This document shows positions 1 through 64,000 of a stretch of 64,000 nt of DNA, one piece after another (the first letter of the stretch is position 1; every line of letters begins with the position of its first letter). The translations under genes and the position numbers were made by a program. The notes under the pieces were generated by a model. That model made no database searches, was not told the DNA's origin, and was given only the letters and a program-made list of their open reading frames with translations. This DNA is from an uncultured Synechococcus sp. (GTDB lineage Bacteria > Cyanobacteriota > Cyanobacteriia > PCC-6307 > Cyanobiaceae). The stretch lies in assembly GCA_913057985.1 (NCBI GenBank), contig CAJXPL010000015.1:1-64000 (forward strand), read 5' to 3'.

Positions 1-31
1 TGCTCTGCTGATCAACGTGGTGAGACACAAC
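1..31 (+). mobile_element. 3' end of an IS481-type insertion sequence
   Basis: The first 31 bases closely match the end of the IS481-like element at 59976-60006, including the last transposase codons with TGA stop and the terminal stretch GGTGAGACACAACA. Only this tail is in the window, so the rest of the copy, if present, lies to the left. The remnant shows that two related element ends bracket most of the window. Confidence 0.7.
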
Positions 32-370
32 ACTTAGCCGCCTTTGCAATATCTGACCCTCTCCGGAGACAACGGAGGGTCCCACCCAGACCTGAGGATT
101 AACACGCAGATTGCTGAAGGGATGGTCTGAAGCAGCAAGCAAAACGCAATGACCAGCAACGTGAAGCCTGTGCCGGGGGCGTGAATGTTGGCTTGGAACC
201 AGGGTTTAGGAGCCATGAGATCAGTTTGGCGCTGGCATGAAATCGCGTTCCGCCAGATGCGCTCCAGAGTGAGGCGCATCTTGAGGGTGCCATCGGTTGG
301 GCGATAGAGGATCAGCTGAGGTTGGCTTCTGGCTGAAAGCTCGGTTTATTGGGGCAACAGCTGATGCAAC
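32..370. other. Gene-free stretch next to IS end
   Basis: No convincing gene is visible. A minus-strand frame at 34-279 encodes 81 codons with one hydrophobic segment, but has no recognisable family or clear ribosome binding site, so I do not call it. The stretch may be sequence left behind by insertion of the IS481-type element to its left. Confidence 0.4.
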
Positions 371-463
371 GTGGTCCGCACCCTCAAAGACCAATGGTTC
401 GCTTTGGCCTTGGGAGTCACTGCGCTGATCGCATTGTTCTGGCTTGAGTTGCTGGCCACCTAA
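371..463 (+). CDS. Possible 30-residue single-pass membrane peptide
   Basis: A GTG-started frame encodes 30 residues: a short charged N-terminus (VVRTLKDQW) followed by one hydrophobic helix (FALALGVTALIALFWL) and a TAA stop. The composition is that of a single transmembrane helix. It lies 19 bases upstream of the next plus-strand gene and could share its transcript. No family is recognised. Because the frame is so short it may be chance; conservation in related genomes would decide. Confidence 0.35.
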   Translation: MVRTLKDQWFALALGVTALIALFWLELLAT

Positions 464-482
464 CAAGGATTCTTGAAACCAG

Positions 483-734
483 ATGTTGTCCTCACGCTGC
501 TCTGTTTGGTTGATTGCTGTTGGGGTACTGGTGACTTGTGCTCCGGCTGCTCGTTCTGATGCGTGGGTGAGTTGCAAGCGTGATGCTTCTACAGGGCAGC
601 TGCTCTGGCTGCGGGGGAAGTCAACGGAGCTTCTGAAGAATGCTGAGTACCGGCCAGGTGCAACCAATCCTGATCTGGGTACTTGCTTGGTGAGTAATGA
701 GCAACTCCGTCAAGCTCATGGTCTGAGGTTTTGA
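483..734 (+). CDS. Small secreted hypothetical protein
   Basis: Encodes 83 residues. The N-terminus has a hydrophobic core (VWLIAVGVLVTCAPA) followed by an AARSDA-like cleavage site, which reads as a Sec signal peptide leaving a mature protein of about 58 residues. The mature part has two cysteines (in SCKRD and GTCLV) that could form a disulfide. An AAGGA stretch lies about 14 bases before the ATG. No family is recognised. It is likely periplasmic or extracellular; function unknown. Confidence 0.6.
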   Translation: MLSSRCSVWLIAVGVLVTCAPAARSDAWVSCKRDASTGQLLWLRGKSTELLKNAEYRPGATNPDLGTCLVSNEQLRQAHGLRF

Positions 735-790
735 TCACTGCTTGGCTTGGACATGTAAAACACTGCTCATGAAGGTGATTGGCCCTTTCT

Positions 791-1165
791 TCAGGCCAAG
801 ATTTTGAATTTCAGCGGTTTCTTAAGCGCCTGATCTGTGGGATCACCAGAAGATCCATTAGTGCGAATGTGATCAGGCAGGGGATAAAACCTTTTCCCAC
901 AACATTGCAAACCCAGCGTTCCTGATCCCATTGGCAGATCACCAATTCGGATAACCAGAACAAACCCACCTTTGCTGCAAATGACGTCAGGGCAAACCGC
1001 CATTCCGATGCGCTCAGACGCAGCTTGAACGGCACAGCACTCTTGAAACTGCTGAAAGTCTGATGGCGGAACCTCGCACAAGCGTAGGCTCAGGCTGCGT
1101 CTGATGCGTCTCGTCTTTGCTGATTCCTCTGCTTCTCGCTTCTGCCTTGCTGACTTCCTGGGCAA
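791..1165 (-). CDS. Doubtful hypothetical protein
   Basis: A 124-codon minus-strand frame with a very basic N-terminus (KSARQKREAE, TRRIRRS) and several cysteines. Its first 49 bases run antisense through the signal-peptide region of the next gene, so if real it probably starts at a later internal codon. No family is recognised and there is no clear ribosome binding site. It is listed only because nothing else explains 735-1116. Confidence 0.25.
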   Translation of the reverse strand: MPRKSARQKREAEESAKTRRIRRSLSLRLCEVPPSDFQQFQECCAVQAASERIGMAVCPDVICSKGGFVLVIRIGDLPMGSGTLGLQCCGKRFYPLPDHIRTNGSSGDPTDQALKKPLKFKILA

Positions 1166-1632
1166 CCCCTGCTCGAGCGATTTCGCTTTCAGCGCGGACG
1201 GATCGGTTGATTGATCGGCTTGAGCAGCTGGGTGTTGTGATCGATCGGCTCGAGCGGTGTGGCCCCGGGGCCGAACGCGCCGCTTACAACATGGGCGTGA
1301 ACCGTCTCTGTTTATCGCAGGGGCTGCGCGATCAGCCAGGGCTGCAGTTGGATGTTCTGACCCATGAGGCGATCCATGTCGTTCAAGATTGTCTGGATGG
1401 TTTGGAAACGCCGTCGTCGTCCACGATCAGCTTGATGCTGCAGGCGCAGGGTGGTTTCAGTCCAGCGCAGGTCGATCGGTTTTTGACACATCATCTCGAC
1501 CGTTCTACGGCTGCCCACGTGCTGACGGTGACCCAGTCGCTCGGGCCGCTGCAACGCCAGCGGGAAGTGGAGGCCTATGCGCTTCAGGGCCAGACCGGCA
1601 TGGTCGAATCCTTGCTGGCCAGGCATTGCTGA
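1117..1632 (+). CDS. Secreted small zincin-like protein with HExxH motif
   Basis: Encodes 171 residues from a TTG codon; an in-frame TGA at 1102 leaves no better upstream start. The first 21 residues (LLLASALLTSWATPARA) are a signal peptide. The mature protein contains HEAIH at about residues 83-87, which fits the HExxH zinc site of metallopeptidases, and a Glu in REVEAYA at about residue 152 that could be the third ligand, as in small gluzincins. Four cysteines are present. This reads as a compact exported metallopeptidase-like protein, but the catalytic role is inferred from motif spacing only. It precedes a DUF2808 gene on the same strand by about 80 bases. Confidence 0.65.
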   Translation: MLIPLLLASALLTSWATPARAISLSARTDRLIDRLEQLGVVIDRLERCGPGAERAAYNMGVNRLCLSQGLRDQPGLQLDVLTHEAIHVVQDCLDGLETPSSSTISLMLQAQGGFSPAQVDRFLTHHLDRSTAAHVLTVTQSLGPLQRQREVEAYALQGQTGMVESLLARHC

Positions 1633-1715
1633 TTCCTATCGAAGGATGGAGCTTCTGCCTTCGATGTTGTTCTGTTTGGCATCGCTAGCCTTGATTGATT
1701 CGTCGGAACAATCGG

Positions 1716-2240
1716 GTGAAACATCAGTGGATTGCGATGCTTTTGTGGGCTCCAGTGGTGTTGCTGCAGGCTCCCTCATCGTTCGCCCAATCGTTGTTTG
1801 ATCGGCCCCCAACCCGGGTGATGATTCATAACCCTGAATCCACTGAAGGCAGGCGCAATCGCACCACGATCACGGTTGTGGTACCTGCGGATGCAGGAAA
1901 TGCCTTGAGATCGATTGTTTTGCGGCAGTTGCCCAATCTTGATCAGTGGGATTGGGGCCGCTTGGAACCTCGGGTTTACCTCGGCGACTATTCCCTTCAC
2001 GGAAAAGGAACAAGGGGTTTGGCCTCCGCTGTTGTCTCAGAATCCGAAGAGGTCTTGAACATCCAACTCACACCAGCGGTTCAGCCGGGGCAAACCGTGA
2101 ATGTTGTCTTCCGCGGCTTTAATCCTCAGTCCAGCATTTATCAATGGTCGACAGAACTGATAGCTGATGGTGAGGATCCCATCCGTTACGTCGGCCCCAC
2201 CCTCCGCTTGAACGTTTATGAGCAGGATCCGTATTGGTAG
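1716..2240 (+). CDS. DUF2808 family secreted protein
   Basis: Encodes about 174 residues from a GTG start preceded by a GGAACA stretch; a TTG at 1695 is an alternative. The N-terminus has a signal peptide (LLWAPVVLLQAPSSFAQS). The mature part resembles the DUF2808 family common in cyanobacteria: a beta-rich domain with a W/Y-rich central part (DQWDWGRLEPRVYLGDY) and VNVVFRGFNP near the end. The family has no established biochemical role and is usually secreted or periplasmic. It follows the zincin-like gene on the same strand. Confidence 0.75.
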   Translation: MKHQWIAMLLWAPVVLLQAPSSFAQSLFDRPPTRVMIHNPESTEGRRNRTTITVVVPADAGNALRSIVLRQLPNLDQWDWGRLEPRVYLGDYSLHGKGTRGLASAVVSESEEVLNIQLTPAVQPGQTVNVVFRGFNPQSSIYQWSTELIADGEDPIRYVGPTLRLNVYEQDPYW

Positions 2241-2250
2241 CTGTTGGTTC

Positions 2251-2385
2251 CTAGAGCAAGTTTGGGTAGGCGTTGAAGAGTCCCCAGATCACCAGTGCGG
2301 TGATCGAAGCAAAGATCACGGCTGTCCATGCCGCAAGATCGGCGTTGTTGCTGGACCCTTGCAAAAGCTGAAGAAGGCGTGCCAT
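2251..2385 (-). CDS. 44-residue single-pass membrane protein
   Basis: A complete minus-strand frame with ATG start and TAG stop encodes 44 residues: an amphipathic head (MARLLQLLQGSSNNADLAAW), one transmembrane helix (TAVIFASITALVIWGLF), and a short tail (NAYPNLL). This is the layout of the many small membrane proteins of marine cyanobacteria, some of them photosystem or NDH accessory subunits. The specific role is unknown. It lies downstream of the PAP/fibrillin gene on the same strand. Confidence 0.55.
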   Translation of the reverse strand: MARLLQLLQGSSNNADLAAWTAVIFASITALVIWGLFNAYPNLL

Positions 2386-2453
2386 CAGAAGGAATGCAAG
2401 CTCTTCGGTTCTGGCTCAGGTGGCTGTCAAATTCCAGCCTTGTTTGCGACTCC

Positions 2454-2990
2454 TCATATACCCAAAAAAGTGCGCAGATTCAAGTCGTTTCGCCTCAGCA
2501 GCGCGAAGGTTGTGCCTGCATTGCCGCGGCAGATCCGCAGTTGTTGATCCAGCACGGTGATGTCGAGCCAGGCAGGGATGCTCTGCTGAACCTGTCGCAT
2601 CAACGTCAGCTGCTGGCGGTTCGGCAGGGAGGGCCCGATCCAGCCTCCCTGGCGGAAGCGCACCGCAACGCGCGTGCTGTCCGCGATCTTCAGCTCGGCC
2701 TGCACACGGATTCCCCCCAACGATCTCAAAGGGCCGCGCAACCGCAGCAGATTGCAGCCGCGCCCCTGCACTGGATCCAGGATCTGCAGGTTCTCCAGCC
2801 CGGCTGTTGGTTTCAACCAGGGTTGCCGGGAACTGCTCCAGCGCAGCTCCCAGACCCCATGCAGCAAGTCGGCTGAGCTGGTCAGGTCGGTGGGGTGTTC
2901 CTGTTCCACCCTGTTGATCAGCGTCTGCAGGCCTGGATCGCTGGGCCTGTGCTGCAACAGATCAACCAGTTGCTCCCGGTGATGCCCCAC
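2454..2990 (-). CDS. PAP/fibrillin family protein
   Basis: Encodes about 178 residues from a GTG start (GHHREQLVDLL...), chosen because the upstream extension would run antisense to nothing conserved and overlap the preceding gene. Features match the plastid lipid-associated protein/fibrillin family: an N-terminal helix with LINRVE, then LLHGVWELRWSSS, a hallmark motif, followed by beta strands of a lipocalin-like fold (LENLQILDPVQGRG). Family members bind lipids or plastoquinone-like molecules at thylakoids. It starts 4 bases after the Nif11-like gene stop, so the two are probably cotranscribed. Confidence 0.75.
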   Translation of the reverse strand: MGHHREQLVDLLQHRPSDPGLQTLINRVEQEHPTDLTSSADLLHGVWELRWSSSRQPWLKPTAGLENLQILDPVQGRGCNLLRLRGPLRSLGGIRVQAELKIADSTRVAVRFRQGGWIGPSLPNRQQLTLMRQVQQSIPAWLDITVLDQQLRICRGNAGTTFALLRRNDLNLRTFLGI

Positions 2991-2994
2991 GGGT

Positions 2995-3210
2995 CTAGTG
3001 GTACTCGCCGGGGTGCTGAATCTTGGTGACGCTGACCCCCGAGGAGCTCTTTCCAGAGAACCGCAGCAGTTCATCGCCGGAGACTTCGTAACCCAGCTCC
3101 TGGGCAATCAGGGCGGCAGCATCGGCACTCACGGCCTGCAGCACCTGCGCTTTGAGGGAAGGATCGCGGGCGATGTGTGCAAAAAATTGCCGGAGTTGGT
3201 CCGTGCTCAT
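2995..3210 (-). CDS. Nif11-like leader peptide family protein
   Basis: Encodes 71 residues. The N-terminal half (STDQLRQFFAHIARDPSLKAQVLQ) and the central AAALIAQELGYEVSGDEL match the Nif11-like domain, which in marine cyanobacteria acts as the leader of prochlorosin-type lanthipeptide precursors but also occurs in many stand-alone small proteins. The tail has no cysteine and no clear double-Gly core region (it ends KIQHPGEYH), and no LanM-type modifying enzyme is in the window. A non-precursor role is therefore more likely. First gene of a two-gene operon with the PAP/fibrillin protein. Confidence 0.75.
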   Translation of the reverse strand: MSTDQLRQFFAHIARDPSLKAQVLQAVSADAAALIAQELGYEVSGDELLRFSGKSSSGVSVTKIQHPGEYH

Positions 3211-3293
3211 GCAGTTGGGGAGGTCGTTCTGATTCTGACCGGTCTTGCCTTGCCCCTTGCCTGTTGACTGGTGCGCAGATCAGGCTTGATGGG

Positions 3294-3980
3294 ATGACGC
3301 AACTGGCAGTGTCAGGCGCCTCCGGCAAAACCGGTTGGCGGGTGGTGGTGGTGGCGCTCAAGCGCGGTAAATCGGTTCGAGCCATCGTTCGGCCCGGCTC
3401 CGTTTTGCCCTCTGCCCTGGCCCAAGCCGAGCAGGAGGGGCGCCTTGAGGTGCGTCGCCTGCAGCTGGATACGGCGGAAGCCTTGCTCCATGCGCTGCAG
3501 GGCTGCTCCGCACTGGTGATCGCCACCGGTGCTCGACCTTCGATCAATCTGGCGGGTCCCTTGCAGGTGGATGCCTGGGGGGTGCAGGCGCAGGTGCAGG
3601 CCTGCCGCTCCATTGGCCTGCGGCGCGTGGTGCTGGTGAGTTCCCTCTGCGCTGGCCGCTGGCTGCATCCCCTCAACCTGTTCGGCTTGATCCTGGTCTG
3701 GAAGCGGGTTGGTGAACGTTGTCTGGAGCGGAGCGGTCTGGATTGGACCGTGATCCGCCCTGGAGGCCTCAGTGAAGACGACAGCCGCAGCACGACTGAG
3801 GGAGTGCTGGTAACGGATGCGGATCAACAGCAGAGCAACAGCATCCCTCGCCGCCTCGTGGCCCAGGTGTGCCTCGATGCTCTGGAGCAGCCCCGAGCTT
3901 GCGGTCGCATCCTTGAAATCACCAGCTCCCCTGGGCAGCCCCAGCAGCCGCTGGGCCAGTGGTTGGATCAGTGCGCTTAA
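3294..3980 (+). CDS. NAD(P)-binding SDR, NmrA/Ycf39-like
   Basis: Encodes 228 residues from ATG. The N-terminus MTQLAVSGASGKTGWRVV is a Rossmann dinucleotide-binding motif (GASGKTG), followed by RAIVRPG, LVIATGARPS, VLVSSLCAG and WTVIRPGGL, which are typical of atypical extended SDRs of the NmrA/Ycf39/HCF173 type. Such proteins serve as reductases or as photosystem assembly factors. No Tyr-x3-Lys catalytic pair is evident, so an assembly or binding role is possible. It is divergent from the Nif11-like gene with about 80 bases between. Confidence 0.75.
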   Translation: MTQLAVSGASGKTGWRVVVVALKRGKSVRAIVRPGSVLPSALAQAEQEGRLEVRRLQLDTAEALLHALQGCSALVIATGARPSINLAGPLQVDAWGVQAQVQACRSIGLRRVVLVSSLCAGRWLHPLNLFGLILVWKRVGERCLERSGLDWTVIRPGGLSEDDSRSTTEGVLVTDADQQQSNSIPRRLVAQVCLDALEQPRACGRILEITSSPGQPQQPLGQWLDQCA

Positions 3981-3998
3981 TCTACGGCAGCGCGGGCT

Positions 3999-4850
3999 TC
4001 AATCCCAGGCCCAGGTGCTGATCGGCCGACCTGTGCTGGCCAGGAAGCGTTCGCTGTCGGGCCGAATCAGATCAATCGTTTGCTGTTTGAGCTCGTCGCT
4101 CCAGCTGGGGGCTGCTACGTCTCTGCGGCCTTTCGAGCCAGCCGGATTCATCAGCGGCAGCTTGCCCTTTTCCAGCAGTCCGGAGCAATCCGGCGTGGCG
4201 CCGATGAAGCTCAGGATCTGTTGCAGGCTGGATTGCGGCTGCGTGCTGAGTTCTTCGGTGGTGATGCTCAGCATCGACTGCTCCGGAAACCAGCGCCGGT
4301 AGCGCTGCCATCGCTGGTGATAGAGCGAGGCCTCCACCACGCGTTGTCTCAAGCGAGGTGAGCGCAGCAGCTGCTCAAACGGGGGGCAGTCCTTGATGCG
4401 ACCCCGCCAGTGCCGCCAGTGGGATTCAATCCGTCGCAGCGGGTGGCGCACCAGATAGATCAGCGGGATCGGGCCGAGGTGGTGGTGGATCAGCTCCGGC
4501 GTTCTGGAGTAGGAGCCATAGGACGAGGAGTACATCGTGCTGGCTTCGCCCCGCAAGGGCCGCCGCGGGTCTGCCTCAAACTGATTGGCATACCACTCCC
4601 AGCCGCGCAGGTAGTGCCGACCGAAGAATTTCGGCTCCATCGACTGGCTGATCTGGATCTCGGGATGGCGGCCGAGCGCCGTGGCCAGGCTTGTGGTGGC
4701 CGACTTGGCTGCTCCGATGATGATGAAGGTGGGCAGCTGAGCGCGGTAGATCGCTGCAATCCGGTCGTGCTGCCCCTGCAGGCTGCGATGGATCTGCTGC
4801 CTGCAACGCCAGCTCTCCAGCCAGCCCCTGCGCTCAGCGCCGGAAGCCAT
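3999..4850 (-). CDS. Sulfotransferase, heparan N-sulfotransferase-like
   Basis: Encodes 283 residues. The PAPS 5'-phosphosulfate-binding loop is seen as FIIIGAAKSATTSLATAL near residue 42. The 3'-phosphate region follows as PLIYLVRHPLRRIESHWRHW, and a typical KFFGRHY/WYANQFE segment lies between. This is the pattern of Sulfotransfer_1-type carbohydrate sulfotransferases, which move sulfate from PAPS to a sugar hydroxyl or amine. It is last in a run of three sulfotransferase genes, overlaps its upstream neighbour by 17 bases, and probably decorates the capsule made by the genes upstream. The acceptor is unknown. Confidence 0.8.
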   Translation of the reverse strand: MASGAERRGWLESWRCRQQIHRSLQGQHDRIAAIYRAQLPTFIIIGAAKSATTSLATALGRHPEIQISQSMEPKFFGRHYLRGWEWYANQFEADPRRPLRGEASTMYSSSYGSYSRTPELIHHHLGPIPLIYLVRHPLRRIESHWRHWRGRIKDCPPFEQLLRSPRLRQRVVEASLYHQRWQRYRRWFPEQSMLSITTEELSTQPQSSLQQILSFIGATPDCSGLLEKGKLPLMNPAGSKGRRDVAAPSWSDELKQQTIDLIRPDSERFLASTGRPISTWAWD

Positions 4851-5610
4851 GGGATCGGAGCCAGTTCGACAGCTTTAAGCCGGCGCTGTGCAGGGGATCG
4901 ATGGCCGGCAGAGGGACGTTCTGGATCAAGTGCTCCACAGACACATCGTTGTAAAACAGGCGCACATCGTCGCCGTAGATCTGCATCGCTTTCTCGATCA
5001 GAGCATCACTGTTGAAGTGGCTCTGCAGGTCGGCACGGTCACTCCGTCTGACGTTTTTCTGCGGCAACGACTCCATCACGTCGATGCCGCGGCGGGCCAA
5101 GAGGTCGCGCAGTTCCGCCCAGTGCACGTCGATTTGTTCAACGCGTCCCACAAACTTCGGCACGATCTGATTGCCGATGCACAGCAACTGGTTCTGGGGC
5201 AGAACATGAACGTCGTAGTGCTTGAACGGCGTCTCGATTAAGGCATCGAGGAAGGCCTCAAAGGACATGCCATGGGTGATGCCCATGTTCTGCATCGGCA
5301 GCGGTGGTGCTTCGATTTCGATCACCTTGTTGTTGTAGGCCGCGATCAGACGATCGAAGGGGTTGCGTACGAAGCTGAAGCTGAAATGGCTGCGCCGGTA
5401 CTTGCGGGCACGCCGCAAGGTGATCAGTTCCGTTTCCTGATTGGTTTCGTGCTGCCAGAACTTGTCGGAGGTTGTTTTGGTCCCCTTGGGAGGTCTCTCG
5501 CTGAGCAGGCGGCATAGGGCCGCTTTGATCGATGAATTCGCTGCCTTGGGGACCCGTCCGTAGAGCAGGTTGTGGCGCTTCATTCGGATGAAGTGATGCG
5601 GTTGGGCCAT
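4834..5610 (-). CDS. Sulfotransferase family 2 (carbohydrate type)
   Basis: Encodes 258 residues. The N-terminus LLYGRVPKAANSSIKAAL carries the short PAPS-binding loop of the Sulfotransfer_2 family, and the segment HFSFSFVRNPFDRLIAAYNNK carries the conserved RNPxxR motif for 3'-phosphate binding. These enzymes sulfate glycans. It lies between two other sulfotransferase genes, 3 bases from the upstream stop and overlapping the downstream start by 17 bases, so all three are translated from one message. It shares little with its neighbours apart from the loops, implying different acceptor sites. Confidence 0.8.
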   Translation of the reverse strand: MAQPHHFIRMKRHNLLYGRVPKAANSSIKAALCRLLSERPPKGTKTTSDKFWQHETNQETELITLRRARKYRRSHFSFSFVRNPFDRLIAAYNNKVIEIEAPPLPMQNMGITHGMSFEAFLDALIETPFKHYDVHVLPQNQLLCIGNQIVPKFVGRVEQIDVHWAELRDLLARRGIDVMESLPQKNVRRSDRADLQSHFNSDALIEKAMQIYGDDVRLFYNDVSVEHLIQNVPLPAIDPLHSAGLKLSNWLRSHGFRR

Positions 5611-5613
5611 GAA

Positions 5614-6531
5614 TTAGCGGCTTTTGGCGAAATTTTTTTCGAGGAATTTGCGAAACAGCTTCCATTCGCTGCGGCTGAACAGGGGTCGCGCCTGGATCGC
5701 CAGTTCAAGCCCCCGTTCGTTCAGGCCCGGATTCGTGGTTTTGTTCAGGTTTTCGTTCTCGGTGTTGGCTTCCAGCTGCTGCCTGAGCCGGTCGGCTTGC
5801 TGGGGCAGGGCCTGCTTGAGCACATTCCACAAAAAGGTGCTGGGCTCATGGGGATCGCTGGCTTGCTCATAGTCGATACGCACGATCTTCAAGTCGCGTT
5901 TGCTGCCCAGCTTCAACAGCGTCTGCTCCAGCGATTTGGGATCGGTGCAGGAGAAATCAGCCGTTTGTTGGAACGTGTCGAAGTGGCTGGTTTCAGGGTT
6001 GTGGCGTCCTTCCTTGAGCAGCTGGGTGTGGCAGGAGCGGATGAAGGCCTCGGGCTCCCTGTTGGCGAACAGCACCGTCCAGGCGATCGAACGATGCTCA
6101 AGGCTGTCTTCCAGCCCAGTGATCAAACGCTTGGTGCGCGATTTGGCATAGCGATACAAGCCCGTCTTGCGTTCCTTGTTGGGCGTTTTTCGGCGCGGCG
6201 GTTCTGCAAGGCCGTTGCGCAACGTTCCGAAAATCGCTTCGAAGGAGAGAAGGATGGTGTGGATCCTGTCGGGATGGTCTCCCGCTAGCTCCATCAGGGT
6301 GGATCGCGTTTGTGATGTCAGGCGTTTGGGCGTTTTGCGGTCCCAGCGGCCCCATTGCAGGTGACGCCACAACTCGGAGCAACGCTTTTTGAACGTGTTC
6401 GGCCCGAGATAGAGCACCCCCTGCTCCAGCAGCAGCTCGCGGTTGGTCTGCAGGTTCCGCTGCAGGTAGGTGCTGCCTGTTTTGTGCAGCCCGCAATGCA
6501 GAACAATCCGGTCCGGTTTGAGTTGACTCAC
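5614..6531 (-). CDS. Sulfotransferase-like protein
   Basis: Encodes about 305 residues from a GTG whose GTGA overlaps the stop of the NeuB-fusion gene, which decides the start. The N-terminal segment RIVLHCGLHKTGSTYLQRNL has the KTGST loop typical of PAPS-dependent sulfotransferases of the bacterial HKTGTT type. The segment AWTVLFANREPEAFIRSCHTQLL is the expected second motif. The C-terminal half is basic and rich in Lys and Arg. It is the first of three sulfotransferases and, by translational coupling, is tied to the nonulosonate synthase gene, so it may sulfate a nonulosonate-containing glycan. Confidence 0.7.
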   Translation of the reverse strand: MSQLKPDRIVLHCGLHKTGSTYLQRNLQTNRELLLEQGVLYLGPNTFKKRCSELWRHLQWGRWDRKTPKRLTSQTRSTLMELAGDHPDRIHTILLSFEAIFGTLRNGLAEPPRRKTPNKERKTGLYRYAKSRTKRLITGLEDSLEHRSIAWTVLFANREPEAFIRSCHTQLLKEGRHNPETSHFDTFQQTADFSCTDPKSLEQTLLKLGSKRDLKIVRIDYEQASDPHEPSTFLWNVLKQALPQQADRLRQQLEANTENENLNKTTNPGLNERGLELAIQARPLFSRSEWKLFRKFLEKNFAKSR

Positions 6532-8813
6532 GCGACCTGCCGTTCCGGGCTGGCTTCGACACAGCCTTCCAGACGTTCGAGGGCAAGCCAGGCACCTTCG
6601 CCATTGTTCTTGTGTCCCTGCCAGATTTCGGGAATGAAGGTCGCCTGCGGGGCGAGTTGGTCCATCAGGACAAACAGCTGGACCCAATCGATTTCGCCGT
6701 CGTGGATCTGCAGGCCTTCGCCATCGACCCCCTTCGCATCGGCCAGATGCAGGTGCGCCGTGAACGGAAGGATTGCCTTAAGGAAGGCACTGAACGAGGC
6801 CTTGAGGTGGGTGCAGGCGAGCTTCGAGTGGGACACATCCAGGCAGACGCGCATCCCGGTCTCCCGGCAGAAATCCTGAATGAAGGCGGTGTCGACGAAC
6901 AGGTTGTGATAGCGCTGCCCACCGAAGTGCCAGGGGAAGGGAGGCATGGTCTGGGGAATGATCTCCACCTCGTCGGCGGTGTTGATCTGCTGAAGGCTGT
7001 CGATCAGGCGCTGGCGCAGCGGTTGCAACTCCGCTCGCTCGAGATGGTGGTGTTCGGAGAAGCCGCCAACGTTCGTCACCAGCAGGACGGGATCGGGACA
7101 GCGGAAGCGGCGTCGCAGATCACGGGAAATGTCGACCACGCGTTGGAGTTCTTGAATCGAGTGGCGGCGGTAGTCGGAATCCGCGCTGCAGAGATCGAGG
7201 GTGTGATCGCCGGCAAACAGTTCGGGGGCGTGCACCACCAGGCCGATCGGCTGCGGTGTTGGCAGCACCTGGTCCAGATTTACCTCGAGATCCTTGTAGC
7301 TGAGGTGCATTTCCACCAGGTCGAGATTGCTTGTGGCAGCAAAGCTCTCGATGTCGTGGTATCTCACCGGGACGCCAAAGCGATGCTGGAAGCGGTAAGC
7401 GCGTGGGGTGGCTGCCGGGGTTTCCAGGTCGGAGGGGAAGAAGAAGTCCCCGGTGGCTTTGTTCACCGGCAAGGTCTTGCCGATGAGGTCATCCAGGCGA
7501 TTGGGCTGCAGACCCTGTCCAGGGCTCTGGATGCCCACCATCGCCTCGGTGATCTCCGTGCCGGCAGGCACATCGCAGGTGGCGACCAGGCTCTTGGCCA
7601 GCACTTCGCGGTTCATCATTTCGCCCTGGCTGATGCTGCGTTCACCGCCGCTGCCCATCGATTCCTCCACCCGGCGAATGCCCTGGATCATCTGGGCGAA
7701 TTCATTGGGCAACAGGCTCACCTTGTGGTCGTTGCCCTCCATGGAGCGATCGAGGGTGATGTGTTTCTCGATCACCACGGCGCCGAGGGCGGCGGCGGCA
7801 ATGGGCACTTCGATGCCGCGTTCATGGCCGGAGTAGCCCACGGGAGCCTCGGCCAGGTCCCGCAGCCGCTCGAGGTAGCGCAGGTTGACGTCCTTGAACG
7901 GGGTGGGATAGGTGGAATTGCAGTGGAGCAGCACGTAACCGGCTCCTTCGTTCTGGAGGTGCCGAATGCCAGAGCGGATCTCCACCTCAGACGCCATGCC
8001 GGTGGAGCAGATCAGCGGCTTGCCGGTGGCTGCAAGGCTGGAGAGCAGGGCGTGGTTGGTGAAATCGGCCGACGCCACCTTGAAGCCTTCCATGCCCCAG
8101 CGGTTGAGCTTCTCGAGGCTGGCTTCATCCCAGGCGGTGCAGAGGGGCACCAGCCCTTTGCTGGCGGCATGGTCAAAGCAGCGGAACAGTTCGTCGTCGC
8201 TGAGTTGAAAACGCTCGAGCAAATCCAGGGTGTACTGGGTGCCCAGATCGGAGGCCATGTCGTTGCTGTCCCCCGCATTGCGGTACAGCCGACTCATGTC
8301 CCGCATCTGGAACTTGGCGCAGTCCGCTCCCGCGGCGTGGGCGGCATCGATCAGTTGGAGCGCGATGTCGAGATCGCCGTTGTGGTTGTTGCCGATTTCG
8401 GCGATCAAAAAACAGGGGGCGTCATCACCGATGCGGTGGGAGCCGATCTGCAGCCCATCGGTGGCACGGCGGGCCACAGCCACGATCCGGCCATGGCTGT
8501 CCAGCAGCGGCAGGGCAATGATGCGGGAGTTGAGCAGGGCGCTCAGATCACTGGCGCTGGTGCCTTCGGCGGCCGAGCGGCAGTTTGAATTCATGGCCGC
8601 GGTGACCGGCCGGTTCAGGTCGATCTCGCCGCAAGTGGCAATCCAGCGGCGGAAGTCGCCGTCGGTGAGCACGCCTTGGAGGATGCCGCTCTCGGAAACA
8701 ACGAAGATCAGCCGCGACTGGTTGGCCGTGATCTTGCTGAGCGCCGAGAGGATGCTGTCTTCCGCGAAGACAACGAACTGGGTGAAATTCCGCTCAATCA
8801 GGATGCCTCTCAC
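6528..8813 (-). CDS. NeuB-type synthase with CBS, SAF and TIM-barrel domains
   Basis: Encodes 761 residues in four visible parts. Residues 1-118 look like a CBS pair (SILSALSKI, GVLTDGDFRRWI, LPLLDSHGRIVAV). Residues 132-385 are the NeuB synthase core (FLIAEIGNNHNGD, GYSGHERG, IEKHITLDRS), which condenses PEP with an N-acyl-hexosamine to a nonulosonic acid. Residues 403-458 are a SAF/antifreeze-like domain, usual in NeuB. Residues about 470-745 look like a xylose-isomerase-like TIM barrel (LVEMHLSYKDLE, VCLDVSHSKLAC, HLHLADAKG), resembling sugar-phosphate isomerases or epimerases. NeuB alone is about 350 residues. The fusion suggests that substrate preparation or product handling is coupled to synthesis, with nucleotide sensing by the CBS pair; these last roles are inferred. 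Confidence 0.85.
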   Translation of the reverse strand: MRGILIERNFTQFVVFAEDSILSALSKITANQSRLIFVVSESGILQGVLTDGDFRRWIATCGEIDLNRPVTAAMNSNCRSAAEGTSASDLSALLNSRIIALPLLDSHGRIVAVARRATDGLQIGSHRIGDDAPCFLIAEIGNNHNGDLDIALQLIDAAHAAGADCAKFQMRDMSRLYRNAGDSNDMASDLGTQYTLDLLERFQLSDDELFRCFDHAASKGLVPLCTAWDEASLEKLNRWGMEGFKVASADFTNHALLSSLAATGKPLICSTGMASEVEIRSGIRHLQNEGAGYVLLHCNSTYPTPFKDVNLRYLERLRDLAEAPVGYSGHERGIEVPIAAAALGAVVIEKHITLDRSMEGNDHKVSLLPNEFAQMIQGIRRVEESMGSGGERSISQGEMMNREVLAKSLVATCDVPAGTEITEAMVGIQSPGQGLQPNRLDDLIGKTLPVNKATGDFFFPSDLETPAATPRAYRFQHRFGVPVRYHDIESFAATSNLDLVEMHLSYKDLEVNLDQVLPTPQPIGLVVHAPELFAGDHTLDLCSADSDYRRHSIQELQRVVDISRDLRRRFRCPDPVLLVTNVGGFSEHHHLERAELQPLRQRLIDSLQQINTADEVEIIPQTMPPFPWHFGGQRYHNLFVDTAFIQDFCRETGMRVCLDVSHSKLACTHLKASFSAFLKAILPFTAHLHLADAKGVDGEGLQIHDGEIDWVQLFVLMDQLAPQATFIPEIWQGHKNNGEGAWLALERLEGCVEASPERQVA

Positions 8814-8852
8814 CGTTCTGTTCGGCCGCCTGAGCTGAGTCCGTCATCGAAC

Positions 8853-9527
8853 CTACTTCAGATCTCTGTAGGAGATCAGCAGGGCGATCTGCCGAAGCAG
8901 TGGGTTGGTCTGGCGCACGGCCCAGTGGCGGCGGGCGACACCGCGGTGAAGCGGGCGCATCAGGGTCGCCTGGCAGAGCAGCTCGCGAGCACTGCTCCAG
9001 TCGCCAGTAGTGATGGCGGCTTCGGCCCCCAAGCGCAGCTGATTGAAGCTGGATTGGGCATTGCCCGGGTAGCCGATGCTGCTGGGGAGGGGCTGTGGCG
9101 GCTGCTGTCGCTGTGCATCCAGGGCCTGGAGCAGGGCGGAGGGGCTGAACTGCGTTCCGTACCCCATCCACTCCAGCCAGCGCGGATCCGGGGAGGGCCC
9201 TTCGGCATCGAGGACATCCAGATTGGGGATGGCCTCGAGGGACCGCCACACGCCGCTGCCGGCATAGACGTGGCCGCCGTAATCCGGCTGCAGACCGAGA
9301 TCGCTGATGGCAATCGCTCGGCAGCCGAAGTCGAGGGCGTCGAAGAAGGCCGTTGAGGAGAGGGTGGCCAGCAGCCGGGCCTGCTTCAACAGCACCGGCA
9401 GGGGGCGATAGTCCAGCCGCAGATTGGCAGGGGGCACCCCCAGGGTTTGCTTCAGCGTTGTGCTGATGTGGGTGTTGACGTCATGAAAAGTGGCATCGCC
9501 GGGCGCGATGCGGGGTTTGATCAGCAC
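8853..9527 (-). CDS. 3' part of frameshifted putative glycosyltransferase
   Basis: Continuation of the gene at 9521-10165 in another frame. The sequence just before and after its GTG reads NWEVLIKPRIAPGD, which lines up with the FKPRTSS segment of the paralog at 11187-12518, and the middle (ARLLATLSSTAFFDAL, CRAIAISDLGL) lines up with its ITVSSTAAMES and TRIVGDLGV segments. This is the nucleotide-sugar-binding half of a GT-B-type fold. On its own it lacks the N-terminal domain and is probably inactive unless frameshifting restores it. Confidence 0.6.
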   Translation of the reverse strand: MLIKPRIAPGDATFHDVNTHISTTLKQTLGVPPANLRLDYRPLPVLLKQARLLATLSSTAFFDALDFGCRAIAISDLGLQPDYGGHVYAGSGVWRSLEAIPNLDVLDAEGPSPDPRWLEWMGYGTQFSPSALLQALDAQRQQPPQPLPSSIGYPGNAQSSFNQLRLGAEAAITTGDWSSARELLCQATLMRPLHRGVARRHWAVRQTNPLLRQIALLISYRDLK

Positions 9528-10165
9528 CTCCCAGTTGGGAGAGCCAGATCGCTGAGAAGACGCACGAGCCGGGCCCGTTCGCTGGTTGATGCAGGCATGA
9601 TCACCTGCTCGGCAAAGACAAGGCGCCGTGGACGTTTTGCCAGAGGGATCAGGTCTGTGCTGGGGGTGTTGCGCCGCAGACCGGTGAGCACGGTCCGCTG
9701 TTGCGCGAATGGGGTTCCGGCCACCAGCTGTGCCAGGGACTCTTGATCACGGGGACCGCTGAGGCAGATCAGGTCGTAGCCCAGCCGCCAGCTCACCCCT
9801 TCGATGAAGTGGTCCAGCACCACGCCGTTGAATCCACAGAACAGCAGGGGGCGCTGGCGTTCCTGTTGCAGGGCGAGACGGATGTCATTGAGCTTGCTGC
9901 CCGTCAGGAACACGCCAATGGCATCAACGCTCAGCAGACGCCGATCCCGCAGCAGCTGAGCCAGGCTCTGGTGGCGCAGGCTGGCCCTCTGGGCCAGGCG
10001 TTGCAGCAACGCCCGGGGTGTTCCATCCCGTGGAATCACGTTGATGGTCCACTGCACGCTTCGTTCGGTCGGAGCGCTGCAGAGGGCCTCGCAGGCCAGC
10101 AGTTGGCTGTCACTGTCGGCGATCAACAGCACGCTGATCGTGGGCTTGGTCGGGGGCGTTGTCAT
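9521..10165 (-). CDS. 5' part of frameshifted putative glycosyltransferase
   Basis: Encodes 214 residues: the N-terminal half of a protein related to its two upstream neighbours. Segments such as ISVLLIADSDSQLL, DAIGVFLTGSKLNDI and LGYDLICLSG match in kind those at the same place in 10162-11190. It ends prematurely at LPTGRC, a few bases after a run of three G on the plus strand at 9537-9539 (three C in the coding strand). One added base there would read LPNWEVLIKP and join the two parts into one protein of about 435 residues. It overlaps the upstream gene by four bases (ATGA). Either a real frameshift mutation, a slippage switch or a sequencing error. Confidence 0.65.
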   Translation of the reverse strand: MTTPPTKPTISVLLIADSDSQLLACEALCSAPTERSVQWTINVIPRDGTPRALLQRLAQRASLRHQSLAQLLRDRRLLSVDAIGVFLTGSKLNDIRLALQQERQRPLLFCGFNGVVLDHFIEGVSWRLGYDLICLSGPRDQESLAQLVAGTPFAQQRTVLTGLRRNTPSTDLIPLAKRPRRLVFAEQVIMPASTSERARLVRLLSDLALPTGRC

Positions 10166-11190
10166 CGCTGCCCCTGGCGCTCCAGCGCGCTCAGGGCGTG
10201 GATCAGGCGGTTCGGTCCGTCGGTGATCTCAGCACCCATGCCCCCGAGCCAGGCCTGGTTCGCCAGGGGCAGGTCGTTGACGGCATCCAGGTGGGGGATG
10301 CTGCGCAGCCGATGCATGGCGCCGCAGCCGAAGAAGCCGGACGTGCTCTGTTCCTCGTGGATGCCGTAGTCGCCCACGATGATCGGGATCCGGCCCCAGG
10401 CCATGGCCGCGAGGCTCCAAGGTGAGCTCACTGTGAGGCAGGCGCTGCAGGATCCCAGCAGCGGCAACAGCTGTCCGGGGGCGGCGTCCACCAGGTTGTC
10501 CGCCCGGGGCGCGTCACTGGGCAGCAGCGCCGTCGTTGCGTCCCAGCTGTGGTCGCGTTGCAGCATCACGGTCCAGTCCGGCCGTTGGCGCGCCCAGCAG
10601 TTGAGTTGGCGCAGCAGTTGCTCCCGGGCACCGATATGGGTGGGGATCTGCTTTTGGATCAACGCCAGCAGCAAGGGCTGCTCGGCGGGGGCGCAGGGTG
10701 CGGCCGTGGGGAACCAGAAGCCCGTGCTGATCACGGCCGGCAGCTTCAGGCTCGCGGGCCAGTTGAAGGTGAGCGATTGCAGCTGACGGCGCTGGTGTTC
10801 GCCGCTCACCAGCAGCAGGTCACTGCCCAGGCGCAGGCTGAGATCGCGGATCAAGGCATCCCCCACCAAGGGCACGAGGGGCCCGCTGAACAACGTTGCT
10901 GCCGTCTGTTCACGTGCGCTGCAAAGGCCTTGATAGGTCTGGATGAAGCGCTGAACCTGATGTGGGTCCTGCAGGAACAGGCCAATGGCGGAGACCTGGT
11001 CCAAGAGGGGGTGTGCCGCCAGTTGCTGCACGTCGATGCTCAGGTGCGGTGCCGGCGTGGCCAGGGGTTGGTGTCCCTGAAGCGGTGGTCCTGCCGTGAT
11101 GCAGTGCTCCCCCTGCTGGTGCAGCACCTCGGCCATCAGCACGCAGGCGGACCGCTCCAGCCCTCCGTCGCTGACCAGCAGCAGGGTCAT
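10162..11190 (-). CDS. Putative capsule glycosyltransferase (DUF6716-like)
   Basis: Encodes 342 residues. The layout is two Rossmann-like halves: an N-terminal half starting MTLLLVSDGGLERSACVLMAEVL and a C-terminal half with CLTVSSPWSLAAMAWGRIPIIVGDYG, which corresponds to the nucleotide-sugar-binding part of GT-B folds. I recognise it as belonging with the DUF6716-type putative glycosyltransferases often found beside neuA and neuB. It is one of three tandem relatives and overlaps both neighbours by four bases, so all are one operon. It probably transfers a nonulosonic acid or related sugar; donor and acceptor are not visible. Confidence 0.6.
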   Translation of the reverse strand: MTLLLVSDGGLERSACVLMAEVLHQQGEHCITAGPPLQGHQPLATPAPHLSIDVQQLAAHPLLDQVSAIGLFLQDPHQVQRFIQTYQGLCSAREQTAATLFSGPLVPLVGDALIRDLSLRLGSDLLLVSGEHQRRQLQSLTFNWPASLKLPAVISTGFWFPTAAPCAPAEQPLLLALIQKQIPTHIGAREQLLRQLNCWARQRPDWTVMLQRDHSWDATTALLPSDAPRADNLVDAAPGQLLPLLGSCSACLTVSSPWSLAAMAWGRIPIIVGDYGIHEEQSTSGFFGCGAMHRLRSIPHLDAVNDLPLANQAWLGGMGAEITDGPNRLIHALSALERQGQR

Positions 11191-12518
11191 CGTTCCCGCA
11201 GCAGCTTGGAGAGCCAGCCGAATCCCACCACGCTGTCGCGCAGGCTGCGCAGCATGCGACGGGTGCGGTGACGCTTGCGTTGGCTGGAGCGGGCGCCACC
11301 GCTGCTCAGCATCCGCCGGCCCCCGTTGCGCAAGGCGGCTTTCTGCCAGTCACTGCTGCCCCAGCTGAGGGGGCCGTGGCTGGAGGTGCCCAGCGGTGCA
11401 GGCGGGTTGTTCAGCCGTTCCACCAGGGCGGTGATGAAGCGATGCTCGCCGTCCCGCTGCAGACCCTGCTGCTCGAGCCACTGCGGGTCATGGATGACGT
11501 CGAAAGGGTTGGCCTTGATGGCGCCGAAGCAGGCGATGGCGCCCGAGCTGGCGAAGAAGTGGTTGCCAAGGGTTTCGGTCACCCCCAGATCACCCACGAT
11601 GCGGGTGCTGATGCCCATCGCCATCGACTCCATGGCCGCCGTCGATGAGACGGTGATGGCGCAACCGCACTGGCGCAGCAGCAGGGTGGCGGGTTTGAAA
11701 CTCAGGCGCAGATTCGGTTGATCGCGCGTCATCTTGTCGATCACGCTGGCCATCTCCCCATGGCGCCTGTGCAGGGTGCTCTCGATGCTCGAGGTGCGTG
11801 GTTTGAAGATCACAGGGTGATCGGGCCAAGCCGCGGCCAGCGCTTTGATCTGGTCACAGAGAAAGCGGCGCTGCAGGGGATGCACCGGAATTGACGGCTG
11901 TTCGAAGAACACAATCGAAGGGGGATCCGGTTCTTCAGTGCGCTGTTTTGTGCGCCAGAGAATCGGCAGGCCCGTCACCACCGCATTGCTGCTATCGAGG
12001 CCCAGGGCTTTGCGGCCACGGCCATACAGAGCCAGATCGTCGGCACTGTTGAGGCAGAGCAGGTCGGCGCCCGAGCGATCCATCATTCCCTCGAGGCCGA
12101 AGCGGAACAGGATCCCGGGGTAAGCGCTGATCAGGCGTGGGCGTTGCTCCTGATTTGCCCAGATGTTTTGCAGTTGCAGCAGGGCGTCGCGGCTGCGCTG
12201 GCCATCCAGACCCAGGATCAGGGCATCGACCTCTCCTGCCATGCCCGTGCAGAGCTGGTGCAGATCGTTCCAGTTGTGTTTCTCGATACGAGTCTTGGGA
12301 TCGATTCGCCGAATTTCGAGACGCTGCCGGCGCGAGAGAGCCCGGTTGTTCAACTGCAAGAGCAGCAGGGTTGTCTCAGCTCCTTCCCGCCGGCAGGTTG
12401 CCAGCATGGTCATGGCGAGTTTGCCGAAGGAATCGAAGCAGGCCACGGCGGTGACCTTGCGGCCGACAAGGCGCTTGGATTCTGGGGGCGCCATCAACGG
12501 CAAAACCTTGCTGGGCAA
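11187..12518 (-). CDS. Putative capsule glycosyltransferase (DUF6716-like)
   Basis: Encodes 443 residues and is the best preserved of three tandem relatives. The N-terminal half begins KVTAVACFDSFGKLAMTMLA. The C-terminal half has PVIFKPRTSSIEST, CAITVSSTAAMESMAMGIS and RIVGDLGVTETLGNHFF, which resemble the CMP-sugar-binding C-terminal domain of sialyl- or polysialyltransferase-like GT-B enzymes. It follows neuA by two bases and overlaps the next gene by four. The context of NeuA and NeuB points to a CMP-activated sugar as donor, which is an inference. Confidence 0.65.
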   Translation of the reverse strand: MPSKVLPLMAPPESKRLVGRKVTAVACFDSFGKLAMTMLATCRREGAETTLLLLQLNNRALSRRQRLEIRRIDPKTRIEKHNWNDLHQLCTGMAGEVDALILGLDGQRSRDALLQLQNIWANQEQRPRLISAYPGILFRFGLEGMMDRSGADLLCLNSADDLALYGRGRKALGLDSSNAVVTGLPILWRTKQRTEEPDPPSIVFFEQPSIPVHPLQRRFLCDQIKALAAAWPDHPVIFKPRTSSIESTLHRRHGEMASVIDKMTRDQPNLRLSFKPATLLLRQCGCAITVSSTAAMESMAMGISTRIVGDLGVTETLGNHFFASSGAIACFGAIKANPFDVIHDPQWLEQQGLQRDGEHRFITALVERLNNPPAPLGTSSHGPLSWGSSDWQKAALRNGGRRMLSSGGARSSQRKRHRTRRMLRSLRDSVVGFGWLSKLLRER

Positions 12519-12520
12519 AA

Positions 12521-13201
12521 TTATTCGTCCTTTTGGGCCGCGATGCAGCGGCAGAGGGCCAGATCCTCCGGCGTGTCGATTTCTGGCCCCACCTGCTCCA
12601 ACATCACTGGGCGGGCTGGAGGGCAGAAGCGGCTGCCGCAGCGTCGGAAGGCCGCCAAATTCATGGCGTAGATCGCGCCGGTTTCCAAAAAAGCCGGTTC
12701 CAGGTCCTGGCGGCGTTGGCGAGGCTGTGCAGGGTCGTGGTTGATGCCCTGTCCATCGGCGCGCCAGAGGAAGCCGTGCCAGGGGCTGACGGCGAAGCTG
12801 CTATTGCAATCGTCTGCTTGCAAGGCGTGCAGCACCGCATCGATCTGCTCCCCGGTGGTAAAGGGGGAGGTGCATTGCAGGAAGACCAGCTCCGTTTCCA
12901 GTGGTCCCTGCTGCTCCAGCTGCTCGAGAGCATGCAGCAAGGCCGATTCCGAACTGGCCCTATCGCCGGCGATGGCGGCGGGGCGACGAATCACGCCAGC
13001 CCCTTCATGTTCGGCGGCGGCCGCGATGGCGTCATCGTCGGTGCTCACCACCACCCGGCCCACGGCAATGCTGGCCTGAGCTGCCCGAATGCTGCGGCAG
13101 ACCAGGGGCACGCCGCCCACCTGTTGCAGGTTTTTTCCCGGGATGCCCTTCGATCCGCCGCGGGCGGGGATCAGGGCCAGCGCGCCACGGGGGACTGCCA
13201 T
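12521..13201 (-). CDS. neuA: CMP-nonulosonate cytidylyltransferase
   Basis: Encodes about 226 residues. The start (AVPRGALALIPARGGSKGIPGKNL) is the classic nucleotide-binding P-loop of CMP-N-acetylneuraminate synthetases, followed by RVVVSTDDDAIAAAA, FLQCTSPFTTGEQID and PEIDTPEDLALC, all family hallmarks. It activates a nonulosonic acid such as sialic, legionaminic or pseudaminic acid with CTP. The ATG at 13201 is used because upstream codons would run into the divergent kpsC start. It heads the minus-strand operon with the three putative transferases and the NeuB fusion. Only 32 bases separate it from kpsC. Confidence 0.85.
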   Translation of the reverse strand: MAVPRGALALIPARGGSKGIPGKNLQQVGGVPLVCRSIRAAQASIAVGRVVVSTDDDAIAAAAEHEGAGVIRRPAAIAGDRASSESALLHALEQLEQQGPLETELVFLQCTSPFTTGEQIDAVLHALQADDCNSSFAVSPWHGFLWRADGQGINHDPAQPRQRRQDLEPAFLETGAIYAMNLAAFRRCGSRFCPPARPVMLEQVGPEIDTPEDLALCRCIAAQKDE

Positions 13202-13233
13202 CGGTGAGGATTCAGTGCGACCTGTCTTACCCG

Positions 13234-15231
13234 ATGACCAGGCCTGCTGCTCTGCGGCTCGGGGTTCCGGCCCGGGGGATGCTTGCCCACCAAACGCTGC
13301 CTGAGCTGATGGCACCGGACCGGTTGGTGCCAGGCCGCCACCGGGATGTGGATGTGCTGCTGGCCTGGGGGCGGCGCCCCAGTGCGCTGCGGGTGGAGCG
13401 CCTGGCGCGTCAGTGGGATCTACCGGTGTGGCATCTCGAGGACGGTCTGCTGCGCTCGGTGGCCAAGGGGCGGAAGCATCCCCCTCTGGCGTTGTTGGTG
13501 GATGTGTTGGGGGTGCATTTCGATGCCACGGCCCCCAGCCGGATGGAGCAGTTGATTGCGGCGCCGATCAATGCGGCTGAGGTTGACCGCGCTCGCGCTC
13601 TCCAGAGGCTGTGGCGTGAGCAACGGCTCAGCAAGGTGAACCCCCCGGTGGAGGCGGAGGCCCCTCAGGAGCCCTACGTGCTGGTGGTGGATCAATCCGC
13701 TGGGGATCGATCCATCGCCCTCGGGCTGGCGGATGCCAGCTGTTTTCAGCGGATGCTTCAGGCCGCCCTGGCGGATCATCCCGACTGCACGGTGGTGCTC
13801 AAGGTGCATCCGGATGTGATCTCTGGCCGCGCCCGGGGCCATTTCAAGGCTCAGGATCTGGCCCATCCCCGCGTCCGCCTGAGTGCGGATGGTGGCCATC
13901 CGGCACGGCTGCTCGAGCAAGCCCGGGCGGTGTATGTGGTCACCTCCCAGATGGGGTTTGAAGCCTTGCTCTGGGGTCGCCCGGTCCACTGCTTCGGTAT
14001 GCCGTTTTATGGCGGCTGGGGGCTGACCCACGACCGATGCGAGGCCCCAGTCCGGCGGCGCCAGGGCGCCAGCCTGGAGGCTCTGGTGCATGCCGCTCTG
14101 GTGGGGGCTTGCCGCTGCATCGACCCGCATCGGCACCAGCCCTGCAGCATCGAAACCTTGATGGCCGCGATCGGCTTGCAGCGGCGCCTGCAGGCGCAAC
14201 AGCCGCCGCGGTGTGTGGCCTTCGGTTTCACCCCCTGGAAACAGCGCAATCTGCGTCGCTTCCTGGCGGGCAGTCAGCTGCGCTTTCGCGCTCCCTGGCG
14301 GCGGATTCCGCAGGGCGTTGATGCCGTGGTGGTCTGGGGGCGGCGCGCCCGACCCAAGCTGCTCGACGCGGCGGCGCGGCGGCAGTTGCCGGTGCTGCAG
14401 GTGGAGGACGGTTTCCTGCGCTCGGTTGGCCTCGGGGCTGATCTGGTGGATCCGGTGTCTTGGGTGGTGGATCACCAAGGCGTGTACTACGACGCCACCC
14501 GGCCCAGTGATCTGGAAACACGCCTGGCAACGGGGCAGTGGACCCCGGCCCAACGCCAGCGGGCCGCGGCGTTGCGTCAGCGGTTGGTGGAGGAGGCGAT
14601 CACCAAGTACAACCTCCAGGCGGAGCCTTGGACGCGCCCTGCCGGCCAGCGACGGGTGGTGCTGGTGATCGGTCAGGTGGAAAGCGATGCTTCGATCCGC
14701 TACGGCGCCCCGGGGCTGCGCAGCAACCGCGCCTTGCTCGCCGCGGTGCGGGCGGCGGAGCCGGAGGCTTATCTCGTGTACAAGCCGCATCCCGATGTTG
14801 TGGCCGGTCTTTGCCGTGCCGGTGCCGGCGAGGACGGTGCCGCTGAGATCTGCGATGCGGTGCTGCCGCAGGGGTCGATCCAGCAGCTGTTCACTCAGAT
14901 TGATGCTCTCCATGTGCTCACCTCCCTGGCGGGGTTTGAGGCGTTGCTGCGCGGCTTGGAGGTCCACTGCTGGGGCCTTCCGTTCTATGCCGGCTGGGGA
15001 CTCACCCAGGACCGCGAACGTTGCGACCGCCGGCAGCGGAAGCTCGCGCTTGACGAGCTGGTGCATGCCGCCTTGATCGACTACCCCCGCTATGTCAGCC
15101 GCGATAGCGGCTGGTTCATCACGCCGGAGCAGGCCATCGACGATCTGGTGGCCTGGCGGGCAGCCCCACCGCAGCGGCGCACGCTTGTGCAGGCCCTGTT
15201 CCGCCACTGGGGCCGGCTGCGGCGCCGTTGA
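13234..15231 (+). CDS. kpsC: Capsule polysaccharide beta-Kdo transferase KpsC
   Basis: Encodes 665 residues and is internally duplicated. The N-half carries WHLEDGLLRSVAKG, VLKVHPD and the segment HCFGMPFYGGWGLT. The C-half repeats these as LQVEDGFLRSVGLG, VYKPHPD and HCWGLPFYAGWGLT. This is the known layout of KpsC, whose two modules alternate beta-2,4 and beta-2,7 Kdo transfer to build the Kdo linker on a phospholipid anchor of group 2-type capsules. It acts at the cytoplasmic face of the inner membrane with KpsS. It is divergent from neuA and followed by kpsS on the same strand. Length is usual for the family. Confidence 0.9.
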   Translation: MTRPAALRLGVPARGMLAHQTLPELMAPDRLVPGRHRDVDVLLAWGRRPSALRVERLARQWDLPVWHLEDGLLRSVAKGRKHPPLALLVDVLGVHFDATAPSRMEQLIAAPINAAEVDRARALQRLWREQRLSKVNPPVEAEAPQEPYVLVVDQSAGDRSIALGLADASCFQRMLQAALADHPDCTVVLKVHPDVISGRARGHFKAQDLAHPRVRLSADGGHPARLLEQARAVYVVTSQMGFEALLWGRPVHCFGMPFYGGWGLTHDRCEAPVRRRQGASLEALVHAALVGACRCIDPHRHQPCSIETLMAAIGLQRRLQAQQPPRCVAFGFTPWKQRNLRRFLAGSQLRFRAPWRRIPQGVDAVVVWGRRARPKLLDAAARRQLPVLQVEDGFLRSVGLGADLVDPVSWVVDHQGVYYDATRPSDLETRLATGQWTPAQRQRAAALRQRLVEEAITKYNLQAEPWTRPAGQRRVVLVIGQVESDASIRYGAPGLRSNRALLAAVRAAEPEAYLVYKPHPDVVAGLCRAGAGEDGAAEICDAVLPQGSIQQLFTQIDALHVLTSLAGFEALLRGLEVHCWGLPFYAGWGLTQDRERCDRRQRKLALDELVHAALIDYPRYVSRDSGWFITPEQAIDDLVAWRAAPPQRRTLVQALFRHWGRLRRR

Positions 15232-15304
15232 GGCGTGCCAGGATTTTGCCCATTCATGGGCGGGATGCAGTTTGGGCAGGGGACGGGCGCCAGCTCTCGT
15301 ACAG

Positions 15305-17290
15305 GTGCGGATCGAGGGACCAGTTCTGCTGTTGATGGGTCCGATCGGTCTGTTCTTCGCCCGCTTGTGCCGCTACTTGCAAGGCTGTGGCATTCCGGTC
15401 ACGAAGGTGGCGTTCCCCCTGCGGGAATTCGGCTTCCCAGGCGATGTCTGCGTGTCCTACAGCAAGGGGATGGATTCTTGGCGCCCCTTCCTGCGTCGGC
15501 TGATTGAAGAACGGGGAATTCGCCACATCTTTATGTATGGCGACTTCATCATTCCCCACCGGATTGCCATTGAAGAAGCCCGCGCCCTCGGCGTTGAAGC
15601 CTGGGTGTTTGAGCTTGGCTATCTGCGCCCGAACTACGTGACGCTGGAGCGGGATCGGGTCAATGCCCGCTCCAATCTCAACAAGCCAGCAGCCTTCTAT
15701 CGGGAGCTCCCCCCGTGTGACCAGCTGCCGCAAAACATCGTTCTGGACCCGGGCTGGCGCTGGCGCAAGGCCTGGAAAGCGCCAACCTTCATTCAGCACG
15801 CCTTCACCCGCTACCCGATCATCGAAGGGGAGCACAAGCTTCAGCCTTCCCCAGGCTTCCTCTGGTGCCAGGTGAGGGGCACCTGGCGCTATTGGCTCTA
15901 CCGCTGGCAGGAGCGGGCGGTGAAGCAGCGGTTGCTGGAACACTGCTCCTTCTTTCTGGCGGTGTTGCAGGTCTCCAGCGATTCGCAGATTCAGATGGGG
16001 TCGCCCTACCGCGGCATGCACGACTTCATCGAAGACGTGATCCGTTCCTTCGCCGGCCATGCCCATGCCTCCGACCATCTGGCCTTCAAGCACCATCCCC
16101 GGGATCGCGGTTACAACAACTACGCCTCATTGATCCGGCTGCTCGCCAAGCAATACGGCGTTTCTGGCCGGGTGCATTACTTCCACGACGGACCCCTCAG
16201 CCGCTACCTGCGCACCTGCCGTGGGGTGATCACGGTGAACAGCACCGTGGGGCTGCAGGCCTTGTTCCATGCCGTGCCCACCAAGACGATGGGGGACACC
16301 TTTTACAACCTGGAGGGATTGACCGATCAGAAGCCGCTCGATGCCTTCTGGTGTGATCCCCAGCCCAGCGATCGGGCCCTCTTCTATCGCTTCTACAACC
16401 ATCTGGTGCTCACCACCCAGGTGAATGGGAATTTCGATGGAGATTTCCCTTTCCGCACGACCTTCCCGATCGGTCCGGAAGCCCGTCAGCTTCCCCCCAG
16501 TCCCGAACTACCGACTCCGATAGCAGGTAGGCTTCGCAGCCCTGTTGTGCTGCTGGGACGGCTAGTGGGCAGGCTGGCCTGGGCTGGCCTTGGTTTCACC
16601 CTCTATGGCCTGCAGCTGCCAGCGATGCTGCTGCGAAGACCCGACTGGGCCGCTGCATTGATGACCATGGCCTCCTCCGTGGCCCTGCGGGCCCTGGGCA
16701 TTCAGGTGTTGGTGGATGACAGCCAACCCTCGGAACCGGTCGGCATGCCTTTGGTGCACATTTTCAATCACCGCAGCCCTTGTGACGGCTTGGTGATTCA
16801 AGGGCTTCTGCGCATGCCGGGGCTGACCACGGCGCAGCTGCACCTGCGTTGGGTGCTGCCGGGCTATGCCGCTGCCGCCCGCAATGCCGGCTCTGCGGTG
16901 TTGGATCACCGCCAGCCCCAGTCGCGCCTGGCCGGAATGATGAGTGCCTCCACGCTGTTGCGGGACCACGGTGAAATCATGATTGCCCCCAACGGTTCGC
17001 TGGTGACACCGATCGAGGAGCGGGTGTCTCCCAGTGCCTGGATGCTGGCCCAGCACTATGGCGGCCGGGTGGTGCCCTGGTTCTTCAGTTACGACGGATT
17101 GGAGGGGGCCGTCGGTGCCCGCTACAATCCGCTGCAGCTGTTGCTTGGTCGCTTAACGGCACCCTTGGGCACGATTCGCTGTCGCCGTGGTCGAGCGGAC
17201 GATCTTCAGCTGCCCGTTGATCCCCGTGACCGTGAGGGATTCAGCGCAGCTGTTCAGCGGTACTACCGGGAGCAGACAGCACAAGACTGA
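15305..17290 (+). CDS. kpsS: KpsS fused to a PlsC-like acyltransferase
   Basis: Encodes about 661 residues from a GTG (next ATG at 15335). Residues 1-390 match KpsS: LLLMGPIGLFFARLCRYL at the start, FKHHPRDRGY, GVITVNSTVGLQAL. KpsS adds the first Kdo to (lyso)phosphatidylglycerol and is normally about 390-400 residues. The rest is extra: a hydrophobic stretch at about 410-460, then FNHRSPCDG with the HxxxxD acyltransferase signature at 489-494 and MIAPNGSL at 559-566 where PlsC-like enzymes have FPEGT-type motifs. The added domain is thus probably a 1-acylglycerol-phosphate acyltransferase relative. It may acylate the lipid anchor or recruit it. It converges with the ketoacyl synthase gene with 50 bases of antisense overlap. 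Confidence 0.85.
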   Translation: MRIEGPVLLLMGPIGLFFARLCRYLQGCGIPVTKVAFPLREFGFPGDVCVSYSKGMDSWRPFLRRLIEERGIRHIFMYGDFIIPHRIAIEEARALGVEAWVFELGYLRPNYVTLERDRVNARSNLNKPAAFYRELPPCDQLPQNIVLDPGWRWRKAWKAPTFIQHAFTRYPIIEGEHKLQPSPGFLWCQVRGTWRYWLYRWQERAVKQRLLEHCSFFLAVLQVSSDSQIQMGSPYRGMHDFIEDVIRSFAGHAHASDHLAFKHHPRDRGYNNYASLIRLLAKQYGVSGRVHYFHDGPLSRYLRTCRGVITVNSTVGLQALFHAVPTKTMGDTFYNLEGLTDQKPLDAFWCDPQPSDRALFYRFYNHLVLTTQVNGNFDGDFPFRTTFPIGPEARQLPPSPELPTPIAGRLRSPVVLLGRLVGRLAWAGLGFTLYGLQLPAMLLRRPDWAAALMTMASSVALRALGIQVLVDDSQPSEPVGMPLVHIFNHRSPCDGLVIQGLLRMPGLTTAQLHLRWVLPGYAAAARNAGSAVLDHRQPQSRLAGMMSASTLLRDHGEIMIAPNGSLVTPIEERVSPSAWMLAQHYGGRVVPWFFSYDGLEGAVGARYNPLQLLLGRLTAPLGTIRCRRGRADDLQLPVDPRDREGFSAAVQRYYREQTAQD

Positions 17291-18521
17291 TGTTGTGACC
17301 ACCGAAGCCAAAGGCGTTCTTGAGCATCAGTCGCTCGGAGCTTGAGGCAACCAGCTCGACGGGGCCCTGGCTGGTGACCGCCAGCTCCACTTCAGGGTCA
17401 AGGGGATCGGAATTGATGCTGCGGGGCAGCACGCCTTGCCGAATGGCTTGCACGCCAAGAATCGCCTCCACAGCTCCTGCGGCTCCCAGCAGATGGCCGA
17501 TCTGGCCCTTGGGGGCGAAGACGGGGATGTGATCGGCGGCAGCCCCCAGGCTGCGGCGTAGCGCCCTCGCTTCGGCAAGGTCGCCCAGGTTTGTGCCGGT
17601 GGCATGGGCTTGAACGGCGCAGAGATCGCCAGGTTCCACCCCAGCTCGTCGCAGGGCATCCTCGATCGCTTGGCTGGCTTGAGTGCCCTGAGGTTCAGGC
17701 GCCACGATGTGATGGCCGTCGCTGCTGCTGCCACAGGCCAGTTGCCAACCCAGTGCTGCACCGCTGGGGGTGTCCTCCTCTCGCATCATTGCGACCACGC
17801 CCGCCCCCTCGGAGAGCACAAATCCGTCCCGGTTTTTGCTGTAGGGCCGGGAGGCCTGGTCAGGAGCATCATTTCGGGAGGACAGGGCCCGCATGGCGGA
17901 GAAGCCCACGAGTCCCAGTCGGTTCACTGGAGCTTCGGTGCCGCCGGCAAGCACGAGATCGGCCCGCCCGTCATTGAGCAGCATCTGGGCCAGCATCATC
18001 GCTTCGGCTCCTGATGCACAGGCCGATACAGGGGTGTGCGCGCCGCCATGCAAGCCCAGGTCGATGGCGACCTGCCCCGCTGCTGCATCGGGGATCAGCA
18101 TCGGAACAGTGAGAGGGTTGACTCGTGTTGGTCCCCCGGCAGTCAGCTGGTTGTGCTGTTCATGCATCGTGTGGAGTCCGCCGATGCCAGTACCCAGCAC
18201 GATTGCCACGCGGGCTGGATCAATTCCGCTGGTGAACGCGGAAGCCATGGCCCAGGCCTCCCTAGCGGCCAGCAGCCCGAGCTGGGCGCAGCGGTCGGAG
18301 CGCCGCTGCAGCAACGGTTCCAGGGATGCGGTCGCTGCCTCGGGCACGCAGCCCGAAATGCGCACCGGAAGGTCTTCGCTCCAGGCTGCGCTCAGGGCTC
18401 GGATGCCGGAGCGGCCCGCCAACACGCCATCCCAGGTGGACGCGGCGTCACAGCCGAGTGGGGAGACGGAGCCCCACCCTACGATCGAAACCCGCTTGGA
18501 AAGTTGCTGCCGCACTACCAC
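17241..18521 (-). CDS. Beta-ketoacyl-ACP synthase II-type (FabF-like)
   Basis: Encodes 426 residues. The Cys-His-His triad of decarboxylating KAS enzymes is visible: Cys168 in VSACASGAEA, His306 in VQAHATGTNLGD and His343 in KGQIGHLLGAAG. The terminal FGFGGHN glycine-rich segment is present as well. It elongates acyl-ACP with malonyl-ACP. It starts 2 bases after a dedicated acyl carrier protein gene, which suggests a specialised acyl product rather than housekeeping synthesis; the housekeeping fabF of cyanobacteria is normally linked to acpP and transketolase genes. It is downstream of an N-acyltransferase gene and converges on the KpsS-acyltransferase gene. Confidence 0.85.
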   Translation of the reverse strand: MVVRQQLSKRVSIVGWGSVSPLGCDAASTWDGVLAGRSGIRALSAAWSEDLPVRISGCVPEAATASLEPLLQRRSDRCAQLGLLAAREAWAMASAFTSGIDPARVAIVLGTGIGGLHTMHEQHNQLTAGGPTRVNPLTVPMLIPDAAAGQVAIDLGLHGGAHTPVSACASGAEAMMLAQMLLNDGRADLVLAGGTEAPVNRLGLVGFSAMRALSSRNDAPDQASRPYSKNRDGFVLSEGAGVVAMMREEDTPSGAALGWQLACGSSSDGHHIVAPEPQGTQASQAIEDALRRAGVEPGDLCAVQAHATGTNLGDLAEARALRRSLGAAADHIPVFAPKGQIGHLLGAAGAVEAILGVQAIRQGVLPRSINSDPLDPEVELAVTSQGPVELVASSSERLMLKNAFGFGGHNISLVLSAPGSTAEQLR

Positions 18522-18523
18522 TG

Positions 18524-18805
18524 TCAGGCGGTTGTGGAACTGGGGGGATCGATGTTGAGTGATTCCAGATGGCGCTGGATGTCACCCACCGTCTTGAACT
18601 GCAGCAGCTGCTCTTCTTGGATGCGGATGCCGAAGCAGGTATCGGCCTCGATCAGAATTTCGTAAAACCCGAGGGAGTCGATCCCGATGTCTTCCATCAG
18701 GCGGGCGTCTGCGGTGATGACCGCAGGGTCGGCGCCGGAAATGCGATGCAGGATTTCGACAAGGTGTCCCTCCAGCTGATGCTTATCGAGAGTTCCCTCG
18801 CTCAA
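18524..18805 (-). CDS. Acyl carrier protein
   Basis: Encodes 93 residues. The phosphopantetheine attachment motif is DSLG in EDIGIDSLGFYEI (Ser44), within a four-helix ACP-like sequence, with acidic helix 2 as expected. It carries acyl groups as thioesters. It differs from the usual highly conserved cyanobacterial AcpP (DSLDxVE) by having DSLGFYEI, which is more like carrier proteins of secondary or specialised pathways. It sits between a GNAT-type acyltransferase and a KAS, and probably supplies acyl chains to one or both. Confidence 0.85.
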   Translation of the reverse strand: MSEGTLDKHQLEGHLVEILHRISGADPAVITADARLMEDIGIDSLGFYEILIEADTCFGIRIQEEQLLQFKTVGDIQRHLESLNIDPPSSTTA

Positions 18806-18850
18806 CGCCGCCTACCGAGTTATTCCAGTAAAGTACCAGTGTTGACGGGT

Positions 18851-19792
18851 TTATCCCTCGCCTCGGTACCAGCTGAACCGCTGGTAGACGGGTTGGTGGT
18901 CAACCTCGATGAAGAAGCCGAGCCGTTCCTTCGGCAGGTCTGAGAGGACGGCGGCCATCAGGATCTCAGTGATCTGGTTGAAATCCTTCGCCAGAGAGAG
19001 GTCGCAGACCTTGGCTTCCATCAGGTTGAAGTATTGGCGCAACAGCACCGGCAGACGGAAGTCCTCGCTGTGCTCCTGGCGGATAGCCATTTCCAGGGCT
19101 TGAACGTTGCCGCTCGGGTGGGTGCTGTCGCTGGGCTGGATGTTGTTGATCGGGTGACGCGGTGGCGGCAGCGTTGGGCTCGTCCTGCGGTAGGGAGGCC
19201 GCAGTAAGGCACTGAGGAAGGTTGTATTGACTGCTTCGCTGTGTGCGAAATGGTTGTAGGAGACCAGCCCGTGCAGGACGTTGTAACCCGAGTGGGCTGC
19301 GATCAGAAGCCCTCCGCGGAACAACGCCATCAGAGAGTGCGGTTGGCGCTGAAAGCGTGGGGCAAGGGCGACTCGACCAATTTCCACATGGTGGTTTTGC
19401 CCCGCCAGCATCGCTTTAATTCCTGGATAGACATGCTCCAGATAGGACTGTTGGCTGCTGGGGAGTTGCTCGGCTGAACTGAACTGAGGAATGAATTGCA
19501 ACCGTGCAGACCCCGCTAGGGCACCGGTGTTCGATTCCAAAAGAATCAGATGGTCGTAAGAGGTGTCGCGGCCGTCAAGGTCGCGTGTGTTGCCGGAGCC
19601 AGAGAGCTGCTGGCGGTAGGTGGATTCCCTCAGAGTGCCTACAGCATCAGCGACGGTCTCAAATGTTGATCCAGGGATCAGATGCAGCTCTAAACCGTCG
19701 AGCTGGAACAGCAGAGTTGTTGCGCGATTGGCTTCGCTCCAACCGGTAGGGAGCAAGACGTCATGCTGCGGTGCTGGTCCGATCTGCGTCAT
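18851..19792 (-). CDS. GNAT-type N-acyltransferase (OlsB/FeeM-like)
   Basis: Encodes 313 residues. Segments LLESNTGALAGSARLQFIPQ, VEIGRVALAPRFQRQPHSLMALFRGGL and YNVLHGLVSYNHFAHSEA read as the fold of acyl-ACP-dependent GNAT acyltransferases, the group that includes OlsB and the N-acyl amino acid synthases such as FeeM. These use acyl-ACP rather than acyl-CoA, which fits the ACP gene 45 bases downstream. The likely product is an N-acylated amine or amino acid; the substrate is unknown. First gene of a three-gene minus-strand operon with ACP and KAS. Divergent from a Wza-like exporter gene. Confidence 0.7.
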   Translation of the reverse strand: MTQIGPAPQHDVLLPTGWSEANRATTLLFQLDGLELHLIPGSTFETVADAVGTLRESTYRQQLSGSGNTRDLDGRDTSYDHLILLESNTGALAGSARLQFIPQFSSAEQLPSSQQSYLEHVYPGIKAMLAGQNHHVEIGRVALAPRFQRQPHSLMALFRGGLLIAAHSGYNVLHGLVSYNHFAHSEAVNTTFLSALLRPPYRRTSPTLPPPRHPINNIQPSDSTHPSGNVQALEMAIRQEHSEDFRLPVLLRQYFNLMEAKVCDLSLAKDFNQITEILMAAVLSDLPKERLGFFIEVDHQPVYQRFSWYRGEG

Positions 19793-19837
19793 GGGCCATA
19801 TGCCTGAAATGCATTATGCGGGAAGATTGGCGTCCCT

Positions 19838-21055
19838 TTGACCGCTGTCTCAGCTCCACCCATGGTTGTGCCCTCAAGGACCGGTCTTTCCGCAGCTGTT
19901 GCTGCAGCGGTGATGCTCTCGGCTCCTGTGATGTTGGGCGGTGGTGTGAAGGCTGAAGAGCGGATCAACTGGCTGAAGACCCCGGCGGCCGCGCGTAGGT
20001 CTCTGCAATCGCCCCCACCGTTGCCATCCCCGCCCAGCCTGCCGCCCCAGACCTACCGATATCGCTTAGCTCCCGGGGATCGGTTGGTCACTTCGGTGTT
20101 CAAGATCGACGGTTATGAGGCGCAAGTGCAGGTGTTGAGTGACGGCACCATTAATCTCCCGCGACTTGGCACAGTTGATGTGTGGGGGTTGACCTTGGAG
20201 GAAGCCCGGCAGCGCATCACCGATGGCTACAGCCAATTTCTGAGGCGCCCCCTGGTTTATCTCGACCTTGTTGAACAGCGTCCAGTTCGGATCACGGTTA
20301 CAGGTCAGGTTTTGCGTCCCGGCGTCTTCACACTTCCTGTCAACGGTTCAGGTTCCGCGGGGGGCTCTGGAACTCTCACTGGAGTCGGCTCCGATGGTGG
20401 CGGTTGGCCGACCATGATCGACGTGATTCAGAAAGCTGGTGGGATTTCTGCTTCAGGTGATTTGGCCCGTCTGGAACTACTGAGGCCGTCTCCTTCGCCA
20501 GGAGGACCAACCCAGAGCTTCGTTTTCGACTACCTCAATGTGCTGAAAAACGGAGGATTTGCTCCCAATCCATTGATCTACGACGGCGACAGCATCCGGG
20601 TACACAAAGCAACGACACCGATCAACGTTGACTTACTAACGACGGCTGCTTCTAACTTCGCTCCCTCTGCGATCAATGTTCAGGTTGTTGGTGAGGTCGT
20701 TTCGCCTGGGGTGGTCCAGGTTGGATCCAATGCCCCTTTGTCACGCGCCATTCTTGCTTCCGGAGGCGTCACCCGTCGGGGAAGCTCAAAGCGGGTGGAC
20801 TTGATTCGAATGGATGGTCAGGGTCGTACAACCGTGAAACAGTTGCGCTACGACCCCAACGCTGTACTGAGCAATGTGAATAACCCGCCGCTACGCAACG
20901 GTGATGTTGTAGTGGTGGATCGCAACAACTTCACGAAGGTCACCGACACCATGACTGATGCCATGTTGCCGCTCGAACCGATTGTTGATGCGGCTTCTGT
21001 CTTCCGGCTTCTGGGGATGCCGACAGGAGTCGGTTCATCTTCCCGTAATCGTTAG
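19838..21055 (+). CDS. Wza-like polysaccharide export protein (SLBB)
   Basis: Encodes 405 residues from TTG (ATG at 19862 is an alternative). After a signal-peptide-like N-terminus (AAVAAAVMLSAPVMLGGGVKA) comes a Poly_export domain (YRYRLAPGDRLVTSVFKIDGY, VLSDGTINLPRLGTVDVWG) and then SLBB-type beta-grasp repeats (VTGQVLRPGVFTL, VQVVGEVVSPGVVQV). These form the outer-membrane polysaccharide export channel in Wza. No lipobox Cys is visible, so membrane attachment may differ. A second relative lies at 44215-45282. It ends one base before the convergent purB stop. Confidence 0.8.
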   Translation: MTAVSAPPMVVPSRTGLSAAVAAAVMLSAPVMLGGGVKAEERINWLKTPAAARRSLQSPPPLPSPPSLPPQTYRYRLAPGDRLVTSVFKIDGYEAQVQVLSDGTINLPRLGTVDVWGLTLEEARQRITDGYSQFLRRPLVYLDLVEQRPVRITVTGQVLRPGVFTLPVNGSGSAGGSGTLTGVGSDGGGWPTMIDVIQKAGGISASGDLARLELLRPSPSPGGPTQSFVFDYLNVLKNGGFAPNPLIYDGDSIRVHKATTPINVDLLTTAASNFAPSAINVQVVGEVVSPGVVQVGSNAPLSRAILASGGVTRRGSSKRVDLIRMDGQGRTTVKQLRYDPNAVLSNVNNPPLRNGDVVVVDRNNFTKVTDTMTDAMLPLEPIVDAASVFRLLGMPTGVGSSSRNR

Positions 21056-22351
21056 TTAGATCCCCAGCCGCTCCCAGATCACGCCCAGGTTCTCCTGGTG
21101 CAGTGCCGTGCTGAAGCAGTCGGCCAGCTCCGCTGCGCTGAGGCGGCTGGTCACATCACCATCCGCTTCCAGGTTGGCGCGGAAGTCGCCGCCGGCCGTG
21201 TTCCAGGCGGTGTGGGCGTTGCGCTGGACGACCCGGTACGCCTCCTCTCGGCTCATGCCGGTGCCCACAAGGGCGAGAAGCACCCGCTGGCTGAACACCA
21301 CACCGCCATACACATTCATGTTGCGTCGCATGTTGTCTGGGTAGATCCCAAGCCCCTTCACCACGCTGGTCATCTCCCGCAGCATGAAGTGCAGGGTGAC
21401 GGAGCAGTCGGGCAGCATCATTCGCTCCGTGGAGCTGTGGCTGATGTCGCGCTCGTGCCAGAGGGCCACGTTCTCAAGAGCAGCAATGGTGTAGCTGCGC
21501 AGCACCCGGGCCAGACCGCTGATCCGTTCGCTGCGGATCGGGTTGCGTTTGTGGGGCATGGCGGAGCTGCCCTTCTGACCCTTGGCGAAGTTCTCCTCCA
21601 CTTCCAGTACATCGGTGCGTTGGAGGTTGCGAATCTCGGTGGAGAAGCGCTCCAGGGAGGCTCCCACCAGGGCGAGGGTCTGGACGTAGTCGGCATGGCG
21701 ATCGCGGGAGATCACCTGGGTGCTGGCGGTGTCGGGAGTCAGCCCGAGGATCTCGCAGGTGATGGCTTCCACCTGGGGATCGGTGTTGGCATAGGTGCCC
21801 ATGGCACCGCTCACCTGGCCCACAGCCACATCCTGCTCCAGCCGTTCCAACCGGATGCGGTTGCGCTCGGTTTCCGCCAGCCAGCCGGCCACCTTGAACC
21901 CGAAGGTGATCGGTTCGCCGTGGATGGCGTGAGAGCGGCCGATCATCTCGGTGCCCTTGTGGGCTCTGGCCAGTGCGCGCAGGGCGTTGGCCAGGGCATC
22001 CAGTTCTGTGCGCAACAGGGCCACGGAACGTTTCAGCTGCAGGGCCACGCCCGTGTCCAGCACGTCGCTGCTGGTCATGCCCACATGGATGTGACGCCCG
22101 GCATCACCGACGTGCTCGTTCACGTTGGTGAGGAAGGCGATCACGTCGTGGCGAACCTCAGCTTCAATTTCGAGGATGCGCTCCACCTCGAAGCTGGCCT
22201 TGGCCTTGATGGTATCGAGGGCGTCCTGGGGCACCCGGCCGAGGCGACAGTTGGCTTCTGTGGCGGCGATTTCCACATCGAGCCAGCTCTGGAATTTCGC
22301 CTGCTCACTCCAGATGGCTCCCATCTCGGGAAGGGTGTAACGCTCAATCAC
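21056..22351 (-). CDS. purB: Adenylosuccinate lyase
   Basis: Encodes 431 residues, the usual length. Hallmarks are HVGMTSSDVLDTG, GRSHAIHGEPITFG and the fumarase/aspartase superfamily signature GSSAMPHKRNP. It splits adenylosuccinate to AMP and SAICAR to AICAR in purine synthesis. It is a housekeeping gene on the GC-rich backbone and helps to anchor the surrounding glycan genes to the core chromosome. Its stop codon abuts the stop of the convergent Wza-like gene. Confidence 0.95.
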   Translation of the reverse strand: MIERYTLPEMGAIWSEQAKFQSWLDVEIAATEANCRLGRVPQDALDTIKAKASFEVERILEIEAEVRHDVIAFLTNVNEHVGDAGRHIHVGMTSSDVLDTGVALQLKRSVALLRTELDALANALRALARAHKGTEMIGRSHAIHGEPITFGFKVAGWLAETERNRIRLERLEQDVAVGQVSGAMGTYANTDPQVEAITCEILGLTPDTASTQVISRDRHADYVQTLALVGASLERFSTEIRNLQRTDVLEVEENFAKGQKGSSAMPHKRNPIRSERISGLARVLRSYTIAALENVALWHERDISHSSTERMMLPDCSVTLHFMLREMTSVVKGLGIYPDNMRRNMNVYGGVVFSQRVLLALVGTGMSREEAYRVVQRNAHTAWNTAGGDFRANLEADGDVTSRLSAAELADCFSTALHQENLGVIWERLGI

Positions 22352-22402
22352 CGGCGCGCTCGGTTGAACAACCCAACAAATCTATGCTGCGACGTACAAG
22401 CC

Positions 22403-22429
22403 AAAAAAAGCTCCTCAGAAGAGGAGCTT
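22403..22429 (-). terminator. Rho-independent terminator
   Basis: A 9-base-pair stem (AAGCTCCTC paired with GAGGAGCTT) with a 4-base loop is followed on the minus strand by seven T. It lies 20 bases past the stop of the minus-strand repeat protein gene and before purB, so it ends that transcript. Confidence 0.85.
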
Positions 22430-22449
22430 GGTTGCAATAGGTAAGTGGA

Positions 22450-23088
22450 TCAGGCGAGACGGATTTCGATACCCGGGATTTGATCGCCATTCTTAATATC
22501 GTTATAATCAACGGTTTTTTTGCCTACTTTAAGTATATCTTTCCTTTCGAAGTTTTTAATGAGTACAGAGCCCTTTTGTGTCTTCAGGTTCTTGCCGAAT
22601 TTGACAAAGTCCTTGCCGCCTGGGACCAAATTAATGGTCGTCTTGCCTTTGAAAGTGGTGGCCTTGGAGAACGTGATTGAATCACCACCCTTGCCGAGAT
22701 TGAATTTGTTATTGTTGACAATTGAATTACCTTTAAAACTGACAGAGTCGTTCTTTTTGCCGCCAGTAAATGTGTTATTTCTGAATATCCCATTGTTGGT
22801 TTTTACCTCACCAGAACCCTTGCCGGAAACCTTGATTTCGCTCAACGAGAAGTAGGCGTTTTGAAGAACGATTTTAGGGGTATTTTTCTTGGTGGATTCC
22901 AGGACAACCGGAGAATTGGAAACACCTTTGCCTACAAAAGCCGCAGTACCGGTGACCGTAGTCTCCAGGTTGGAAACGTTCTTGAGGGCAATGATTTCAG
23001 TGCCATTCTTTAGTTCTTCTACAATAATGTCATCTTTGACGCTCCCTGGAAAGACAACCTCGAGATCGTTTGTAGTGATGGTAGGCAC
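22450..23088 (-). CDS. Basic repeat protein, possible type I secretion substrate
   Basis: Encodes 212 residues, very rich in Lys, Asn and Gly, and less GC-rich than its neighbours. No N-terminal signal peptide is present. The C-terminal half has irregular beta-roll-like units (GGKKNDSVSF, GKGGDSITF, PGGKDFVKFG) that resemble degenerate RTX repeats with Lys in place of some acidic ligands, followed by an RTX-type end (LIKNFERKDILKV, GIEIRLA). That pattern fits a substrate of type I secretion, and a type I export operon lies nearby at 26702-31797. The role is unknown; a cell-surface protein is likely. It has its own terminator. Confidence 0.6.
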   Translation of the reverse strand: MPTITTNDLEVVFPGSVKDDIIVEELKNGTEIIALKNVSNLETTVTGTAAFVGKGVSNSPVVLESTKKNTPKIVLQNAYFSLSEIKVSGKGSGEVKTNNGIFRNNTFTGGKKNDSVSFKGNSIVNNNKFNLGKGGDSITFSKATTFKGKTTINLVPGGKDFVKFGKNLKTQKGSVLIKNFERKDILKVGKKTVDYNDIKNGDQIPGIEIRLA

Positions 23089-23218
23089 TTTAATGGAGCA
23101 AATCTTCCCGCGACATTACTTGGTTCCTGGAAACTGCTAACGGCGGTGGTCGGTTTGGTGGTTTGTCACCCCGGTCTTGCGATTGGCCACAATCATTTTA
23201 AGGGCGTTTTCGCAGGTG

Positions 23219-24430
23219 ATGACTGCTTTCTCCAGGGTTTTGAGGTGCCGGCGTGAGTTGTCAGTGGATGCTGACGATGGGCTGAGGTTGCTCAATCTTG
23301 CCAATGCCTGTCGACTCGACGATCAACTGACGGAGGCGTTGTGCTGGGCGCAGTGGTCGGTGCGCCCGAATCGTTGGCCCGATGGGGTGGTGGATGCCCG
23401 AGCGGCACAAGGTTTGGCCAATGTGCTTTTGGATTTGGGTCGTTTCGAGGCAGCGGAGACTTGGTTCTGCAAAGCCGATCCTGCCTTCTGCCTGGCTGAG
23501 GTGCAGTGGAATCGCAGTCGCATCGCCCTCGCGCGGGGGGACCTGCTACGCGCTTGGCAGTTAGCGGAAGGACGTTGGCTGTCGATGCCAGATCATCGAG
23601 GTTGTCCAGCGCCACCCTTCTGGCAGGGCTGGCAGGAATGCGAGGCGGTGATCGTCTGGGATGAGCAGGGGTTCGGTGACACGTTGCAGGCCCTGCGCTG
23701 GCTACCGCTGTTGTGCCAACAGCATTCGGGACGGGTAGAGCTACTGGTGCGCCAGCCCTTGCTGCGTCTGATTCAGCAGGGAATGGCATGGCTCGGCGCA
23801 GGATTGCAAGTCGTTCCCTGGTCGCCGCAGGAGGCCCCCCATCCTCGTCTTGGTTGCCATGGATCGATATTGAGCCTGCCGCTTCTGATGCAGTGCAGGT
23901 GTTGGGTAGACGGTGCCATACTGAGGTTGCCGCCGCCTGCCAGGCGTGAAAACGCTGCGCTGCGAATTGGCTTGGTCTGGGAAGCGGGCCGTTATCTCGA
24001 CGAGCCCGGTCAGGCTCTGGAGTACCGCCGTAAGTCGTTGCCCCCCCTTGTTCAGCAGGAGCTATGTCGGCAGCTGCGGGCTCGGAGCCTTGAGGTTGTC
24101 TTGCTGGAGCCCGGCTCGCACCTCCATGCTTCCGCCGACTTCCTTGAGCAGGCGCAGTGGATTCAGCGCTGTGATCTTTTGCTCAGTGTGGATACGGCTG
24201 CGGCTCATCTGGGCGGTTCCATGGGGCACCCCACCTGGTTGCTTCTCCCCTGGGCATGTGCCTGTCGCTGGGGCCGCTCGTCCGTTTCGACACCCCTCTA
24301 TGCCTCGATGCGCTTGTTTCGGCAGCCGCGCCATGGTGATTGGCAGGGGCTGCTGGCGAAGTTGTTAGACGCTTTGGATCAGTGGTTGCTGGAGCGTTCC
24401 GCTGCCGTGAGCTCCTCAAACAGGGCCTGA
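23219..24430 (+). CDS. TPR protein with GT9-like domain
   Basis: Encodes about 403 residues from ATG; TTG at 23177 is an alternative. Residues 1-140 are helical TPR-like repeats (LRLLNLANACRLDDQLTEAL, GLANVLLDLGRFEAAETWF). The C-terminal half looks like the heptosyltransferase-like GT9 fold: VIVWDEQGFGDTLQALRWLPLL at the start and LLLSVDTAAAHLGGSMGHPTWLLL near the end. TPR-GT9 proteins are common in cyanobacterial glycan and glycoprotein clusters; activity is unproved. It converges on the glycosyltransferase gene at 24379 with 52 bases of overlap. Confidence 0.65.
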   Translation: MTAFSRVLRCRRELSVDADDGLRLLNLANACRLDDQLTEALCWAQWSVRPNRWPDGVVDARAAQGLANVLLDLGRFEAAETWFCKADPAFCLAEVQWNRSRIALARGDLLRAWQLAEGRWLSMPDHRGCPAPPFWQGWQECEAVIVWDEQGFGDTLQALRWLPLLCQQHSGRVELLVRQPLLRLIQQGMAWLGAGLQVVPWSPQEAPHPRLGCHGSILSLPLLMQCRCWVDGAILRLPPPARRENAALRIGLVWEAGRYLDEPGQALEYRRKSLPPLVQQELCRQLRARSLEVVLLEPGSHLHASADFLEQAQWIQRCDLLLSVDTAAAHLGGSMGHPTWLLLPWACACRWGRSSVSTPLYASMRLFRQPRHGDWQGLLAKLLDALDQWLLERSAAVSSSNRA

Positions 24431-25590
24431 TATCTCGGAAGAGTGTGGCGGAGGTTGAAGTGTTGCTCCACCGTGCGGCGCGCGGCTTGCCCCAGGGCAC
24501 GGCGTTGGTTGGGCTCCTTGAGCATGCGGATTATGGCCTCGGCCAGTTGGTGATGGTCGTTGAACGGAACCAGCACACCGTTGGCCCCATCGCGGATCGA
24601 TGCTGAGATCGGGCTGCCCGGATTGCTGATCAGGGGCGCTGCACAGGCCATCGCTTCCAAAACACTCCAGGACAGGGTGTAGGGGTAACTCAGGGCGAGA
24701 TGGCAGGCACTGCACTGCAGTACGGTAAGCATCTCCTCATGCTCTAGCCACCCCACAACGTGGATGCGGCTGCGATTGACTTCCGCCGGTAAGGCCAAGA
24801 ACGCATCGTTCAGGTGGCTGTCGCTCCTCGGTTCCTCCAGGCCGTAGCCGCCGTCGTCCCCTCCTACGAGCAGCAGGTTCGCGTCGGGAACGGCTGCGCT
24901 CACGGCTGGCCAGGCCCACAGCACCTGGCGTAGCCCCCGCAGGGGTTCCAGCTCTCGGGACACCAGGGTGACGAGGGGGTCTCCAGCTCGAATGGGTCGC
25001 CCATTCAGTAGGAGTTGGGCGGCTGGATTGGGGCTGATGGCCTCAAGGTCGACCCCTTCTGGCAGCACCCTGAGTTGCTGTTGCAGGTCTGGCGGGAAGC
25101 TGTCCCGCTGGCTCGGGCTCGCCACCATGGACACGCTCGCTGTCTCAATCCCTTGGCGTGCCAAGTTGTTTTGTTCAATGAACAGCTCGGGATCGGGCCA
25201 ATCGCCTCCGATTGACTGGTCAAAGCCATAGCCCAAGGCAAGGGGGGAGCCCCAGAGTTCGGGGAAGGTAATCAGTGGCCGGTCCGGCCAGATGGTGTTC
25301 AGGCCAAGGGCTTCTCCCCAGGCTGTGTGCACGAGCACCAAATCAGGTGCCTGATCCCTGGCCAAGAGATGGCGGCAGATTTCAGCCACTGCCGCACCCC
25401 GTTGTTCCGCCGAGGGGGCGTCGTCATTCTTGAGGTGATATCGCAGATAACGCAGCCCTTCCCAGGCTTTCCCCTCTGGAGCATCGCCGCAGGATCCAAG
25501 GGCTGTGATCTGGTGCCCCGCAGCGAGCCAAGCGGGGGCTAAATCTCTGAACTGACCGGGAAAATTCTGGTGGATCAGAAGCAGATGCAT
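24379..25590 (-). CDS. Glycosyltransferase family 4
   Basis: Encodes about 403 residues from the ATG of MHLLLIHQNFPGQFRDLAPAW, which is a typical GT4 N-terminus; longer frames to 25728 add a non-conserved tail. The C-terminal domain shows SRELEPLRGLRQVL, LLLVGGDDGGYG and the donor-binding segment LSWSVLEAMACAAPLISNPGSPISASIRDGANGVLV. It transfers a sugar from a nucleotide donor. The neighbouring TPR-GT and the T1SS operon suggest either capsule or surface glycoprotein modification. It is divergent from the next gene with about 50 bases between. Confidence 0.8.
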   Translation of the reverse strand: MHLLLIHQNFPGQFRDLAPAWLAAGHQITALGSCGDAPEGKAWEGLRYLRYHLKNDDAPSAEQRGAAVAEICRHLLARDQAPDLVLVHTAWGEALGLNTIWPDRPLITFPELWGSPLALGYGFDQSIGGDWPDPELFIEQNNLARQGIETASVSMVASPSQRDSFPPDLQQQLRVLPEGVDLEAISPNPAAQLLLNGRPIRAGDPLVTLVSRELEPLRGLRQVLWAWPAVSAAVPDANLLLVGGDDGGYGLEEPRSDSHLNDAFLALPAEVNRSRIHVVGWLEHEEMLTVLQCSACHLALSYPYTLSWSVLEAMACAAPLISNPGSPISASIRDGANGVLVPFNDHHQLAEAIIRMLKEPNQRRALGQAARRTVEQHFNLRHTLPRYQALFEELTAAERSSNH

Positions 25591-25642
25591 CCCTTTGCCT
25601 TTGGTGCAATCCGCCAACACTCGTAACTTAGGGCCCACGTTG

Positions 25643-26716
25643 ATGTGGTCCATGGGTATGCGCCGCTGGATGTTGCAACGCCTGGCTGGACTGGGCTCAG
25701 GATCGAACCGCTTTGAGCTGCTCCACAACCAGGGTGAGGAGTTGGTGTTGCCCCAGTGGGCCGAGCTGGACCTTCGGCTCTCGGAACGCCCCTGGTCTGT
25801 ATCGCGGATGTCGGTGCTGCTGCAGGAAGCTGCATTGCAGCCCTCGGTGGTGACGCTGCAGGCGGCGCGTCAAGTACGGCATCGCCTCTCAACCTTCTGG
25901 CTGGAGGCCCCCACCGATCATCTGGAAGACCTGTACCAAGGGCCGCTGGGGTCGTTGCAGCAGGAGCTGATGCAGGGGCCTCTGATGAGGCAGGTCTTGG
26001 CGCGGGATGAGCGGCAGTGGCTGGACCAGCTCACGGCCGCACTCTCGCAACCGGATCAGAAACCAAGGCAAGCGAATCTGCTCGTGGCCTGGATGCCCTA
26101 CGCCAGCGCGATCGGGCTGACAGTGGTGGATCCCAGCCATGCCCTGCCGCAGTGGTTGCTGTCGGATTACGTACGTTTCTGTGAACCCGGGCTGGAGGAG
26201 GAGCTGAACCGCCCTATGGCGCTGCTGGAACCGGCTGATCCGCCGCAGGTTGAGGAGATAACGCCCTTGAGCAACCGTCGGGGAGAGGAGGCGATGGCCT
26301 GGTTTAAAGACGAAGCAGCCCTGTCCCGTGTGGTGGCGCTGATCAATCAGTACGGGCTGAATCCTGCCGATCAGGATGTGCTGGAGGAACTCAGCGGGCT
26401 GCGCAGTGTGGTCGCTCAGCTCTGGTTGGATGTCGAACCCGAGCAACTCAAAACTCTGTTCGACACACCGGTGGGGCTGGTCACCCAGAGCTTGATCAGC
26501 AGCGGCTTCGGCCAGGAGCTGGTGGATGACGACGACGAACGGGCCCGCCGGGAGTTGCCCGGGTTGATGCCGGACCTTTCTGATCCCCAGGCCCAGGCGG
26601 TGCTGCTGGCGTTGATGCTCTTCTACCCAAGCGGTGCGGTGACGGTGGAGGACCCCTCCGTGCTGCCGGAGTGGCTGGGGGTTGTGGTTGAGAGCCTGCA
26701 GTCAGCGGCTGGGTAG
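25643..26716 (+). CDS. Hypothetical protein beside type I secretion operon
   Basis: Encodes about 357 residues; ATG codons at 25643, 25652 and 25658 are possible starts. I recognise no family. The sequence is soluble and largely helical, Leu- and Gln-rich, with an acidic segment ELVDDDDERARRELPG and no membrane segment or signal peptide. It converges on the parvulin gene with 15 bases of overlap and may work with the secretion genes, but nothing in the sequence proves this. Confidence 0.55.
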   Translation: MWSMGMRRWMLQRLAGLGSGSNRFELLHNQGEELVLPQWAELDLRLSERPWSVSRMSVLLQEAALQPSVVTLQAARQVRHRLSTFWLEAPTDHLEDLYQGPLGSLQQELMQGPLMRQVLARDERQWLDQLTAALSQPDQKPRQANLLVAWMPYASAIGLTVVDPSHALPQWLLSDYVRFCEPGLEEELNRPMALLEPADPPQVEEITPLSNRRGEEAMAWFKDEAALSRVVALINQYGLNPADQDVLEELSGLRSVVAQLWLDVEPEQLKTLFDTPVGLVTQSLISSGFGQELVDDDDERARRELPGLMPDLSDPQAQAVLLALMLFYPSGAVTVEDPSVLPEWLGVVVESLQSAAG

Positions 26717-27451
26717 GGGTCCGGGGACCTCGCCGGCCAGCAGCTGCATCACCCGGCTGTCGAGCCAGGCCTCGAACAACTCTTCGCGCAGCTCCTCGCG
26801 GGTGGCGCCATCCAGCCTGGCGCGCTGCCAGTCGTCCAGGCGAAGAATCAGCCACACGTCTTCGAGGAAGAACGGCGCGAGCAGTTCCCCCGGGCGACTG
26901 GTCCGCAGCTTGTGCACCACCGTGTCGTGGGCCTGGTTCAGCGCCACCGGCCCCACGCATCCGCCCCGTTCGCGCTCGGATCCGAGGGAGTAGTGCTGGG
27001 CGAGGCCGGCAAAATCCGCTTCGCCATCCAGCAGACGCTGGTGCAGCTCAAAGGCGAGATCGCCGTCCTCAACGCGGATGAGGGAATAACTGATCTGATC
27101 GCGCTCCAGTTTCTGGTCGAGAAAGCGCACCTCCACTTCGGAGTCGAACATCTGCTGTTGAAAGCGTTCGAGCCGTTCGCTGCGGGTGGCGAAGTAGAGC
27201 AGGTCCTCGGCGGTCCACCCCTTGCTCTGAAGGTAGGACTCCTGTTCCGCTGCGGTGCTGATCTCCAGCTCCTGCAGGTAGTCCTCCACCTCTTGCTCCT
27301 CAACCGCCACGGGAAGCGGCACCGCCCGGCAGATTTCGTCGTACACCGCCGCTTGGGCAATGGCCAGGCACAGCCCCTGCTGCCGGGCGATGCGGTTCAA
27401 GGTGATGGCATCACAGAAGGGAACGCCGGGATGCAGTTCGATTTCAGCCAT
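26702..27451 (-). CDS. Parvulin-type peptidyl-prolyl isomerase
   Basis: Encodes 249 residues. The C-terminal part has the parvulin core: a hydrophilic segment, DFAGLAQHYSLGSERERGGCVGPVAL, then ELLAPFFLEDVWLILRLDDWQRARL. The helical N-terminal part resembles the SurA/PrsA chaperone region (QEVEDYLQELEISTAAEQESYLQSKGW). No signal peptide is visible, so it may act in the cytoplasm on substrates before export. It is the last gene of the T1SS operon and overlaps the small membrane protein gene by 8 bases. Parvulins paired with HlyB/HlyD are known from cyanobacterial export operons. Confidence 0.8.
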   Translation of the reverse strand: MAEIELHPGVPFCDAITLNRIARQQGLCLAIAQAAVYDEICRAVPLPVAVEEQEVEDYLQELEISTAAEQESYLQSKGWTAEDLLYFATRSERLERFQQQMFDSEVEVRFLDQKLERDQISYSLIRVEDGDLAFELHQRLLDGEADFAGLAQHYSLGSERERGGCVGPVALNQAHDTVVHKLRTSRPGELLAPFFLEDVWLILRLDDWQRARLDGATREELREELFEAWLDSRVMQLLAGEVPGPLPSR

Positions 27452-27725
27452 GGAATTCCCTCCACACCAGCCGGTACACCAGCCATCCCAGGGGCGGCAC
27501 CAAGACCAAAGGCAGCAGCGCCGCCGCAGTGATCATCGGTTCCCCGAACAGCCAGGGCAGGCACCAGCTCAGGCTGTAGGCCCCAAGAATCAGACCAATG
27601 CGCTGCCGGCGGCCCTGCAGCCAGCTCCAACAGCGCCGGCTGTGCAGCCGGAGACGGTCCAGGCGCCGCTGGCGCTGCTGCGGCAGGTACCGCCAGAAGG
27701 GATGGGGATCGGCAGCTGCCATCAA
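27444..27725 (-). CDS. Small membrane protein of the secretion operon
   Basis: Encodes 93 residues. An Arg-rich head (QRQRRLDRLRLHSRRCW) is followed by two hydrophobic segments (RIGLILGAYSLSWCLPWLF and ITAAALLPLVLVPPLGWLVYRLV), giving a two-helix membrane protein. It overlaps HlyD by 4 bases and the parvulin by 8, which indicates translational coupling. No family is recognised. It may be an accessory subunit of the exporter. Confidence 0.6.
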   Translation of the reverse strand: MMAAADPHPFWRYLPQQRQRRLDRLRLHSRRCWSWLQGRRQRIGLILGAYSLSWCLPWLFGEPMITAAALLPLVLVPPLGWLVYRLVWREFHG

Positions 27726-28978
27726 CGCAGACGCTCCAGGCTGCGGCGCTTGTCGTCAAACAGACCGGTGATGGCAGAGATGAAGCGGCGATCTCGCAGG
27801 TGCAGGCTGGCAGTGAGGCTCATGCCCGCCTGTAGGGGGAGCGACCGCCGTCCCACCTGCAGGGTTTGGCTGCTGAGTTTCAGGACGGCGGGAAAGTGCA
27901 GGCCCTGGGCGTCCAGCCCCAGCTCACGACGTTGTTGTTCTGGCGTGAGTGCATCGGATCCGATCCGCTGCACCGTGGCGGGCAGATCGCTGAAATCCCC
28001 GGCCGGAAAGGCATTCAGCGAGATATCAGCGCGTTGGCCGATCTGGACGAAGCCGATGGCGCTGTTGGGGAGATACACCTTGGCCTGAAGGGCATCGGTG
28101 GGGACGATCCGCAGCAGGGGACGGTTGCTGTCTCCCCGTTGCACCACGCTGCCGGGACGGACCTGAAGGTCGAAGACCACACCATCGGTGCTGGCTGTGA
28201 GGCTGCTGCTCTCGAGCAGCAGTTCGGCTTCGCTGATTTGGCGGCGGAGCACCTGCATTTGTTGCCTCAGCCGTTCGTTCTCCTTGCGCAGGCTGACGTT
28301 TCGGCTGGCGACGCCCGCCGCTTGATTGGCGGACAGGCGCTGTTCGTCGCGGCGCTCGGCCTCCAGGTCGGACTGCAGTTGGGCCAGCCTCTCGCGAGCC
28401 GAGAGCACCTGCAGTTCACTGCTGGCGCCAGCTTGCAGCAGCTGCTGGTACCGCTCCGCCACCGTTTCGGCGGTGGCGATGGAGCGTTCCAGGCCCTGGA
28501 TCCGCACCTGGCTGCGGGCCAGGGAGGCGGCTTCGCTGCTCTGGCGTCCTCGTCGTTCCTGCTCCTGATTGCGGTAGAGCTCGCGTTCTTCAGGGGTTAA
28601 AGCGTTTTGGAGCCCCTCCCCCAGCAGCACTTGGTTCACCTTGAACTGGCGTTCCAGGCTGGCGAGGCTGATCCGCCCTGCATCCCGTTGGGCGGTGGCC
28701 TTCTGGGTGTCGAAATGGAGCAGCACGGTGCCGGCTTGCACCTGCTGCCCCTCCTTCACCGTCACCTGGTCCACCACCCCGGCTACCGGCGCAGTAACGG
28801 CCTGGGCGGGCCGCAGCGGCTGCAACTTGCCCTGCACCATCACGGTCTCCGGCAAGGGCGCCCAAAAGGCCCAGAGTGTTGTCAACCCGGTGGCCCCCAC
28901 AAGCGTCCACACCAGCACCGAGGAAACGTGGCGGGTCTTGTTCAGCAGCACCGGCTGATTGAAACTCCATGGTTCCAT
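27722..28978 (-). CDS. HlyD-type membrane fusion protein
   Basis: Encodes 418 residues. A single transmembrane helix lies at about 20-40 (VSSVLVWTLVGATGLTTLWAF). It is followed by a lipoyl-like half motif (VTAPVAGVVDQVTVKEGQQVQAG), a long coiled coil (about 130-290) with Gln- and Arg-rich heptads, then the second lipoyl half (TASTDGVVFDLQVRPGSVVQRGD) and a C-terminal beta-barrel region. It bridges the inner-membrane ABC exporter and an outer-membrane TolC-like channel, which is not in the window. Its ATG overlaps the ABC gene stop by one base. Confidence 0.85.
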   Translation of the reverse strand: MEPWSFNQPVLLNKTRHVSSVLVWTLVGATGLTTLWAFWAPLPETVMVQGKLQPLRPAQAVTAPVAGVVDQVTVKEGQQVQAGTVLLHFDTQKATAQRDAGRISLASLERQFKVNQVLLGEGLQNALTPEERELYRNQEQERRGRQSSEAASLARSQVRIQGLERSIATAETVAERYQQLLQAGASSELQVLSARERLAQLQSDLEAERRDEQRLSANQAAGVASRNVSLRKENERLRQQMQVLRRQISEAELLLESSSLTASTDGVVFDLQVRPGSVVQRGDSNRPLLRIVPTDALQAKVYLPNSAIGFVQIGQRADISLNAFPAGDFSDLPATVQRIGSDALTPEQQRRELGLDAQGLHFPAVLKLSSQTLQVGRRSLPLQAGMSLTASLHLRDRRFISAITGLFDDKRRSLERLR

Positions 28979-31797
28979 CAGCTCAGACCCTCCTGGGCCT
29001 GGCTTTGGTAGAGGGCGTAGTACCAGCCCTGTCGCTCCAGCAGGCTGGCGTGGTCGCCGATCTCCATCACGGCGCCCTGGTCCATTACCACAATCATGTC
29101 GGCAGGACGGACGGTCGAGAGGCGGTGGGTGATGAAGAACACCGTGCGGCCGCGGAAGGCCTCGAACAGATTGCGGCAGACCTGCCGTTCGGTGCGGGCG
29201 TCAAGGGCGCTGGTGGCTTCATCGAGGATCAGCATGCTGGGGTTCTGCAGCACCGCCCGAGCCAGGGCCATGCGTTGTCGCTGCCCACCGGACAGACCAG
29301 CCCCCCGTTCGCCGACCGAGCTGTTGTAGCCCTCCGGCAACTCCATGATGAAGTCGTGAGCGCAGGCGATTCGGGCGGCCCTCATGAGCTCCTCGCTGGT
29401 GGCATCCGGTTTCACCATCAGCAGGTTTTCCTTGATCGTCCCGTCGAACAGAAGGGAATCCTGCGGAACCACGCCGATCTGCCGCCGCAAGGAGTACAGC
29501 TCCACCTTGCTCACATCGAGCCCATCGATCTGGATCTGGCCCGATTCCGGGCTGTAAAAGCGCGGCAGCAGCTTCAGCAGGGTGGATTTGCCTGAGCCGG
29601 AACCGCCCACCATGCCCACGAAGGTGCCCTGGGGCACATCGAGGCTCACGTTATGGAGGATGGCGGGCCCATCGTCCGTGTAGCGGAAGTCGACGTTGCG
29701 AATGGTCACGGCTCCCTGCAGGGGTGGCATGGGGATGTTGCGAGCACCGCTCTCGCTCTGTTCGGTGGGCCGGTCCACCACATCAGCTGCCAATTTGAGG
29801 TTGCGGGACTGGATCTTGAACTGCTGCCAGGTCTGCACCAGCTGCACCAGCGGTCCGGTGACGCGGTCGCCGATGATCCGAAAGGCGAACAGGGCTCCGA
29901 TCGAGAGTTCGTTGCGGGAGACCAGCCAGATCCCCACCACCATCGTGGCGATGCCGGAGAGGTCACCGATGCATTTGGCGAGGGCTCCCACGGTTTCACC
30001 GCTCACCTTGAGTTTGAAGTCTTCGCCGATGAAGCGGCTGTAGCGGTCCTGGAAGGCCCAGCGGGTTTTCAGCTCCGCGTTCTGGGATTTGATCGTCTGG
30101 ATTCCGGTGATCGCCTCGGTGAGGTAGCTGTTGGTGTTGACGCCCTCGTGCACCACCCGATCGATCTGATGTTCCACGACAGGGTTGGCGATCAAGGCCA
30201 GCACGATGAAGAGCGGCAGGCTGCTGAGGGTGATCAGGGTGAGCAGCGGGTTGAGGCTGAGCAGCACCGCCAGATACAGCAGGCTGAAGCTGAAATCCAC
30301 CAGGGTGGTGAGTGCCTTGCTGATCAGGAAGTCCCTGAGCCGATCCAGTTGGGTGAAGTAGTACGTGATCTGGCCCACGGGCCTTGCGTCAAAGAAACCT
30401 TGTGGCAGACGCACCAGGCGGTCGAGGATGGTTTCACGGGTGTCCATGTCCACCCGGTTGGCGATGCCGGTGAAGATCAGGCTACGCACGGCCGTGATCA
30501 GGGCCTGGACGACGCCTGCCAGCACAAGAATCACTCCGATGCTGATCACGGCATCGAGAGAGTCGCTGCCGGAGGTTTGGGCGTTGATCAGACGCATCAC
30601 CCCCAGGGGGGTGACCAAGGCAAGAACATTGACCGCGGCAGAGCTGGCCAGCACTTCGATCAACTCGCGCCGATGGGGGCGCAGGTAGGGGGCATACCAG
30701 CCCCAGCTGAAGCGCTGTTGCTTGCCCCCCGGCCGCCGGCGCAGCAGCAGCAGCCGCAGGGTTGCGTCACCCTCGGCGATGGCGGACGCCGGCACCCGCA
30801 GCGGCCCCAGTTCCGGGTCCAGCAGCCGCAGCTGGCCGTCGGGATCCACGCCATCCACGAGGGCCAGGCAACCCTCGTGTTCAATCACCGCTGGGGTCGG
30901 AACCCGTTCCAGCTGCGCGATTGGGATGTCGGAGAGGGTGACCGATAAATCAAGGCTGCTGAGCAGCTGCCCCATATTCACCAGATTGAGGCGTTGCTGC
31001 TGCTGCAGGAAGGAGCTGATCTGATCGCGCAGATCGTCGTGGTCCAGGGGCACCTGCAGATAGCTGGCGACGGCGTCGCACAGCGCCAGCGGGATGGCCT
31101 CGGGGCCACTGGCCCGGTTGAGCCGAAGCACTGCAGTGTTCTCTGGCTTCGGCTCCTCCTTCGGGGCTGGCGTCAGTTGCTCCAGTTCCAGCTTCAGCCG
31201 CTGTTCTGCAGGGTCGGGCAGCCAGAGCAAGCGCTGTTGCAGGGGTGGCGTTGGCGGTTGCTCCGGCCAGCAGCGCCCATCCGGCCAGTGCCATTGGCCG
31301 CCGGGCCTCGGATCCGGTGCGCTGTCGATCGACCAACGGCAGCTGTCGATCAGGCTCGACCAGTGATCCAGCTGGCGACTGCGGGAGGGATTGGCGTGGG
31401 CCAGATGCAAGAGCAGATGCACCAGTTCGGTCCGGGGCGTCTGGGCAGCGCACCAGTTGCGCAGGGCTGCACTGCAGCTCCAGAGCTGGTGAAACCGATC
31501 GGCGGAGAGCTCGAACAGGTCGGTGGGTTCGGCGGCGCGGAGGTGTTCGATCGCCCGTCCGTGCGCCACCCCCAGCCAGCCCACCAGGGTGCCGGCACCA
31601 TGGCGCTCCACCGTGCGCCATTCCTGCCGGGGCGGCAGCTGCATCAAGCTGCGCAGACTGCCCCTTTGCACCCACCAGATGCAGTTGGGCTCTTCCCCGG
31701 CATCGAGCAGCACCTCACCGGTGCCGAGGTGTCGCTGCTTCGCTCCCTGAATCAGCAGGAGCTCCAGATCAGCATCAAGAACCGGCTGCTCGAGCAT
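28978..31797 (-). CDS. Type I secretion ABC exporter with cNMP-binding-like domain
   Basis: Encodes about 939 residues from ATG MLEQPVLDADLELLL. The first about 130 residues look like a cyclic-nucleotide-binding domain (GTGEVLLDAGEEPNCIWWVQRGSLRSL). A C39-like region follows (EHEGCLALVDGVDPDGQ) without an obvious catalytic Cys-His pair, so cleavage is unlikely. Then come six transmembrane helices and an ABC ATPase with Walker A GGSGSGKST, signature LSGGQRQRMALARA and Walker B MLILDEATSALD. It exports a protein substrate in one step. First gene of the exporter operon after the glycosyltransferase at 31820. Confidence 0.85.
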   Translation of the reverse strand: MLEQPVLDADLELLLIQGAKQRHLGTGEVLLDAGEEPNCIWWVQRGSLRSLMQLPPRQEWRTVERHGAGTLVGWLGVAHGRAIEHLRAAEPTDLFELSADRFHQLWSCSAALRNWCAAQTPRTELVHLLLHLAHANPSRSRQLDHWSSLIDSCRWSIDSAPDPRPGGQWHWPDGRCWPEQPPTPPLQQRLLWLPDPAEQRLKLELEQLTPAPKEEPKPENTAVLRLNRASGPEAIPLALCDAVASYLQVPLDHDDLRDQISSFLQQQQRLNLVNMGQLLSSLDLSVTLSDIPIAQLERVPTPAVIEHEGCLALVDGVDPDGQLRLLDPELGPLRVPASAIAEGDATLRLLLLRRRPGGKQQRFSWGWYAPYLRPHRRELIEVLASSAAVNVLALVTPLGVMRLINAQTSGSDSLDAVISIGVILVLAGVVQALITAVRSLIFTGIANRVDMDTRETILDRLVRLPQGFFDARPVGQITYYFTQLDRLRDFLISKALTTLVDFSFSLLYLAVLLSLNPLLTLITLSSLPLFIVLALIANPVVEHQIDRVVHEGVNTNSYLTEAITGIQTIKSQNAELKTRWAFQDRYSRFIGEDFKLKVSGETVGALAKCIGDLSGIATMVVGIWLVSRNELSIGALFAFRIIGDRVTGPLVQLVQTWQQFKIQSRNLKLAADVVDRPTEQSESGARNIPMPPLQGAVTIRNVDFRYTDDGPAILHNVSLDVPQGTFVGMVGGSGSGKSTLLKLLPRFYSPESGQIQIDGLDVSKVELYSLRRQIGVVPQDSLLFDGTIKENLLMVKPDATSEELMRAARIACAHDFIMELPEGYNSSVGERGAGLSGGQRQRMALARAVLQNPSMLILDEATSALDARTERQVCRNLFEAFRGRTVFFITHRLSTVRPADMIVVMDQGAVMEIGDHASLLERQGWYYALYQSQAQEGLS

Positions 31798-31819
31798 GGT
31801 GGACTGCAGTGGCCATAAC

Positions 31820-34564
31820 TTATCCGGTCTGTTTGGGACTCTCCAGCCGTAGGCCTGCATGGATCGGCGCGAGTTGCTGGGCCAGATCGGTCTCCAGGCT
31901 GGGGAAGCTGAGCAGCGGTTCCGGGCTGGGGCGATGCTGCCGCCAGTGCTGCAGGGCTTGGATCAGGGCGTCTGGATTCTGTGCCGGAACGGCTGTGCCA
32001 CAGGGGGCCAGTTGCAGGAGCTGGGCGGCATTGCTGCTGCTGCTGGCGATCAACCAGAGCCCGGCGCTCACCAACTCCCGGGCAAGGCGGAGGTCATCGG
32101 CATGGACCTGATCGGCGATCACCAGCAGGTCCTGGTGGGCCAGCAGCGCCTCGAGCTCCTGATCAGTGGCCGGCGCGCACCAGTCCACAACACTGCCCCC
32201 CCAGTGCTGGGGTTGCGGGCGGGGTGTTTTTGGGGAGCCAAGCAGCACGGTGAGCCGCACGGCCGGCGCCTCGTTGCGCTGCAGTGCCTCCTGCAGCGTC
32301 AGCAGGCCACTGCTCCAGTGCCCATCGGCCAGGCAGAGCACGTGCGGTTGATCGCGCGGTTGCTGCTGGTGGCGCGATCGCGGCTGCCAAGGCAGAACGA
32401 GGGGCGGGTGGACTCTGGCTCCAGCCGCCTCGGCGTACTGGAGCAGTTCGGGGGAGGCGCTCAGGCAGCCCGTCACCGTTTGCAGTAGTGAGTTGGCGGC
32501 CAGTGCGGCGTTGCCGTTCAGATGCAGGAGGGTGGGGATCTGAAGGCTGCGGGCCACTGTCGCCACGGTGCTGGCGAGGGGTCCTGCCCCTAGCAGGTGG
32601 ATCAGGGCCGGCGGGTGGGTCATCAGCCAATCCTTTACCGGTTCGTTGAGGTCGGGGGCCGGTGCGATCCAGCAGTGGCGCGTTGGTCCGATGGCCGTTA
32701 TCGATTGCTGGTCTGGTGGGCCCAGGACCATCCAATCGACCGCCTGGTGGGGCGGTTGCAGCAGGTTGCGCAGCAGATCCCGTCCCAGCCGATCGGGGGG
32801 ATCCAGAGGCGCGCCGCTGATCTGTTCACTCACGAGCAGCACCCGTCGGGGTGCACTGGTTTGGGCCTGCAGTAGAGGGGCCCAGAGCGCGGCTGCGTGC
32901 TCCTGCCTCAGCTGTTGCCACGCCAGCTGCTGGGCTTGCTGCACCAGCTGCAGCCGTTGGCGCGGATGGCGCAGCAGTTTGTTGATCTGTTCCACCCAGT
33001 CCTGCGGCTGGCTGGCAAAGCGGGTGTGCACGCCGTGTTCGAGCAGGTCGGTGCAGCTGCGGATTGGGCTGAGCACCGTCGCTAGGCCCATCAGGCTGCA
33101 TTCCATCCAGCGGTTGGGGCTCTTGGCATCGGTAAAGGGCCCGGGTTCCAGCACCATCAGGCCGATGTCGGCCTCCGCCAGGCGTTGGAGGTAGGTGCTG
33201 AAGTCGCTGTGGCCGCGGCAACGAATGCGTTGACGGAACGGTTCTAGCGGGGCCGCCAAGGGCACGCTGCCCAACAGATCGAGTTGCAGCCGGGGGTGCT
33301 GTTGCATCAGCTCCACCAGGGCGGGCACCAACTGCTGGTGCCAGGCCAAAAGGTGGGGGGTGCTGGCGCTGGCTACCACCAGGCGCAGCCGGCCGCTGCG
33401 CTGGCGGAGCTGCCGAATCTGGGGCTGGCGCCAGGCGGCCTGCAGGGGCGCTGGAATCAGGTTGGGCCAGAGCTGCACCGGAACAGACGGGATGTCCCTG
33501 GCGCGGCGGTAACGCTGCCAGCGTTCGGCAATTTCCGCGGTGCTGAACAACAGCAGATCTGCTGCCGCCAGGGTGGCCTCGAGCTGCGGTTGGGTGGCCT
33601 GGAAGCGGCGGTGCTGCTCGGGCGTGATGCTGCCCGCGTAATTGGCCAGCGGTGGTGGTGCGTGCTCGGGGTCGAACAACAGATCATCCAGATCCACCAC
33701 CACGGGAATCCCCTGACGCCGGGCTTCGGCGATGAGCTCGATCACGGAGGCTTCCGCTTTGAGCCGCTGGATCAGCAGCCCCTCCACGCCCTGCAGCCTT
33801 GCGGCCAGACTGGTGCTGTCGTGAAGCTGCTGGAGCTCCTGGCGTTCCAGCAGCTGGGCCTCGCCGCCGAGCGCTTGCAGCTGCTCCTGTTTTTGTTGCA
33901 CCCGGTAGAGCCAGCACTGCGGTAAGCCGCGGTCGCCGCAGAGCAGCCAGCGGCGGCGCGGCCCCGGCCATGGGTTGGGGCGTGGTGGCAGCCCCTGCAG
34001 CCAGGTCTGCGTGATCTGGCGGTTCAGCTGCTTGGCTTTGGTCTGGAAAAACGGGGCGGGATGGAGCACCGCTCGGGCCGTGAGCGCATCCAGACCCCCA
34101 TCGCGCAGATCGCGAGCCTTCTGCGTGCCATTCCAGTAGGGCTCGAGCGACAGCCCATTGGCCCAGGGACCCAGCGCCAGCAGCCAGGCCCGGGCCTCGT
34201 CGTGCCAGCCAGCAGTGATCAAGCCGGAGGTGATCATTCTCCACTCCTCAATCACATGGGCGGGCATGGCGCTGGTCTGCAACGCTTCTTGCACCGTGGC
34301 TGCGGCCTGGTGGTTGGTGGTTGCGACGCGCACCCTTGCGCACCAGTACAGCCCTGCCCATGGGGTGTGGTCTCTGTAAGGGGTCAGCAGCTCCAGAGCA
34401 GCGGTGGGGTCCCCAAGGGCGAGCTTGACGCGGGCTAGCGCGGCCCTGACCTCGATCGCTTCCGGCTGCTGCTGAAGTTGTTCAGTGAGGAGGGTTTGTG
34501 CGTCCCACCAGCGGCCTTCCTGGATCCACTGGTGGGCCAGGGCCAGTTCGGATTCCCCTGGCAT
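31820..34564 (-). CDS. Large TPR protein with two glycosyltransferase modules
   Basis: Encodes 914 residues. The first about 150 are TPR-like (SELALAHQWIQEGRWWDAQTLL, RAALARVKLALGDPTAALELL). A first GT-B-type module runs to about 590, with PVVVDLDDLLFDPEHAPPP, RLVVASASTPHLLA and DAKSPNRWMECSLMGLATVLSP. A second module runs from about 600, opening RRVLLVSEQISGAPLDPPDRLGRDLL. The latter may be another GT-like domain but I cannot name its family. Two-module proteins of this kind occur in cyanobacterial glycan clusters. It lies 22 bases upstream of the exporter gene. Confidence 0.65.
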   Translation of the reverse strand: MPGESELALAHQWIQEGRWWDAQTLLTEQLQQQPEAIEVRAALARVKLALGDPTAALELLTPYRDHTPWAGLYWCARVRVATTNHQAAATVQEALQTSAMPAHVIEEWRMITSGLITAGWHDEARAWLLALGPWANGLSLEPYWNGTQKARDLRDGGLDALTARAVLHPAPFFQTKAKQLNRQITQTWLQGLPPRPNPWPGPRRRWLLCGDRGLPQCWLYRVQQKQEQLQALGGEAQLLERQELQQLHDSTSLAARLQGVEGLLIQRLKAEASVIELIAEARRQGIPVVVDLDDLLFDPEHAPPPLANYAGSITPEQHRRFQATQPQLEATLAAADLLLFSTAEIAERWQRYRRARDIPSVPVQLWPNLIPAPLQAAWRQPQIRQLRQRSGRLRLVVASASTPHLLAWHQQLVPALVELMQQHPRLQLDLLGSVPLAAPLEPFRQRIRCRGHSDFSTYLQRLAEADIGLMVLEPGPFTDAKSPNRWMECSLMGLATVLSPIRSCTDLLEHGVHTRFASQPQDWVEQINKLLRHPRQRLQLVQQAQQLAWQQLRQEHAAALWAPLLQAQTSAPRRVLLVSEQISGAPLDPPDRLGRDLLRNLLQPPHQAVDWMVLGPPDQQSITAIGPTRHCWIAPAPDLNEPVKDWLMTHPPALIHLLGAGPLASTVATVARSLQIPTLLHLNGNAALAANSLLQTVTGCLSASPELLQYAEAAGARVHPPLVLPWQPRSRHQQQPRDQPHVLCLADGHWSSGLLTLQEALQRNEAPAVRLTVLLGSPKTPRPQPQHWGGSVVDWCAPATDQELEALLAHQDLLVIADQVHADDLRLARELVSAGLWLIASSSSNAAQLLQLAPCGTAVPAQNPDALIQALQHWRQHRPSPEPLLSFPSLETDLAQQLAPIHAGLRLESPKQTG

Positions 34565-34635
34565 GGCACACCCCCGGCTGGGTGCTCAGCCTGCCAGGGC
34601 TTGGGTTGGAGGTCGGCCTGCAGCAGACTCCCCCC

Positions 34636-35268
34636 ATGCCTTCTTCTGACGCCAACCCATCGGATGCGGCTTTGCAGTTGCGCGCGGACGCCCTGCAGAT
34701 CTGCCAGCGCGCTGCATGGTTGCCGCAGTGCATTGGCACAGGCCGTTTCGATACGGGGGTGCCGGAGATCTACGCAGAGTTGCGAGCCCTGCAGAAGGTA
34801 CGGGCTGTGCATGTGTCGCAGGCACTCATCGCCTGTTGCCGCCGCCACCGCTTGTGGACCCCTCTGTTTGAGGATGTGGAGGCGCGGATTTGGATGTTTC
34901 TGGGGGATCGTGCCCGCGCTCAAGCCCGCTGGACGGACTTGTTGCACCATCCGGACTCAAACCTGCGGGGGATGGCCGAGAAGGCCCTGGCCGGCCTCAA
35001 GGCCAAGGCTGAGTCGGGCGCGCAGCTGGCCACAGAGGTGGCTCAGGCCGTGGATCGCAACGAGACGGACCGCTTGGTGACCATGCTGCTTGCGGCTCTC
35101 TTAACGGAGGAGCCGCCGGAAGCTCTGGAGGATGTGCTGGAGGCCGCGGCGCTGCAATGGCCGATGCCAGAGAGGATGCCTTGGGATCGCGGCTTGTTCA
35201 CCCACCAGCTGGTGTTGGATTTGTTTGAGCGGCAGTTGCGGCAGTGGGAGGCTGAACACAGTGATTGA
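34636..35268 (+). CDS. Hypothetical helical protein
   Basis: Encodes 210 residues from ATG MPSSDANPSDAALQL. It appears entirely helical with repeats like those of TPR proteins (LFEDVEARIWMFLGDRARAQARW, LRGMAEKALAGLKAKAESG). No catalytic motif, signal or membrane segment is seen. It is divergent from the large glycosyltransferase gene (71 bases between) and overlaps the RgpF-like gene by 8 bases, so it is the first of a three-gene operon. It may be a scaffold for that glycosyltransferase; this is inferred only from coupling. Confidence 0.6.
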   Translation: MPSSDANPSDAALQLRADALQICQRAAWLPQCIGTGRFDTGVPEIYAELRALQKVRAVHVSQALIACCRRHRLWTPLFEDVEARIWMFLGDRARAQARWTDLLHHPDSNLRGMAEKALAGLKAKAESGAQLATEVAQAVDRNETDRLVTMLLAALLTEEPPEALEDVLEAAALQWPMPERMPWDRGLFTHQLVLDLFERQLRQWEAEHSD

Positions 35269-36514
35269 CGCCCGGCCCCGTCGACGCCTGGTGACGGTGA
35301 TGGCGGGCTATGCCCGTGGCAACACACTGCCTGCCGTGACGCAGCGCTGGATCGAGGCCCTGCGCCGGTTGAGCACGCAGCTGGTGTTGGTGTTTGATCA
35401 GGATCAGGTGGAGGGTCTGGAGAAATTCAGCCCATCGGATCCGGGTGTTGTCTGCCTGTGTGAGCGCCATGGCGCCTACGACTTCGGCTCCTATCAGCGG
35501 GGGCTTTGCTTTGTTCGAGAGCAGCAGTGGCTGGACGAGGCCTCCCACGTGCTGCTTTGCAACGACAGTGTGGTGGGCCCGTTCGGTGATCTCGAGGCCA
35601 TTCTGGATGGCATGCAACAGCAGCCGGTACCTGTGTGGGGGCTGACGGACTCTCCGCTTTATCGGCCTCATCTCCAGAGCTATTTCCTGTTGTTGGAGCG
35701 AGACGTCGCTACGCACCCCGCAGTGATCAACTTTTTTGCGTCGGTTGTTCCCCAACCCAGTCGTCATGCGGTGATTCAGGCTTACGAATTGGGGTTTTCC
35801 TCCTTGCTAGGGGACCTTGGGCTGGCTTGGCGGGCTTGGTTGCCATTCACGGGGATGGAAGACCCTCGCAATGGCGAACCCATGGCTAATTCCACGGCCT
35901 ATCCGCTCTGTTTGTTGGAAGCGGGATCTCCAGTGCTGAAACACCGGGCTTTGAAGGAGGTCGTCGCGAATCAGGATGGCTTGGAGCGCACTTGCAGTGT
36001 GCTCGCAGAGCAGCATCCGCAGATCTGGGTTGAGCTTTGGGCATCGAGCCCCCACCGTCGTCTCTGGCAGGAGGCGATAACCGTGGCAATCCTGTTGCAA
36101 GCGTCGGATCTGGGGTGCCTGGATGAGCGCTTGGCTTGGATCAAGGCCCATCCCCACCCGAACTTGAAGGCTTTGGTGGCGGTGTCGTTTGAGCAGATCG
36201 GCCTTCGGGCAAGGCTCACCCGCGCCTTTAAACAAGAGTTGGAGGACGGCGTGTTGGGGGTGCTGATCTGCGAGAACGGCCAGGGGCCGCAGCAGCAATT
36301 GTTGCAACTGTTGGCGGCGGCTGGGTCGGATTGGGTCGTGGTTTCCTCCGACGCCTTCTGGTCGGATCTGGCGGGCTTGCAGCTGCAACTGCGTCGCCTG
36401 GCGGCGAATCCGCAGCAGCGTTGGGTGTCGGGTTCACCGGTGCTGCGCCGCCGGGCTGATTGCTTCACCGAGGAGGTGCTGACAGCTGTGTTGGCGGAAT
36501 GGTCGGATGGCTGA
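35261..36514 (+). CDS. RgpF-like rhamnan synthesis glycosyltransferase
   Basis: Encodes 417 residues from a GTG in the 3' end of the preceding gene. The segment RHGAYDFGSYQRGLCFV and the following VLLCNDSVVGPFGDLEAIL fit the RgpF domain, in which YDFGSY and NDS-GPF are typical. LYRPHLQSYFLLLERDV is also characteristic. RgpF-family enzymes add rhamnose-type branches to polysaccharides in streptococci and appear in many cyanobacterial glycan clusters. The C-terminal about 130 residues have no assigned fold. It overlaps both neighbours by 8 bases. Confidence 0.75.
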   Translation: MIDARPRRRLVTVMAGYARGNTLPAVTQRWIEALRRLSTQLVLVFDQDQVEGLEKFSPSDPGVVCLCERHGAYDFGSYQRGLCFVREQQWLDEASHVLLCNDSVVGPFGDLEAILDGMQQQPVPVWGLTDSPLYRPHLQSYFLLLERDVATHPAVINFFASVVPQPSRHAVIQAYELGFSSLLGDLGLAWRAWLPFTGMEDPRNGEPMANSTAYPLCLLEAGSPVLKHRALKEVVANQDGLERTCSVLAEQHPQIWVELWASSPHRRLWQEAITVAILLQASDLGCLDERLAWIKAHPHPNLKALVAVSFEQIGLRARLTRAFKQELEDGVLGVLICENGQGPQQQLLQLLAAAGSDWVVVSSDAFWSDLAGLQLQLRRLAANPQQRWVSGSPVLRRRADCFTEEVLTAVLAEWSDG

Positions 36515-37475
36515 GTTTCCCCCCCTGCGCCAGCGCCTTGACCAGTTGCGGGAGCGTTTGGCCCAGGATTCCCGCTGTCAGCAGGTCTTAACGGGGAGCT
36601 GGGAGAGTGACGAGGCCTGTCTGTTCGCGCTGCTGCGGCTGGCGATTGACTGCCGTGGTGCTGGTGATCCAGCCACCAGCCTGGTGCTGTTGGACTGGCT
36701 GCGGGAGCAGGGGGTAGAGCATCCGCTCGTTGTTGACAATCAGATCCGCGGCTTGATTGATGCCGATCGCTTCATGGAGGCAACGCTGCTGTTGCCGGCA
36801 CTGACTGAGTTGGACAACGGCGAGGTTCTGCAGGGGGCCACCGAGGCTCTGCTGATCCACCAGCAGACCTTTCTTATCAATCTCCGTCATCACTGCCCGG
36901 ATGGGTTGTACGACCCGGAATTTTTGCGGGGGCTGGAGGTGATCCCCGTTCAGGGGTTTGTGCATGCTTTTTTGACTTGTCTTCAGCGGCTTGTTGCAGC
37001 GGGGGGCGATGACCTCGCTTTGGTGCTGCTTCAGGAGCTGATGCAGTGGGGGCTCTGGTGTCCTGAGGTGTTGCCCTTGGATTTGCAGTACAGCTGGTCC
37101 CAGCTTGTGGTGAGGTTGGGTGATGGCGTGTGGTGTGATCTGGACGCTTATCGCGATGCATTGCAATGGTTGGACCATTGCGACGACCCTGATATTGCTT
37201 GGTATCGACTCAGGGTTGCCTTGATTCTTCAATGTGATGTTGGTGAGCTTGCCGAAGCTTCTGAAGCAGCATTGGCGTTTTTGATCAACAATGCTGGCCA
37301 TCCAGGCGCGCTTGGATGGCTTTCAGAACAACAGGGGGGGCAGCTCAAAACGGGCTTGCCTGGGGCCAGTGCTCATCGTGTTCTTGCCGTTGATCAGGCC
37401 CTTGGGCGCGACGAACTCATTCTTGATTTCTTGCGGAAGCTTGTTGATCCCAACTCACGCAGTTGGATGAGTTGA
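36507..37475 (+). CDS. Hypothetical helical protein coupled to RgpF-like gene
   Basis: Encodes 322 residues from ATG overlapping the RgpF-like gene by 8 bases. The sequence is mainly helical with weak TPR-like character (FALLRLAIDCRGAGDPATSLVLLDWLREQGV, DNQIRGLIDADRFMEATLLL). No family, signal peptide or active site is recognised. It ends within an antisense overlap of 82 bases with the coiled-coil gene on the other strand. Role unknown; likely part of the same glycan pathway by operon membership. Confidence 0.55.
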   Translation: MAEFPPLRQRLDQLRERLAQDSRCQQVLTGSWESDEACLFALLRLAIDCRGAGDPATSLVLLDWLREQGVEHPLVVDNQIRGLIDADRFMEATLLLPALTELDNGEVLQGATEALLIHQQTFLINLRHHCPDGLYDPEFLRGLEVIPVQGFVHAFLTCLQRLVAAGGDDLALVLLQELMQWGLWCPEVLPLDLQYSWSQLVVRLGDGVWCDLDAYRDALQWLDHCDDPDIAWYRLRVALILQCDVGELAEASEAALAFLINNAGHPGALGWLSEQQGGQLKTGLPGASAHRVLAVDQALGRDELILDFLRKLVDPNSRSWMS

Positions 37476-37636
37476 TCATGAAGTTTTTGAATCATGCGGT
37501 GACTGCGCTGCTGCAATATTTGATAGCGCTCCAACTGTTCAGCTTGAACCTGTGAGAGACAGATGAAATGGTCGAGCTCCTCACGCAGGATTTGATTTTC
37601 AGACTCCTGCTGAGATGGTGAGTCACTTCCCGGCAT
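37394..37636 (-). CDS. Small coiled-coil protein
   Basis: Encodes 80 residues with a heptad-like, Gln- and Glu-rich helix (ENQILREELDHFICLSQVQAEQLERYQIL, RMIQKLHDQLIQLRELG) and a basic tail. It overlaps the upstream glycosyltransferase by 14 bases and is the last gene of the wzc operon. Its 3' end is antisense to the end of the plus-strand gene at 36507. No family recognised; perhaps a small adaptor or oligomerisation partner for a glycosyltransferase. Confidence 0.5.
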   Translation of the reverse strand: MPGSDSPSQQESENQILREELDHFICLSQVQAEQLERYQILQQRSHRMIQKLHDQLIQLRELGSTSFRKKSRMSSSRPRA

Positions 37637-38864
37637 TTGTGTCTAAGAGTTCTTTGTACAAGATTAAGTGCTGCTCAGCGCAAGCCTTGATGCTGGTCGG
37701 TGGTTGAATCTGGGCTTGCAATTGGCGGTGCAAGGATCGATTGTCGATCGCTTCTTCCATCCGCTGGGCTAAGTGTTTTGAGTCGTTGGCGCTGACCATC
37801 AGACCTCCTTTGCCATCGATTTGTTCGGCAATACCACCATGGTTGCTGCCAATCACTGGAATCGAGAGGGCAAAGGCTTCTTGGATCACCAGAGGTGCAT
37901 TCTCCCACCAAATTGATGGCACAACAACCCAGTCAATGGCTCGCATCAATTCTGGGAGATCGTTTGGATTGTATGGGCCGTGCCATTTCACAATAGCTGA
38001 ACCGAGATGTTTGCGGAGATGAGCAACTCGATGCTGAAAGGCGGCTGGTTGCCGCTCCAAACCACCGCCAAAAATTGAAATATTGAATGTTTTATTTGTG
38101 TTTTTCTTGAGCTTTAGTGTTGCTATGAGTAAGTTGAGTAGCCCTTTGGCTTCGCAGGTTGTGCCAAAAAAGCCAAATCGATTTGGTTTGATGGGGTGAT
38201 TCCCCTGCAGTGGCTTGTATGGCGTGCCATTGTTGATTAAGTGAATATATTGTTTGCAGAATCCATTATTTTTGAGTTGATTGATTAGGAATTGGCTGGG
38301 GCTAATAATCGCGTCGCAGTTGGCGACAGCTTCTTGGTAGGCGTCATGCCGCGTTTGAATGGCCGTTTTTTGGTAGATCGGAAAGCACCTTTTGCAGTTG
38401 TCTGGGCTTGAGGTGGAGCAGGTCAGCCTTTGTTTGCTCGTGATCATCAGGCCGTCATTGAGACACAGCGAGCGGTAATCGTGAAGCGTGAGACAAACTT
38501 TGGCGCTAGGAGAGATGTGCCGAATAATGTCGACGCTGTCAATGCCAAGATGCAAGAGATGATGCAGGTGAATGATGTCGGGTTGAATTTTTCTGAGAAG
38601 ATGTTCGATTTTCTTGCTGAAGGTATCTGGATTGGTGTTTGTGCATGAAAAAGGATGACTTCTGCTTTTGATGTGATGCTCGTTAAAAACGTGCGACGAT
38701 GTCTCGGAGTCTGATAGCGGGAGGTCTTGAAACGGATTAACTGTTACAAAGTGGCACTCAATCTTGTTGTGTTCTATGAATTGTTTGAAGAGGTTGTAAG
38801 CGACTATCTCGGCACCGCCTCGGCTGCTGCTTGGATGCCCGTGACTGATAATGAGAACTTTCAT
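37623..38864 (-). CDS. Glycosyltransferase family 4
   Basis: Encodes 413 residues. The N-terminus MKVLIISHGHPSSSRGGAEIVAYNLF is the acceptor-side GT4 motif, with IIHLHHLLHLG and VCLTLHDYRSLCLNDG following. The C-terminal donor domain has FGFFGTTCEAKGLLNLL and ENAPLVIQEAFALSIPVIGSNHGGIAEQI, including the E-x7-E pair of retaining GT4 enzymes. Base composition is lower in GC than the flanking genes. It shares a 4-base overlap with the methyltransferase and belongs to the wzc operon. Confidence 0.8.
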   Translation of the reverse strand: MKVLIISHGHPSSSRGGAEIVAYNLFKQFIEHNKIECHFVTVNPFQDLPLSDSETSSHVFNEHHIKSRSHPFSCTNTNPDTFSKKIEHLLRKIQPDIIHLHHLLHLGIDSVDIIRHISPSAKVCLTLHDYRSLCLNDGLMITSKQRLTCSTSSPDNCKRCFPIYQKTAIQTRHDAYQEAVANCDAIISPSQFLINQLKNNGFCKQYIHLINNGTPYKPLQGNHPIKPNRFGFFGTTCEAKGLLNLLIATLKLKKNTNKTFNISIFGGGLERQPAAFQHRVAHLRKHLGSAIVKWHGPYNPNDLPELMRAIDWVVVPSIWWENAPLVIQEAFALSIPVIGSNHGGIAEQIDGKGGLMVSANDSKHLAQRMEEAIDNRSLHRQLQAQIQPPTSIKACAEQHLILYKELLDTNAGK

Positions 38865-39784
38865 TCTAACGGATATTCTTTGCTGTCAAAGTCAGCCATC
38901 GTTACCGGCCAGTTGATGCCTTGAACTGTATGTGTTTTTTCGACCAACACACAGGACATTAGAAATCCGGCCGAACGCTCTGCATCAGCCATGACATCAA
39001 AGTAATGGAAGGGTATGATGTGAACTGGCTCGCTGAGTGTTCTTCCGAGGATACGGAATCCAGTTCGTTGATTAAAGAGGCTGCCCCATGCGCTGTCGGA
39101 ATAACGCCAAAAGTCCCAAGGTAAATCGTGCATTCCAATTGTTTGGTGCGTCACAATGAAGCCAAGGCCGTTATTTTGTAGGCAGTGATTCATCCCTAAG
39201 ACGACCTTCCACGGCATGGCCAGATGTTCAAAGACTGCGACAGAGATCACAGCCCCAAAACTTTGGGGCTGTAGTAAGTCAGTCAATTCATGAGCATCTC
39301 CCACGATGTCAACATTGTCTCCTGGATGGATGTCAATCACGGTTACATTCTGATTTGGATACTGCTGCCTGCGATCAAGCCCACTCCGGTCACGACCGCC
39401 GAGGTCCAGCATGGTAGTGATTGAACGTTCGTTGAGAAGATCGTTGAAGCGTTGTTTGAGTTTCTCTGACTCGGTACAACCATGAATTTCATCTAGCAGA
39501 GGCTTCAGTAATATATGGTGTTGTTGATCTTCAGTTGTGGTGATGATGAGTTCGCAGTGATCACTCAGCGCTTGATCACACATGCGAAGAATGTGAAGTT
39601 CAAATGAACACAATCCACTGTCAATGGCCGTGCAGCTTGCATTGGTATGCAAGGCCTCTGCTTCGACAAGCTGAAGGTCTTTGATTTGACTGGCGGGGAG
39701 TGAGCAGTGGCCTTGAATAATAAGATAACGGTGAAATTTGCTACATAGAAGCAAGCGAACATTCAAGGCGTTCTTGCTCTTCAC
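38861..39784 (-). CDS. SAM-dependent methyltransferase
   Basis: Encodes 307 residues. The class I methyltransferase core is in the second half: SAM-binding TMLDLGGRDRSGLD, acidic end of strand 2 TVIDIHPGDNVDIVGDAHEL, and AVISVAVFEHLAMPWKVVLGMNHCLQNNGLGFIVT. The first about 120 residues are a domain I do not recognise. In a capsule operon the likely target is a sugar hydroxyl, as in terminal methylation, but this is inference. It overlaps the glycosyltransferase by 4 bases and follows the barrel protein gene by 2. Confidence 0.75.
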   Translation of the reverse strand: MKSKNALNVRLLLCSKFHRYLIIQGHCSLPASQIKDLQLVEAEALHTNASCTAIDSGLCSFELHILRMCDQALSDHCELIITTTEDQQHHILLKPLLDEIHGCTESEKLKQRFNDLLNERSITTMLDLGGRDRSGLDRRQQYPNQNVTVIDIHPGDNVDIVGDAHELTDLLQPQSFGAVISVAVFEHLAMPWKVVLGMNHCLQNNGLGFIVTHQTIGMHDLPWDFWRYSDSAWGSLFNQRTGFRILGRTLSEPVHIIPFHYFDVMADAERSAGFLMSCVLVEKTHTVQGINWPVTMADFDSKEYPLE

Positions 39785-39786
39785 GA

Positions 39787-41127
39787 TTAAAACTTTAACT
39801 CTAGAGAAGCTTGGAACGAGAATCGGGCGCGTTCGGTCATCGCGTCTTCAAAAAGCGACAGATCAAGTCCGCCCGGATAGTCTGGTACATCGATTGTGCA
39901 TCCGTAATCACAATTTGGCAAAATATTTTCCCACATTGCCGTTAGTACGAGGCCAAATTCCTGGAAGGGCCGAACACTGAATCCTGCGTTGAGGTTGCGT
40001 CCGCTCCATTCGCCGATCAAATTCATGCCAGGGAATGCTTCAAGTGCAAGGGCTCCGATAGGATAAACTTTGCCATAGCCTGAAGCTCTTTGGATTGCCC
40101 GGTAGAGGGTGTCTGTAGAACAAGGTTCGTCCGCCGTATAACCAACCGTGGAGCAGCCCGCGGCTCTTTGTTTCGAAATAGAGTCCCTGACCATTTCGTC
40201 AAACGGTCGAAACTGTCCATTGCCAGCACCTACTGTCAGATAAGCATTCGGGAAAAAAGCATTTTGGTCTCTATTTAACCTGATACGTTGACTAATTACG
40301 CCGTATGCACTTTTGGGAAATCCGCATCGGTCCCCACATTTTTTGACGTCGATCCAATTGTCGATGCCGAATTTTATGGCCGTGTCTGGGCCTAGGTTTC
40401 GACTGGCATGGACACCAATATAGTATTCATCGAGTAGGTTTTTGTCTGTCTCTAGGTTTTGAGTATTTCTTTCGCCAAAGGGGATCTTTGTTTCTTCGAT
40501 TCGCGTTGTCACTGTGACGCCAACTAACTTTTCGGCATCTCCAAAGCCAAGTGATAAGTTGAATTGCGACTCCCCTGAGCTCTCGATTTGGTCGAGATAG
40601 TCGTTGAAGTCAGTTGGATTGGCGCAGAATCCAGCACCTGTCACGCAGTCAATCCCCCAAACGGAGGCACTGAACATGCCGCCCTTGGGGCCAAAGCCAA
40701 CAGGCACCGTGCCTGAGATCTGAGGATGCCACTGTTCATCGCGCCAAATGGCCTTGTCGTTGGCGAAGGTGGTTCCACTCGGCTCAATCACAACCAACGG
40801 CTCATCCTGAGTCTTCTCTTGTGGAGCGATGTCATCCGCTGTGATCACCTCGCCAGGGGGCGTGTCTTGCCACAGCACGGTTTGAGAGGGGGCCACCTCA
40901 TCATCAGCTGAGGGTTGGCGATCCATGGCTTCCCAACGCAACCCTTTTGAGGGTGGGTTGCGTTGCTTGTCTTCAGAATTGGTCCATTGCAGTGGTGGGA
41001 ATGCCTCGTTGCCTGGGGCGACTGAACGCCATGGTTTCGATTGTGCGGAGAGAGGAGCCAGCAACATCACAGCCATCACCATCAATGGAGAGATGGCACG
41101 ACGCGACACCGGCGGTTGGTTGATCAT
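39787..41127 (-). CDS. Probable outer-membrane beta-barrel protein
   Basis: Encodes 446 residues. A signal peptide is seen at the N-terminus (ISPLMVMAVMLLAPLSAQSK). A Pro- and acid-rich linker of about 100 residues follows, then about 300 residues of alternating strands (GTVPVGFGPKGGMFSASVWG, FNLSLGFGDAEKLVGVTVTT). The protein ends FSFQASLELKF, with the C-terminal Phe typical of outer-membrane barrels. Six or more cysteines lie in pairs in probable loops. It lies between the phosphatase and methyltransferase genes of the wzc operon, so it may help polymer release or attachment at the outer membrane. I cannot name the family. Confidence 0.65.
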   Translation of the reverse strand: MINQPPVSRRAISPLMVMAVMLLAPLSAQSKPWRSVAPGNEAFPPLQWTNSEDKQRNPPSKGLRWEAMDRQPSADDEVAPSQTVLWQDTPPGEVITADDIAPQEKTQDEPLVVIEPSGTTFANDKAIWRDEQWHPQISGTVPVGFGPKGGMFSASVWGIDCVTGAGFCANPTDFNDYLDQIESSGESQFNLSLGFGDAEKLVGVTVTTRIEETKIPFGERNTQNLETDKNLLDEYYIGVHASRNLGPDTAIKFGIDNWIDVKKCGDRCGFPKSAYGVISQRIRLNRDQNAFFPNAYLTVGAGNGQFRPFDEMVRDSISKQRAAGCSTVGYTADEPCSTDTLYRAIQRASGYGKVYPIGALALEAFPGMNLIGEWSGRNLNAGFSVRPFQEFGLVLTAMWENILPNCDYGCTIDVPDYPGGLDLSLFEDAMTERARFSFQASLELKF

Positions 41128-41133
41128 GGAGGC

Positions 41134-41607
41134 TCAAGCAGCAGCTGGTTGACTGCGCAGCTGATTCAGCAGCGCCAGCTGGCCCGGTAGAGGATTCGTA
41201 CCGGGGTGCTGTTGCATCAGGTAATCGAGGGCCCGCTCTGGCCTCATGCGGTGCTGGCGCACCAGCCAGGCCAGGCACACCAACGGTGAGCGCTCCATTG
41301 CTGCGACGCAGTGCACGAAGACTGGACCGTGCTGGTGCAGCTCGGCCAGGTGAGCAAGCGCAGTTTCCAGTTCAGCCAGGGTCGGTAGGCGGCCAGCACG
41401 GTGGTCTGGCAGCACGTAACGACTTGTGCGGAACCCTTCGCCCAGGCCTGCGGCTGGTGTGGCTTCGTCGGGGGAGCAGAGGCTGAGCACGCATTTGATT
41501 CCGGCGTCACGCAGTCGATCAAGGTGGCGATCAGCTCGAGGCGCTGGACCAATGGCGAGTTGATCGACCAGCACCCAGTCGATGCGGAAATAACGGGAGC
41601 GTTGCAT
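41134..41607 (-). CDS. Dual-specificity-type protein phosphatase
   Basis: Encodes about 157 residues starting at the ATG that overlaps the wzc stop by one base (TGATG). The P-loop is HCVAAMERSP, which fits the Cys-x5-Arg signature of protein tyrosine/dual-specificity phosphatases; general acid Asp is probably in LPDHRAGRLPT. Most Wzc kinases are paired with low-molecular-weight phosphatase Wzb, so a dual-specificity-type partner is a variant. It likely removes phosphate from the tyrosine tail of the kinase translated just before it. Confidence 0.8.
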   Translation of the reverse strand: MQRSRYFRIDWVLVDQLAIGPAPRADRHLDRLRDAGIKCVLSLCSPDEATPAAGLGEGFRTSRYVLPDHRAGRLPTLAELETALAHLAELHQHGPVFVHCVAAMERSPLVCLAWLVRQHRMRPERALDYLMQQHPGTNPLPGQLALLNQLRSQPAAA

Positions 41608-44114
41608 CAGTTGTCCAGCCACTGCATCAACCGTCGTCGCTGAGCGCGCCAACGATCTCGCAGATTCGGGGCTTTGTCTCCATCTTTCCCGCTGCCGTTG
41701 CTTGAGGGCTGCAAGCTTCGACGCTTGCGCGTTGTCACTGCTGCGGGCGAATTGCCGTTGTCACTGGACTGGATGTCGTCTTCATCGTTGGCGTAGTAGG
41801 CGTAAGCAGCAGAGGTGTCGTAAGCGCCGTAGCCGTAGCCGCCGTAGCCGTAGCCGTAGCCGTATTTGCCATAGCCATACTTCCCGTAGCCATAGGCAGC
41901 ACTTTGCTTCTCCGGTTTGAGGGCATTGGTGACGACGCCCAGTAACGGCACACCACTGCTGCGAATGCGGGCAACAGCTTCCTTGGGCAAGGAGCGATCC
42001 ACGCGATCCAGGCTGACGAGCAGCATCAAGCCATCGCAGTGCTCGGCCACCAGGGCGGAATCAGCCAGACCCAGCACTGGTGGCGTGTCGAACAAGACGA
42101 GATCGAACTGCCCGGACTGCTCCAGTTCGTTCACCAGTGAGCGCATCCGGTTGGAGCTGAGCAGACGGGTGGGGTCAGGCGGTCGGCGTCCGGCGGTGAG
42201 CACACTCCAGTTGTCGTAACCGGGCACGGTCTGAACTGCATCACGCCAGGTCTGGTCGTCTTCTGTGAGCACGTTGCTGAGGCCGCTGAGGTTGTTGAGG
42301 CCAAGGCGCACGTGCATCTGCGGCTTGCGCAGGTCACCGTCGATCAGCAGCACCCGCTGGCCCATTTCCGAGAGGGTCTTGGCCAACAGCACGTTTACGA
42401 GGGTCTTGCCTTCTGCTGGCAGCGAACTGGTCAGGGCGATGGACCGCAGCGGTTGGTCGCTGTTGAGGAAGCGGATCGAGGTAAACAGGTTACGGAAGGC
42501 TTCCTGATAGAAGAAGCGTTGGTAGCGGCGCTGTTTAGCTGCTTCGGGGTCATCGCCGGTGGTGACTGACTTGTCCAGTTCCTGCAACAGAAAGCGCTTG
42601 TCTTCTCTGACTCCTTTGAAGAACTCCACATGGGGAATGTGACCAAGCAGCGGAAGGTTGAGGTCGTCTTTGACTTCGCCGGCGTGGTGGAACACATGGT
42701 CCATGCGGTCGCGCAGCAGCCCGGCAGCAGCTCCGGCCACCAGGCCGAGGACGGTGCCCAGAGCCAGGTTCCTGGGGATGGAGGGCTTGATGGGCTTGGG
42801 ATTAATTGTTGGGGGTGCGATCACGCGCCAGGGAACGCTGCGCTGGGCGATTTCCAGTTGGAACTTCTCGCGGGCCGAAACCAAACCAGAGAGGTTCTGC
42901 TTGGCGATCTCCAAACGCTGTTGAAGGGCCTCGTATTGCTTGATCAGGCCTGGTTGTTGCAGGAATTGCCGGTTGAGCGTGGCCTGCTGGGTGCGAGCTG
43001 TCGCTACGCGACCGGCGTTCAAGCTGAGGGCCGCATCGACCGCTTCCAGCTGGTTTTGACGCAACAGCGGCCTGAGCTGATTCAGCCGTTCCTCGAGCCC
43101 TCGCACCATCGAGGATCCGGGGGTGTAGCGGGAGCGGGCTTCCGCTAACTCTGTTTCCACCTTGAGCAGCTGTTGCAGCAGGCTCTGGTCCACATCGCTC
43201 ACGGTCAGTCCGCTGTTGGCCTGCCCGCCGCCGGTGTTGTTGCCGATGGCCTCCTGAAATCCTCGGGCGCTAAGGGTGCCGCTGGCGATCTCATCGCGCA
43301 CTTTGAGAAGCCGGTTGCGATCAGCTTCCAGTCCCAGCACCTGGGCAGCCATGTCGGTTTCTCGTTGCTTGAGCGCTCCGCCTTCTGCGGTGGGCTCCAG
43401 CAGGGAATAACGGGTGCGGAAGTCGGCAAGTTCCCCTTGCAGCTGATCGAGCCTGGTCTGCAGTGATGGGGCTTGTTTGTTGAGAAACGCCAGGCCATCG
43501 GCGAGGCGTTGCTGGCGCTGTTGCAGTGCGGCCTGTAGGTAGGTGCTGCTCAAGGCTTTCAGCAGACGCTCGTCTTCAATAGGGTTGCGCCCTGTGAGGC
43601 TCACATTCAAAACACCTTCGGCTTCCTTGCGTTTGGCTCCACCCGTCTTGATGTCGACGCGCGACCTCAGTGCACCCGTTGAGACCTCAAACTTGTCGGC
43701 AACCGGTTGAAGCAGCACCGGGCTTTGCAGCACCTCAATCAGGGTGGGGATGTCGTTGCTGGTGGTGTTGCGGGCCAGCTGTTCGAACATCGTGCCCTCA
43801 ACGTTGGCCACCTCAGATCGACCGCCGTCATCATTGCTGATCGGATCGGTGATCAGCAGCGAGAATGATCCCTGATAGACGGGACGGAACAGGCGTTGAT
43901 AGGTCGTGAAAAGTACCGCCAGCACGATGACGCTGCCGGCTGTCACCGCGACGAGCTTTTTGCGGCGTTGCAGGGCTCGCCACAGTTCGCGCAGATCAAT
44001 CTCGTCATCGGCGCCAGAGGGCTCGTTGGTGCCGATTTCGCGCACATGCACCGTTTGGACGTTGCGGGGATCGAAATCAGGTGATTGCCCCGGCGCGGCC
44101 ACCAGATTCGACAT
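41607..44114 (-). CDS. wzc: Wzc-type polysaccharide copolymerase and tyrosine kinase
   Basis: Encodes 835 residues. An N-terminal transmembrane helix (LVAVTAGSVIVLAVLFTTY, about 54-72) starts the Wzz domain, with a long periplasmic coiled-coil region to about 430, the Pro-rich motif PKPIKPSIPR and the second helix at about 450-466. The BY-kinase domain has Walker A LTSSLPAEGKT at 561-571, Walker A' LLIDGDLRKP at 589-598 and Walker B LVLFDTPP at 672-679. The tail holds 14 Tyr between 741 and 774 in YGYGK-type repeats, the autophosphorylation cluster. It controls polymer length and export with Wza (divergent gene at 44215). Confidence 0.9.
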   Translation of the reverse strand: MSNLVAAPGQSPDFDPRNVQTVHVREIGTNEPSGADDEIDLRELWRALQRRKKLVAVTAGSVIVLAVLFTTYQRLFRPVYQGSFSLLITDPISNDDGGRSEVANVEGTMFEQLARNTTSNDIPTLIEVLQSPVLLQPVADKFEVSTGALRSRVDIKTGGAKRKEAEGVLNVSLTGRNPIEDERLLKALSSTYLQAALQQRQQRLADGLAFLNKQAPSLQTRLDQLQGELADFRTRYSLLEPTAEGGALKQRETDMAAQVLGLEADRNRLLKVRDEIASGTLSARGFQEAIGNNTGGGQANSGLTVSDVDQSLLQQLLKVETELAEARSRYTPGSSMVRGLEERLNQLRPLLRQNQLEAVDAALSLNAGRVATARTQQATLNRQFLQQPGLIKQYEALQQRLEIAKQNLSGLVSAREKFQLEIAQRSVPWRVIAPPTINPKPIKPSIPRNLALGTVLGLVAGAAAGLLRDRMDHVFHHAGEVKDDLNLPLLGHIPHVEFFKGVREDKRFLLQELDKSVTTGDDPEAAKQRRYQRFFYQEAFRNLFTSIRFLNSDQPLRSIALTSSLPAEGKTLVNVLLAKTLSEMGQRVLLIDGDLRKPQMHVRLGLNNLSGLSNVLTEDDQTWRDAVQTVPGYDNWSVLTAGRRPPDPTRLLSSNRMRSLVNELEQSGQFDLVLFDTPPVLGLADSALVAEHCDGLMLLVSLDRVDRSLPKEAVARIRSSGVPLLGVVTNALKPEKQSAAYGYGKYGYGKYGYGYGYGGYGYGAYDTSAAYAYYANDEDDIQSSDNGNSPAAVTTRKRRSLQPSSNGSGKDGDKAPNLRDRWRAQRRRLMQWLDN

Positions 44115-44214
44115 CTAACCCGTCGTGACAGAACGACAACCTAATGGCCAGCGCTGGACCGACCAGAGACGCGTGGGACACTTGCGTCGTTGTTTCGACC
44201 CCTGCGTCGCTCCG

Positions 44215-45282
44215 ATGCCCTTGTTGCGTTCTCTTGCGTTGTCACTGGCATTTGGGTGGGCGGCAGCGGTTCCAGCGCTGTCGGCCGAGACGATGCTCTC
44301 ACCCGAACCCTTGCAGGAGGACGTTTACATCATTGGTCCCGGCGATGTGCTGGATCTGAAGCTGTTTGATGCCGCTGAGTTGTCGGGGCCTCTGGAGGTG
44401 CTGAATGACGGCAGCGTGCCGTTGCCACTGGTGGGGAGTGTTCGGCTCAGTGGGCTGACGTTGCAGCAGGCCACCGTGTGGGTACAGCAGCTGATGGGCG
44501 AGGAACTGCTGCGGCCGGATCTGCAACTCCGGGTCGTGAAGCCCCGCCCGATTCGGGTGGCCTTGGTTGGTCAGGTGGAGCGCCCGGGGATCTACTCGCT
44601 CACCCCCAGCGAAACAGGTCAAACCGAGGGTGGCCCTGCGATTCGGCTGAGCGGCTTGCCAACGGTGGTGGATGCGATCCAGAAGGCGGGTGGCATCACG
44701 CAGCAGGCCAACCTGCGCGGTGTGGTGCTGCAGCGGCGCCTGCCTGGCATGGACAAGCCGCTGGGCTACAAGCAGGCGGAGCTGGATCTGCTGGATCTGG
44801 TGCTGGAGGGCAACCAGAGCCAGAACCCCTTTCTGTTTGATGGCGACACGATCCGGATTACGCAGGCGGAGGAGACCCCGAAAGAAGCTGTTGAGTTGGC
44901 GGCGGTGAACCTCTCACCGCAGGTGATCACGGTGAATGTGATCGGCGAGGTGGAGAATCCAGGACGGGTTGAGCTGCAGGCCAACACGCCTTTGGTTCAG
45001 GCTGTTTTAGCCGCTGGTGGCCCGAAGAACTGGCGGGCCAGTACCGGCAATGTGGAGCTGGTGCGGATCAACCGCAACGGCAGTGCCACCCTCAAAAAAT
45101 TCAAGATTGACTTGGATGAGGGCGCTTCGAATGAAAAGAACCCGCCGCTGCGCGATGGGGATTCGGTGAAGGTGAACCGCAGCACCCTGGCCCGTGCCAG
45201 TGATGCCATCAACGCGGTGAGTCAGCCCATTGGCGGGCTGGTGCAGATCTGGACCTTGTTCCGCTTGATCAACACCAACTGA
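44215..45282 (+). CDS. wza: Wza-like polysaccharide export protein (SLBB)
   Basis: Encodes about 355 residues from ATG MPLLRSLALSLAFGW, chosen because it begins a signal peptide (AAAVPALSAET); an upstream GTG at 44125 extends it by 30 basic residues. Poly_export domain: VYIIGPGDVLDLKLFDAAEL, VPLPLVGSVRLSGL. SLBB region: VALVGQVERPGIYSL, VNVIGEVENPGRVEL. It probably forms the outer-membrane channel for the polymer handled by the Wzc divergent from it. It resembles the gene at 19838 in plan, but each is linked to different partners. Confidence 0.85.
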   Translation: MPLLRSLALSLAFGWAAAVPALSAETMLSPEPLQEDVYIIGPGDVLDLKLFDAAELSGPLEVLNDGSVPLPLVGSVRLSGLTLQQATVWVQQLMGEELLRPDLQLRVVKPRPIRVALVGQVERPGIYSLTPSETGQTEGGPAIRLSGLPTVVDAIQKAGGITQQANLRGVVLQRRLPGMDKPLGYKQAELDLLDLVLEGNQSQNPFLFDGDTIRITQAEETPKEAVELAAVNLSPQVITVNVIGEVENPGRVELQANTPLVQAVLAAGGPKNWRASTGNVELVRINRNGSATLKKFKIDLDEGASNEKNPPLRDGDSVKVNRSTLARASDAINAVSQPIGGLVQIWTLFRLINTN

Positions 45283-45287
45283 TCCCG

Positions 45288-46036
45288 TCAGGCATACCCC
45301 TCAGGGTTTTGCTGCTGCCAGGCCCAACCGTCCCGGCAGATGTCTTCAAGGCTTCGCTGGGTGCGCCAACCCAGTCGCTCAGCTGCTTGTCTGGGATCGG
45401 CGACGCTGATGGCGGCATCGCCAGGCCGACGATCGGTGATTGCACAGGGGATGGAACGGCCGCTGGCGGCTTCCATGGCCTGCGCCACCTCGAGGACGGA
45501 CTGTCCCTGGCCGCTGCCCAGGTTGAGGGTGAGCAGCTGCGGTGCTTCCGCCAGCAGGCAGTCCAGGGCGGCACGGTGCCCTTCGGCGAGATCCATCACG
45601 TGGATGAAATCACGCACGCCCGTGCCATCGGGGGTGGGCCAGTCGCCGCCGAACACCTGAAGCTGTGCTCTGCGGCCCACGGCCACCTGACTCACAAAGG
45701 GAAAGAGGTTGTTGGGGATGCCCAGCGGGTTTTCGCCAATGCGGCCAGGGGGATGGGTGCCAACTGGGTTGAAATAGCGCAGGCAGGCGATCCGCCAGGA
45801 GTCCGGGGCACTGGCGTGTAAGTCGGCCAGCATCCGCTCCACAGCGGCTTTGGTGTGGCCGTAGGGGTTGATCGGAGCGATGGGAGCTGTCTCTGAGATC
45901 GGTACGGCCTCTGGGTAGCCGTAGAGCGTGGCGCTGCTGCTGAACACGAGGGTGTGGCAGCCATGGGTCTGCATGGCCTCCAGAAGGCAGCGGCTCCCAT
46001 GGAGATTCACATCCCAGTAGCGCAGGGGGTGCTCTC
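45288..46036 (-). pseudogene. galE: 5'-truncated UDP-glucose 4-epimerase
   Basis: The minus-strand frame encodes the C-terminal about 250 residues of GalE: VFSSSATLYGYPEAVPISE, the catalytic YGHTK, CLRYFNPVGTHP and DWPTPDGTGVRDFIHVMDLAEGH. Homology extends upstream to about 46036 (PLRYWDVNLHG) and then stops. The N-terminal Rossmann part with the GxxGxxG NAD motif and about 90 residues is missing, replaced by unrelated sequence. It cannot bind NAD normally and is taken as a truncated pseudogene. The break marks one edge of the recombination zone. It converges with wza, 5 bases apart. Confidence 0.8.
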
Positions 46037-46236
46037 GTGGAGCGAATCACCAATTCCCCGTTAGGCGTTCGTCTGGTGGTTACTCCAGGCATGTGTTGCT
46101 GCCGATCAAGCCACCTTTCTTTTGTCGTTAGGGGCTGGGTTATCGAATCGGAGGTTGGCGATCAGTGCAGTTCCATCCGCAGGTTGCTGTTAAAAATTGG
46201 CAGAGCTGCAAGCAAGAACATGGAGAGACGGCTGAG

Positions 46237-46283
46237 GAACGATATCGTTGCAATATGCATGCATTATTGATGCAATATCGTTC
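46237..46283. promoter_or_regulatory. Inverted repeat upstream of RES toxin remnant
   Basis: GAACGATAT at 46237-46245 is repeated inverted as ATATCGTTC at 46275-46283, and TGCAATAT occurs twice between. The repeat ends 2 bases before the ATG of the RES-domain remnant, a usual place for an autoregulatory toxin-antitoxin operator. A tract of ten C follows at 46299-46308. Confidence 0.4.
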
Positions 46284-46285
46284 CT

Positions 46286-46995
46286 ATGGGCTCCCTTGCC
46301 CCCCCCCCTCTCTCTTCTCGCTTCGGCCTGAAAGCGCCTGATCCATTTCGGCTGAAGCTGCTGGAGACTTCGCCAGAGCCATGCGAAGATCTAATTCAAC
46401 ATGTCACTGCCGAGACGGTTGAGCTCTGCTCCCGTCCGCTGTGACCGCAGGCAGATGTGTTGTGCCTGGACGACGTCTTGAAGTTTCTATGCCCCCTTTC
46501 GCTATCCGCCCCTGGTTAACGGATCGCGCTTCAGTGCAGCGGATACGAGGGAGCTGTTTTACGCCGCGCGTTCCCTGGCCACCGTGCTGGCCGAGCGCGC
46601 ATTCCATGCTTGGCGTTTGCTCGAGGGGGCACCACTGCCTGAGGGGCGGTGCATTCACCGCTAGCAAACCTCCTATTCGGTGCTGATCCACACCGAACGC
46701 GGCCTTCGCTTGCAGCACTGCTGCGGTGAGTCAGGCCCTGGGCCGTGAGCTGCGGCAGCACGGGATTCAGGCCTTTGAGGTGCCCTCAGCCCGAGTGCCT
46801 CAGGAAGCCCCATGCGTGGGTGTGCTGACGCCCTACGCCTTTGTGAGCACGCCCTTCGACTTTCAGGACTGGACACTGGAGGTACCTGCCGACGGTGTCA
46901 CCTTTGCTTCGTTTGGCCAGAGCCAGGTGGTGAGCTTGCTGCGTGAGAAGTTTCTGGTGGCAGGCCACTATCGTGGTCTGGAACCGAAGGCTTGA
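46286..46995 (+). pseudogene. Degraded RES-domain toxin gene
   Basis: Pieces of one RES-type protein lie in order. The core FRYPPLVNGSRFSAADTREL and FYAARSLATVLAERAF is in the frame of 46497-46664. The C-terminal part QALGRELRQHGIQAFEVPSA and SVVSLLREKFL-like end lies at 46726-46995 in another frame. Interruptions seen are a TGA at 46442, a frameshift near 46495, a TAG at 46662 and a frameshift near 46715. RES toxins degrade NAD+. This copy is dead. No antitoxin gene (Xre/DUF2384 type) is recognisable beside it. It fills the gap between truncated galE and gmd. Confidence 0.7.
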
Positions 46996-47011
46996 GGCAA
47001 ACCCGGCTGGC

Positions 47012-47037
47012 CCAAGGTCAGGCACCAAGGTCAGGCA
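47012..47037. repeat. Tandem 13-base duplication
   Basis: CCAAGGTCAGGCA is present twice head to tail (47012-47024, 47025-47037), followed by a partial third unit. It lies just upstream of gmd and could mark a recombination or slippage point. Confidence 0.6.
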
Positions 47038-47079
47038 CCAAAGTCTTCATATCCCAACACCATCCCCGAACACCCCTTC

Positions 47080-48234
47080 ATGTCCCCCACCCCCGCCTCC
47101 AAAACCGCCCTGATCACCGGCATCACCGGGCAGGACGGGAGTTACCTGGCGGAGCTGCTGCTGGAGAAGGGCTATGAGGTGCATGGGATCAAACGCCGGG
47201 CCAGCAGTTTCAACACCGATCGGATTGACCATCTGTACCAGGATCCCCACGAGGCAGACCCACGCCTGGTGCTGCACTACGGCGACCTCACCGACAGCAC
47301 CAACCTGATCCGGATCATCCAGCAGGTGCAGCCGGATGAGATCTACAACCTCGGCGCCCAGAGCCATGTGGCGGTGAGTTTCGAGGCGCCGGAATACACC
47401 GCCAACAGCGATGCCCTCGGTACGTTGCGGATCCTGGAAGCGGTTCGGATTCTGGGTCTGACAGAAAAGACCCGGATTTACCAGGCCAGCACCAGTGAGC
47501 TATACGGTTTGGTACAGGAGATTCCTCAGAAGGAGAGCACGCCGTTCTATCCGCGCAGCCCCTATGGAGTAGCTAAGTTATATGCCTATTGGATTACTGT
47601 TAACTACCGCGAGTCGTATGGGATGTATGCCTGCAACGGAGTATTATTCAATCACGAAAGTCCGAGGCGCGGAGAAACGTTTGTTACGCGCAAGATTACT
47701 AGGGGTCTTGCACGGATAGATGCTGGTTTAGATGAATGCCTGTTTATGGGGAATCTTGATTCTCTAAGGGATTGGGGTCATGCCAGGGATTACGTTGAGA
47801 TGCAATGGAGGATGCTTCAGCAGGAGGGCCCACCGGAGGATTTTGTGATTGCTACGGGTCGCCAAGAAAGTGTCCGTAGGTTTATCGAGCTGACAGCATT
47901 GGAGCTTGGTTGGGGAGAGATCAAGTGGGAAGGAAAAGGATTGGAAGAAAGGGGAATACGCAGCACTGGAGAAGTTGTTGTTAGAATTGACCCGCGGTAT
48001 TTTCGCCCAGCGGAAGTAGAAACATTGCTTGGAGATCCCACAAAGGCAAGGGAGAAATTGGGTTGGACCCCAACCACAACTTTGGAACAGTTAGTTAGTG
48101 AGATGGTTGCTAAAGACCAAGAGGAAGCAAAAAAAGAGGCCTATTTAAAGTTGAAAGGATTCAATGTGGTGGGCTCGATGGAAAATCCTCCAACCAATCC
48201 TGAGGCAATCAGGGCAGCTGGAGAAAAAAGTTGA
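47080..48234 (+). CDS. gmd: GDP-mannose 4,6-dehydratase (mosaic gene)
   Basis: Encodes 384 residues. The NADP motif is [12 protein letters not shown] (about 12-23), active residues fall in ASTSELYG and Tyr162-x3-Lys166 in [12 protein letters not shown], and [17 protein letters not shown] is a family hallmark. It converts GDP-mannose to GDP-4-keto-6-deoxymannose, feeding Fcl next to it. Its base composition changes sharply near 47560: before that point codons are GC-rich like the backbone; after, AT-rich like the genes that follow. The protein stays intact, so an in-frame recombination appears to have joined two gmd alleles. It overlaps fcl by 4 bases. Confidence 0.9.
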
Positions 48235-49220
48235 GTAATTTTATTACCACGAAAGATCGAATTTTTGTAGCCGGCGCAAGGGGCATGGCAGGAAGTGCCA
48301 TTTGTAGGGCGTTACTTAGAAAGGGCTATGGCGATGAAGCAAAAAGTGGAGTTTTGTTGGCCCCAACGAGGCAAGAATTGGATCTTTTGGATGGGAATGC
48401 AGTGAATGAATGGTATGAAGAGAACAAACCTGATGTTGTTGTTTTAGCGGCAGCTAAAGTTGGTGGAATTTATGCCAATGACTCCTACCCAGCTGACTTT
48501 CTGTTGGAAAATCTTAGAATTCAGAACAATGTGATTGAAGGTGCTTGGAAGGCTGGTGTGAGGCGTCTTCTTTTTTTAGGCAGTAGTTGCATATACCCAA
48601 AGCTTGCTCAACAACCAATTAAAGAGGAGTCGTTACTCACTGGAGCGTTAGAGCCCACGAACGAGTGGTATGCGATCGCAAAAATCACAGGAATCAAGCT
48701 GTGTGAATCACTAAAAAAACAGTATGGATTTGATGCGATCAGCTTGATGCCTACCAACTTGTACGGTCCTGGAGACAATTATCACCCAAAAAATAGCCAT
48801 GTGCTGCCGGCATTGATCCGTCGCTTTTATGAAGCAAAAGACTCAGGAGCCAAAGTTGTCACGTGTTGGGGAACTGGGTCTCCATTGCGAGAATTCCTTC
48901 ATGTTGATGACCTTGGTGACGCCTGTGTTTTTGCTTTAGAAAACTGGAGACCTACAGCGAATGAGCCTCATTTTCTCAATGTTGGAACCGGTGAAGATTT
49001 GACCATTCGACATCTAGCAGAATCAATTGCCCGTACAGTTGGCTTTAACGGTGATATTCAATGGGATACAAGTAAACCTGACGGAACTCCAAAAAAGCAA
49101 TTAGATGTAAGTCGTTTGGCATCACTAGGCTGGAAATACAGTATCCCACTGAACGAAGGCTTGATAGAGACGGTAAAATTGTTCCGTGATGAATTAAAGG
49201 AACACAAGCTTCGCTCCTGA
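48231..49220 (+). CDS. fcl: GDP-L-fucose synthase
   Basis: Encodes 329 residues from a TTG overlapping the gmd stop (TTGA), which decides the start. The N-terminal [13 protein letters not shown] is the NADP loop; SSCIYP and Tyr147-x3-Lys151 in [11 protein letters not shown] form the SDR catalytic triad; [16 protein letters not shown] is typical. It epimerises and reduces GDP-4-keto-6-deoxymannose to GDP-L-fucose. Together with gmd it supplies fucose to the polymer made by the AT-rich island. AT-rich codon use matches genes downstream, unlike those upstream. Confidence 0.9.
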
Positions 49221-49613
49221 TCAAGCATCAGATTGATCTACTTTTATTATTGTTAATCTATTGTGCGATTAAAATATATCTATGATGATTTTTTGGTTTA
49301 AAATCGCAAAGACTTTGCCACAAATAGGGTAAAAACTATTTATCGGAAAAATTTATTTAAAACTTTTTCTTTACGCCAATAAGATAACTAATCAATGTTT
49401 CTGCGGAAACACACAACTAAAAAAAGCTTGAAAGCTGAGTTCAAATATCTAAAATTAGCATAATTATTTTTGTTTTCTAATTAAGATTATGATGATTGAT
49501 GTTGAAAGTCTTTTTGTTTCCTTTGCCAGGTTATTGCTAAAACTGCACTTAGATGAAGCAGATAGGAGATAGTTGTATCTCTAAATCTTATTAATCTTAA
49601 TTTCCCATTTTCA
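49221..49613. other. AT-rich intergenic region
   Basis: 393 bases with no credible gene. One short hairpin (TGTTTC TGCG GAAACA, about 49397-49412) is present but without a clear T tract, so it is not called a terminator. It may contain the promoter for the following genes. Confidence 0.4.
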
Positions 49614-50807
49614 ATGCAGAACATTTTACTCACTGATCTAAATAGCTCAAATATCGGATGTGAAATCATTATAAGAGGAACTATTAAATTTTTAAGAGAA
49701 AATTACAATCCAAAAACTAATATTATACTTCCAACAAAGACTAAAAAGCATGATGAAATGCTGTTCTCTGATATTTCAAATATACAATTTGAACAGACAA
49801 GCTTACTTAAAACTTTTAGGAGATTTTTGCTAAGAAAAATAGATAAATTTATTTCTCATTATACACCAAGAATTTCTTCAGATAAATTTTTGTTGTCCAC
49901 TTTAGTGGTATCAATAGGTGGAGATATATACGACTTAAGGAAAATTATTCCTGTCGATCAAATCGGCTATGAGCTATATGCAACTAGACATAATATACCA
50001 ATAATAATGTATGGCGCCAATATGGAAGGCATAGAGAACTTAACCGACAAAAATAGGGCATTAATTATGCTTCATTTAAAGAGATTTCAAAAAATATTTG
50101 TAAGAGATCCTGAAACTGTCGTGTATTTAGATAAAATTGGTATCAAAGAAAATATTTTCTTTTATCCTGATCCCATTTTTCAATTGAGGCCTTATATAAA
50201 TTTTAGACTGCCACCACAAATAAAAAATATTGGAATAAACTTTTCCCCTTTTATGCTTAAATTAGAAAGTGAAAAAAAAGAAATACTTTTAAAAAACTTT
50301 GCGTCAAACATTGAGAAACTTATTCAATCTGGCTTTAATATAACTTTATTTCCTCATGTATGCCATGAAAACCGAAATCCTAATTTGGACGATAGAGAGT
50401 CTATTAAAACTCTAATTAACTATATTAAACCAGAGTTTAAATATAAGGTCAAAGTCATTGACGATAAACTAAATCTTGGTTCTGTAACATCTGAAATCAA
50501 AAATTTTGACTTAGTCATTGGTGCACGTATGCATGCATGTCTAAATAGTTTTACATCTGGTGTTTCTACTATATTTATTGCTTATGGAAAAAAAGCGCAC
50601 TCAATGGTAAAATGGATAAAAAATGAATCTATTTTTTATAATGTAAATGATTATGTTGAGTGTATCGATTTTCTTCAAATTGATGATAAAGCTTTACTGC
50701 TTATGGTTAATGAGTTAAATGGTAAAATTAAAACGTTAAAATCGAGAGACATATCATTGGATATGTCTGATTATCTGAACAATCTCTATCTCAAATCTTG
50801 TCAATAA
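49614..50807 (+). CDS. Polysaccharide pyruvyltransferase family protein
   Basis: Encodes 397 residues. The N-terminal segment NILLTDLNSSNIGCEIIIRG, the central VVSIGGDIYDLRK and IIMYGANMEGIE, and the C-terminal DLVIGARMHACLNSFTSGVSTIFIAYG follow the pattern of the PS_pyruv_trans (CsaB/WcaK) family. These enzymes add pyruvate ketals from PEP to sugars, though several members have other activities. It is AT-rich and Lys-rich, begins the Wzx/Wzy cluster, and overlaps the flippase gene by 10 bases. Confidence 0.8.
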   Translation: MQNILLTDLNSSNIGCEIIIRGTIKFLRENYNPKTNIILPTKTKKHDEMLFSDISNIQFEQTSLLKTFRRFLLRKIDKFISHYTPRISSDKFLLSTLVVSIGGDIYDLRKIIPVDQIGYELYATRHNIPIIMYGANMEGIENLTDKNRALIMLHLKRFQKIFVRDPETVVYLDKIGIKENIFFYPDPIFQLRPYINFRLPPQIKNIGINFSPFMLKLESEKKEILLKNFASNIEKLIQSGFNITLFPHVCHENRNPNLDDRESIKTLINYIKPEFKYKVKVIDDKLNLGSVTSEIKNFDLVIGARMHACLNSFTSGVSTIFIAYGKKAHSMVKWIKNESIFYNVNDYVECIDFLQIDDKALLLMVNELNGKIKTLKSRDISLDMSDYLNNLYLKSCQ

Positions 50808-52246
50808 AGCGATATTTCTCTTCCAAAAACTATAAAGATCTTGCCTGGTCTTTGGTTTCAATATTTATAAATAGAGGATTGGCATTCCTTTCTATTTATG
50901 TTTGTGGACTTTTCCTCACAATAAGAGATTTTGAAATTATCGGAATTGTTAACGTAGCCCAGCTCTTTAGCTCCGGTTTTACAAATAATGGAATTAAAAA
51001 AATAATAGTCGCTGGAAAAAATGAAAATGGGGATAGATATTTAAAGAAATTATTTTACGATGATATATTGCTCTCATCTGTAGGTTCGTGCTTGATACTT
51101 ATTTATGGGTTTAATGCTCTCAGATCATTTGAAAATGCGTGGGTAGTAATCATAATCACAGCTTTTTCACTTCCCCTAATAAATGCCTCTTTCTTTTTAG
51201 AATCAACTTACCTTATCTCAAGTAAATTTAAGTCAATAGCTCTTAAATCTTCACTTACAAGTTTAATTTATCATTGCTTTATTTCATTATTTGCAGTCTT
51301 GGGTCTGGGCTATCTCTCAATAGCTTGTGCGACAATTTTAGAATTTATTACTAGAATACTTTTGTATTCAAAAACTTTTAGCACTTTATTGCTCGAGAAA
51401 TTTAATTCAAACCCATTTAAGGCTTTTTTTGCGTATAAAAATTCAATTCTATACGGATTTTTGTTGGCCTTTTCAAGTCGAGGCGAGCTTCTTCTGATTA
51501 GTAATTTCACTTCTGAAAGCTTTTTTGGGAATTATGTTTTCTCTATAACCTTGCTTGGAGGTTTGGCGGTAGCAGTAACGCAATTAATTGACAAAAATAT
51601 TTTATCAATTGTTTCTAAAAAAGTTAAGTCCAACGGTTGGAATCTTGTCGTCTTAGATTCCTATTCTCAAAAGGGTCTATATATATCCAAATTATTTTGT
51701 GTATTGATATTTTTGTTCTTGCCAGTCATATCCTATTTAGTATGGGGTGAAAAATGGCTTTCTTCCAACTTAATATTGATAGCTATATCTTTAGTCTTGC
51801 CATATCGTATTATAAGCCAACTGTATTCTACTGCATTAATAGCTCAAGGCAGATGGAGAGATTTGGTAAATCTTTTGATTATCCAGGTATGTACTATACC
51901 TATATTTTTCTACATTGGGGTAGTTTTGAAAAAAGAGCTTTTACTCCTTCTGTGTTTATGTTCCCAGAGGTTGTTAGCTTCGCAATTAGGTTACGACAAG
52001 GCCGCTAGACCTTTTAGCAATTATTCAAGATTGAGTTTAATAAATAATAATTTCATCAAAGCTCATGGTTTATATTTTATAACAGGAACCTCTGCGCTAA
52101 TTCTTTATTCATATTTCTTCAATAAAATGGTCGTAGAGGGAACAAATATTGACCTCTTTGTCTACATTCTATTTGCATCTTTGATCTCTTTGTTTTACTT
52201 GTTTGCATCAGGTAAAAATATTAAGTCCCTTGGGAATATAATCTAA
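50798..52246 (+). CDS. Wzx-like polysaccharide flippase
   Basis: Encodes about 482 residues from a TTG overlapping the previous gene. It has 12-14 hydrophobic helices, for example DLAWSLVSIFINRGLAFLSI and YGFLLAFSSRGELLLISNF, and LYSTALIAQGRWRDLVNLLI in the second half. This is the pattern of polysaccharide transporter (PST/MATE-like) flippases that move undecaprenyl-linked repeat units to the periplasm. No single motif is conserved across this family, so the call rests on topology and neighbours (Wzy-like gene at 57225). Confidence 0.75.
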   Translation: MSIKRYFSSKNYKDLAWSLVSIFINRGLAFLSIYVCGLFLTIRDFEIIGIVNVAQLFSSGFTNNGIKKIIVAGKNENGDRYLKKLFYDDILLSSVGSCLILIYGFNALRSFENAWVVIIITAFSLPLINASFFLESTYLISSKFKSIALKSSLTSLIYHCFISLFAVLGLGYLSIACATILEFITRILLYSKTFSTLLLEKFNSNPFKAFFAYKNSILYGFLLAFSSRGELLLISNFTSESFFGNYVFSITLLGGLAVAVTQLIDKNILSIVSKKVKSNGWNLVVLDSYSQKGLYISKLFCVLIFLFLPVISYLVWGEKWLSSNLILIAISLVLPYRIISQLYSTALIAQGRWRDLVNLLIIQVCTIPIFFYIGVVLKKELLLLLCLCSQRLLASQLGYDKAARPFSNYSRLSLINNNFIKAHGLYFITGTSALILYSYFFNKMVVEGTNIDLFVYILFASLISLFYLFASGKNIKSLGNII

Positions 52247-52633
52247 CATTCTTGAGTTTCTGGAATTTATGTTTTATTCGCAGGTGGTAAAAAATTTTTA
52301 ATAACCACCCATGCGTTACTGCAAAAACTAGCTTGAAGGCCATCAAGAGTGTGAATATTGTATTTTCCCATGTTTATCGGTTGTCATCTGTTTTGATATA
52401 AGTTTTATTTGTTTAAAAAGTACGAGCCATTTTGAAATTTAATTCCTTCAAGGCCTATTTGCAGCTATATTAAAAATAACCTAGTTTGGTTGTTTATTGT
52501 CGTTGGCACCTTGAAAGTTGTTTCTTGCAAGCCTTCATCTGCCTGATAAAGCCGTCTACAGAGACTAAAAGTTTGTGCAAGTGCATGATAATCTGATTTA
52601 GCAATGCGAGCAGATTAAGAGGTTTTTTAAGTA
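52247..52633. other. AT-rich gene-free region
   Basis: No intact gene. GGTGGT and ACCACC flank an A/T-rich stretch near 52285-52310 as a weak inverted repeat. Short minus-strand frames at 52490-52620 look protein-like but match no family I can name. It is probably decayed sequence next to the IS5 relic. Confidence 0.4.
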
Positions 52634-53110
52634 TTATGTAACTAGGGTTTGGGAAGAAGTATGCTGGCGATATCGGAGTAAGTTGTAAATGAACTTTATA
52701 TTTTCAATATAAGTCCATTCTTGCCAGCCCAATCGTTCTAGTAGTCTTCTCCTATTGACTTCATGAATACGAAAATGTTTTCCAATAAGTTTTTAATTTC
52801 ATGTTTTGGTCCTTATTGGATCCGGTTGTGTCTTGAGCGTCTTTGCTAAGCCACCTTAATGCTTTGCCATTTTCATGAATCAGGCTTTTTAATCCGCTGA
52901 AGTTCAGTATATCTTCAAGGCATTCACTTAAATGCCGGAATCAGCATAGATAACGTCATTCTCGTTTTCAGGCTCCAGCAGTTGTGGGAGTATCTTGCTG
53001 CCGTGAGTTTTGTCATTTGTCACAAATGTCGCAATTAAAGCAATGGTTAATGTAGATCAGATATTATTTTCGAAGCTGCGATAGTCATCGCCGTACTTTT
53101 TAAACCACAG
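52634..53110 (-). pseudogene. Relic of an IS5-family transposase
   Basis: Minus-strand pieces in three frames follow a typical IS5 transposase order: TNDKTHGSKILPQLLEPENE and DVIYADSGI, then SECLEDILNFSGLKSLIHENGKAL, then NLLENIFVFMKSIGEDY (equivalent to the VEHxFGxxK region), and finally RLGWQEWTYIENIKFIYNLLRY at the C-terminal end. Stops and frameshifts separate them. The N-terminal half is missing or unrecognisable. It is an old, dead copy within the AT-rich island, distinct from the element at 58471. Confidence 0.7.
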
Positions 53111-53454
53111 AACTTCTAAAATCGCTTGCTAAAAGCGATCTGATTTTGATGCAACACGTTAGGAATTCAAGTTCTCAACCCGCATTCTCCTTGCAAGCAC
53201 TCTTCCTACAGAAATCTTAAGATGCAATATTTTTCCGAAAGCACCTAAGCAAAAGCCCTCTTTTCGTATGCTTATTTTTGATCCATTTGTGTATTCCCTA
53301 TCTTAGAAGTCTATGCTCCATCCTCGTCTTTTGGTTATAAATCCAACATCAAATTCGTTAACCAACATCAAATTGTCTAAAAACGCTCTTCCTGTGTTAT
53401 CTTAAAGAGAATAATACTAATCCCGCCTTTTCTGCACACTTCACTTTTATTAAG
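53111..53454. other. Gene-free region upstream of nitroreductase gene
   Basis: No gene seen. CCAACATCAAATT occurs twice near 53340-53380 as a direct repeat of 13 bases. The stretch probably includes the promoter of the genes from 53455 and further decayed transposon sequence. Confidence 0.35.
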
Positions 53455-54423
53455 ATGACAACATTCAAAAGCAGTCTTAGAATTTTATACGGCTTTTACT
53501 ATGATTTTAATAGATTTTTTAGATATGGAGGATGGAAAAAATCAACTAACTTAAAGTACAGGGAATATTTGGCCGTAAGGATTTATCATAAACTAGAAAA
53601 GTGTATGAGTTTTAGCGATAGACGAGTAGATGCCGGTCAAAACGCTGCTCATGAGTTGATTAAATTTTATGAAAGCAAGCCAAAGAATCAAGAACTTGGT
53701 TTCCATGAATCAATAGGTTTAACTGTATTAACTAATTATAGGGACCAGTCAGATATACCTTTAGCTCTTTCCCATAAAATACAGCTGTTGTTAGACGCAT
53801 TTACTTATGATTCTCACGAACCAACAGACTACAAAGGTTATATAGAATCGGCCAAAAAATCAAATTTTTCTTTTTCCACTAGTTTTGAGAGCGCTGAGTC
53901 TTTTTTTAATACCCGTCATAGTCTAAGAAGTTTTACCAATCAAAAAGTTGATATTAATGATTTATCAAGAGCAATTAATTTGGCAAGAACAACTCCATCT
54001 GTTTGCAATCGACAATCTTGGAAATGCTATTATATAATAAATGACCGCCAGTTAATTGATTATGCTTTAGAATTTCAATCTGGCAATAGAGGTTTTGGCC
54101 ATCGGATTCCCTGTCTATTGATCATTACTTCAGATCTCTTAGCATTTCATGATAGTTCTGAACGCTATCAAAACTGGATAGATGGTGGTATGTTTTCGAT
54201 GAATCTTTTGTTGGCAATTCATAGTGTAAATTTAGGTGCATGCCCTTTAAACTGGAGCAGAGGCCCTGGAAGAGATTCTGCGTTTAGGAACAAGTTCAAA
54301 ATTCCTATTAATGAAAATATTATTATGATGATAGGTGTTGGCCATTACCCTGAAAAATATAGAGTTTGTGAGTCAGCCAGAAAGCCTTTAAGTGAAACGA
54401 TGATTGAACTCAAGAAAAAATGA
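53455..54423 (+). CDS. Nitroreductase-family protein of the glycan cluster
   Basis: Encodes 322 residues. The C-terminal about 180 residues match the nitroreductase fold: RHSLRSFTNQKVDINDLSRAINLARTTPSVCNRQSW is the FMN phosphate-binding start, and MFSMNLLLAIHSVNLGACPLNW and IMMIGVGHYPE are the later core motifs. The first about 130 residues are an extra helical domain with a basic, aromatic-rich N-terminus. Nitroreductase-like proteins occur beside pyruvyltransferases in polysaccharide clusters, but their role there is unclear; redox modification of a sugar or lipid is possible. It overlaps the next gene by 4 bases. Confidence 0.75.
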   Translation: MTTFKSSLRILYGFYYDFNRFFRYGGWKKSTNLKYREYLAVRIYHKLEKCMSFSDRRVDAGQNAAHELIKFYESKPKNQELGFHESIGLTVLTNYRDQSDIPLALSHKIQLLLDAFTYDSHEPTDYKGYIESAKKSNFSFSTSFESAESFFNTRHSLRSFTNQKVDINDLSRAINLARTTPSVCNRQSWKCYYIINDRQLIDYALEFQSGNRGFGHRIPCLLIITSDLLAFHDSSERYQNWIDGGMFSMNLLLAIHSVNLGACPLNWSRGPGRDSAFRNKFKIPINENIIMMIGVGHYPEKYRVCESARKPLSETMIELKKK

Positions 54424-55427
54424 AAATTTTATATGTTTTAGCCGAGACTACTCTTTATTCAAATATTTATAGTGGTGTAGTACAACAAGCAATACGGTGG
54501 AAGGAAGGACTAGAAGAAATTGGCCATTATGTTGACTTTGCCATTCCTCATGAGGAAATAGTCTGGGAGAATTATGATATTGTTCACTTCTTCCAATATA
54601 CTAATGCTACATACTCTCAGATCTCAAGCATAAAGAAAAGAGGTTTGAAAATTGTCGTATCACCAATTATCGATAGTGTATATGGTTCACTTCAGTATTT
54701 GTCTGCACGTTTACCATCTTATGGTCTATCTTTAACGAATCATCAAGTTCTTCGCAAGACATTAATTGCAAGTGATCTTACATTGGCTAGATCAACATAT
54801 GAAAAAAATTCAATAGCTCGCCTTTCCAGCAATATCAATTGTAAAATTGCCACAATACCCTGCGATTATTCCGATAAGCCATCTAATGCTATAAATCTCC
54901 CTAATTCTAAATCTGAGCATATATTTCATTTAAGTCATATATCACAAAAGCGAAAAAATGTGAGACGGCTTGTTAAAGCAGCGATTTCATTAAAATATCC
55001 ACTTCGACTTGCAGGTTCAATTTCAGATGATGATTTTCAAGATTGGTTATTACGTATTGAGAAAACGCATTCTAATATCAAGTATCTTGGCAGATTATCG
55101 AAGCAGGAAGTTATTGATGAGATGAAGACTGCAAAAATCTTTGCTTTACCAAGTATTTTTGAAGGAGTTGGCCTTGTAGCTTTAGATGCGGCTTATTGGG
55201 GATGTCATATCTTGACTACATCGAAGGGGGGACCAATTGATTATTTAGAAAATCATGCAACGTATATTAATCCTAATTCCCAACGCGATTTGGAAGGTGC
55301 CCTGCAAGATTTAATCGACGCTTGCGATCATCCAACTTCTCAGCAATATATTTATGAGAATCATTTAAAAGCACCGTCTTCCTTGAATTTAGTTGATGAA
55401 TACAGAGAAATATGTGATGCTTTCTGA
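54420..55427 (+). CDS. Glycosyltransferase family 4-like
   Basis: Encodes 335 residues. The N-terminal half (MKILYVLAETTLYSNIYSGVVQQAIRW, YDIVHFFQYTNATYSQ) is an unusual acceptor domain. The C-terminal half is a GT4 donor domain: FHLSHISQKRKNVRRLVKAA, IKYLGRLSKQEVIDEMKTAKIFALPS and FEGVGLVALDAAYWGCHILTTSKGGPIDYL. It joins a sugar to the lipid-linked repeat unit. It starts in an ATGA overlap with the nitroreductase stop. Confidence 0.75.
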   Translation: MKILYVLAETTLYSNIYSGVVQQAIRWKEGLEEIGHYVDFAIPHEEIVWENYDIVHFFQYTNATYSQISSIKKRGLKIVVSPIIDSVYGSLQYLSARLPSYGLSLTNHQVLRKTLIASDLTLARSTYEKNSIARLSSNINCKIATIPCDYSDKPSNAINLPNSKSEHIFHLSHISQKRKNVRRLVKAAISLKYPLRLAGSISDDDFQDWLLRIEKTHSNIKYLGRLSKQEVIDEMKTAKIFALPSIFEGVGLVALDAAYWGCHILTTSKGGPIDYLENHATYINPNSQRDLEGALQDLIDACDHPTSQQYIYENHLKAPSSLNLVDEYREICDAF

Positions 55428-55543
55428 TACTCACTCTTCAACACCCGATTGCTTTGTTCTGCATTCGGGATTACATTTAATTGTTCTATATTTGATTCCC
55501 TTTGCTTTCCTTGACTGTCGCACCGACCTCTTATTGAATTATT

Positions 55544-56596
55544 ATGCGTGACACATGCGATACAGCTTTAATAGTATTACAGCCCCGACTGTATTCATAT
55601 AGATCTCAAGTTTTTGAGGCTTTAATTGATCGGTATTCTATTTTTGGCATATTTGATCTTCGATGTTCAGCTCCAAAATTTACCTATAAAAATATACCTG
55701 ATGGAAGTTTTATAAAGTGGATAATAGCATTCATTGCTTTCTTGTGTCAAGCAAAATCTAATTATAGACGTGTCATTCTTTTTTCGCCTGCGTATACTTC
55801 TCATGCGGGAATTGTTCTGTCTACGCTTATATCTAAATTATTTCACTTAAAGGTTGTTGTGCATGGCCAAGCTAATTTCAAGAAATCACCCACGTCTGTA
55901 GCTGGAAAAGTAATTGCTTTTTATTGGTTAGCTATTTCTGATAAATATATATCCTATTCAGAAATCGGCTTAGACTATCCTTATAATAGTAGCCCCAAGG
56001 TTCTTGTAGTTCCAAATAGGTTTGAATCTCTTGAATCTTTAGATATATTCTCAACCCCAAAGATAACACTCTCGAAACCGTCTAACTCATTCAGATTAAA
56101 ACTCCTTTTCATTGGGCGTTATAGAAATAATTGCGGTTTAGACTTTTTAGTGGAAACTCTTTCACTGTTAGATCATAGTCATTCCTTTGAGCTACATCTC
56201 ATTTCAGATTTCTCTCAAGTAGAACACGATTTTATTATTTCTTATGGAGCAATTTATGGCAAAGAAATTTTAGATGTTGCTCGAGAGTGTCATATAGGTA
56301 TTTATCCTGGAGATGCTGGACTGAGCATCTTGCATTATATGGCGCTTGGTCTTTGTCCCATTACTCATTCATCTATACGCGAGCATAGCGGGCCTGAGCC
56401 TAATTATATAAAACATGGATACAATGGTTTCATGTACAAGAAAAACTCCAAAGCTGATCTCTTATGCGTATTAAAATACTTATACGCCAACACTGATGTT
56501 TTGACCAGTACACGTATGAATGCATTTGCTTTTGCAAAAAACATACATAAGACTACTTATTCTCAAGAATTTGATTCAGTATTTTCTTCCCTTTAA
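55544..56596 (+). CDS. Putative glycosyltransferase
   Basis: Encodes 350 residues. GT-B-like features are weak but present: CDTALIVLQPRLYSYRSQVFEAL at the start, KVVVHGQANFKKSPTS, a linker RLKLLFIGRYRNNCGLDFLVETL, and a donor domain with LDVARECHIGIYPGDAGLSILHYMALGLCPITHS. The last has E/D and G-rich elements seen in GT4-type enzymes. Codon use is AT-rich like its neighbours. It is followed 3 bases later by the remnant glycosyltransferase. Confidence 0.65.
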   Translation: MRDTCDTALIVLQPRLYSYRSQVFEALIDRYSIFGIFDLRCSAPKFTYKNIPDGSFIKWIIAFIAFLCQAKSNYRRVILFSPAYTSHAGIVLSTLISKLFHLKVVVHGQANFKKSPTSVAGKVIAFYWLAISDKYISYSEIGLDYPYNSSPKVLVVPNRFESLESLDIFSTPKITLSKPSNSFRLKLLFIGRYRNNCGLDFLVETLSLLDHSHSFELHLISDFSQVEHDFIISYGAIYGKEILDVARECHIGIYPGDAGLSILHYMALGLCPITHSSIREHSGPEPNYIKHGYNGFMYKKNSKADLLCVLKYLYANTDVLTSTRMNAFAFAKNIHKTTYSQEFDSVFSSL

Positions 56597-56599
56597 CTT

Positions 56600-57106
56600 A
56601 TGAAAATTCTACGTGTAGTTCGTACCATGGACGCAACTGCTGGTGGAGTTGCCCAAGGCATTCGTTCTATTCACCAACACATGCGTGATCTCGGATGCAT
56701 TACCAAGGTTATATGTTTTGACACACCTGATTGTGATTGGTCTGATGATTTAAATGGCGATATTATATGTTTGGGCCCTGTTTCATCTAAGTTTGGCTAT
56801 AAGAAAGGACTTGTACGATCTATTAAAAATTATGCGTTAAACTTTGTTGTCGTTATTATTGAGGGACTATGGACATACCATGGATTCGCTACCTGGAGAG
56901 CACTATAAGGTACCAATATTCCTTATTGTGTCTACACTCATGGTATGTTAGACCCATGGTTCAAAAAAACATATCCTTTTAAGCATTTCAAAAAGACAAT
57001 TTTTTGGCATTTATTTGAATATAGAGTCCTACGAGATGCCGAACTCGTTTTTTTTACGACTGAGCAAGAAAAATATCTAGCTGCACAATCTTTCTCTAGA
57101 TATTGA
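56600..57106 (+). pseudogene. Glycosyltransferase gene with nonsense codon, 3'-truncated
   Basis: The frame begins as a GT4 N-terminal domain (MKILRVVRTMDATAGGVAQGI, GLWTYHGFATWRAL) and is cut by TAA at 56906. The same frame continues without a further stop as GTNIPYCVYTHGMLDPWFKK and ELVFFTTEQEKYLAAQ, ending at TGA 57104-57106. The donor-binding C-terminal domain is absent. A single base change therefore stopped a gene that was also truncated. It is unlikely to be active. Confidence 0.8.
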
Positions 57107-57224
57107 GTTTTTTATTGTTTTAAAGGCTTTATCCTTGCAAATTGGATGAAAAATCTAGTATCACCACCTATTTGCTTGATCTATCTACTAATTGTTGTTT
57201 AAATTTTGCATTTTTTCGCATAAC

Positions 57225-58472
57225 ATGGTTACTCTTTCCGGTTTGCGTTTTTATCTTTTTGGTATTTTATTATCAATATCCCTTATTGCTTATTCTAGTC
57301 CAACCATTGCCTCCGCTTTTGATGATAGTACCATTCAATTATTTCGTCCGTTTGTTGGACTTTCAAGAAACTTAGGCATTCTTCTATTAGTTGTTTCACT
57401 GCTTTCCGGTCCTTTCTTAGCGCTTCAAAAAAATATTTCGTTTCTGAATAATTCACGCCTTCTTTTTTTAGTTTGTTCATTATTAGCTTTTAGGACCTTG
57501 ATTGGACCTCTTTTACGAGATTCATGGTCATCAGCCGACTTTGTGGATGTTACTGTCTGGCTCTCAATTTATTTTTTCCTTTCATTTCTCCGTTTTTGCT
57601 TTAAGCAAGATTTTCTTCAATCAATCATTTTTATCAAGAAGGCGATACTACAATTTATTTCTCTGTTCTTGTATACAACCTTTTTTCTCTATATTCTGGC
57701 TCCTCAAGTTTTAGTCGTAGAGGGTAGACGTTTTTTTGGTATTTTTGCTCATCCTAATTTTGCTGGGGTTACCTATGCGCTCTTTTCTGTAATTATCTTG
57801 CAAGAATTGTTGTATAAGCTTAGGTTTAGTTCTTTTAAAATTGTTTCATTTAGATCTTTCCTCTACTTAATACCAGCTTCCTTTTCTTTGTACTTTATTT
57901 TTTTGACCGGTTCAAGAACTTCTTTTGTCTCCCTTGTTATTGCATTATTCTTTTTAAATTTTAAGCCAAAACGTTTACTTTTTCTTGTTTTCTTGATACT
58001 TGTCTTTTATTTCTTGTTTTTTGGAAGTGCTCTTTTTCAGAACAGCTCAGAACCGAATGATCTATACAGAACTTTTTCATTGTATGATACACGTTCATAT
58101 GCTTGGTTACATCTATTCCAGGTTGGGGTTGACAATTTCTTTCTTGGCGTTGACAATCCAGGATTTAGCGAAAATTCTCTTCTTTATTTATTTGCACATG
58201 GCGGCATTCTTGGTTTCTTTGCGTTATTCATTCCAGTTACTTTAATTTTATTTCTTAGTTTTAGTCCAATGAATTACCAATATGTTCAACGTTTGTTTTT
58301 TGGATTTTCACCTTTGTGCGTCATTTTTGTCTCATCTTTTTTTGAAGGTAGTTTAGCCAAGGATTTATTGTCTTATCCAATACTTATTTTTATGATTTAT
58401 ATTTCTCTTTTTGATTATGGTCGTACTCCTTCTGTTTCTCGTTTGTTTGCTTTGACCAAGTCCACTGCTTAG
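57225..58472 (+). CDS. Wzy-like O-antigen/capsule polymerase
   Basis: Encodes about 415 residues from ATG MVTLSGLRFYLFGIL; a TTG at 57192 would add 11. It has about ten to twelve hydrophobic helices and the loop with GRRFFGIFAHPNFAGVTYALFSV and LTGSRTSFVSLVIALFFL, which match the Wzy_C/O-antigen ligase family (HPN and GSRT elements). The large periplasmic loop is seen at NSSEPNDLYRTFSLYDTRSYAWLHL. It polymerises repeat units flipped by Wzx. Its stop abuts the left end of the IS5-like element, so the cluster may have been cut there. Confidence 0.8.
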   Translation: MVTLSGLRFYLFGILLSISLIAYSSPTIASAFDDSTIQLFRPFVGLSRNLGILLLVVSLLSGPFLALQKNISFLNNSRLLFLVCSLLAFRTLIGPLLRDSWSSADFVDVTVWLSIYFFLSFLRFCFKQDFLQSIIFIKKAILQFISLFLYTTFFLYILAPQVLVVEGRRFFGIFAHPNFAGVTYALFSVIILQELLYKLRFSSFKIVSFRSFLYLIPASFSLYFIFLTGSRTSFVSLVIALFFLNFKPKRLLFLVFLILVFYFLFFGSALFQNSSEPNDLYRTFSLYDTRSYAWLHLFQVGVDNFFLGVDNPGFSENSLLYLFAHGGILGFFALFIPVTLILFLSFSPMNYQYVQRLFFGFSPLCVIFVSSFFEGSLAKDLLSYPILIFMIYISLFDYGRTPSVSRLFALTKSTA

Positions 58473-59262
58473 GAGTTTGCTGAAAAACCCCGCTGTCTCT
58501 GCGAAAATGGGTCATCTGCCCAGCTGAGATGCGAGGTCAGCGGGAGCGCAGCGGCTCCCTGTTCCCCTACGTGTCGATTGAGGAGCGGATCCCAGCCAGC
58601 CATCCGCTGCGGCAGATCAGGAAGATTGCCGATCAGGCCCTTGATCGGCTCAATCCCAAGTTCTGTGAGCTCTACGCCGTAGAAGGCCGGCCATCGGTGC
58701 CACCCGAGCAGCTTCTGCTGGCCTCGTTGCTGCAGGCGTTCTACGGGATCCAATCGGAGGGCTGCTATTGGAGCAGCTCAACTACAACCTGCTGTTTCGC
58801 TGGTTTGTGGGGCTGAGCCCGGATGATCCGATCTGGCATCCCACCACATTCACCAAGAACCGAGAAAGGCTTCTCAATGACGAGGTGATGGGTCGGTTTC
58901 TGGAGAAGCTGATGGGGGCACCGGAGGTGAAACCGCTGCTCAGCGATGAGCACTTCTCGGTGGACGGCACGCTGCTGCAGGCTTGGGCGTCCCATGCCTC
59001 GCTGGAGCGGATCGACGGAGAGGACGATCCACCGCCGCCGCCATCAGGCCCCGGCGAGGGTTTTGGCGCTCCAAAGCCCGGCAGGAAGAGGGCCAAGGGT
59101 GATTTCCGAGGCATCAAGCTCAGCAACCAGACCCATCGCTCCAGCACGGATCCCGACGCCTACTGGCCCGGAAATCGAATGCCCACCCGGCAATGCCCAG
59201 CTACCGGGGCCATGTGCTGATGGACAACCGCCATGCCCTGATCGTTGATTGCAAGGTGACGC
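58471..59262 (+). mobile_element. Decayed IS5-like element (left part)
   Basis: The left end carries TTTGCTGAAAAACCCC, a terminal-repeat-like sequence, at about 58477. The transposase reading frame starts at 58529 (PYVSIEERIPASHPLRQIRK; DUF772-type N-terminus). It shifts near 58757 (one base missing) to SPDDPIWHPTTFTKNRERLL, and shifts again near 59160 where GNRMPTRQ should read ARKSNAHP. It then breaks off after SYRGHVLMDNRHALIVDCKV and is joined directly to an IS481-type sequence. The C-terminal half is missing. The element is inactive and may have closed the AT-rich island. Confidence 0.75.
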
Positions 59263-60016
59263 AGGCGGTGGATCTCCGGCACCAGCGACTCCACCTGCGC
59301 CACATCGCCAGGCTGCTGCAGGCCCCATTCTCCACAGCCGCCCGTGCTCTCAGCCGACTGGGTCTGGGTCGACTGCGGAACCTGGATCCCTAGCGCTTGC
59401 GCTTCTGCGAAGCAGTAACCACGCGTGCAGCGTTACGAGTGGGAGCGTCCGGGCGACCTGATCCACATCGACATCAAGTCCCTGGCCCGCTTCCGCCGGG
59501 TGGGCCACCGGATCACCGGTGATCGCCAAAAGGGCCGCTCCTACGGCGTCGGCTACGACAAGGTTCACGTGGCTGTGGATGACGCCACACGCCTCGCCTA
59601 CGTCGAGGTGTTGGCGGATGAGCAGAAGCCAACGGTGATCGGCTTTCTCAGCCGAGCCGTCGCCTGGTTCAACGGTCAGGGCGTCGAGTGCCGGCGGGTG
59701 ATGAGTGACAACGGGCTTGCGTACGTCTCCAAAGCGTTCGCCAAGGCCTGCTGCACCCTGGGGTTGCGGCACATCCGCACCAGGCCCTCTACACGCCCAG
59801 AACCAACGGGAAGGCCGAGAGGTTTATTCAGACACTCTGCAAGGAATGGGCCTATGCCATGACCTTCCCGAACTCTGAGGAGCGCAACCGCTGGCTACCC
59901 CGTTATCTGTCGATCTATAACTGGCTCAGGAAGCACTCAGCCCTCGGCTGGCGCTCACCCCAGCAGCGACTCGTTGAGCTGCTCTGCTGACCAACCTGGT
60001 GAGACACAACAGCTAA
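59263..60016 (+). mobile_element. Decayed IS481-type element (right part)
   Basis: From about 59263 the frame turns into an IS481 transposase: an HTH part (LRHIARLLQAPFSTAARALSRLG), then RYEWERPGDLIHIDIKSLARF and the DDE core with AYVEVLADEQKPTVIGFLSRAVAWF, DNGLAYVS, and TNGKAERFIQTLCKEWAYA. At least two frameshifts lie near 59395-59425 and 59785. The N-terminus is missing. The right end GGTGAGACACAACAG (about 59994-60008) matches the window start. It is a dead copy fused to the IS5-like part. Confidence 0.75.
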
Positions 60017-60041
60017 GCCTTTAGCGTTCAGACCGTCTCTG

Positions 60042-60467
60042 TCACGAAAGGACCTCCAGTTTCAAGAGCTTGGCGGCCTGATTGAGTCGCCGGTCGAAGC
60101 AGGCGAAGGTGAGCGGAAGCGCAAACTGCTCATGCAACTGATGGACCGCTGCAAGCTGCACGCTGTCGTAGCCACGCAGGGCGAAGGCATCAGCAAATCG
60201 CCCAGCTGTTTCCACCAATGGCTGGCTGACTTCAACGATGGTGAAGGTCTCCCAGGATTGGACCAGGTGCTGGCGAGCCTGTTCGAGATCTTCGTCGCTG
60301 ACCGGGTCTTCCCGCTGGATGCGAGCCAGAGCTGACATTGCTTCGGCCCAGGTGATCCTGCAAACCCCGATGGCATCAACAGTGGTGCTGATCTGCCGCA
60401 GCTGCTCTGATTGGGCTTCGTCAACCAGCAACTTCATCAAGGCACTGGTGTCACAAAAAAGGATCAC
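60042..60467 (-). CDS. PIN-domain toxin (VapC type)
   Basis: Encodes about 141 residues from a GTG 4 bases after the antitoxin stop. The start VILFCDTSALMKLLVDE is the PIN-domain N-terminal Asp motif; ITWAEAMSALARI and GYDSVQLAAVHQLHE carry the later acidic residues; CFDRRLNQAAKLLKLEV is typical of the end. PIN toxins cleave RNA, commonly tRNA. Together with the Phd-type gene upstream it makes a type II toxin-antitoxin pair next to the IS remnants. It seems intact. Confidence 0.8.
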   Translation of the reverse strand: MILFCDTSALMKLLVDEAQSEQLRQISTTVDAIGVCRITWAEAMSALARIQREDPVSDEDLEQARQHLVQSWETFTIVEVSQPLVETAGRFADAFALRGYDSVQLAAVHQLHEQFALPLTFACFDRRLNQAAKLLKLEVLS

Positions 60468-60471
60468 CAGC

Positions 60472-60765
60472 TCAACCCCGATCCTCAATCACGATGTCGC
60501 TCAGCAACTTCCCTTGCCCCCGCAACTTCACGGGAGGGGGCAAGTTGGGCTTCTGACCGTTCCAACTGATCACACCGGCATCAATCGCCTTTTGCATCGG
60601 GCTGCTGATCCCTGAGTCCGCTGGCTTCACAGCGGTGATGCGGGCGATCGGTTTGCGGTGTGAGGTGACTTCCACCTCCTCACCGGCCTGCACCCGGCCG
60701 AGCCATTCGGAGAGGTGGGTCTTGAGATCCCGCACCGACACCTGTCTTGTGACTACATCTGCCAT
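60472..60765 (-). CDS. Phd/YefM-type antitoxin
   Basis: Encodes about 97 residues. The N-terminal VSVRDLKTHLSEWLGRVQAGEEVEVTSHRKPIARI matches the Phd/YefM DNA-binding domain, in which TSHRKPIARI is a hallmark strand. The C-terminal tail (NLPPPVKLRGQGKLLSDIV) would wrap the toxin. It binds its own promoter and the PIN toxin encoded just downstream. The ATG at 60765 is used rather than upstream codons since the conserved region starts there. Confidence 0.8.
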   Translation of the reverse strand: MADVVTRQVSVRDLKTHLSEWLGRVQAGEEVEVTSHRKPIARITAVKPADSGISSPMQKAIDAGVISWNGQKPNLPPPVKLRGQGKLLSDIVIEDRG

Positions 60766-61013
60766 GGCCGTCTCTGACAATGTGACCACATTAGGTCGCG
60801 CAGACGCCAGGATTGTTCTGGTGCTGATCAATCTCACCAGAGGGTCCGGCAAGGGACGCTGAAGAGTTGTGGGTCGGCGGTGAAACCCGCCGCTTCAGGC
60901 TGGGCGAGATCTCAGTCCTGTCAACGATTCAGCTTCATGCATTGCATGCATGGACATTGGGTATTCGGCAGAAGGCTCTTTCCCTCCCGTAATGGGAGGA
61001 GTCGCAAAGTCGT

Positions 61014-61310
61014 GTGCGCGTCATCGCCAAGAGAACCTTGGTGCAGTTCTGGGAGTCGGGTCATGGTGATGCTGAACAACCCCTCAAGGCCTGGCACGCC
61101 CTCGCCAAGGCCGCCACTTGGAGACATCCACAGGAGATTAAGGCCAAGTTTTCCATTGCCAGTTTTCTTGCCAACAACAGGGTTGTCTTCAACATCAGCG
61201 GCAACAAATACCGCTTGATCGTCAAAGTGGACGACGACTTCCAAGTGATCTTTATCCGATTCATCGGCAGTCATGCCGAGTACGACAAGGTCGACGCTTC
61301 AATCATCTGA
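61014..61310 (+). CDS. higB: HigB-type toxin
   Basis: Encodes 98 residues from GTG. The sequence VIAKRTLVQFWESGHGDAEQPLKAWHALAKAATWRHPQEIKAKF and the end YRLIVKVDDDFQVIFIRFIGSHAEYDKVDASII fit the HigB family of ribosome-dependent mRNA interferases (RelE fold), in which WxxP and IRFxGTHxEYD are hallmarks. The toxin gene precedes its antitoxin, as usual for higBA. It appears intact. Confidence 0.85.
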   Translation: MRVIAKRTLVQFWESGHGDAEQPLKAWHALAKAATWRHPQEIKAKFSIASFLANNRVVFNISGNKYRLIVKVDDDFQVIFIRFIGSHAEYDKVDASII

Positions 61311-61318
61311 GACATCCC

Positions 61319-61720
61319 ATGCAACCGATCAGACCCATTCGCAACGAAGCTGATTACGAGCTTGCGCTTCAGGAGATTGATCGCTGCCTGGATGCAGCGT
61401 CAGGCAGCCCTGAACGGGACCAGCTTGAAGTTCTGACTGTTTTGGTTGATGACTATGAGGCCAAGCATCACTCCATCGGCCCACCTGAGCCCATCGCCGC
61501 GATTGAGTTTGTCCTTGAGCAGCGAGGGCTGTCGCGGAAAGATCTGGAAGGAGTCATTGGGAGCAGCGGGCGCATCTCAGAGGTGATGAACAACCGACGC
61601 TCGCTGTCGTTGACGATGATCCGAAAGCTGGTGGAGACGTTTGATCTTCCCGCTGATGTGTTGATTCGTCGCACTGAGAGGTCAGCGGCCCAGGACCTCA
61701 CGACCAGCGTGTCTGCGTAG
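61319..61720 (+). CDS. higA: HigA-type antitoxin
   Basis: Encodes 133 residues, 8 bases after higB. The N-terminal part (IRNEADYELALQEIDRCLDAASGSPERDQLEVLTVLVDDYEAKH) is the helical region often found in this HigA subgroup. The HTH (GLSRKDLEGVIGSSGRISEVMNNRRSLSLTMIRKL) binds the operator. It neutralises HigB and represses the operon. The 3' end is adjacent to a minus-strand hipA remnant. Confidence 0.85.
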   Translation: MQPIRPIRNEADYELALQEIDRCLDAASGSPERDQLEVLTVLVDDYEAKHHSIGPPEPIAAIEFVLEQRGLSRKDLEGVIGSSGRISEVMNNRRSLSLTMIRKLVETFDLPADVLIRRTERSAAQDLTTSVSA

Positions 61721-61930
61721 GTGACGGATCGATCTCCAGCTGATCTCTGCACTGGAGACCTGTTTGAAAGCGACGAGTAACGCTGCTGGGTCGGATCTTG
61801 GGATTGGTCGACATTGCGTCTCCAAGGTGTTGCCGCATAGCGTTGTGGCAACGATGCCTTCCGGCAGCGCCATGGGCTCGATCACACGGGTCCTTCCATT
61901 GAGGGAGGACAACGTCAATCGGCCAGGGCA
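61700..61930 (-). pseudogene. Remnant of a hipA N-terminal region
   Basis: Minus-strand pieces resemble the segment of the main hipA at about residues 55-95. LPEGIVATTLCGNTLET parallels LPAGIEATTLSGKAVES, and in a shifted frame the following RPSSVTRRFQTGLQ parallels the RCRAQTRFQAAS region. It is a short, frame-disrupted duplicate about 1.3 kb from the fuller copy, probably left by duplication and decay. Confidence 0.55.
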
Positions 61931-62109
61931 ATCTGAGGGGAATAGTCCGCTCGCTCGATGGCTCCTGCGCTGCTCTTCATCACCGGCGTTCTGGCCGGGT
62001 TGATTGCTGGCTTCATCTTCAGATGTCGCCGATATTCAAGAGTTTCAAATTGATCAGTTGTGCCCGTTTCCGTGGCTCCAAGGCCGTGGGATTGATCTGG
62101 ATGAATGCG

Positions 62110-63447
62110 TTAGCTCATCTGGCGCTGAAGCTGTGTGGCGGAGACCTGCAACCCGTTCAAGATCGGCTCGGCGACCGTGTGTGGGAACGCAGCAGGTAGC
62201 TGGTTCTGCACCTCGGTGATCACCGTTGGTGTCTGGGCGATCAGGTCGTTGAGGATCGGTTGGGCGTCGCCCAGCCCAAGACGTTTTGCGGTGATCAGCA
62301 TCTGGCGGCTGGTGATCTGAAGAGGCTCGTCGTACCTGCTTTTTGTTCCCAATCAAGCCATGGCCATCCTGAGCTTTTGTTGTGGCCACTGGCCCCTGCG
62401 GCGTCCGATCACGGGCCAGGCCGAGAGCACGTCATACAGAGGAGTCAGCTGGAAGCGACCGCCCGGCTTCAGGAAGAGGCTGAAGTTCTTGGCGTGGCCA
62501 TCAATGGCCCGCAACATCCAGAACAAGACCTGGGCCTTGAAAAATGTGGTTAGGTCTCCGCGTTCTGAAGATTGCGCCAGCAATGCAGCAATGGATTGCA
62601 TGCTTGGTCCGCCTCTGTTCTCGTATTTGTTAATGGCTGGAGTGGACGTTGCCTGGCAGACATCCTCTGTGGGCAGGCGCAGCCAATGGGTGCCGCTGGA
62701 GTGCAGGCGGCGATCAAAGCGCTGCACGATCAGGCAGTGCTCACCGTGGAGCCGGGCCATCTCCGTGGCGGCAACTGGTACCCCATAGGCCTTCAGCAAC
62801 CTGCTGCAGAGCCACTCATTTTCCACGGATGAGCTGAAATCAATCTGACCTTCTCCGATCACACCCATCGGCAACTTGAAGATATGGGTTGTTGGCGTGC
62901 TGCCCAGCGGCAGACACCATTGGTTGTTGTGCCAGAGGAAGGCGGTTTTTTCCTGGGCACCGGCCACAGAGAGCCGGAGTTCATCGGGCTCTGGGCTCAC
63001 AGATCCTGGAGCCGATGCTGCTGTGACGGCGCGCAGGCGCAGGCCGATCTCCCTGTCGCTCAGTGGCCGGGCCTCAATGCGATGGATGCCGCTGGGTTCC
63101 TGGCCTGGCGGGAGCAGCTGCACGGCGCCGGCACAATCGCGTCCAACCGCTGCCAGTAGATCGAAGGCACTGGTGCTGGCGGCTTGAAAACGGGTCTGGG
63201 CTCTGCAGCGGATGGCGTCGCTGTCAGGAAGGAGGTTGTCAAACCAGCTCTCCACGGCCTTGCCGCTGAGCGTTGTGGCCTCGATGCCTGCCGGCAGCGA
63301 CAACGTCAACGGGCGGAATTGGCTGGAGTTCAGCCAGGACTGGTCGTAGATGAACTTCTGTGGCCTACGGGCTGGCAGCACCCAGGTTCCGATCCGTTCG
63401 CTATTTATCCATACGGCCAGGGAGCGCGCCTGCGTTGGTCTGCCCAT
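62110..63447 (-). pseudogene. hipA: HipA-type kinase gene with nonsense codon
   Basis: The frame starts at 63447 in a TGATG overlap with hipB. It reads LAVWINSERIGTWVL, AGAQEKTAFLW, VQRFDRRL, the catalytic IDGHAKNFSLFL and the metal-binding LYDVLSAWP. A TGA at 62353-62355 cuts it after KLRMAMA. The same frame continues (GTKSRYDEPLQITSRQMLI, PHTVAEPILNGL) to a normal HipA end at 62110, so the full gene would encode about 446 residues. The first 365 codons include the active site but lack the C-terminal about 80 residues. HipA phosphorylates glutamyl-tRNA synthetase in E. coli. Confidence 0.8.
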
Positions 63448-63701
63448 CACCACTCGGTGAGTTCGTCGCCTGTTTCCCGGGGCCGAATCACCAGTTCAAT
63501 GACGAGCGCGGCCAGGATCAGCAGGAGACGATCCACGGTGAAGCGACCCGGTTGCAGTTCGAGCTAGAAGACCCTTGCCTGGCTGGTTCCACTGGCCTTC
63601 ACACCCAGCTCCTGCTGGCTCAGATTCCGCTGCCGTCGTGCTCCCCTGAGGAGCGATCCCAACTGTGCAGGGACGCGGATCACCCGCTCGCCTGCGGCCA
63701 T
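63447..63701 (-). pseudogene. hipB: HipB-type antitoxin gene with nonsense codon
   Basis: The frame from ATG at 63701 reads AAGERVIRVPAQLGSLLRGAR, then an Xre-type HTH (NLSQQELGVKASGTSQARV) cut by TAG at 63564-63566. It continues in frame as LELQPGRFTVDRLLLILAAL and ELVIRPRETGDELTEW to the TGA at 63447. With the stop read as an amino acid this is a normal HipB of 84 residues. The TGATG overlap with hipA shows the original coupling. As it stands the antitoxin is truncated inside the DNA-binding domain. Confidence 0.8.
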
Positions 63702-64000
63702 GGCTTACTCGATTTTCAGATAAATGCAAGTTATCAGGATTTCTGCTAAACGCTGTTTATTAAGAATTCGAGTATCGGTGGCAGTCGTCGCCTCGTGTTT
63801 TGAAACGGATGCCGGTCAGGCTGCTGAGCTCCGACGACATCACCACCCAGGCTGGTGTTGTTCTCAACAGCAGAAGTAGGGAGCAGGGTCATGGGTGGCT
63901 GGTGGCTTGACACCGGTGATGTGCTCAAACCCCAGCACGCTTCCTCAATCTTGACTTCGTTCATACCGTGATCGCCACCTCTCCCGGGTTGAGCTGATCA
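63702..64000. other. Gene-free right edge
   Basis: No supported gene. A 72-codon minus-strand frame at 63746-63964 has no recognisable family. The region may hold the hipBA promoter and the edge of a further gene outside the window. Confidence 0.35.

Follow-up and report, generated by a model that had tools for sequence, protein, structure and literature searches.

A KpsS-family protein fused in frame to a PlsC-like acyltransferase in Synechococcus capsule loci, with a probable role in building the capsule lipid anchor

Introduction

Capsules made with KpsS and KpsC have been described as ending in the same conserved way, with β-Kdo on (lyso-)phosphatidylglycerol. A lipid-making gene is linked to capsule genes in the rkp region of S. 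meliloti, where the fatty-acid-synthase-like rkpA is linked to the capsular K-antigen locus. The Asp of the QXXXD motif is the nucleophile in KpsC-type Kdo transferases (PMC10148158), and rkpA/wcbR has been mentioned within capsule clusters (PMC3908369). In lysophosphatidic acid (LPA) acyltransferases the EGTR motif contributes an Arg, which in PlsC is placed so as to bind the phosphate of LPA (PMC6688108). In SalA, the aminolipid acyltransferase of roseobacters, Val replaces this motif-III Arg (PMC8319176). The aminolipid enzymes OlsBA and OlsF pair a GNAT with an acyltransferase of the LPLAT superfamily (PMC12493201).

The locus described here lies in a stretch of 64,000 nucleotides from an uncultured Synechococcus sp. 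(assembly GCA_913057985.1, contig CAJXPL010000015.1, positions 1 to 64,000), hereafter the window. It joins elements of these systems in one place: a KpsS-family protein is continued by an acyltransferase domain, next to a KpsC-like gene and a set of lipid-making genes (Table 1).

Organization of the locus

The fusion occupies a single forward frame (15305-17290), with a GTG start at 15305, 661 codons and no internal stop. An in-frame fusion of KpsS to a PlsC-like acyltransferase had been claimed in an earlier, sequence-only reading of this DNA, and is borne out by matches to PF05159 and PF01553 within the one frame. The KpsC-like frame that adjoins it upstream matches PF05159 in four stretches (E 5.3e-85) and carries one QXXXD motif per half (DQSAGD, GQVESD). 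KdsA, of the Kdo pathway, is encoded elsewhere in the window genome, on contig C9, with a score over the cut-off. The locus showed no KpsM-type exporter; elsewhere in the genome a single ABC2_membrane protein scores well over the cut-off (114.8 bits).

Table 1. Features of the fusion and its surroundings (window coordinates; functions as predicted)
Feature	Position	Strand	Evidence or remark
CMP-sugar synthetase, PseF/KdsB type	12521..13220 (approximate)	-	PF02348; TIGR03584 133 bits, under cut-off
KpsC-like dual Kdo transferase, directly upstream of the fusion	12901..15231 (ORF; real start probably near 13235)	+	PF05159
KpsS domain, initiating β-Kdo transferase	15305..16486	+	Residues 1-394; PF05159, NCBIfam KpsS, identity to plasmid KpsS
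QXXXD motif (LQVSSD; Q222-D226)	15968..15982	+	Q and D invariant against four proteobacterial KpsS
Fused LPLAT/PlsC-type acyltransferase with N-terminal helices	16490..17290 (stop included)	+	PF01553, TIGR00530, AlphaFold2 model, 5KYM
Motif I NHxxxxD (NHRSPCD)	16766..16786	+	Residues 488-494; alignment of fused and separate forms
Motif III variant APNGSL	16985..17002	+	Residues 561-566; aligned to FPEGT of 5KYM, replaces PlsC FPEGTR
Second β-ketoacyl-ACP synthase, FabF-like	17241..18521	-	TIGR03150 400 bits; convergent with the fusion
Dedicated acyl carrier protein (93 aa; GIDSLGFYEI)	18524..18805	-	PF00550 E 7e-10; NCBIfam ACP 4e-13
GNAT N-acyltransferase	18851..19792	-	PF13444; homologous to the OlsF C-terminal half
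Polysaccharide export protein, Wza/KpsD type, SLBB domains	19838..21055	+	PF02563 E 1.7e-17; PF10531

Several other genes of the window were observed in passing. The reverse-strand gene at 6528-8813 encodes 761 residues with CBS, NeuB and SAF domains and a xylose-isomerase-like TIM barrel, the product being a nonulosonate synthase that carries an extra C-terminal enzyme domain. Between this NeuB gene and the CMP-sugar synthetase (8853-12518, reverse strand) lie putative glycosyltransferases of the DUF6716 type at 10162-11190 and 11187-12518, and genes related to them occupy 8853-9527 and 9521-10165; the glycosyltransferase run is kept in many relatives. At 27722-31860 (reverse strand) a candidate ABC transporter resembling those of type I secretion is accompanied by an HlyD-like partner; the ORF sequence of the transporter suggests an N-terminal region resembling cyclic-nucleotide-binding domains.

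The KpsS half

The PF05159 (Capsule_synth) profile matches residues 75-377 of the fusion over nearly its full length (profile positions 3-309 of 310, E 4.9e-57). The NCBIfam KpsS model matches residues 7-377 (profile 15-387 of 390) with 284 bits, which is under its strict equivalog cut-off of 600. This half is 33-41% identical to plasmid-borne KpsS of Enterobacterales and Novosphingobium, and the NSTxG motif is kept in the alignment with four proteobacterial KpsS. By the features tested, the first half of the fusion is a member of the KpsS family, and β-Kdo transfer is its predicted activity. In the search of plasmid records, none of the KpsS matches extended into the acyltransferase part.

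The acyltransferase half

The PF01553 (Acyltransferase) profile matches residues 480-569 with 28.6 bits for the whole protein and 31.1 bits for the domain alone (cut-off 23). TIGR00530, the LPA acyltransferase family, is the commonest and best family match, found in 14 of 16 aligned members. A comparison of the predicted structure of residues 400-661 with PlsC had been proposed with the sequence-only reading. An AlphaFold2 model of this part (residues ~400-661), built with 15 homologues, reached a pLDDT of 84.9 and a pTM of 0.82 and has an acyltransferase fold. Among solved structures, T. maritima PlsC (5KYM) matches the model best (Foldseek E 1.8e-6), with Z 15.8 over 227 residues (rmsd 4.3, 13% identity) from model residue 16 to 266, N-terminal helices included. 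Weaker fold matches are PatA (Z 12.4) and LpxM (Z 9.9). A search of PDB sequences with the acyltransferase profile gave 5KYM as its sole match (E 2.2). The full-length fusion was modelled poorly (pLDDT 58.7, pTM 0.41), and the arrangement of the two domains is therefore not drawn on.

When fused and separate forms are aligned, decayed copies apart, the N and H of motif I are invariant and the D is invariant or hidden by an ambiguous base. Motif III of the intact members reads [AFHYV]P[NS]GS[LI], with one exception (ALNGSL); neither the Glu nor the Arg of EGTR is present, the position of the Arg being Leu in APNGSL. By PF01553, motif I and the predicted fold, the fused domain is assigned to the LPLAT superfamily. 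A true LPA acyltransferase is ruled out by the missing EGTR; with APNGSL in its place, the acceptor side differs from that of a standard glycerolipid acyltransferase. Of the glycerolipid-acyltransferase plan that had been read from the sequence, the HxxxxD motif has stood, and the PF01553 match and the PlsC fold agree with it; the APNGSL segment, standing in the EGTR position, departs from that plan. The domain was also considered as a housekeeping PlsC and rejected as such, the subfamily being absent from near-complete genomes of the same genus that lack KpsS, and other PF01553 genes of the window genome being located on other contigs.

Lipid-making genes beside the fusion

The second ketosynthase has the Cys-His-His site (CASG/HATGT/GHLLG) and is 39% identical to the main FabF, which is encoded on contig C9. 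Among near-complete genomes of the same genus its orthologues (71-92%) are present only where KpsS occurs, and G001, G020, G031 and G033 lack both. The best NCBIfam match of the GNAT is OlsF, the bifunctional ornithine-lipid synthase (302-562 of 570, E 1.6e-17). Profile comparison (hhalign) with the C-terminal halves of four OlsF proteins from plasmids gave E 2.7e-28 and a probability of 99.8. Across 27 KpsS loci (the window and 26 others), the GNAT is present in all 27, always convergent and at most 2.4 kb away; 22 of them also have the ketosynthase and ACP, and in 25 the acyltransferase is intact. Where ACP and ketosynthase are missing (five loci), the GNAT lies 11-752 bp from KpsS. ACP, second ketosynthase and GNAT form a conserved convergent cassette by the capsule-initiation genes, which did not figure in the earlier reading of the fusion.

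The fused acyltransferase is only weakly related to the O-acyltransferase half of OlsF (hhalign E 0.0057, probability 6%), and the domain gave no match to the NCBIfam OlsF model. NCBIfam OlsA was tried as its family and set aside as too weak for use (two members, best E 0.0024). In the OlsF O-acyltransferase halves used for comparison, motif III reads FPAGEV. Together with SalA, this suggests that a non-EGTR motif III accompanies phosphate-free aminolipid enzymes of the same fold, which is a correlation and not a proof.

Proposed role and acceptor

Judged from its sequence, predicted fold and gene neighbourhood, the KpsS-fused acyltransferase probably helps to build the lipid anchor of the capsule. 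The fused domain would be a catalytically active acyltransferase, associated with the membrane, and would make or complete the lipid which KpsS then primes with the Kdo linker. The product would be a capsule of the ABC-transporter type, and the fusion would bring the final acylation step and the initial glycosylation step together on a single membrane-bound protein.

The OlsF-type GNAT is constant, and usually an ACP and a ketosynthase of its own come with it; this speaks for a lipid that is built separately, perhaps on an amino acid. An N-acyl amino acid is a possible, still tentative, acceptor of the acyltransferase; it is favoured over lyso-phosphatidylglycerol because it explains both the obligate OlsF-type GNAT and the absent phosphate-binding Arg. 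In such a pathway, ACP and the β-ketoacyl-ACP synthase would provide a particular acyl chain, which the GNAT would take from acyl-ACP and attach to an amino acid through its amino group. The KpsS-fused domain would put a second chain on a hydroxyl, giving an acyloxyacyl aminolipid, to which KpsS would add β-Kdo for extension by KpsC. Since the fusion adjoins genes for an ACP, an elongation enzyme and an amino-acid acylase, the capsule may have its own, perhaps phosphorus-free, lipid. A Kdo-linked capsule on a phosphorus-free acyloxyacyl aminolipid, handed straight to the Kdo transferase, is a speculative and somewhat unlikely extension of this. It would entail, with no greater likelihood, that the two steps of OlsF have been split, the N-acyltransferase residing beside the capsule genes with a dedicated ACP and ketosynthase, and the O-acyltransferase being fused to KpsS.

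Against an aminolipid, characterized KpsS acts on (lyso-)phosphatidylglycerol, the relation of the domain to the OlsF O-acyltransferase half is weak, and its most frequent family match is TIGR00530. Ornithine lipid is without a hydroxyl of the phosphatidylglycerol-glycerol type that KpsS could use, and we know of no aminolipids from Synechococcus-type cyanobacteria. The locus is inherited as a whole, so that co-occurrence cannot separate a shared pathway from a shared neighbourhood. In favour of the anchor-building role, the window genome has KdsA although the LPS of marine Synechococcus WH8102 and CC9311 is without Kdo (PMC4515613), and another sink for Kdo is therefore expected.

Alternatively, the domain might re-acylate lyso-phosphatidylglycerol, or the Kdo-lyso-phosphatidylglycerol formed by KpsS, to the diacyl form and so fix the number and chains of acyl groups in the anchor. 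The LPLAT fold with HxxxxD and the best family match, LPA acyltransferase, agree with this, and the acceptor of E. coli KpsS is (lyso-)phosphatidylglycerol, with both monoacyl and diacyl termini reported (PMC7694667). Such an acceptor is nevertheless unlikely, since the Arg with which PlsC binds the LPA phosphate is Leu here and the constant OlsF-type GNAT would be left without a role. Making or remodelling of the anchor, as the sequence-only reading had it, remains the best reading in its anchor-making part; lyso-phosphatidylglycerol as the acceptor has become less likely than the alternative, being counted down by the motif-III change and the constant GNAT, ACP and ketosynthase.

The remaining probability for the acceptor falls to some other lipid or a sugar. 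One form of this, in which another molecule of the pathway (a sugar nucleotide or a glycan residue) is acylated in place of an anchor glycerol or amino acid, has a precedent in VexE, an LPLAT of the Vi locus that acylates UDP-GlcNAc using β-hydroxyacyl-ACP (PMC9597891), and PatA and LpxM are among the fold matches. It is quite unlikely, because PlsC is clearly the better match by Z score, whereas VexE has been reported as closest to PatA/LpxM, and the PlsC-type N-terminal helices suggest a membrane lipid as the acceptor.

Distribution, constraint and decay

The fusion was searched for in Cyanobacteria genomes and plasmid records. It was found in 25 of 59 relatives, with some matches shortened by contig ends, and also on named contigs of Synechococcus and Cyanobium; several of the genomes are single-contig. 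KpsS is present in 61 of 400 genomes of the family. As counted from the tabulated frames, 56 KpsS frames are complete; 54 of these, at 655 aa or more, have room for the extension, and the two unfused ones (G669 and G721) have 409-410 aa. The profile of the acyltransferase subfamily matched exactly 13 of 390 genomes of the class, the same 13 that have the close KpsS and the GNAT. With the acyltransferase part alone, nothing was matched in the plasmid records. Comparison of the window genome with its close relatives gave a dN/dS of 0.02-0.04 in the KpsS part and of 0.07-0.11 in the acyltransferase; the acyltransferase domain is under purifying selection.

Motif I is intact in the fused domain of 26 of 30 distinct complete genes, one with an ambiguous Asp codon. 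HxxxxD and motif III are lost in the fused domain of G003, G022, G026 and G029; each of these genomes has a separate, intact copy of the acyltransferase directly downstream. The intact separate copies beside four decayed domains indicate that the activity is kept and not merely the polypeptide; the fusion itself is not strictly needed. Both an intact fused domain and a separate copy are present in G015 and G028. In a tree of the acyltransferase copies the separate copies form one clade (95), as do the decayed copies; long branches make the branching order unsafe, and no claim is made about the order of duplication. Two loci count against a role in the anchor, no intact acyltransferase having been found in the stretch covered: in G434 the fused domain is decayed and no separate copy was found there, and in G669 KpsS and the GNAT were found without an acyltransferase.

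The extension might be chiefly a membrane tether or scaffold for KpsS, its catalysis incidental or lost. A fused domain without HxxxxD does persist in five genomes, the decayed part remains an open frame with a dN/dS of 0.32 in the G003-G029 copies, and the domain is absent from G669. This explanation is highly doubtful all the same, since the motifs are intact in the large majority, the intact copies are more constrained than the decayed ones, and an intact separate copy adjoins four of the five decayed domains.

An assembly or annotation artefact, the first of which had been named as the outcome that would undo the sequence-only reading, has a negligible chance of being the explanation and is rejected, because the continuous frame is repeated in dozens of independent genomes, several of them single-contig. 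The search for stand-alone pairs proposed with that reading also found one, in G721.

G721, a distant relative with a small genome, has KpsC, an unfused KpsS of 409 aa, an acyltransferase gene of its own that overlaps KpsS by 4 bp (motifs NHDNPLD and YPSGSI) and the GNAT, followed by kpsF, kdsA and a kdsB-kdsC fusion (stretch L112:7112-16241). The presence of kpsF, kdsA and kdsB-kdsC in this cluster ties KpsS to Kdo. The G669 and G721 loci represent an unfused version of the system, both with KpsC, unfused KpsS and GNAT near kpsF, kdsA and kdsB-kdsC. In G016 (L039:5814-9977) KpsC, KpsS and the acyltransferase lie within one open frame of 1388 codons. This long frame may be a frameshift and not a triple fusion, as the last part of KpsC is matched by a different frame there.

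Novelty and implications

The KpsS-acyltransferase arrangement was not described in the open-access literature searched, in agreement with the earlier remark that such a fusion was unfamiliar from characterized capsule systems; no precedent was found in the open-access full texts. A phylum-wide survey of cyanobacterial EPS mentions neither the fusion nor the acyltransferase (PMC4594306). Within the literature searched, the fusion is a previously undescribed form of initiation for capsules of the ABC-transporter type. As the initiating transferase carries its own acyltransferase in a conserved lipid-making neighbourhood, the origin of a capsule anchor becomes open to direct test. An aminolipid anchor, if that is what the capsule has, would be an exception to the phosphatidylglycerol-anchor rule for KpsS/KpsC systems in abundant ocean cyanobacteria, and would provide a phosphorus-saving surface to organisms often found at low phosphate. 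Kdo would gain a use in organisms whose LPS is Kdo-free, contrary to the suggestion in the same survey that a poly-Kdo linker may be absent from cyanobacterial EPS (PMC4594306).

Comparison with known systems

Like the Synechococcus protein, KpsS of E. coli-type group 2 capsules has PF05159, QXXXD and a KpsC gene directly upstream. E. coli-type KpsS proteins stop near residue 400, whereas the Synechococcus KpsS runs on into the acyltransferase. PlsC of T. maritima (5KYM) has in common with the fused domain the fold, NHxxxxD, the N-terminal helices and the motif IV Pro; it has EGTR where the Synechococcus domain has NGSL, and only the latter is fused to a glycosyltransferase.

OlsF, OlsB+OlsA and the Synechococcus locus all combine an N-acyltransferase of the GNAT type with an O-acyltransferase of the LPLAT type. 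In OlsF both domains are in one polypeptide, whereas in Synechococcus the GNAT is separate and convergent and the LPLAT half is fused to KpsS in a capsule context; with its two acyltransferase domains on separate polypeptides the system is not an OlsF. SalA has the PlsC fold, has lost the motif-III Arg, as has the Synechococcus domain, and serves a lipid without phosphate. It is unfused and has HX5D where the Synechococcus domain has HX4D, and we know of no SalA from a capsule locus.

The S. meliloti plasmid pSymB carries a KpsS-like gene, as found in the plasmid search. The rkp system of that organism has a type I synthase and no KpsS-LPLAT fusion, whereas the Synechococcus locus has a separate ACP and ketosynthase. 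VexE of the Vi antigen is likewise a member of the LPLAT family in an ABC-transporter capsule locus, is dedicated to the lipid terminus and depends on acyl-ACP (PMC9597891). It differs in its nucleotide-sugar acceptor, in being nearer to PatA/LpxM, in a locus without KpsS and KpsC and in having a TPR domain; the family search of the Synechococcus fusion gave no TPR match, its partner domain being KpsS. By analogy, VexE would be the nearest functional counterpart of the fused acyltransferase.

What the first reader, a model, noticed from the sequence alone, without database searches (positions are those of the whole stretch)
17241..19792. ACP, ketoacyl synthase and N-acyltransferase set facing the capsule genes
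A GNAT-type acyl-ACP acyltransferase, a divergent ACP (DSLGFYEI instead of the usual AcpP motif) and a KAS form one operon that converges on kpsS-plsC. The gene types recall the fee cluster for N-acyl amino acids. It could supply a special acyl chain to the capsule anchor or make an acylated amine.
Basis: partly seen in the sequence, partly recalled or inferred. Interest (0 to 1): 0.7.

Follow-up and report, generated by a model that had tools for sequence, protein, structure and literature searches.

The report
Capsule-linked lipid-making genes in marine Synechococcus
In marine picocyanobacteria the genes that attach a sugar capsule to the cell always travel with an acyltransferase, and almost always with a private fatty-acid carrier and synthase, resembling enzymes for amino-acid lipids, which suggests that this capsule sits on an unusual lipid anchor.

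Summary
On the minus strand, GNAT (18851-19792), ACP (18524-18805) and KAS (17241-18521) form one operon. It converges, overlapping by 50 bp, on a single gene encoding a KpsS-PlsC fusion. All catalytic residues are kept. The genome has a separate housekeeping acpP-fabF pair, and this is its only PF13444 protein. In 201 family genomes, GNAT and KpsS occur in exactly the same 25 of 131 good-quality genomes, and wherever the contig reaches they are neighbours. ACP-KAS is usually present but is absent from five fetched loci that keep GNAT and KpsS-PlsC. The genome also encodes the whole CMP-Kdo pathway, KpsC, KpsM and KpsE, but no recognisable LPS Kdo transferase. The GNAT is closest to the N-acyltransferase half of the ornithine-lipid synthase OlsF, and its fold to AHL synthases and FeeM. 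GNAT plus PlsC domain is the N-/O-acyltransferase pair of aminolipid synthesis, here joined to the enzyme family that puts the first Kdo on the capsule anchor. Most likely it builds an acyloxyacyl aminolipid-type capsule anchor. Capsule-specific acylation is strongly supported; the chemistry of the product is inferred. I rate it a new variant of the ABC-dependent capsule system.

The parts
18851..19792 (-). GNAT N-acyltransferase (P0001), OlsF-C/GlsB-like; conserved R55, D71-x-D73, E137-x-x-R140, LPVLLRQY...DFNQ tail
   Evidence: PF13444; OlsF model positions 302-562, E 1.6e-17; AlphaFold pLDDT 90, AHL synthases/FeeM Z 13-13.6; motifs
18524..18805 (-). dedicated acyl carrier protein (P0002), phosphopantetheine Ser in GIDSLGFYEI
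   Evidence: PF00550; invariant D43-S44-L45 in the alignment; the only other PF00550 protein in the genome is acpP at C9
17241..18521 (-). dedicated beta-ketoacyl-ACP synthase (P0003), FabF-like, Cys168/His306/His343/Lys338 kept
   Evidence: PF00109/PF02801; TIGR03150 400.8 bits, below the fabF equivalog cut-off 493.75, own fabF 637.5; catalytic columns invariant
15092..17290 (+). KpsS-PlsC fusion (likely start near 15305): N-terminal Kdo-transferase-like KpsS domain, C-terminal PlsC acyltransferase with NHx4D
   Evidence: PF05159 + PF01553, NF050054 KpsS 284 bits; Foldseek: T. maritima PlsC, KpsC D160C complex, WbbB Kdo transferase; motifs
12901..15231 (+). KpsC (likely start near 13234), poly-Kdo-extending transferase
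   Evidence: PF05159, 286 bits, 4 stretches; neighbour of KpsS in the relatives
19838..21055 (+). outer-membrane polysaccharide exporter (Wza/KpsD type), divergent from the GNAT
   Evidence: PF02563 + PF10531; conserved neighbour
12521..13315 (-). CMP-sugar synthetase of PseF/KdsB superfamily, beside kpsC in most relatives
   Evidence: TIGR03584 PseF 133 bits, below its cut-off 205.7; synteny
11187..12518 (-). DUF6716 putative glycosyltransferase of the capsule locus
   Evidence: PF20471 193 bits; synteny

Best explanation
The operon is a capsule-dedicated acylation module of an ABC-transporter-dependent (kps) capsule system. Proposed mechanism: the KAS (with housekeeping FabG) builds a 3-oxo- then 3-hydroxyacyl chain on the private ACP. 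The GNAT transfers this 3-hydroxyacyl chain to the amino group of a small acceptor, an amino acid or similar amine. The PlsC domain of the KpsS fusion acylates the 3-hydroxyl, giving an acyloxyacyl aminolipid. The KpsS domain of the same polypeptide adds the first Kdo to this lipid, KpsC extends the Kdo linker, and KpsM/KpsE/KpsD-Wza export the capsule. Shown here: gene content, intact active-site residues, purifying selection, linkage and co-occurrence with kpsS, a complete CMP-Kdo pathway, and family placement of each protein. Inferred: substrates, product, and that the product is the capsule anchor rather than a free lipid. Loci without ACP-KAS would use housekeeping ACP.
For: GNAT and KpsS are present in the same 25 of 131 good-quality family genomes and absent together from the other 106 (Fisher p 2e-27, phylogeny ignored). 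Both vary together inside genera g1, g5, g9, g45 and g51. GNAT lies beside KpsS-PlsC in every locus whose contig reaches that far, including five without ACP-KAS. The KpsS-PlsC fusion is conserved. kdsA is over cut-off in 27/27 KpsS genomes against 87/201 overall. Own genome: kdsD/kpsF, kdsC, kdsB, kdsA, KpsM- and KpsE-like genes, but no WaaA over cut-off; LPS of marine Synechococcus WH8102 and CC9311 has no Kdo (PMC4515613). All 24 GNATs match OlsF's N-acyltransferase half; OlsB (GNAT) + OlsA (PF01553) is the known aminolipid pair (PMC11631085). It is the only PF13444 protein in the genome. KpsC and WbbB Kdo transferases and a PlsC are hit by the fusion model. GNAT and KpsS trees share their main clades.
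Against: No biochemical data. The GNAT scores far below the OlsF equivalog cut-off (63 of 620 bits), and no ornithine-type lipid is reported for picocyanobacteria in the papers found. Known kps anchors are phosphatidylglycerol (PMC11041684, PMC12220298). In genus g32 the PlsC domain has decayed while the GNAT stays. ACP-KAS is missing in five loci. The fusion model is of moderate quality (pLDDT 76, pTM 0.48). PlsC motif III is PNGSLV, not the usual EGTRS.
Confidence: 0.5

Rival explanations
1. The module makes a free aminolipid or N-acyl amino acid for the membrane or for signalling, and sits in the surface-polysaccharide locus only because it is co-regulated.
For: OlsB/OlsF/GlsB and FeeM relatives make free lipids or acyl amino acids (PMC11631085); fold nearest AHL synthases and FeeM; own transcription direction, opposite to kpsCS.
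Against: Complete co-occurrence with kpsS, and the O-acyltransferase-like PlsC domain is fused to KpsS itself. No GNAT without kps was found in good-quality genomes.
Confidence: 0.17
2. The GNAT N-acylates an amino sugar or the glycan-side linker of the capsule with a long or hydroxylated acyl chain, and PlsC adds a second chain (a diacyl-HexNAc anchor, functionally like the Vi antigen).
For: Vi antigen uses a diacyl-HexNAc anchor (PMC12220298; PMC9597891, listed); nonulosonate-type genes (NeuB-like, PseF-like) lie in the window.
Against: No homology to VexE was tested; the closest relatives of the GNAT use amino acids; KpsS and KpsC are kept here, whereas the Vi system lacks them (PMC12220298).
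Confidence: 0.15
3. The anchor is ordinary PG or lyso-PG. PlsC re-acylates lyso-PG, while the GNAT-ACP-KAS adds an unrelated amine acylation.
For: PG is the known kps anchor and E. coli-type KpsS uses it (PMC11041684); the PlsC domain resembles a lysophosphatidic acid acyltransferase.
Against: Does not explain why the GNAT always accompanies KpsS-PlsC, even when ACP and KAS are absent.
Confidence: 0.12
4. The three genes are a generic duplicate of fatty acid synthesis with no capsule role; linkage is shared ancestry only.
For: The KAS is FabF-like.
Against: The KAS is only about 37% identical to own FabF; presence and absence vary together with kpsS inside several genera; conserved under selection.
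Confidence: 0.03

Closest known systems
OlsF bifunctional ornithine lipid synthase (and split pairs OlsB/OlsA, GlsB/GlsA)
   Same: PF13444 N-acyltransferase plus a PlsC-like O-acyltransferase; same R, D-x-D, E-x-G-R and LPVLLRQY...FN motifs
   Different: The O-acyltransferase domain (PF01553, as in OlsA) is fused to KpsS, not to the GNAT; a dedicated ACP and KAS are usually added; scores far below the OlsF equivalog cut-off; acceptor unknown
Group 2/3 (ABC-dependent, kps) capsules of E. coli, Pasteurella and Neisseria
   Same: KpsS, KpsC, KpsM, KpsE, KpsD/Wza-type exporter and CMP-Kdo pathway present
   Different: KpsS carries a C-terminal PlsC domain and is always with a GNAT; the known anchor is PG, without such an acyl module (PMC11041684, PMC12220298); none of 101 PLSDB records with a KpsS match covers the PlsC part
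Sinorhizobium rkp-1 cluster (fatty acid synthase-like genes for K-antigen)
   Same: Fatty-acid-synthase-type genes dedicated to a capsule-like polysaccharide (PMC7902896 citing Petrovics 1993)
   Different: rkpA is a very large gene in most strains; I did not test the cluster for a GNAT of this family or a KpsS-PlsC fusion
fee cluster (FeeM, N-acyl amino acid synthase)
   Same: GNAT fold with Z 13.0 over 171 residues
   Different: No sequence-level match to solved FeeM; OlsF-C is the closest family by sequence; capsule linkage not known for fee

Membership tests
OlsF ornithine lipid synthase (NF052615) | whole-protein score over the equivalog cut-off (620 bits) | tested here: not met
   63.3 bits; only positions 302-562 of 570 matched
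OlsF / OlsB aminolipid N-acyltransferase superfamily | PF13444 domain with the conserved acyl-transfer residues | tested here: met
   PF13444 over cut-off; R55, D71-x-D73, E137-x-G139-R140 invariant; all 24 members match OlsF-C
OlsBA-type aminolipid pathway | partner PF01553 O-acyltransferase with NHx4D | tested here: met
   C-terminal domain of KpsS, PF01553 28.3 bits over 23; NHx4D in 12 of 13 aligned fusions, lost in L047
OlsBA-type aminolipid pathway | makes acyloxyacyl amino acid lipid | not testable with these tools
   needs lipid mass spectrometry
ABC-dependent (group 2/3) kps capsule system | KpsS and KpsC Kdo transferases | tested here: met
   PF05159 over cut-off in both; NF050054 KpsS 284 bits, below its equivalog cut-off 600; fold hits KpsC and WbbB
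ABC-dependent (group 2/3) kps capsule system | CMP-Kdo supply (kdsA-D) | tested here: met
   kdsD/kpsF, kdsC, kdsB, kdsA at G000:C9
ABC-dependent (group 2/3) kps capsule system | KpsM, KpsT, KpsE exporter | tested here: inconclusive
   KpsM- and KpsE-like genes found at G000:C4, both far below their NCBIfam cut-offs; the neighbouring KpsT-like ORF matches no family and shows no Walker A
ABC-dependent (group 2/3) kps capsule system | phosphatidylglycerol anchor | not testable with these tools
   needs structural analysis of the capsule reducing end
housekeeping FabF (TIGR03150) | equivalog score of at least 493.75 bits | tested here: not met
   400.8 bits; the fabF at C9 scores 637.5
housekeeping AcpP | acyl_carrier equivalog TIGR00517, 70.45 bits | tested here: not met
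   39.3 bits; separate acpP at C9
fee cluster / FeeM | sequence relationship to FeeM | tested here: inconclusive
   no profile hit in PDB sequences; fold match Z 13.0, tied with AHL synthases
Sinorhizobium rkp-1 | homologous FAS genes with a capsule locus | not tested
   read from PMC7902896 only

The most novel reading that the evidence does not exclude
The picocyanobacterial kps capsule is built on an acyloxyacyl aminolipid instead of phosphatidylglycerol. A bifunctional KpsS-PlsC enzyme both completes the lipid and adds the first Kdo, with a private ACP and ketosynthase supplying the chain. This would be a new class of capsule anchor, and a phosphorus-free one.
Probability: 0.4. Interest if true: 0.8.

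Novelty: new variant of a known kind. Interest (0 to 1): 0.62.

Why it matters
A 2015 phylum-wide study read the confined distribution of KpsS/KpsC, KpsF and KpsU as suggesting that cyanobacterial EPS lacks a poly-Kdo linker, or that another mechanism moves Kdo to the lipid (PMC4594306). This locus shows that a subset of abundant picocyanobacteria carries a kps-type system with a full CMP-Kdo pathway and a conserved extra acyl-transfer module on the anchor enzyme. It makes the nature of the capsule anchor in these phytoplankton directly testable, and would explain what Kdo is for in organisms whose LPS lacks it. A phosphorus-free surface lipid would fit low-phosphate oceans (inference).

Tried and rejected
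Only fabF/acpP pair in the genome: rejected. No conserved linkage: rejected. Recent duplicate of housekeeping genes: unlikely, KAS about 37% and ACP about 20% identical. Spread across the phylum: the GNAT profile found 13 of 386 genomes, 11 of them in this family plus two weak partial hits outside (G222, G287) that I did not follow; full-length KpsS-PlsC was found only in this family. Plasmid hits of the GNAT: the three I opened (Vibrio, Bernardetia, Aureibacter) are long proteins of about 590-610 aa; the Vibrio one, which I scanned, is an OlsF-like acyltransferase-GNAT fusion; I saw no kps genes in the stretches fetched. The Foldseek/VIA list for the GNAT shows no OlsB or OlsF structure; this excludes nothing. 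Recalled E. coli K5 kfaABC (ACP/KAS by kps) could not be verified in the library, so it is not used.

Full report
What is there. Window 17241-19792 on the minus strand holds three ORFs in one operon: GNAT 18851-19792, ACP 18524-18805 and KAS 17241-18521. Pfam gives PF13444, PF00550 and PF00109/PF02801. They run tail-to-tail into a plus-strand ORF (15092-17290) that fuses KpsS (PF05159) and a PlsC acyltransferase (PF01553). KpsC lies before it, and a Wza/KpsD-type exporter lies upstream of the GNAT on the other strand. The correction is that kpsS-plsC is one gene.

Dedicated, not housekeeping. The genome (G000, 99.6% complete) has one other ketosynthase and one other ACP, adjacent at C9:76062-77038. 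That fabF passes the equivalog cut-off (637 against 494 bits); the window's KAS does not (401 bits). Catalytic Cys168, His306, His343 and Lys338, and the ACP serine, are invariant across relatives. dN/dS against two relatives is 0.08-0.17 for the three genes.

Linkage. In 201 genomes of the family the GNAT occurs in 27 and KpsS in 27. The genomes of at least 90% completeness are the same 25 in both searches, so the other 106 have neither (Fisher p 2e-27, not corrected for phylogeny). The mismatched genomes are incomplete (G159 80%, G103 88%). Presence varies together inside several genera (for example g1: G131 and G174 lack both; g5, g9, g45 and g51 each have members with both and with neither). 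In the fetched loci the order exporter - GNAT - ACP - KAS - (converging) PlsC/KpsS - KpsC is kept. Five loci (L040, L041, L042, L044, L049; L042 and L044 are the same stretch) keep GNAT and KpsS-PlsC but have no ACP-KAS between them, so the GNAT-KpsS pair is the core and ACP-KAS an accessory. GNAT and KpsS trees share main clades. Outside the family, 386 phylum genomes gave no full-length KpsS-PlsC and only two weak partial GNAT hits.

The capsule system around it. The genome also encodes KpsM- and KpsE-like proteins at C4 and kdsD/kpsF, kdsC, kdsB and kdsA at C9. kdsA is over cut-off in all 27 KpsS genomes against 87 of 201 (hypergeometric 1e-11). No WaaA was found over cut-off, and the LPS of marine Synechococcus WH8102 and CC9311 lacks Kdo (PMC4515613). 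A capsule linker is therefore the likeliest use of Kdo here (inference). An earlier phylum study had suggested that cyanobacterial EPS lacks the poly-Kdo linker or uses another transfer mechanism (PMC4594306).

What the acyl module resembles. The C-terminal, N-acylating half of OlsF is the one family that all 24 GNATs match, and the best match of the window's own protein. The shared motifs include the C-terminal LPVLLRQY...FN tail seen in a Vibrio OlsF. The AlphaFold model (pLDDT 90) matches AHL synthases (Z up to 13.6) and FeeM (Z 13.0). OlsB adds an acyl chain to an amino group by an amide bond and OlsA (PF01553) forms the ester bond (PMC11631085); in these lipids the first chain is a 3-hydroxy fatty acid (PMC12493201, abstract). 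Here the same two domain types are GNAT and the PlsC domain of KpsS. The fusion model hits a PlsC structure and the Kdo transferases KpsC and WbbB, and KpsS keeps the QVxxDxQ block (Q to L variants at the end aside) in all rows.

Mechanism proposed. KAS plus FabG make 3-hydroxyacyl on the private ACP; GNAT moves it to an amine; PlsC esterifies the hydroxyl; KpsS in the same chain adds Kdo; KpsC extends; the exporter moves the product. Only the parts list and the linkage are shown; substrates and product are inferred. Weak points: decayed PlsC in g32, absent ACP-KAS in some loci, an unusual PlsC motif III, and the known PG anchor elsewhere (PMC11041684, PMC12220298).

Novelty. The system works like aminolipid synthesis joined to a group 2/3 capsule. 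It is not an OlsF member by cut-off, and it differs from known kps systems in the KpsS-PlsC fusion and the GNAT. Of 101 plasmid records with a KpsS match none covers the PlsC part, though that sample is narrow. No paper found in the library describes it, and most subscription journals are not held.

Noticed in passing
L145:8095-8916 (G000:C4): The KpsT-position ORF beside KpsM and KpsE matches no Pfam or NCBIfam model and shows no Walker A motif; the exporter ATPase may be decayed, replaced or encoded elsewhere.
   Followed up: partly
L047:11747-13603 (G032): The PlsC domain of the KpsS fusion has collapsed (NHx4D lost) although GNAT, ACP and KAS remain.
   Followed up: partly
L035:12492-13214; L054:11759-12511: A second PF01553 acyltransferase gene lies between the KAS and the KpsS-PlsC fusion in these two loci.
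   Followed up: partly
L070:4449-5648 (G051): The GNAT match contains an in-frame TAG; possible pseudogene or assembly error.
   Followed up: no
window 6528-8813: A single ORF joins a CBS (KpsF-like) region, NeuB/PseI synthase, SAF and a xylose-isomerase-like barrel: an unusual fused nonulosonate enzyme.
   Followed up: no
window 45288-46010: Short GDP-mannose dehydratase-like ORF (matching only the C-terminal part of the profile) close to a full copy at 47080-48234.
   Followed up: no
window 3999-5610: Two adjacent sulfotransferase genes near the capsule locus, pointing to a sulfated polysaccharide.
   Followed up: no
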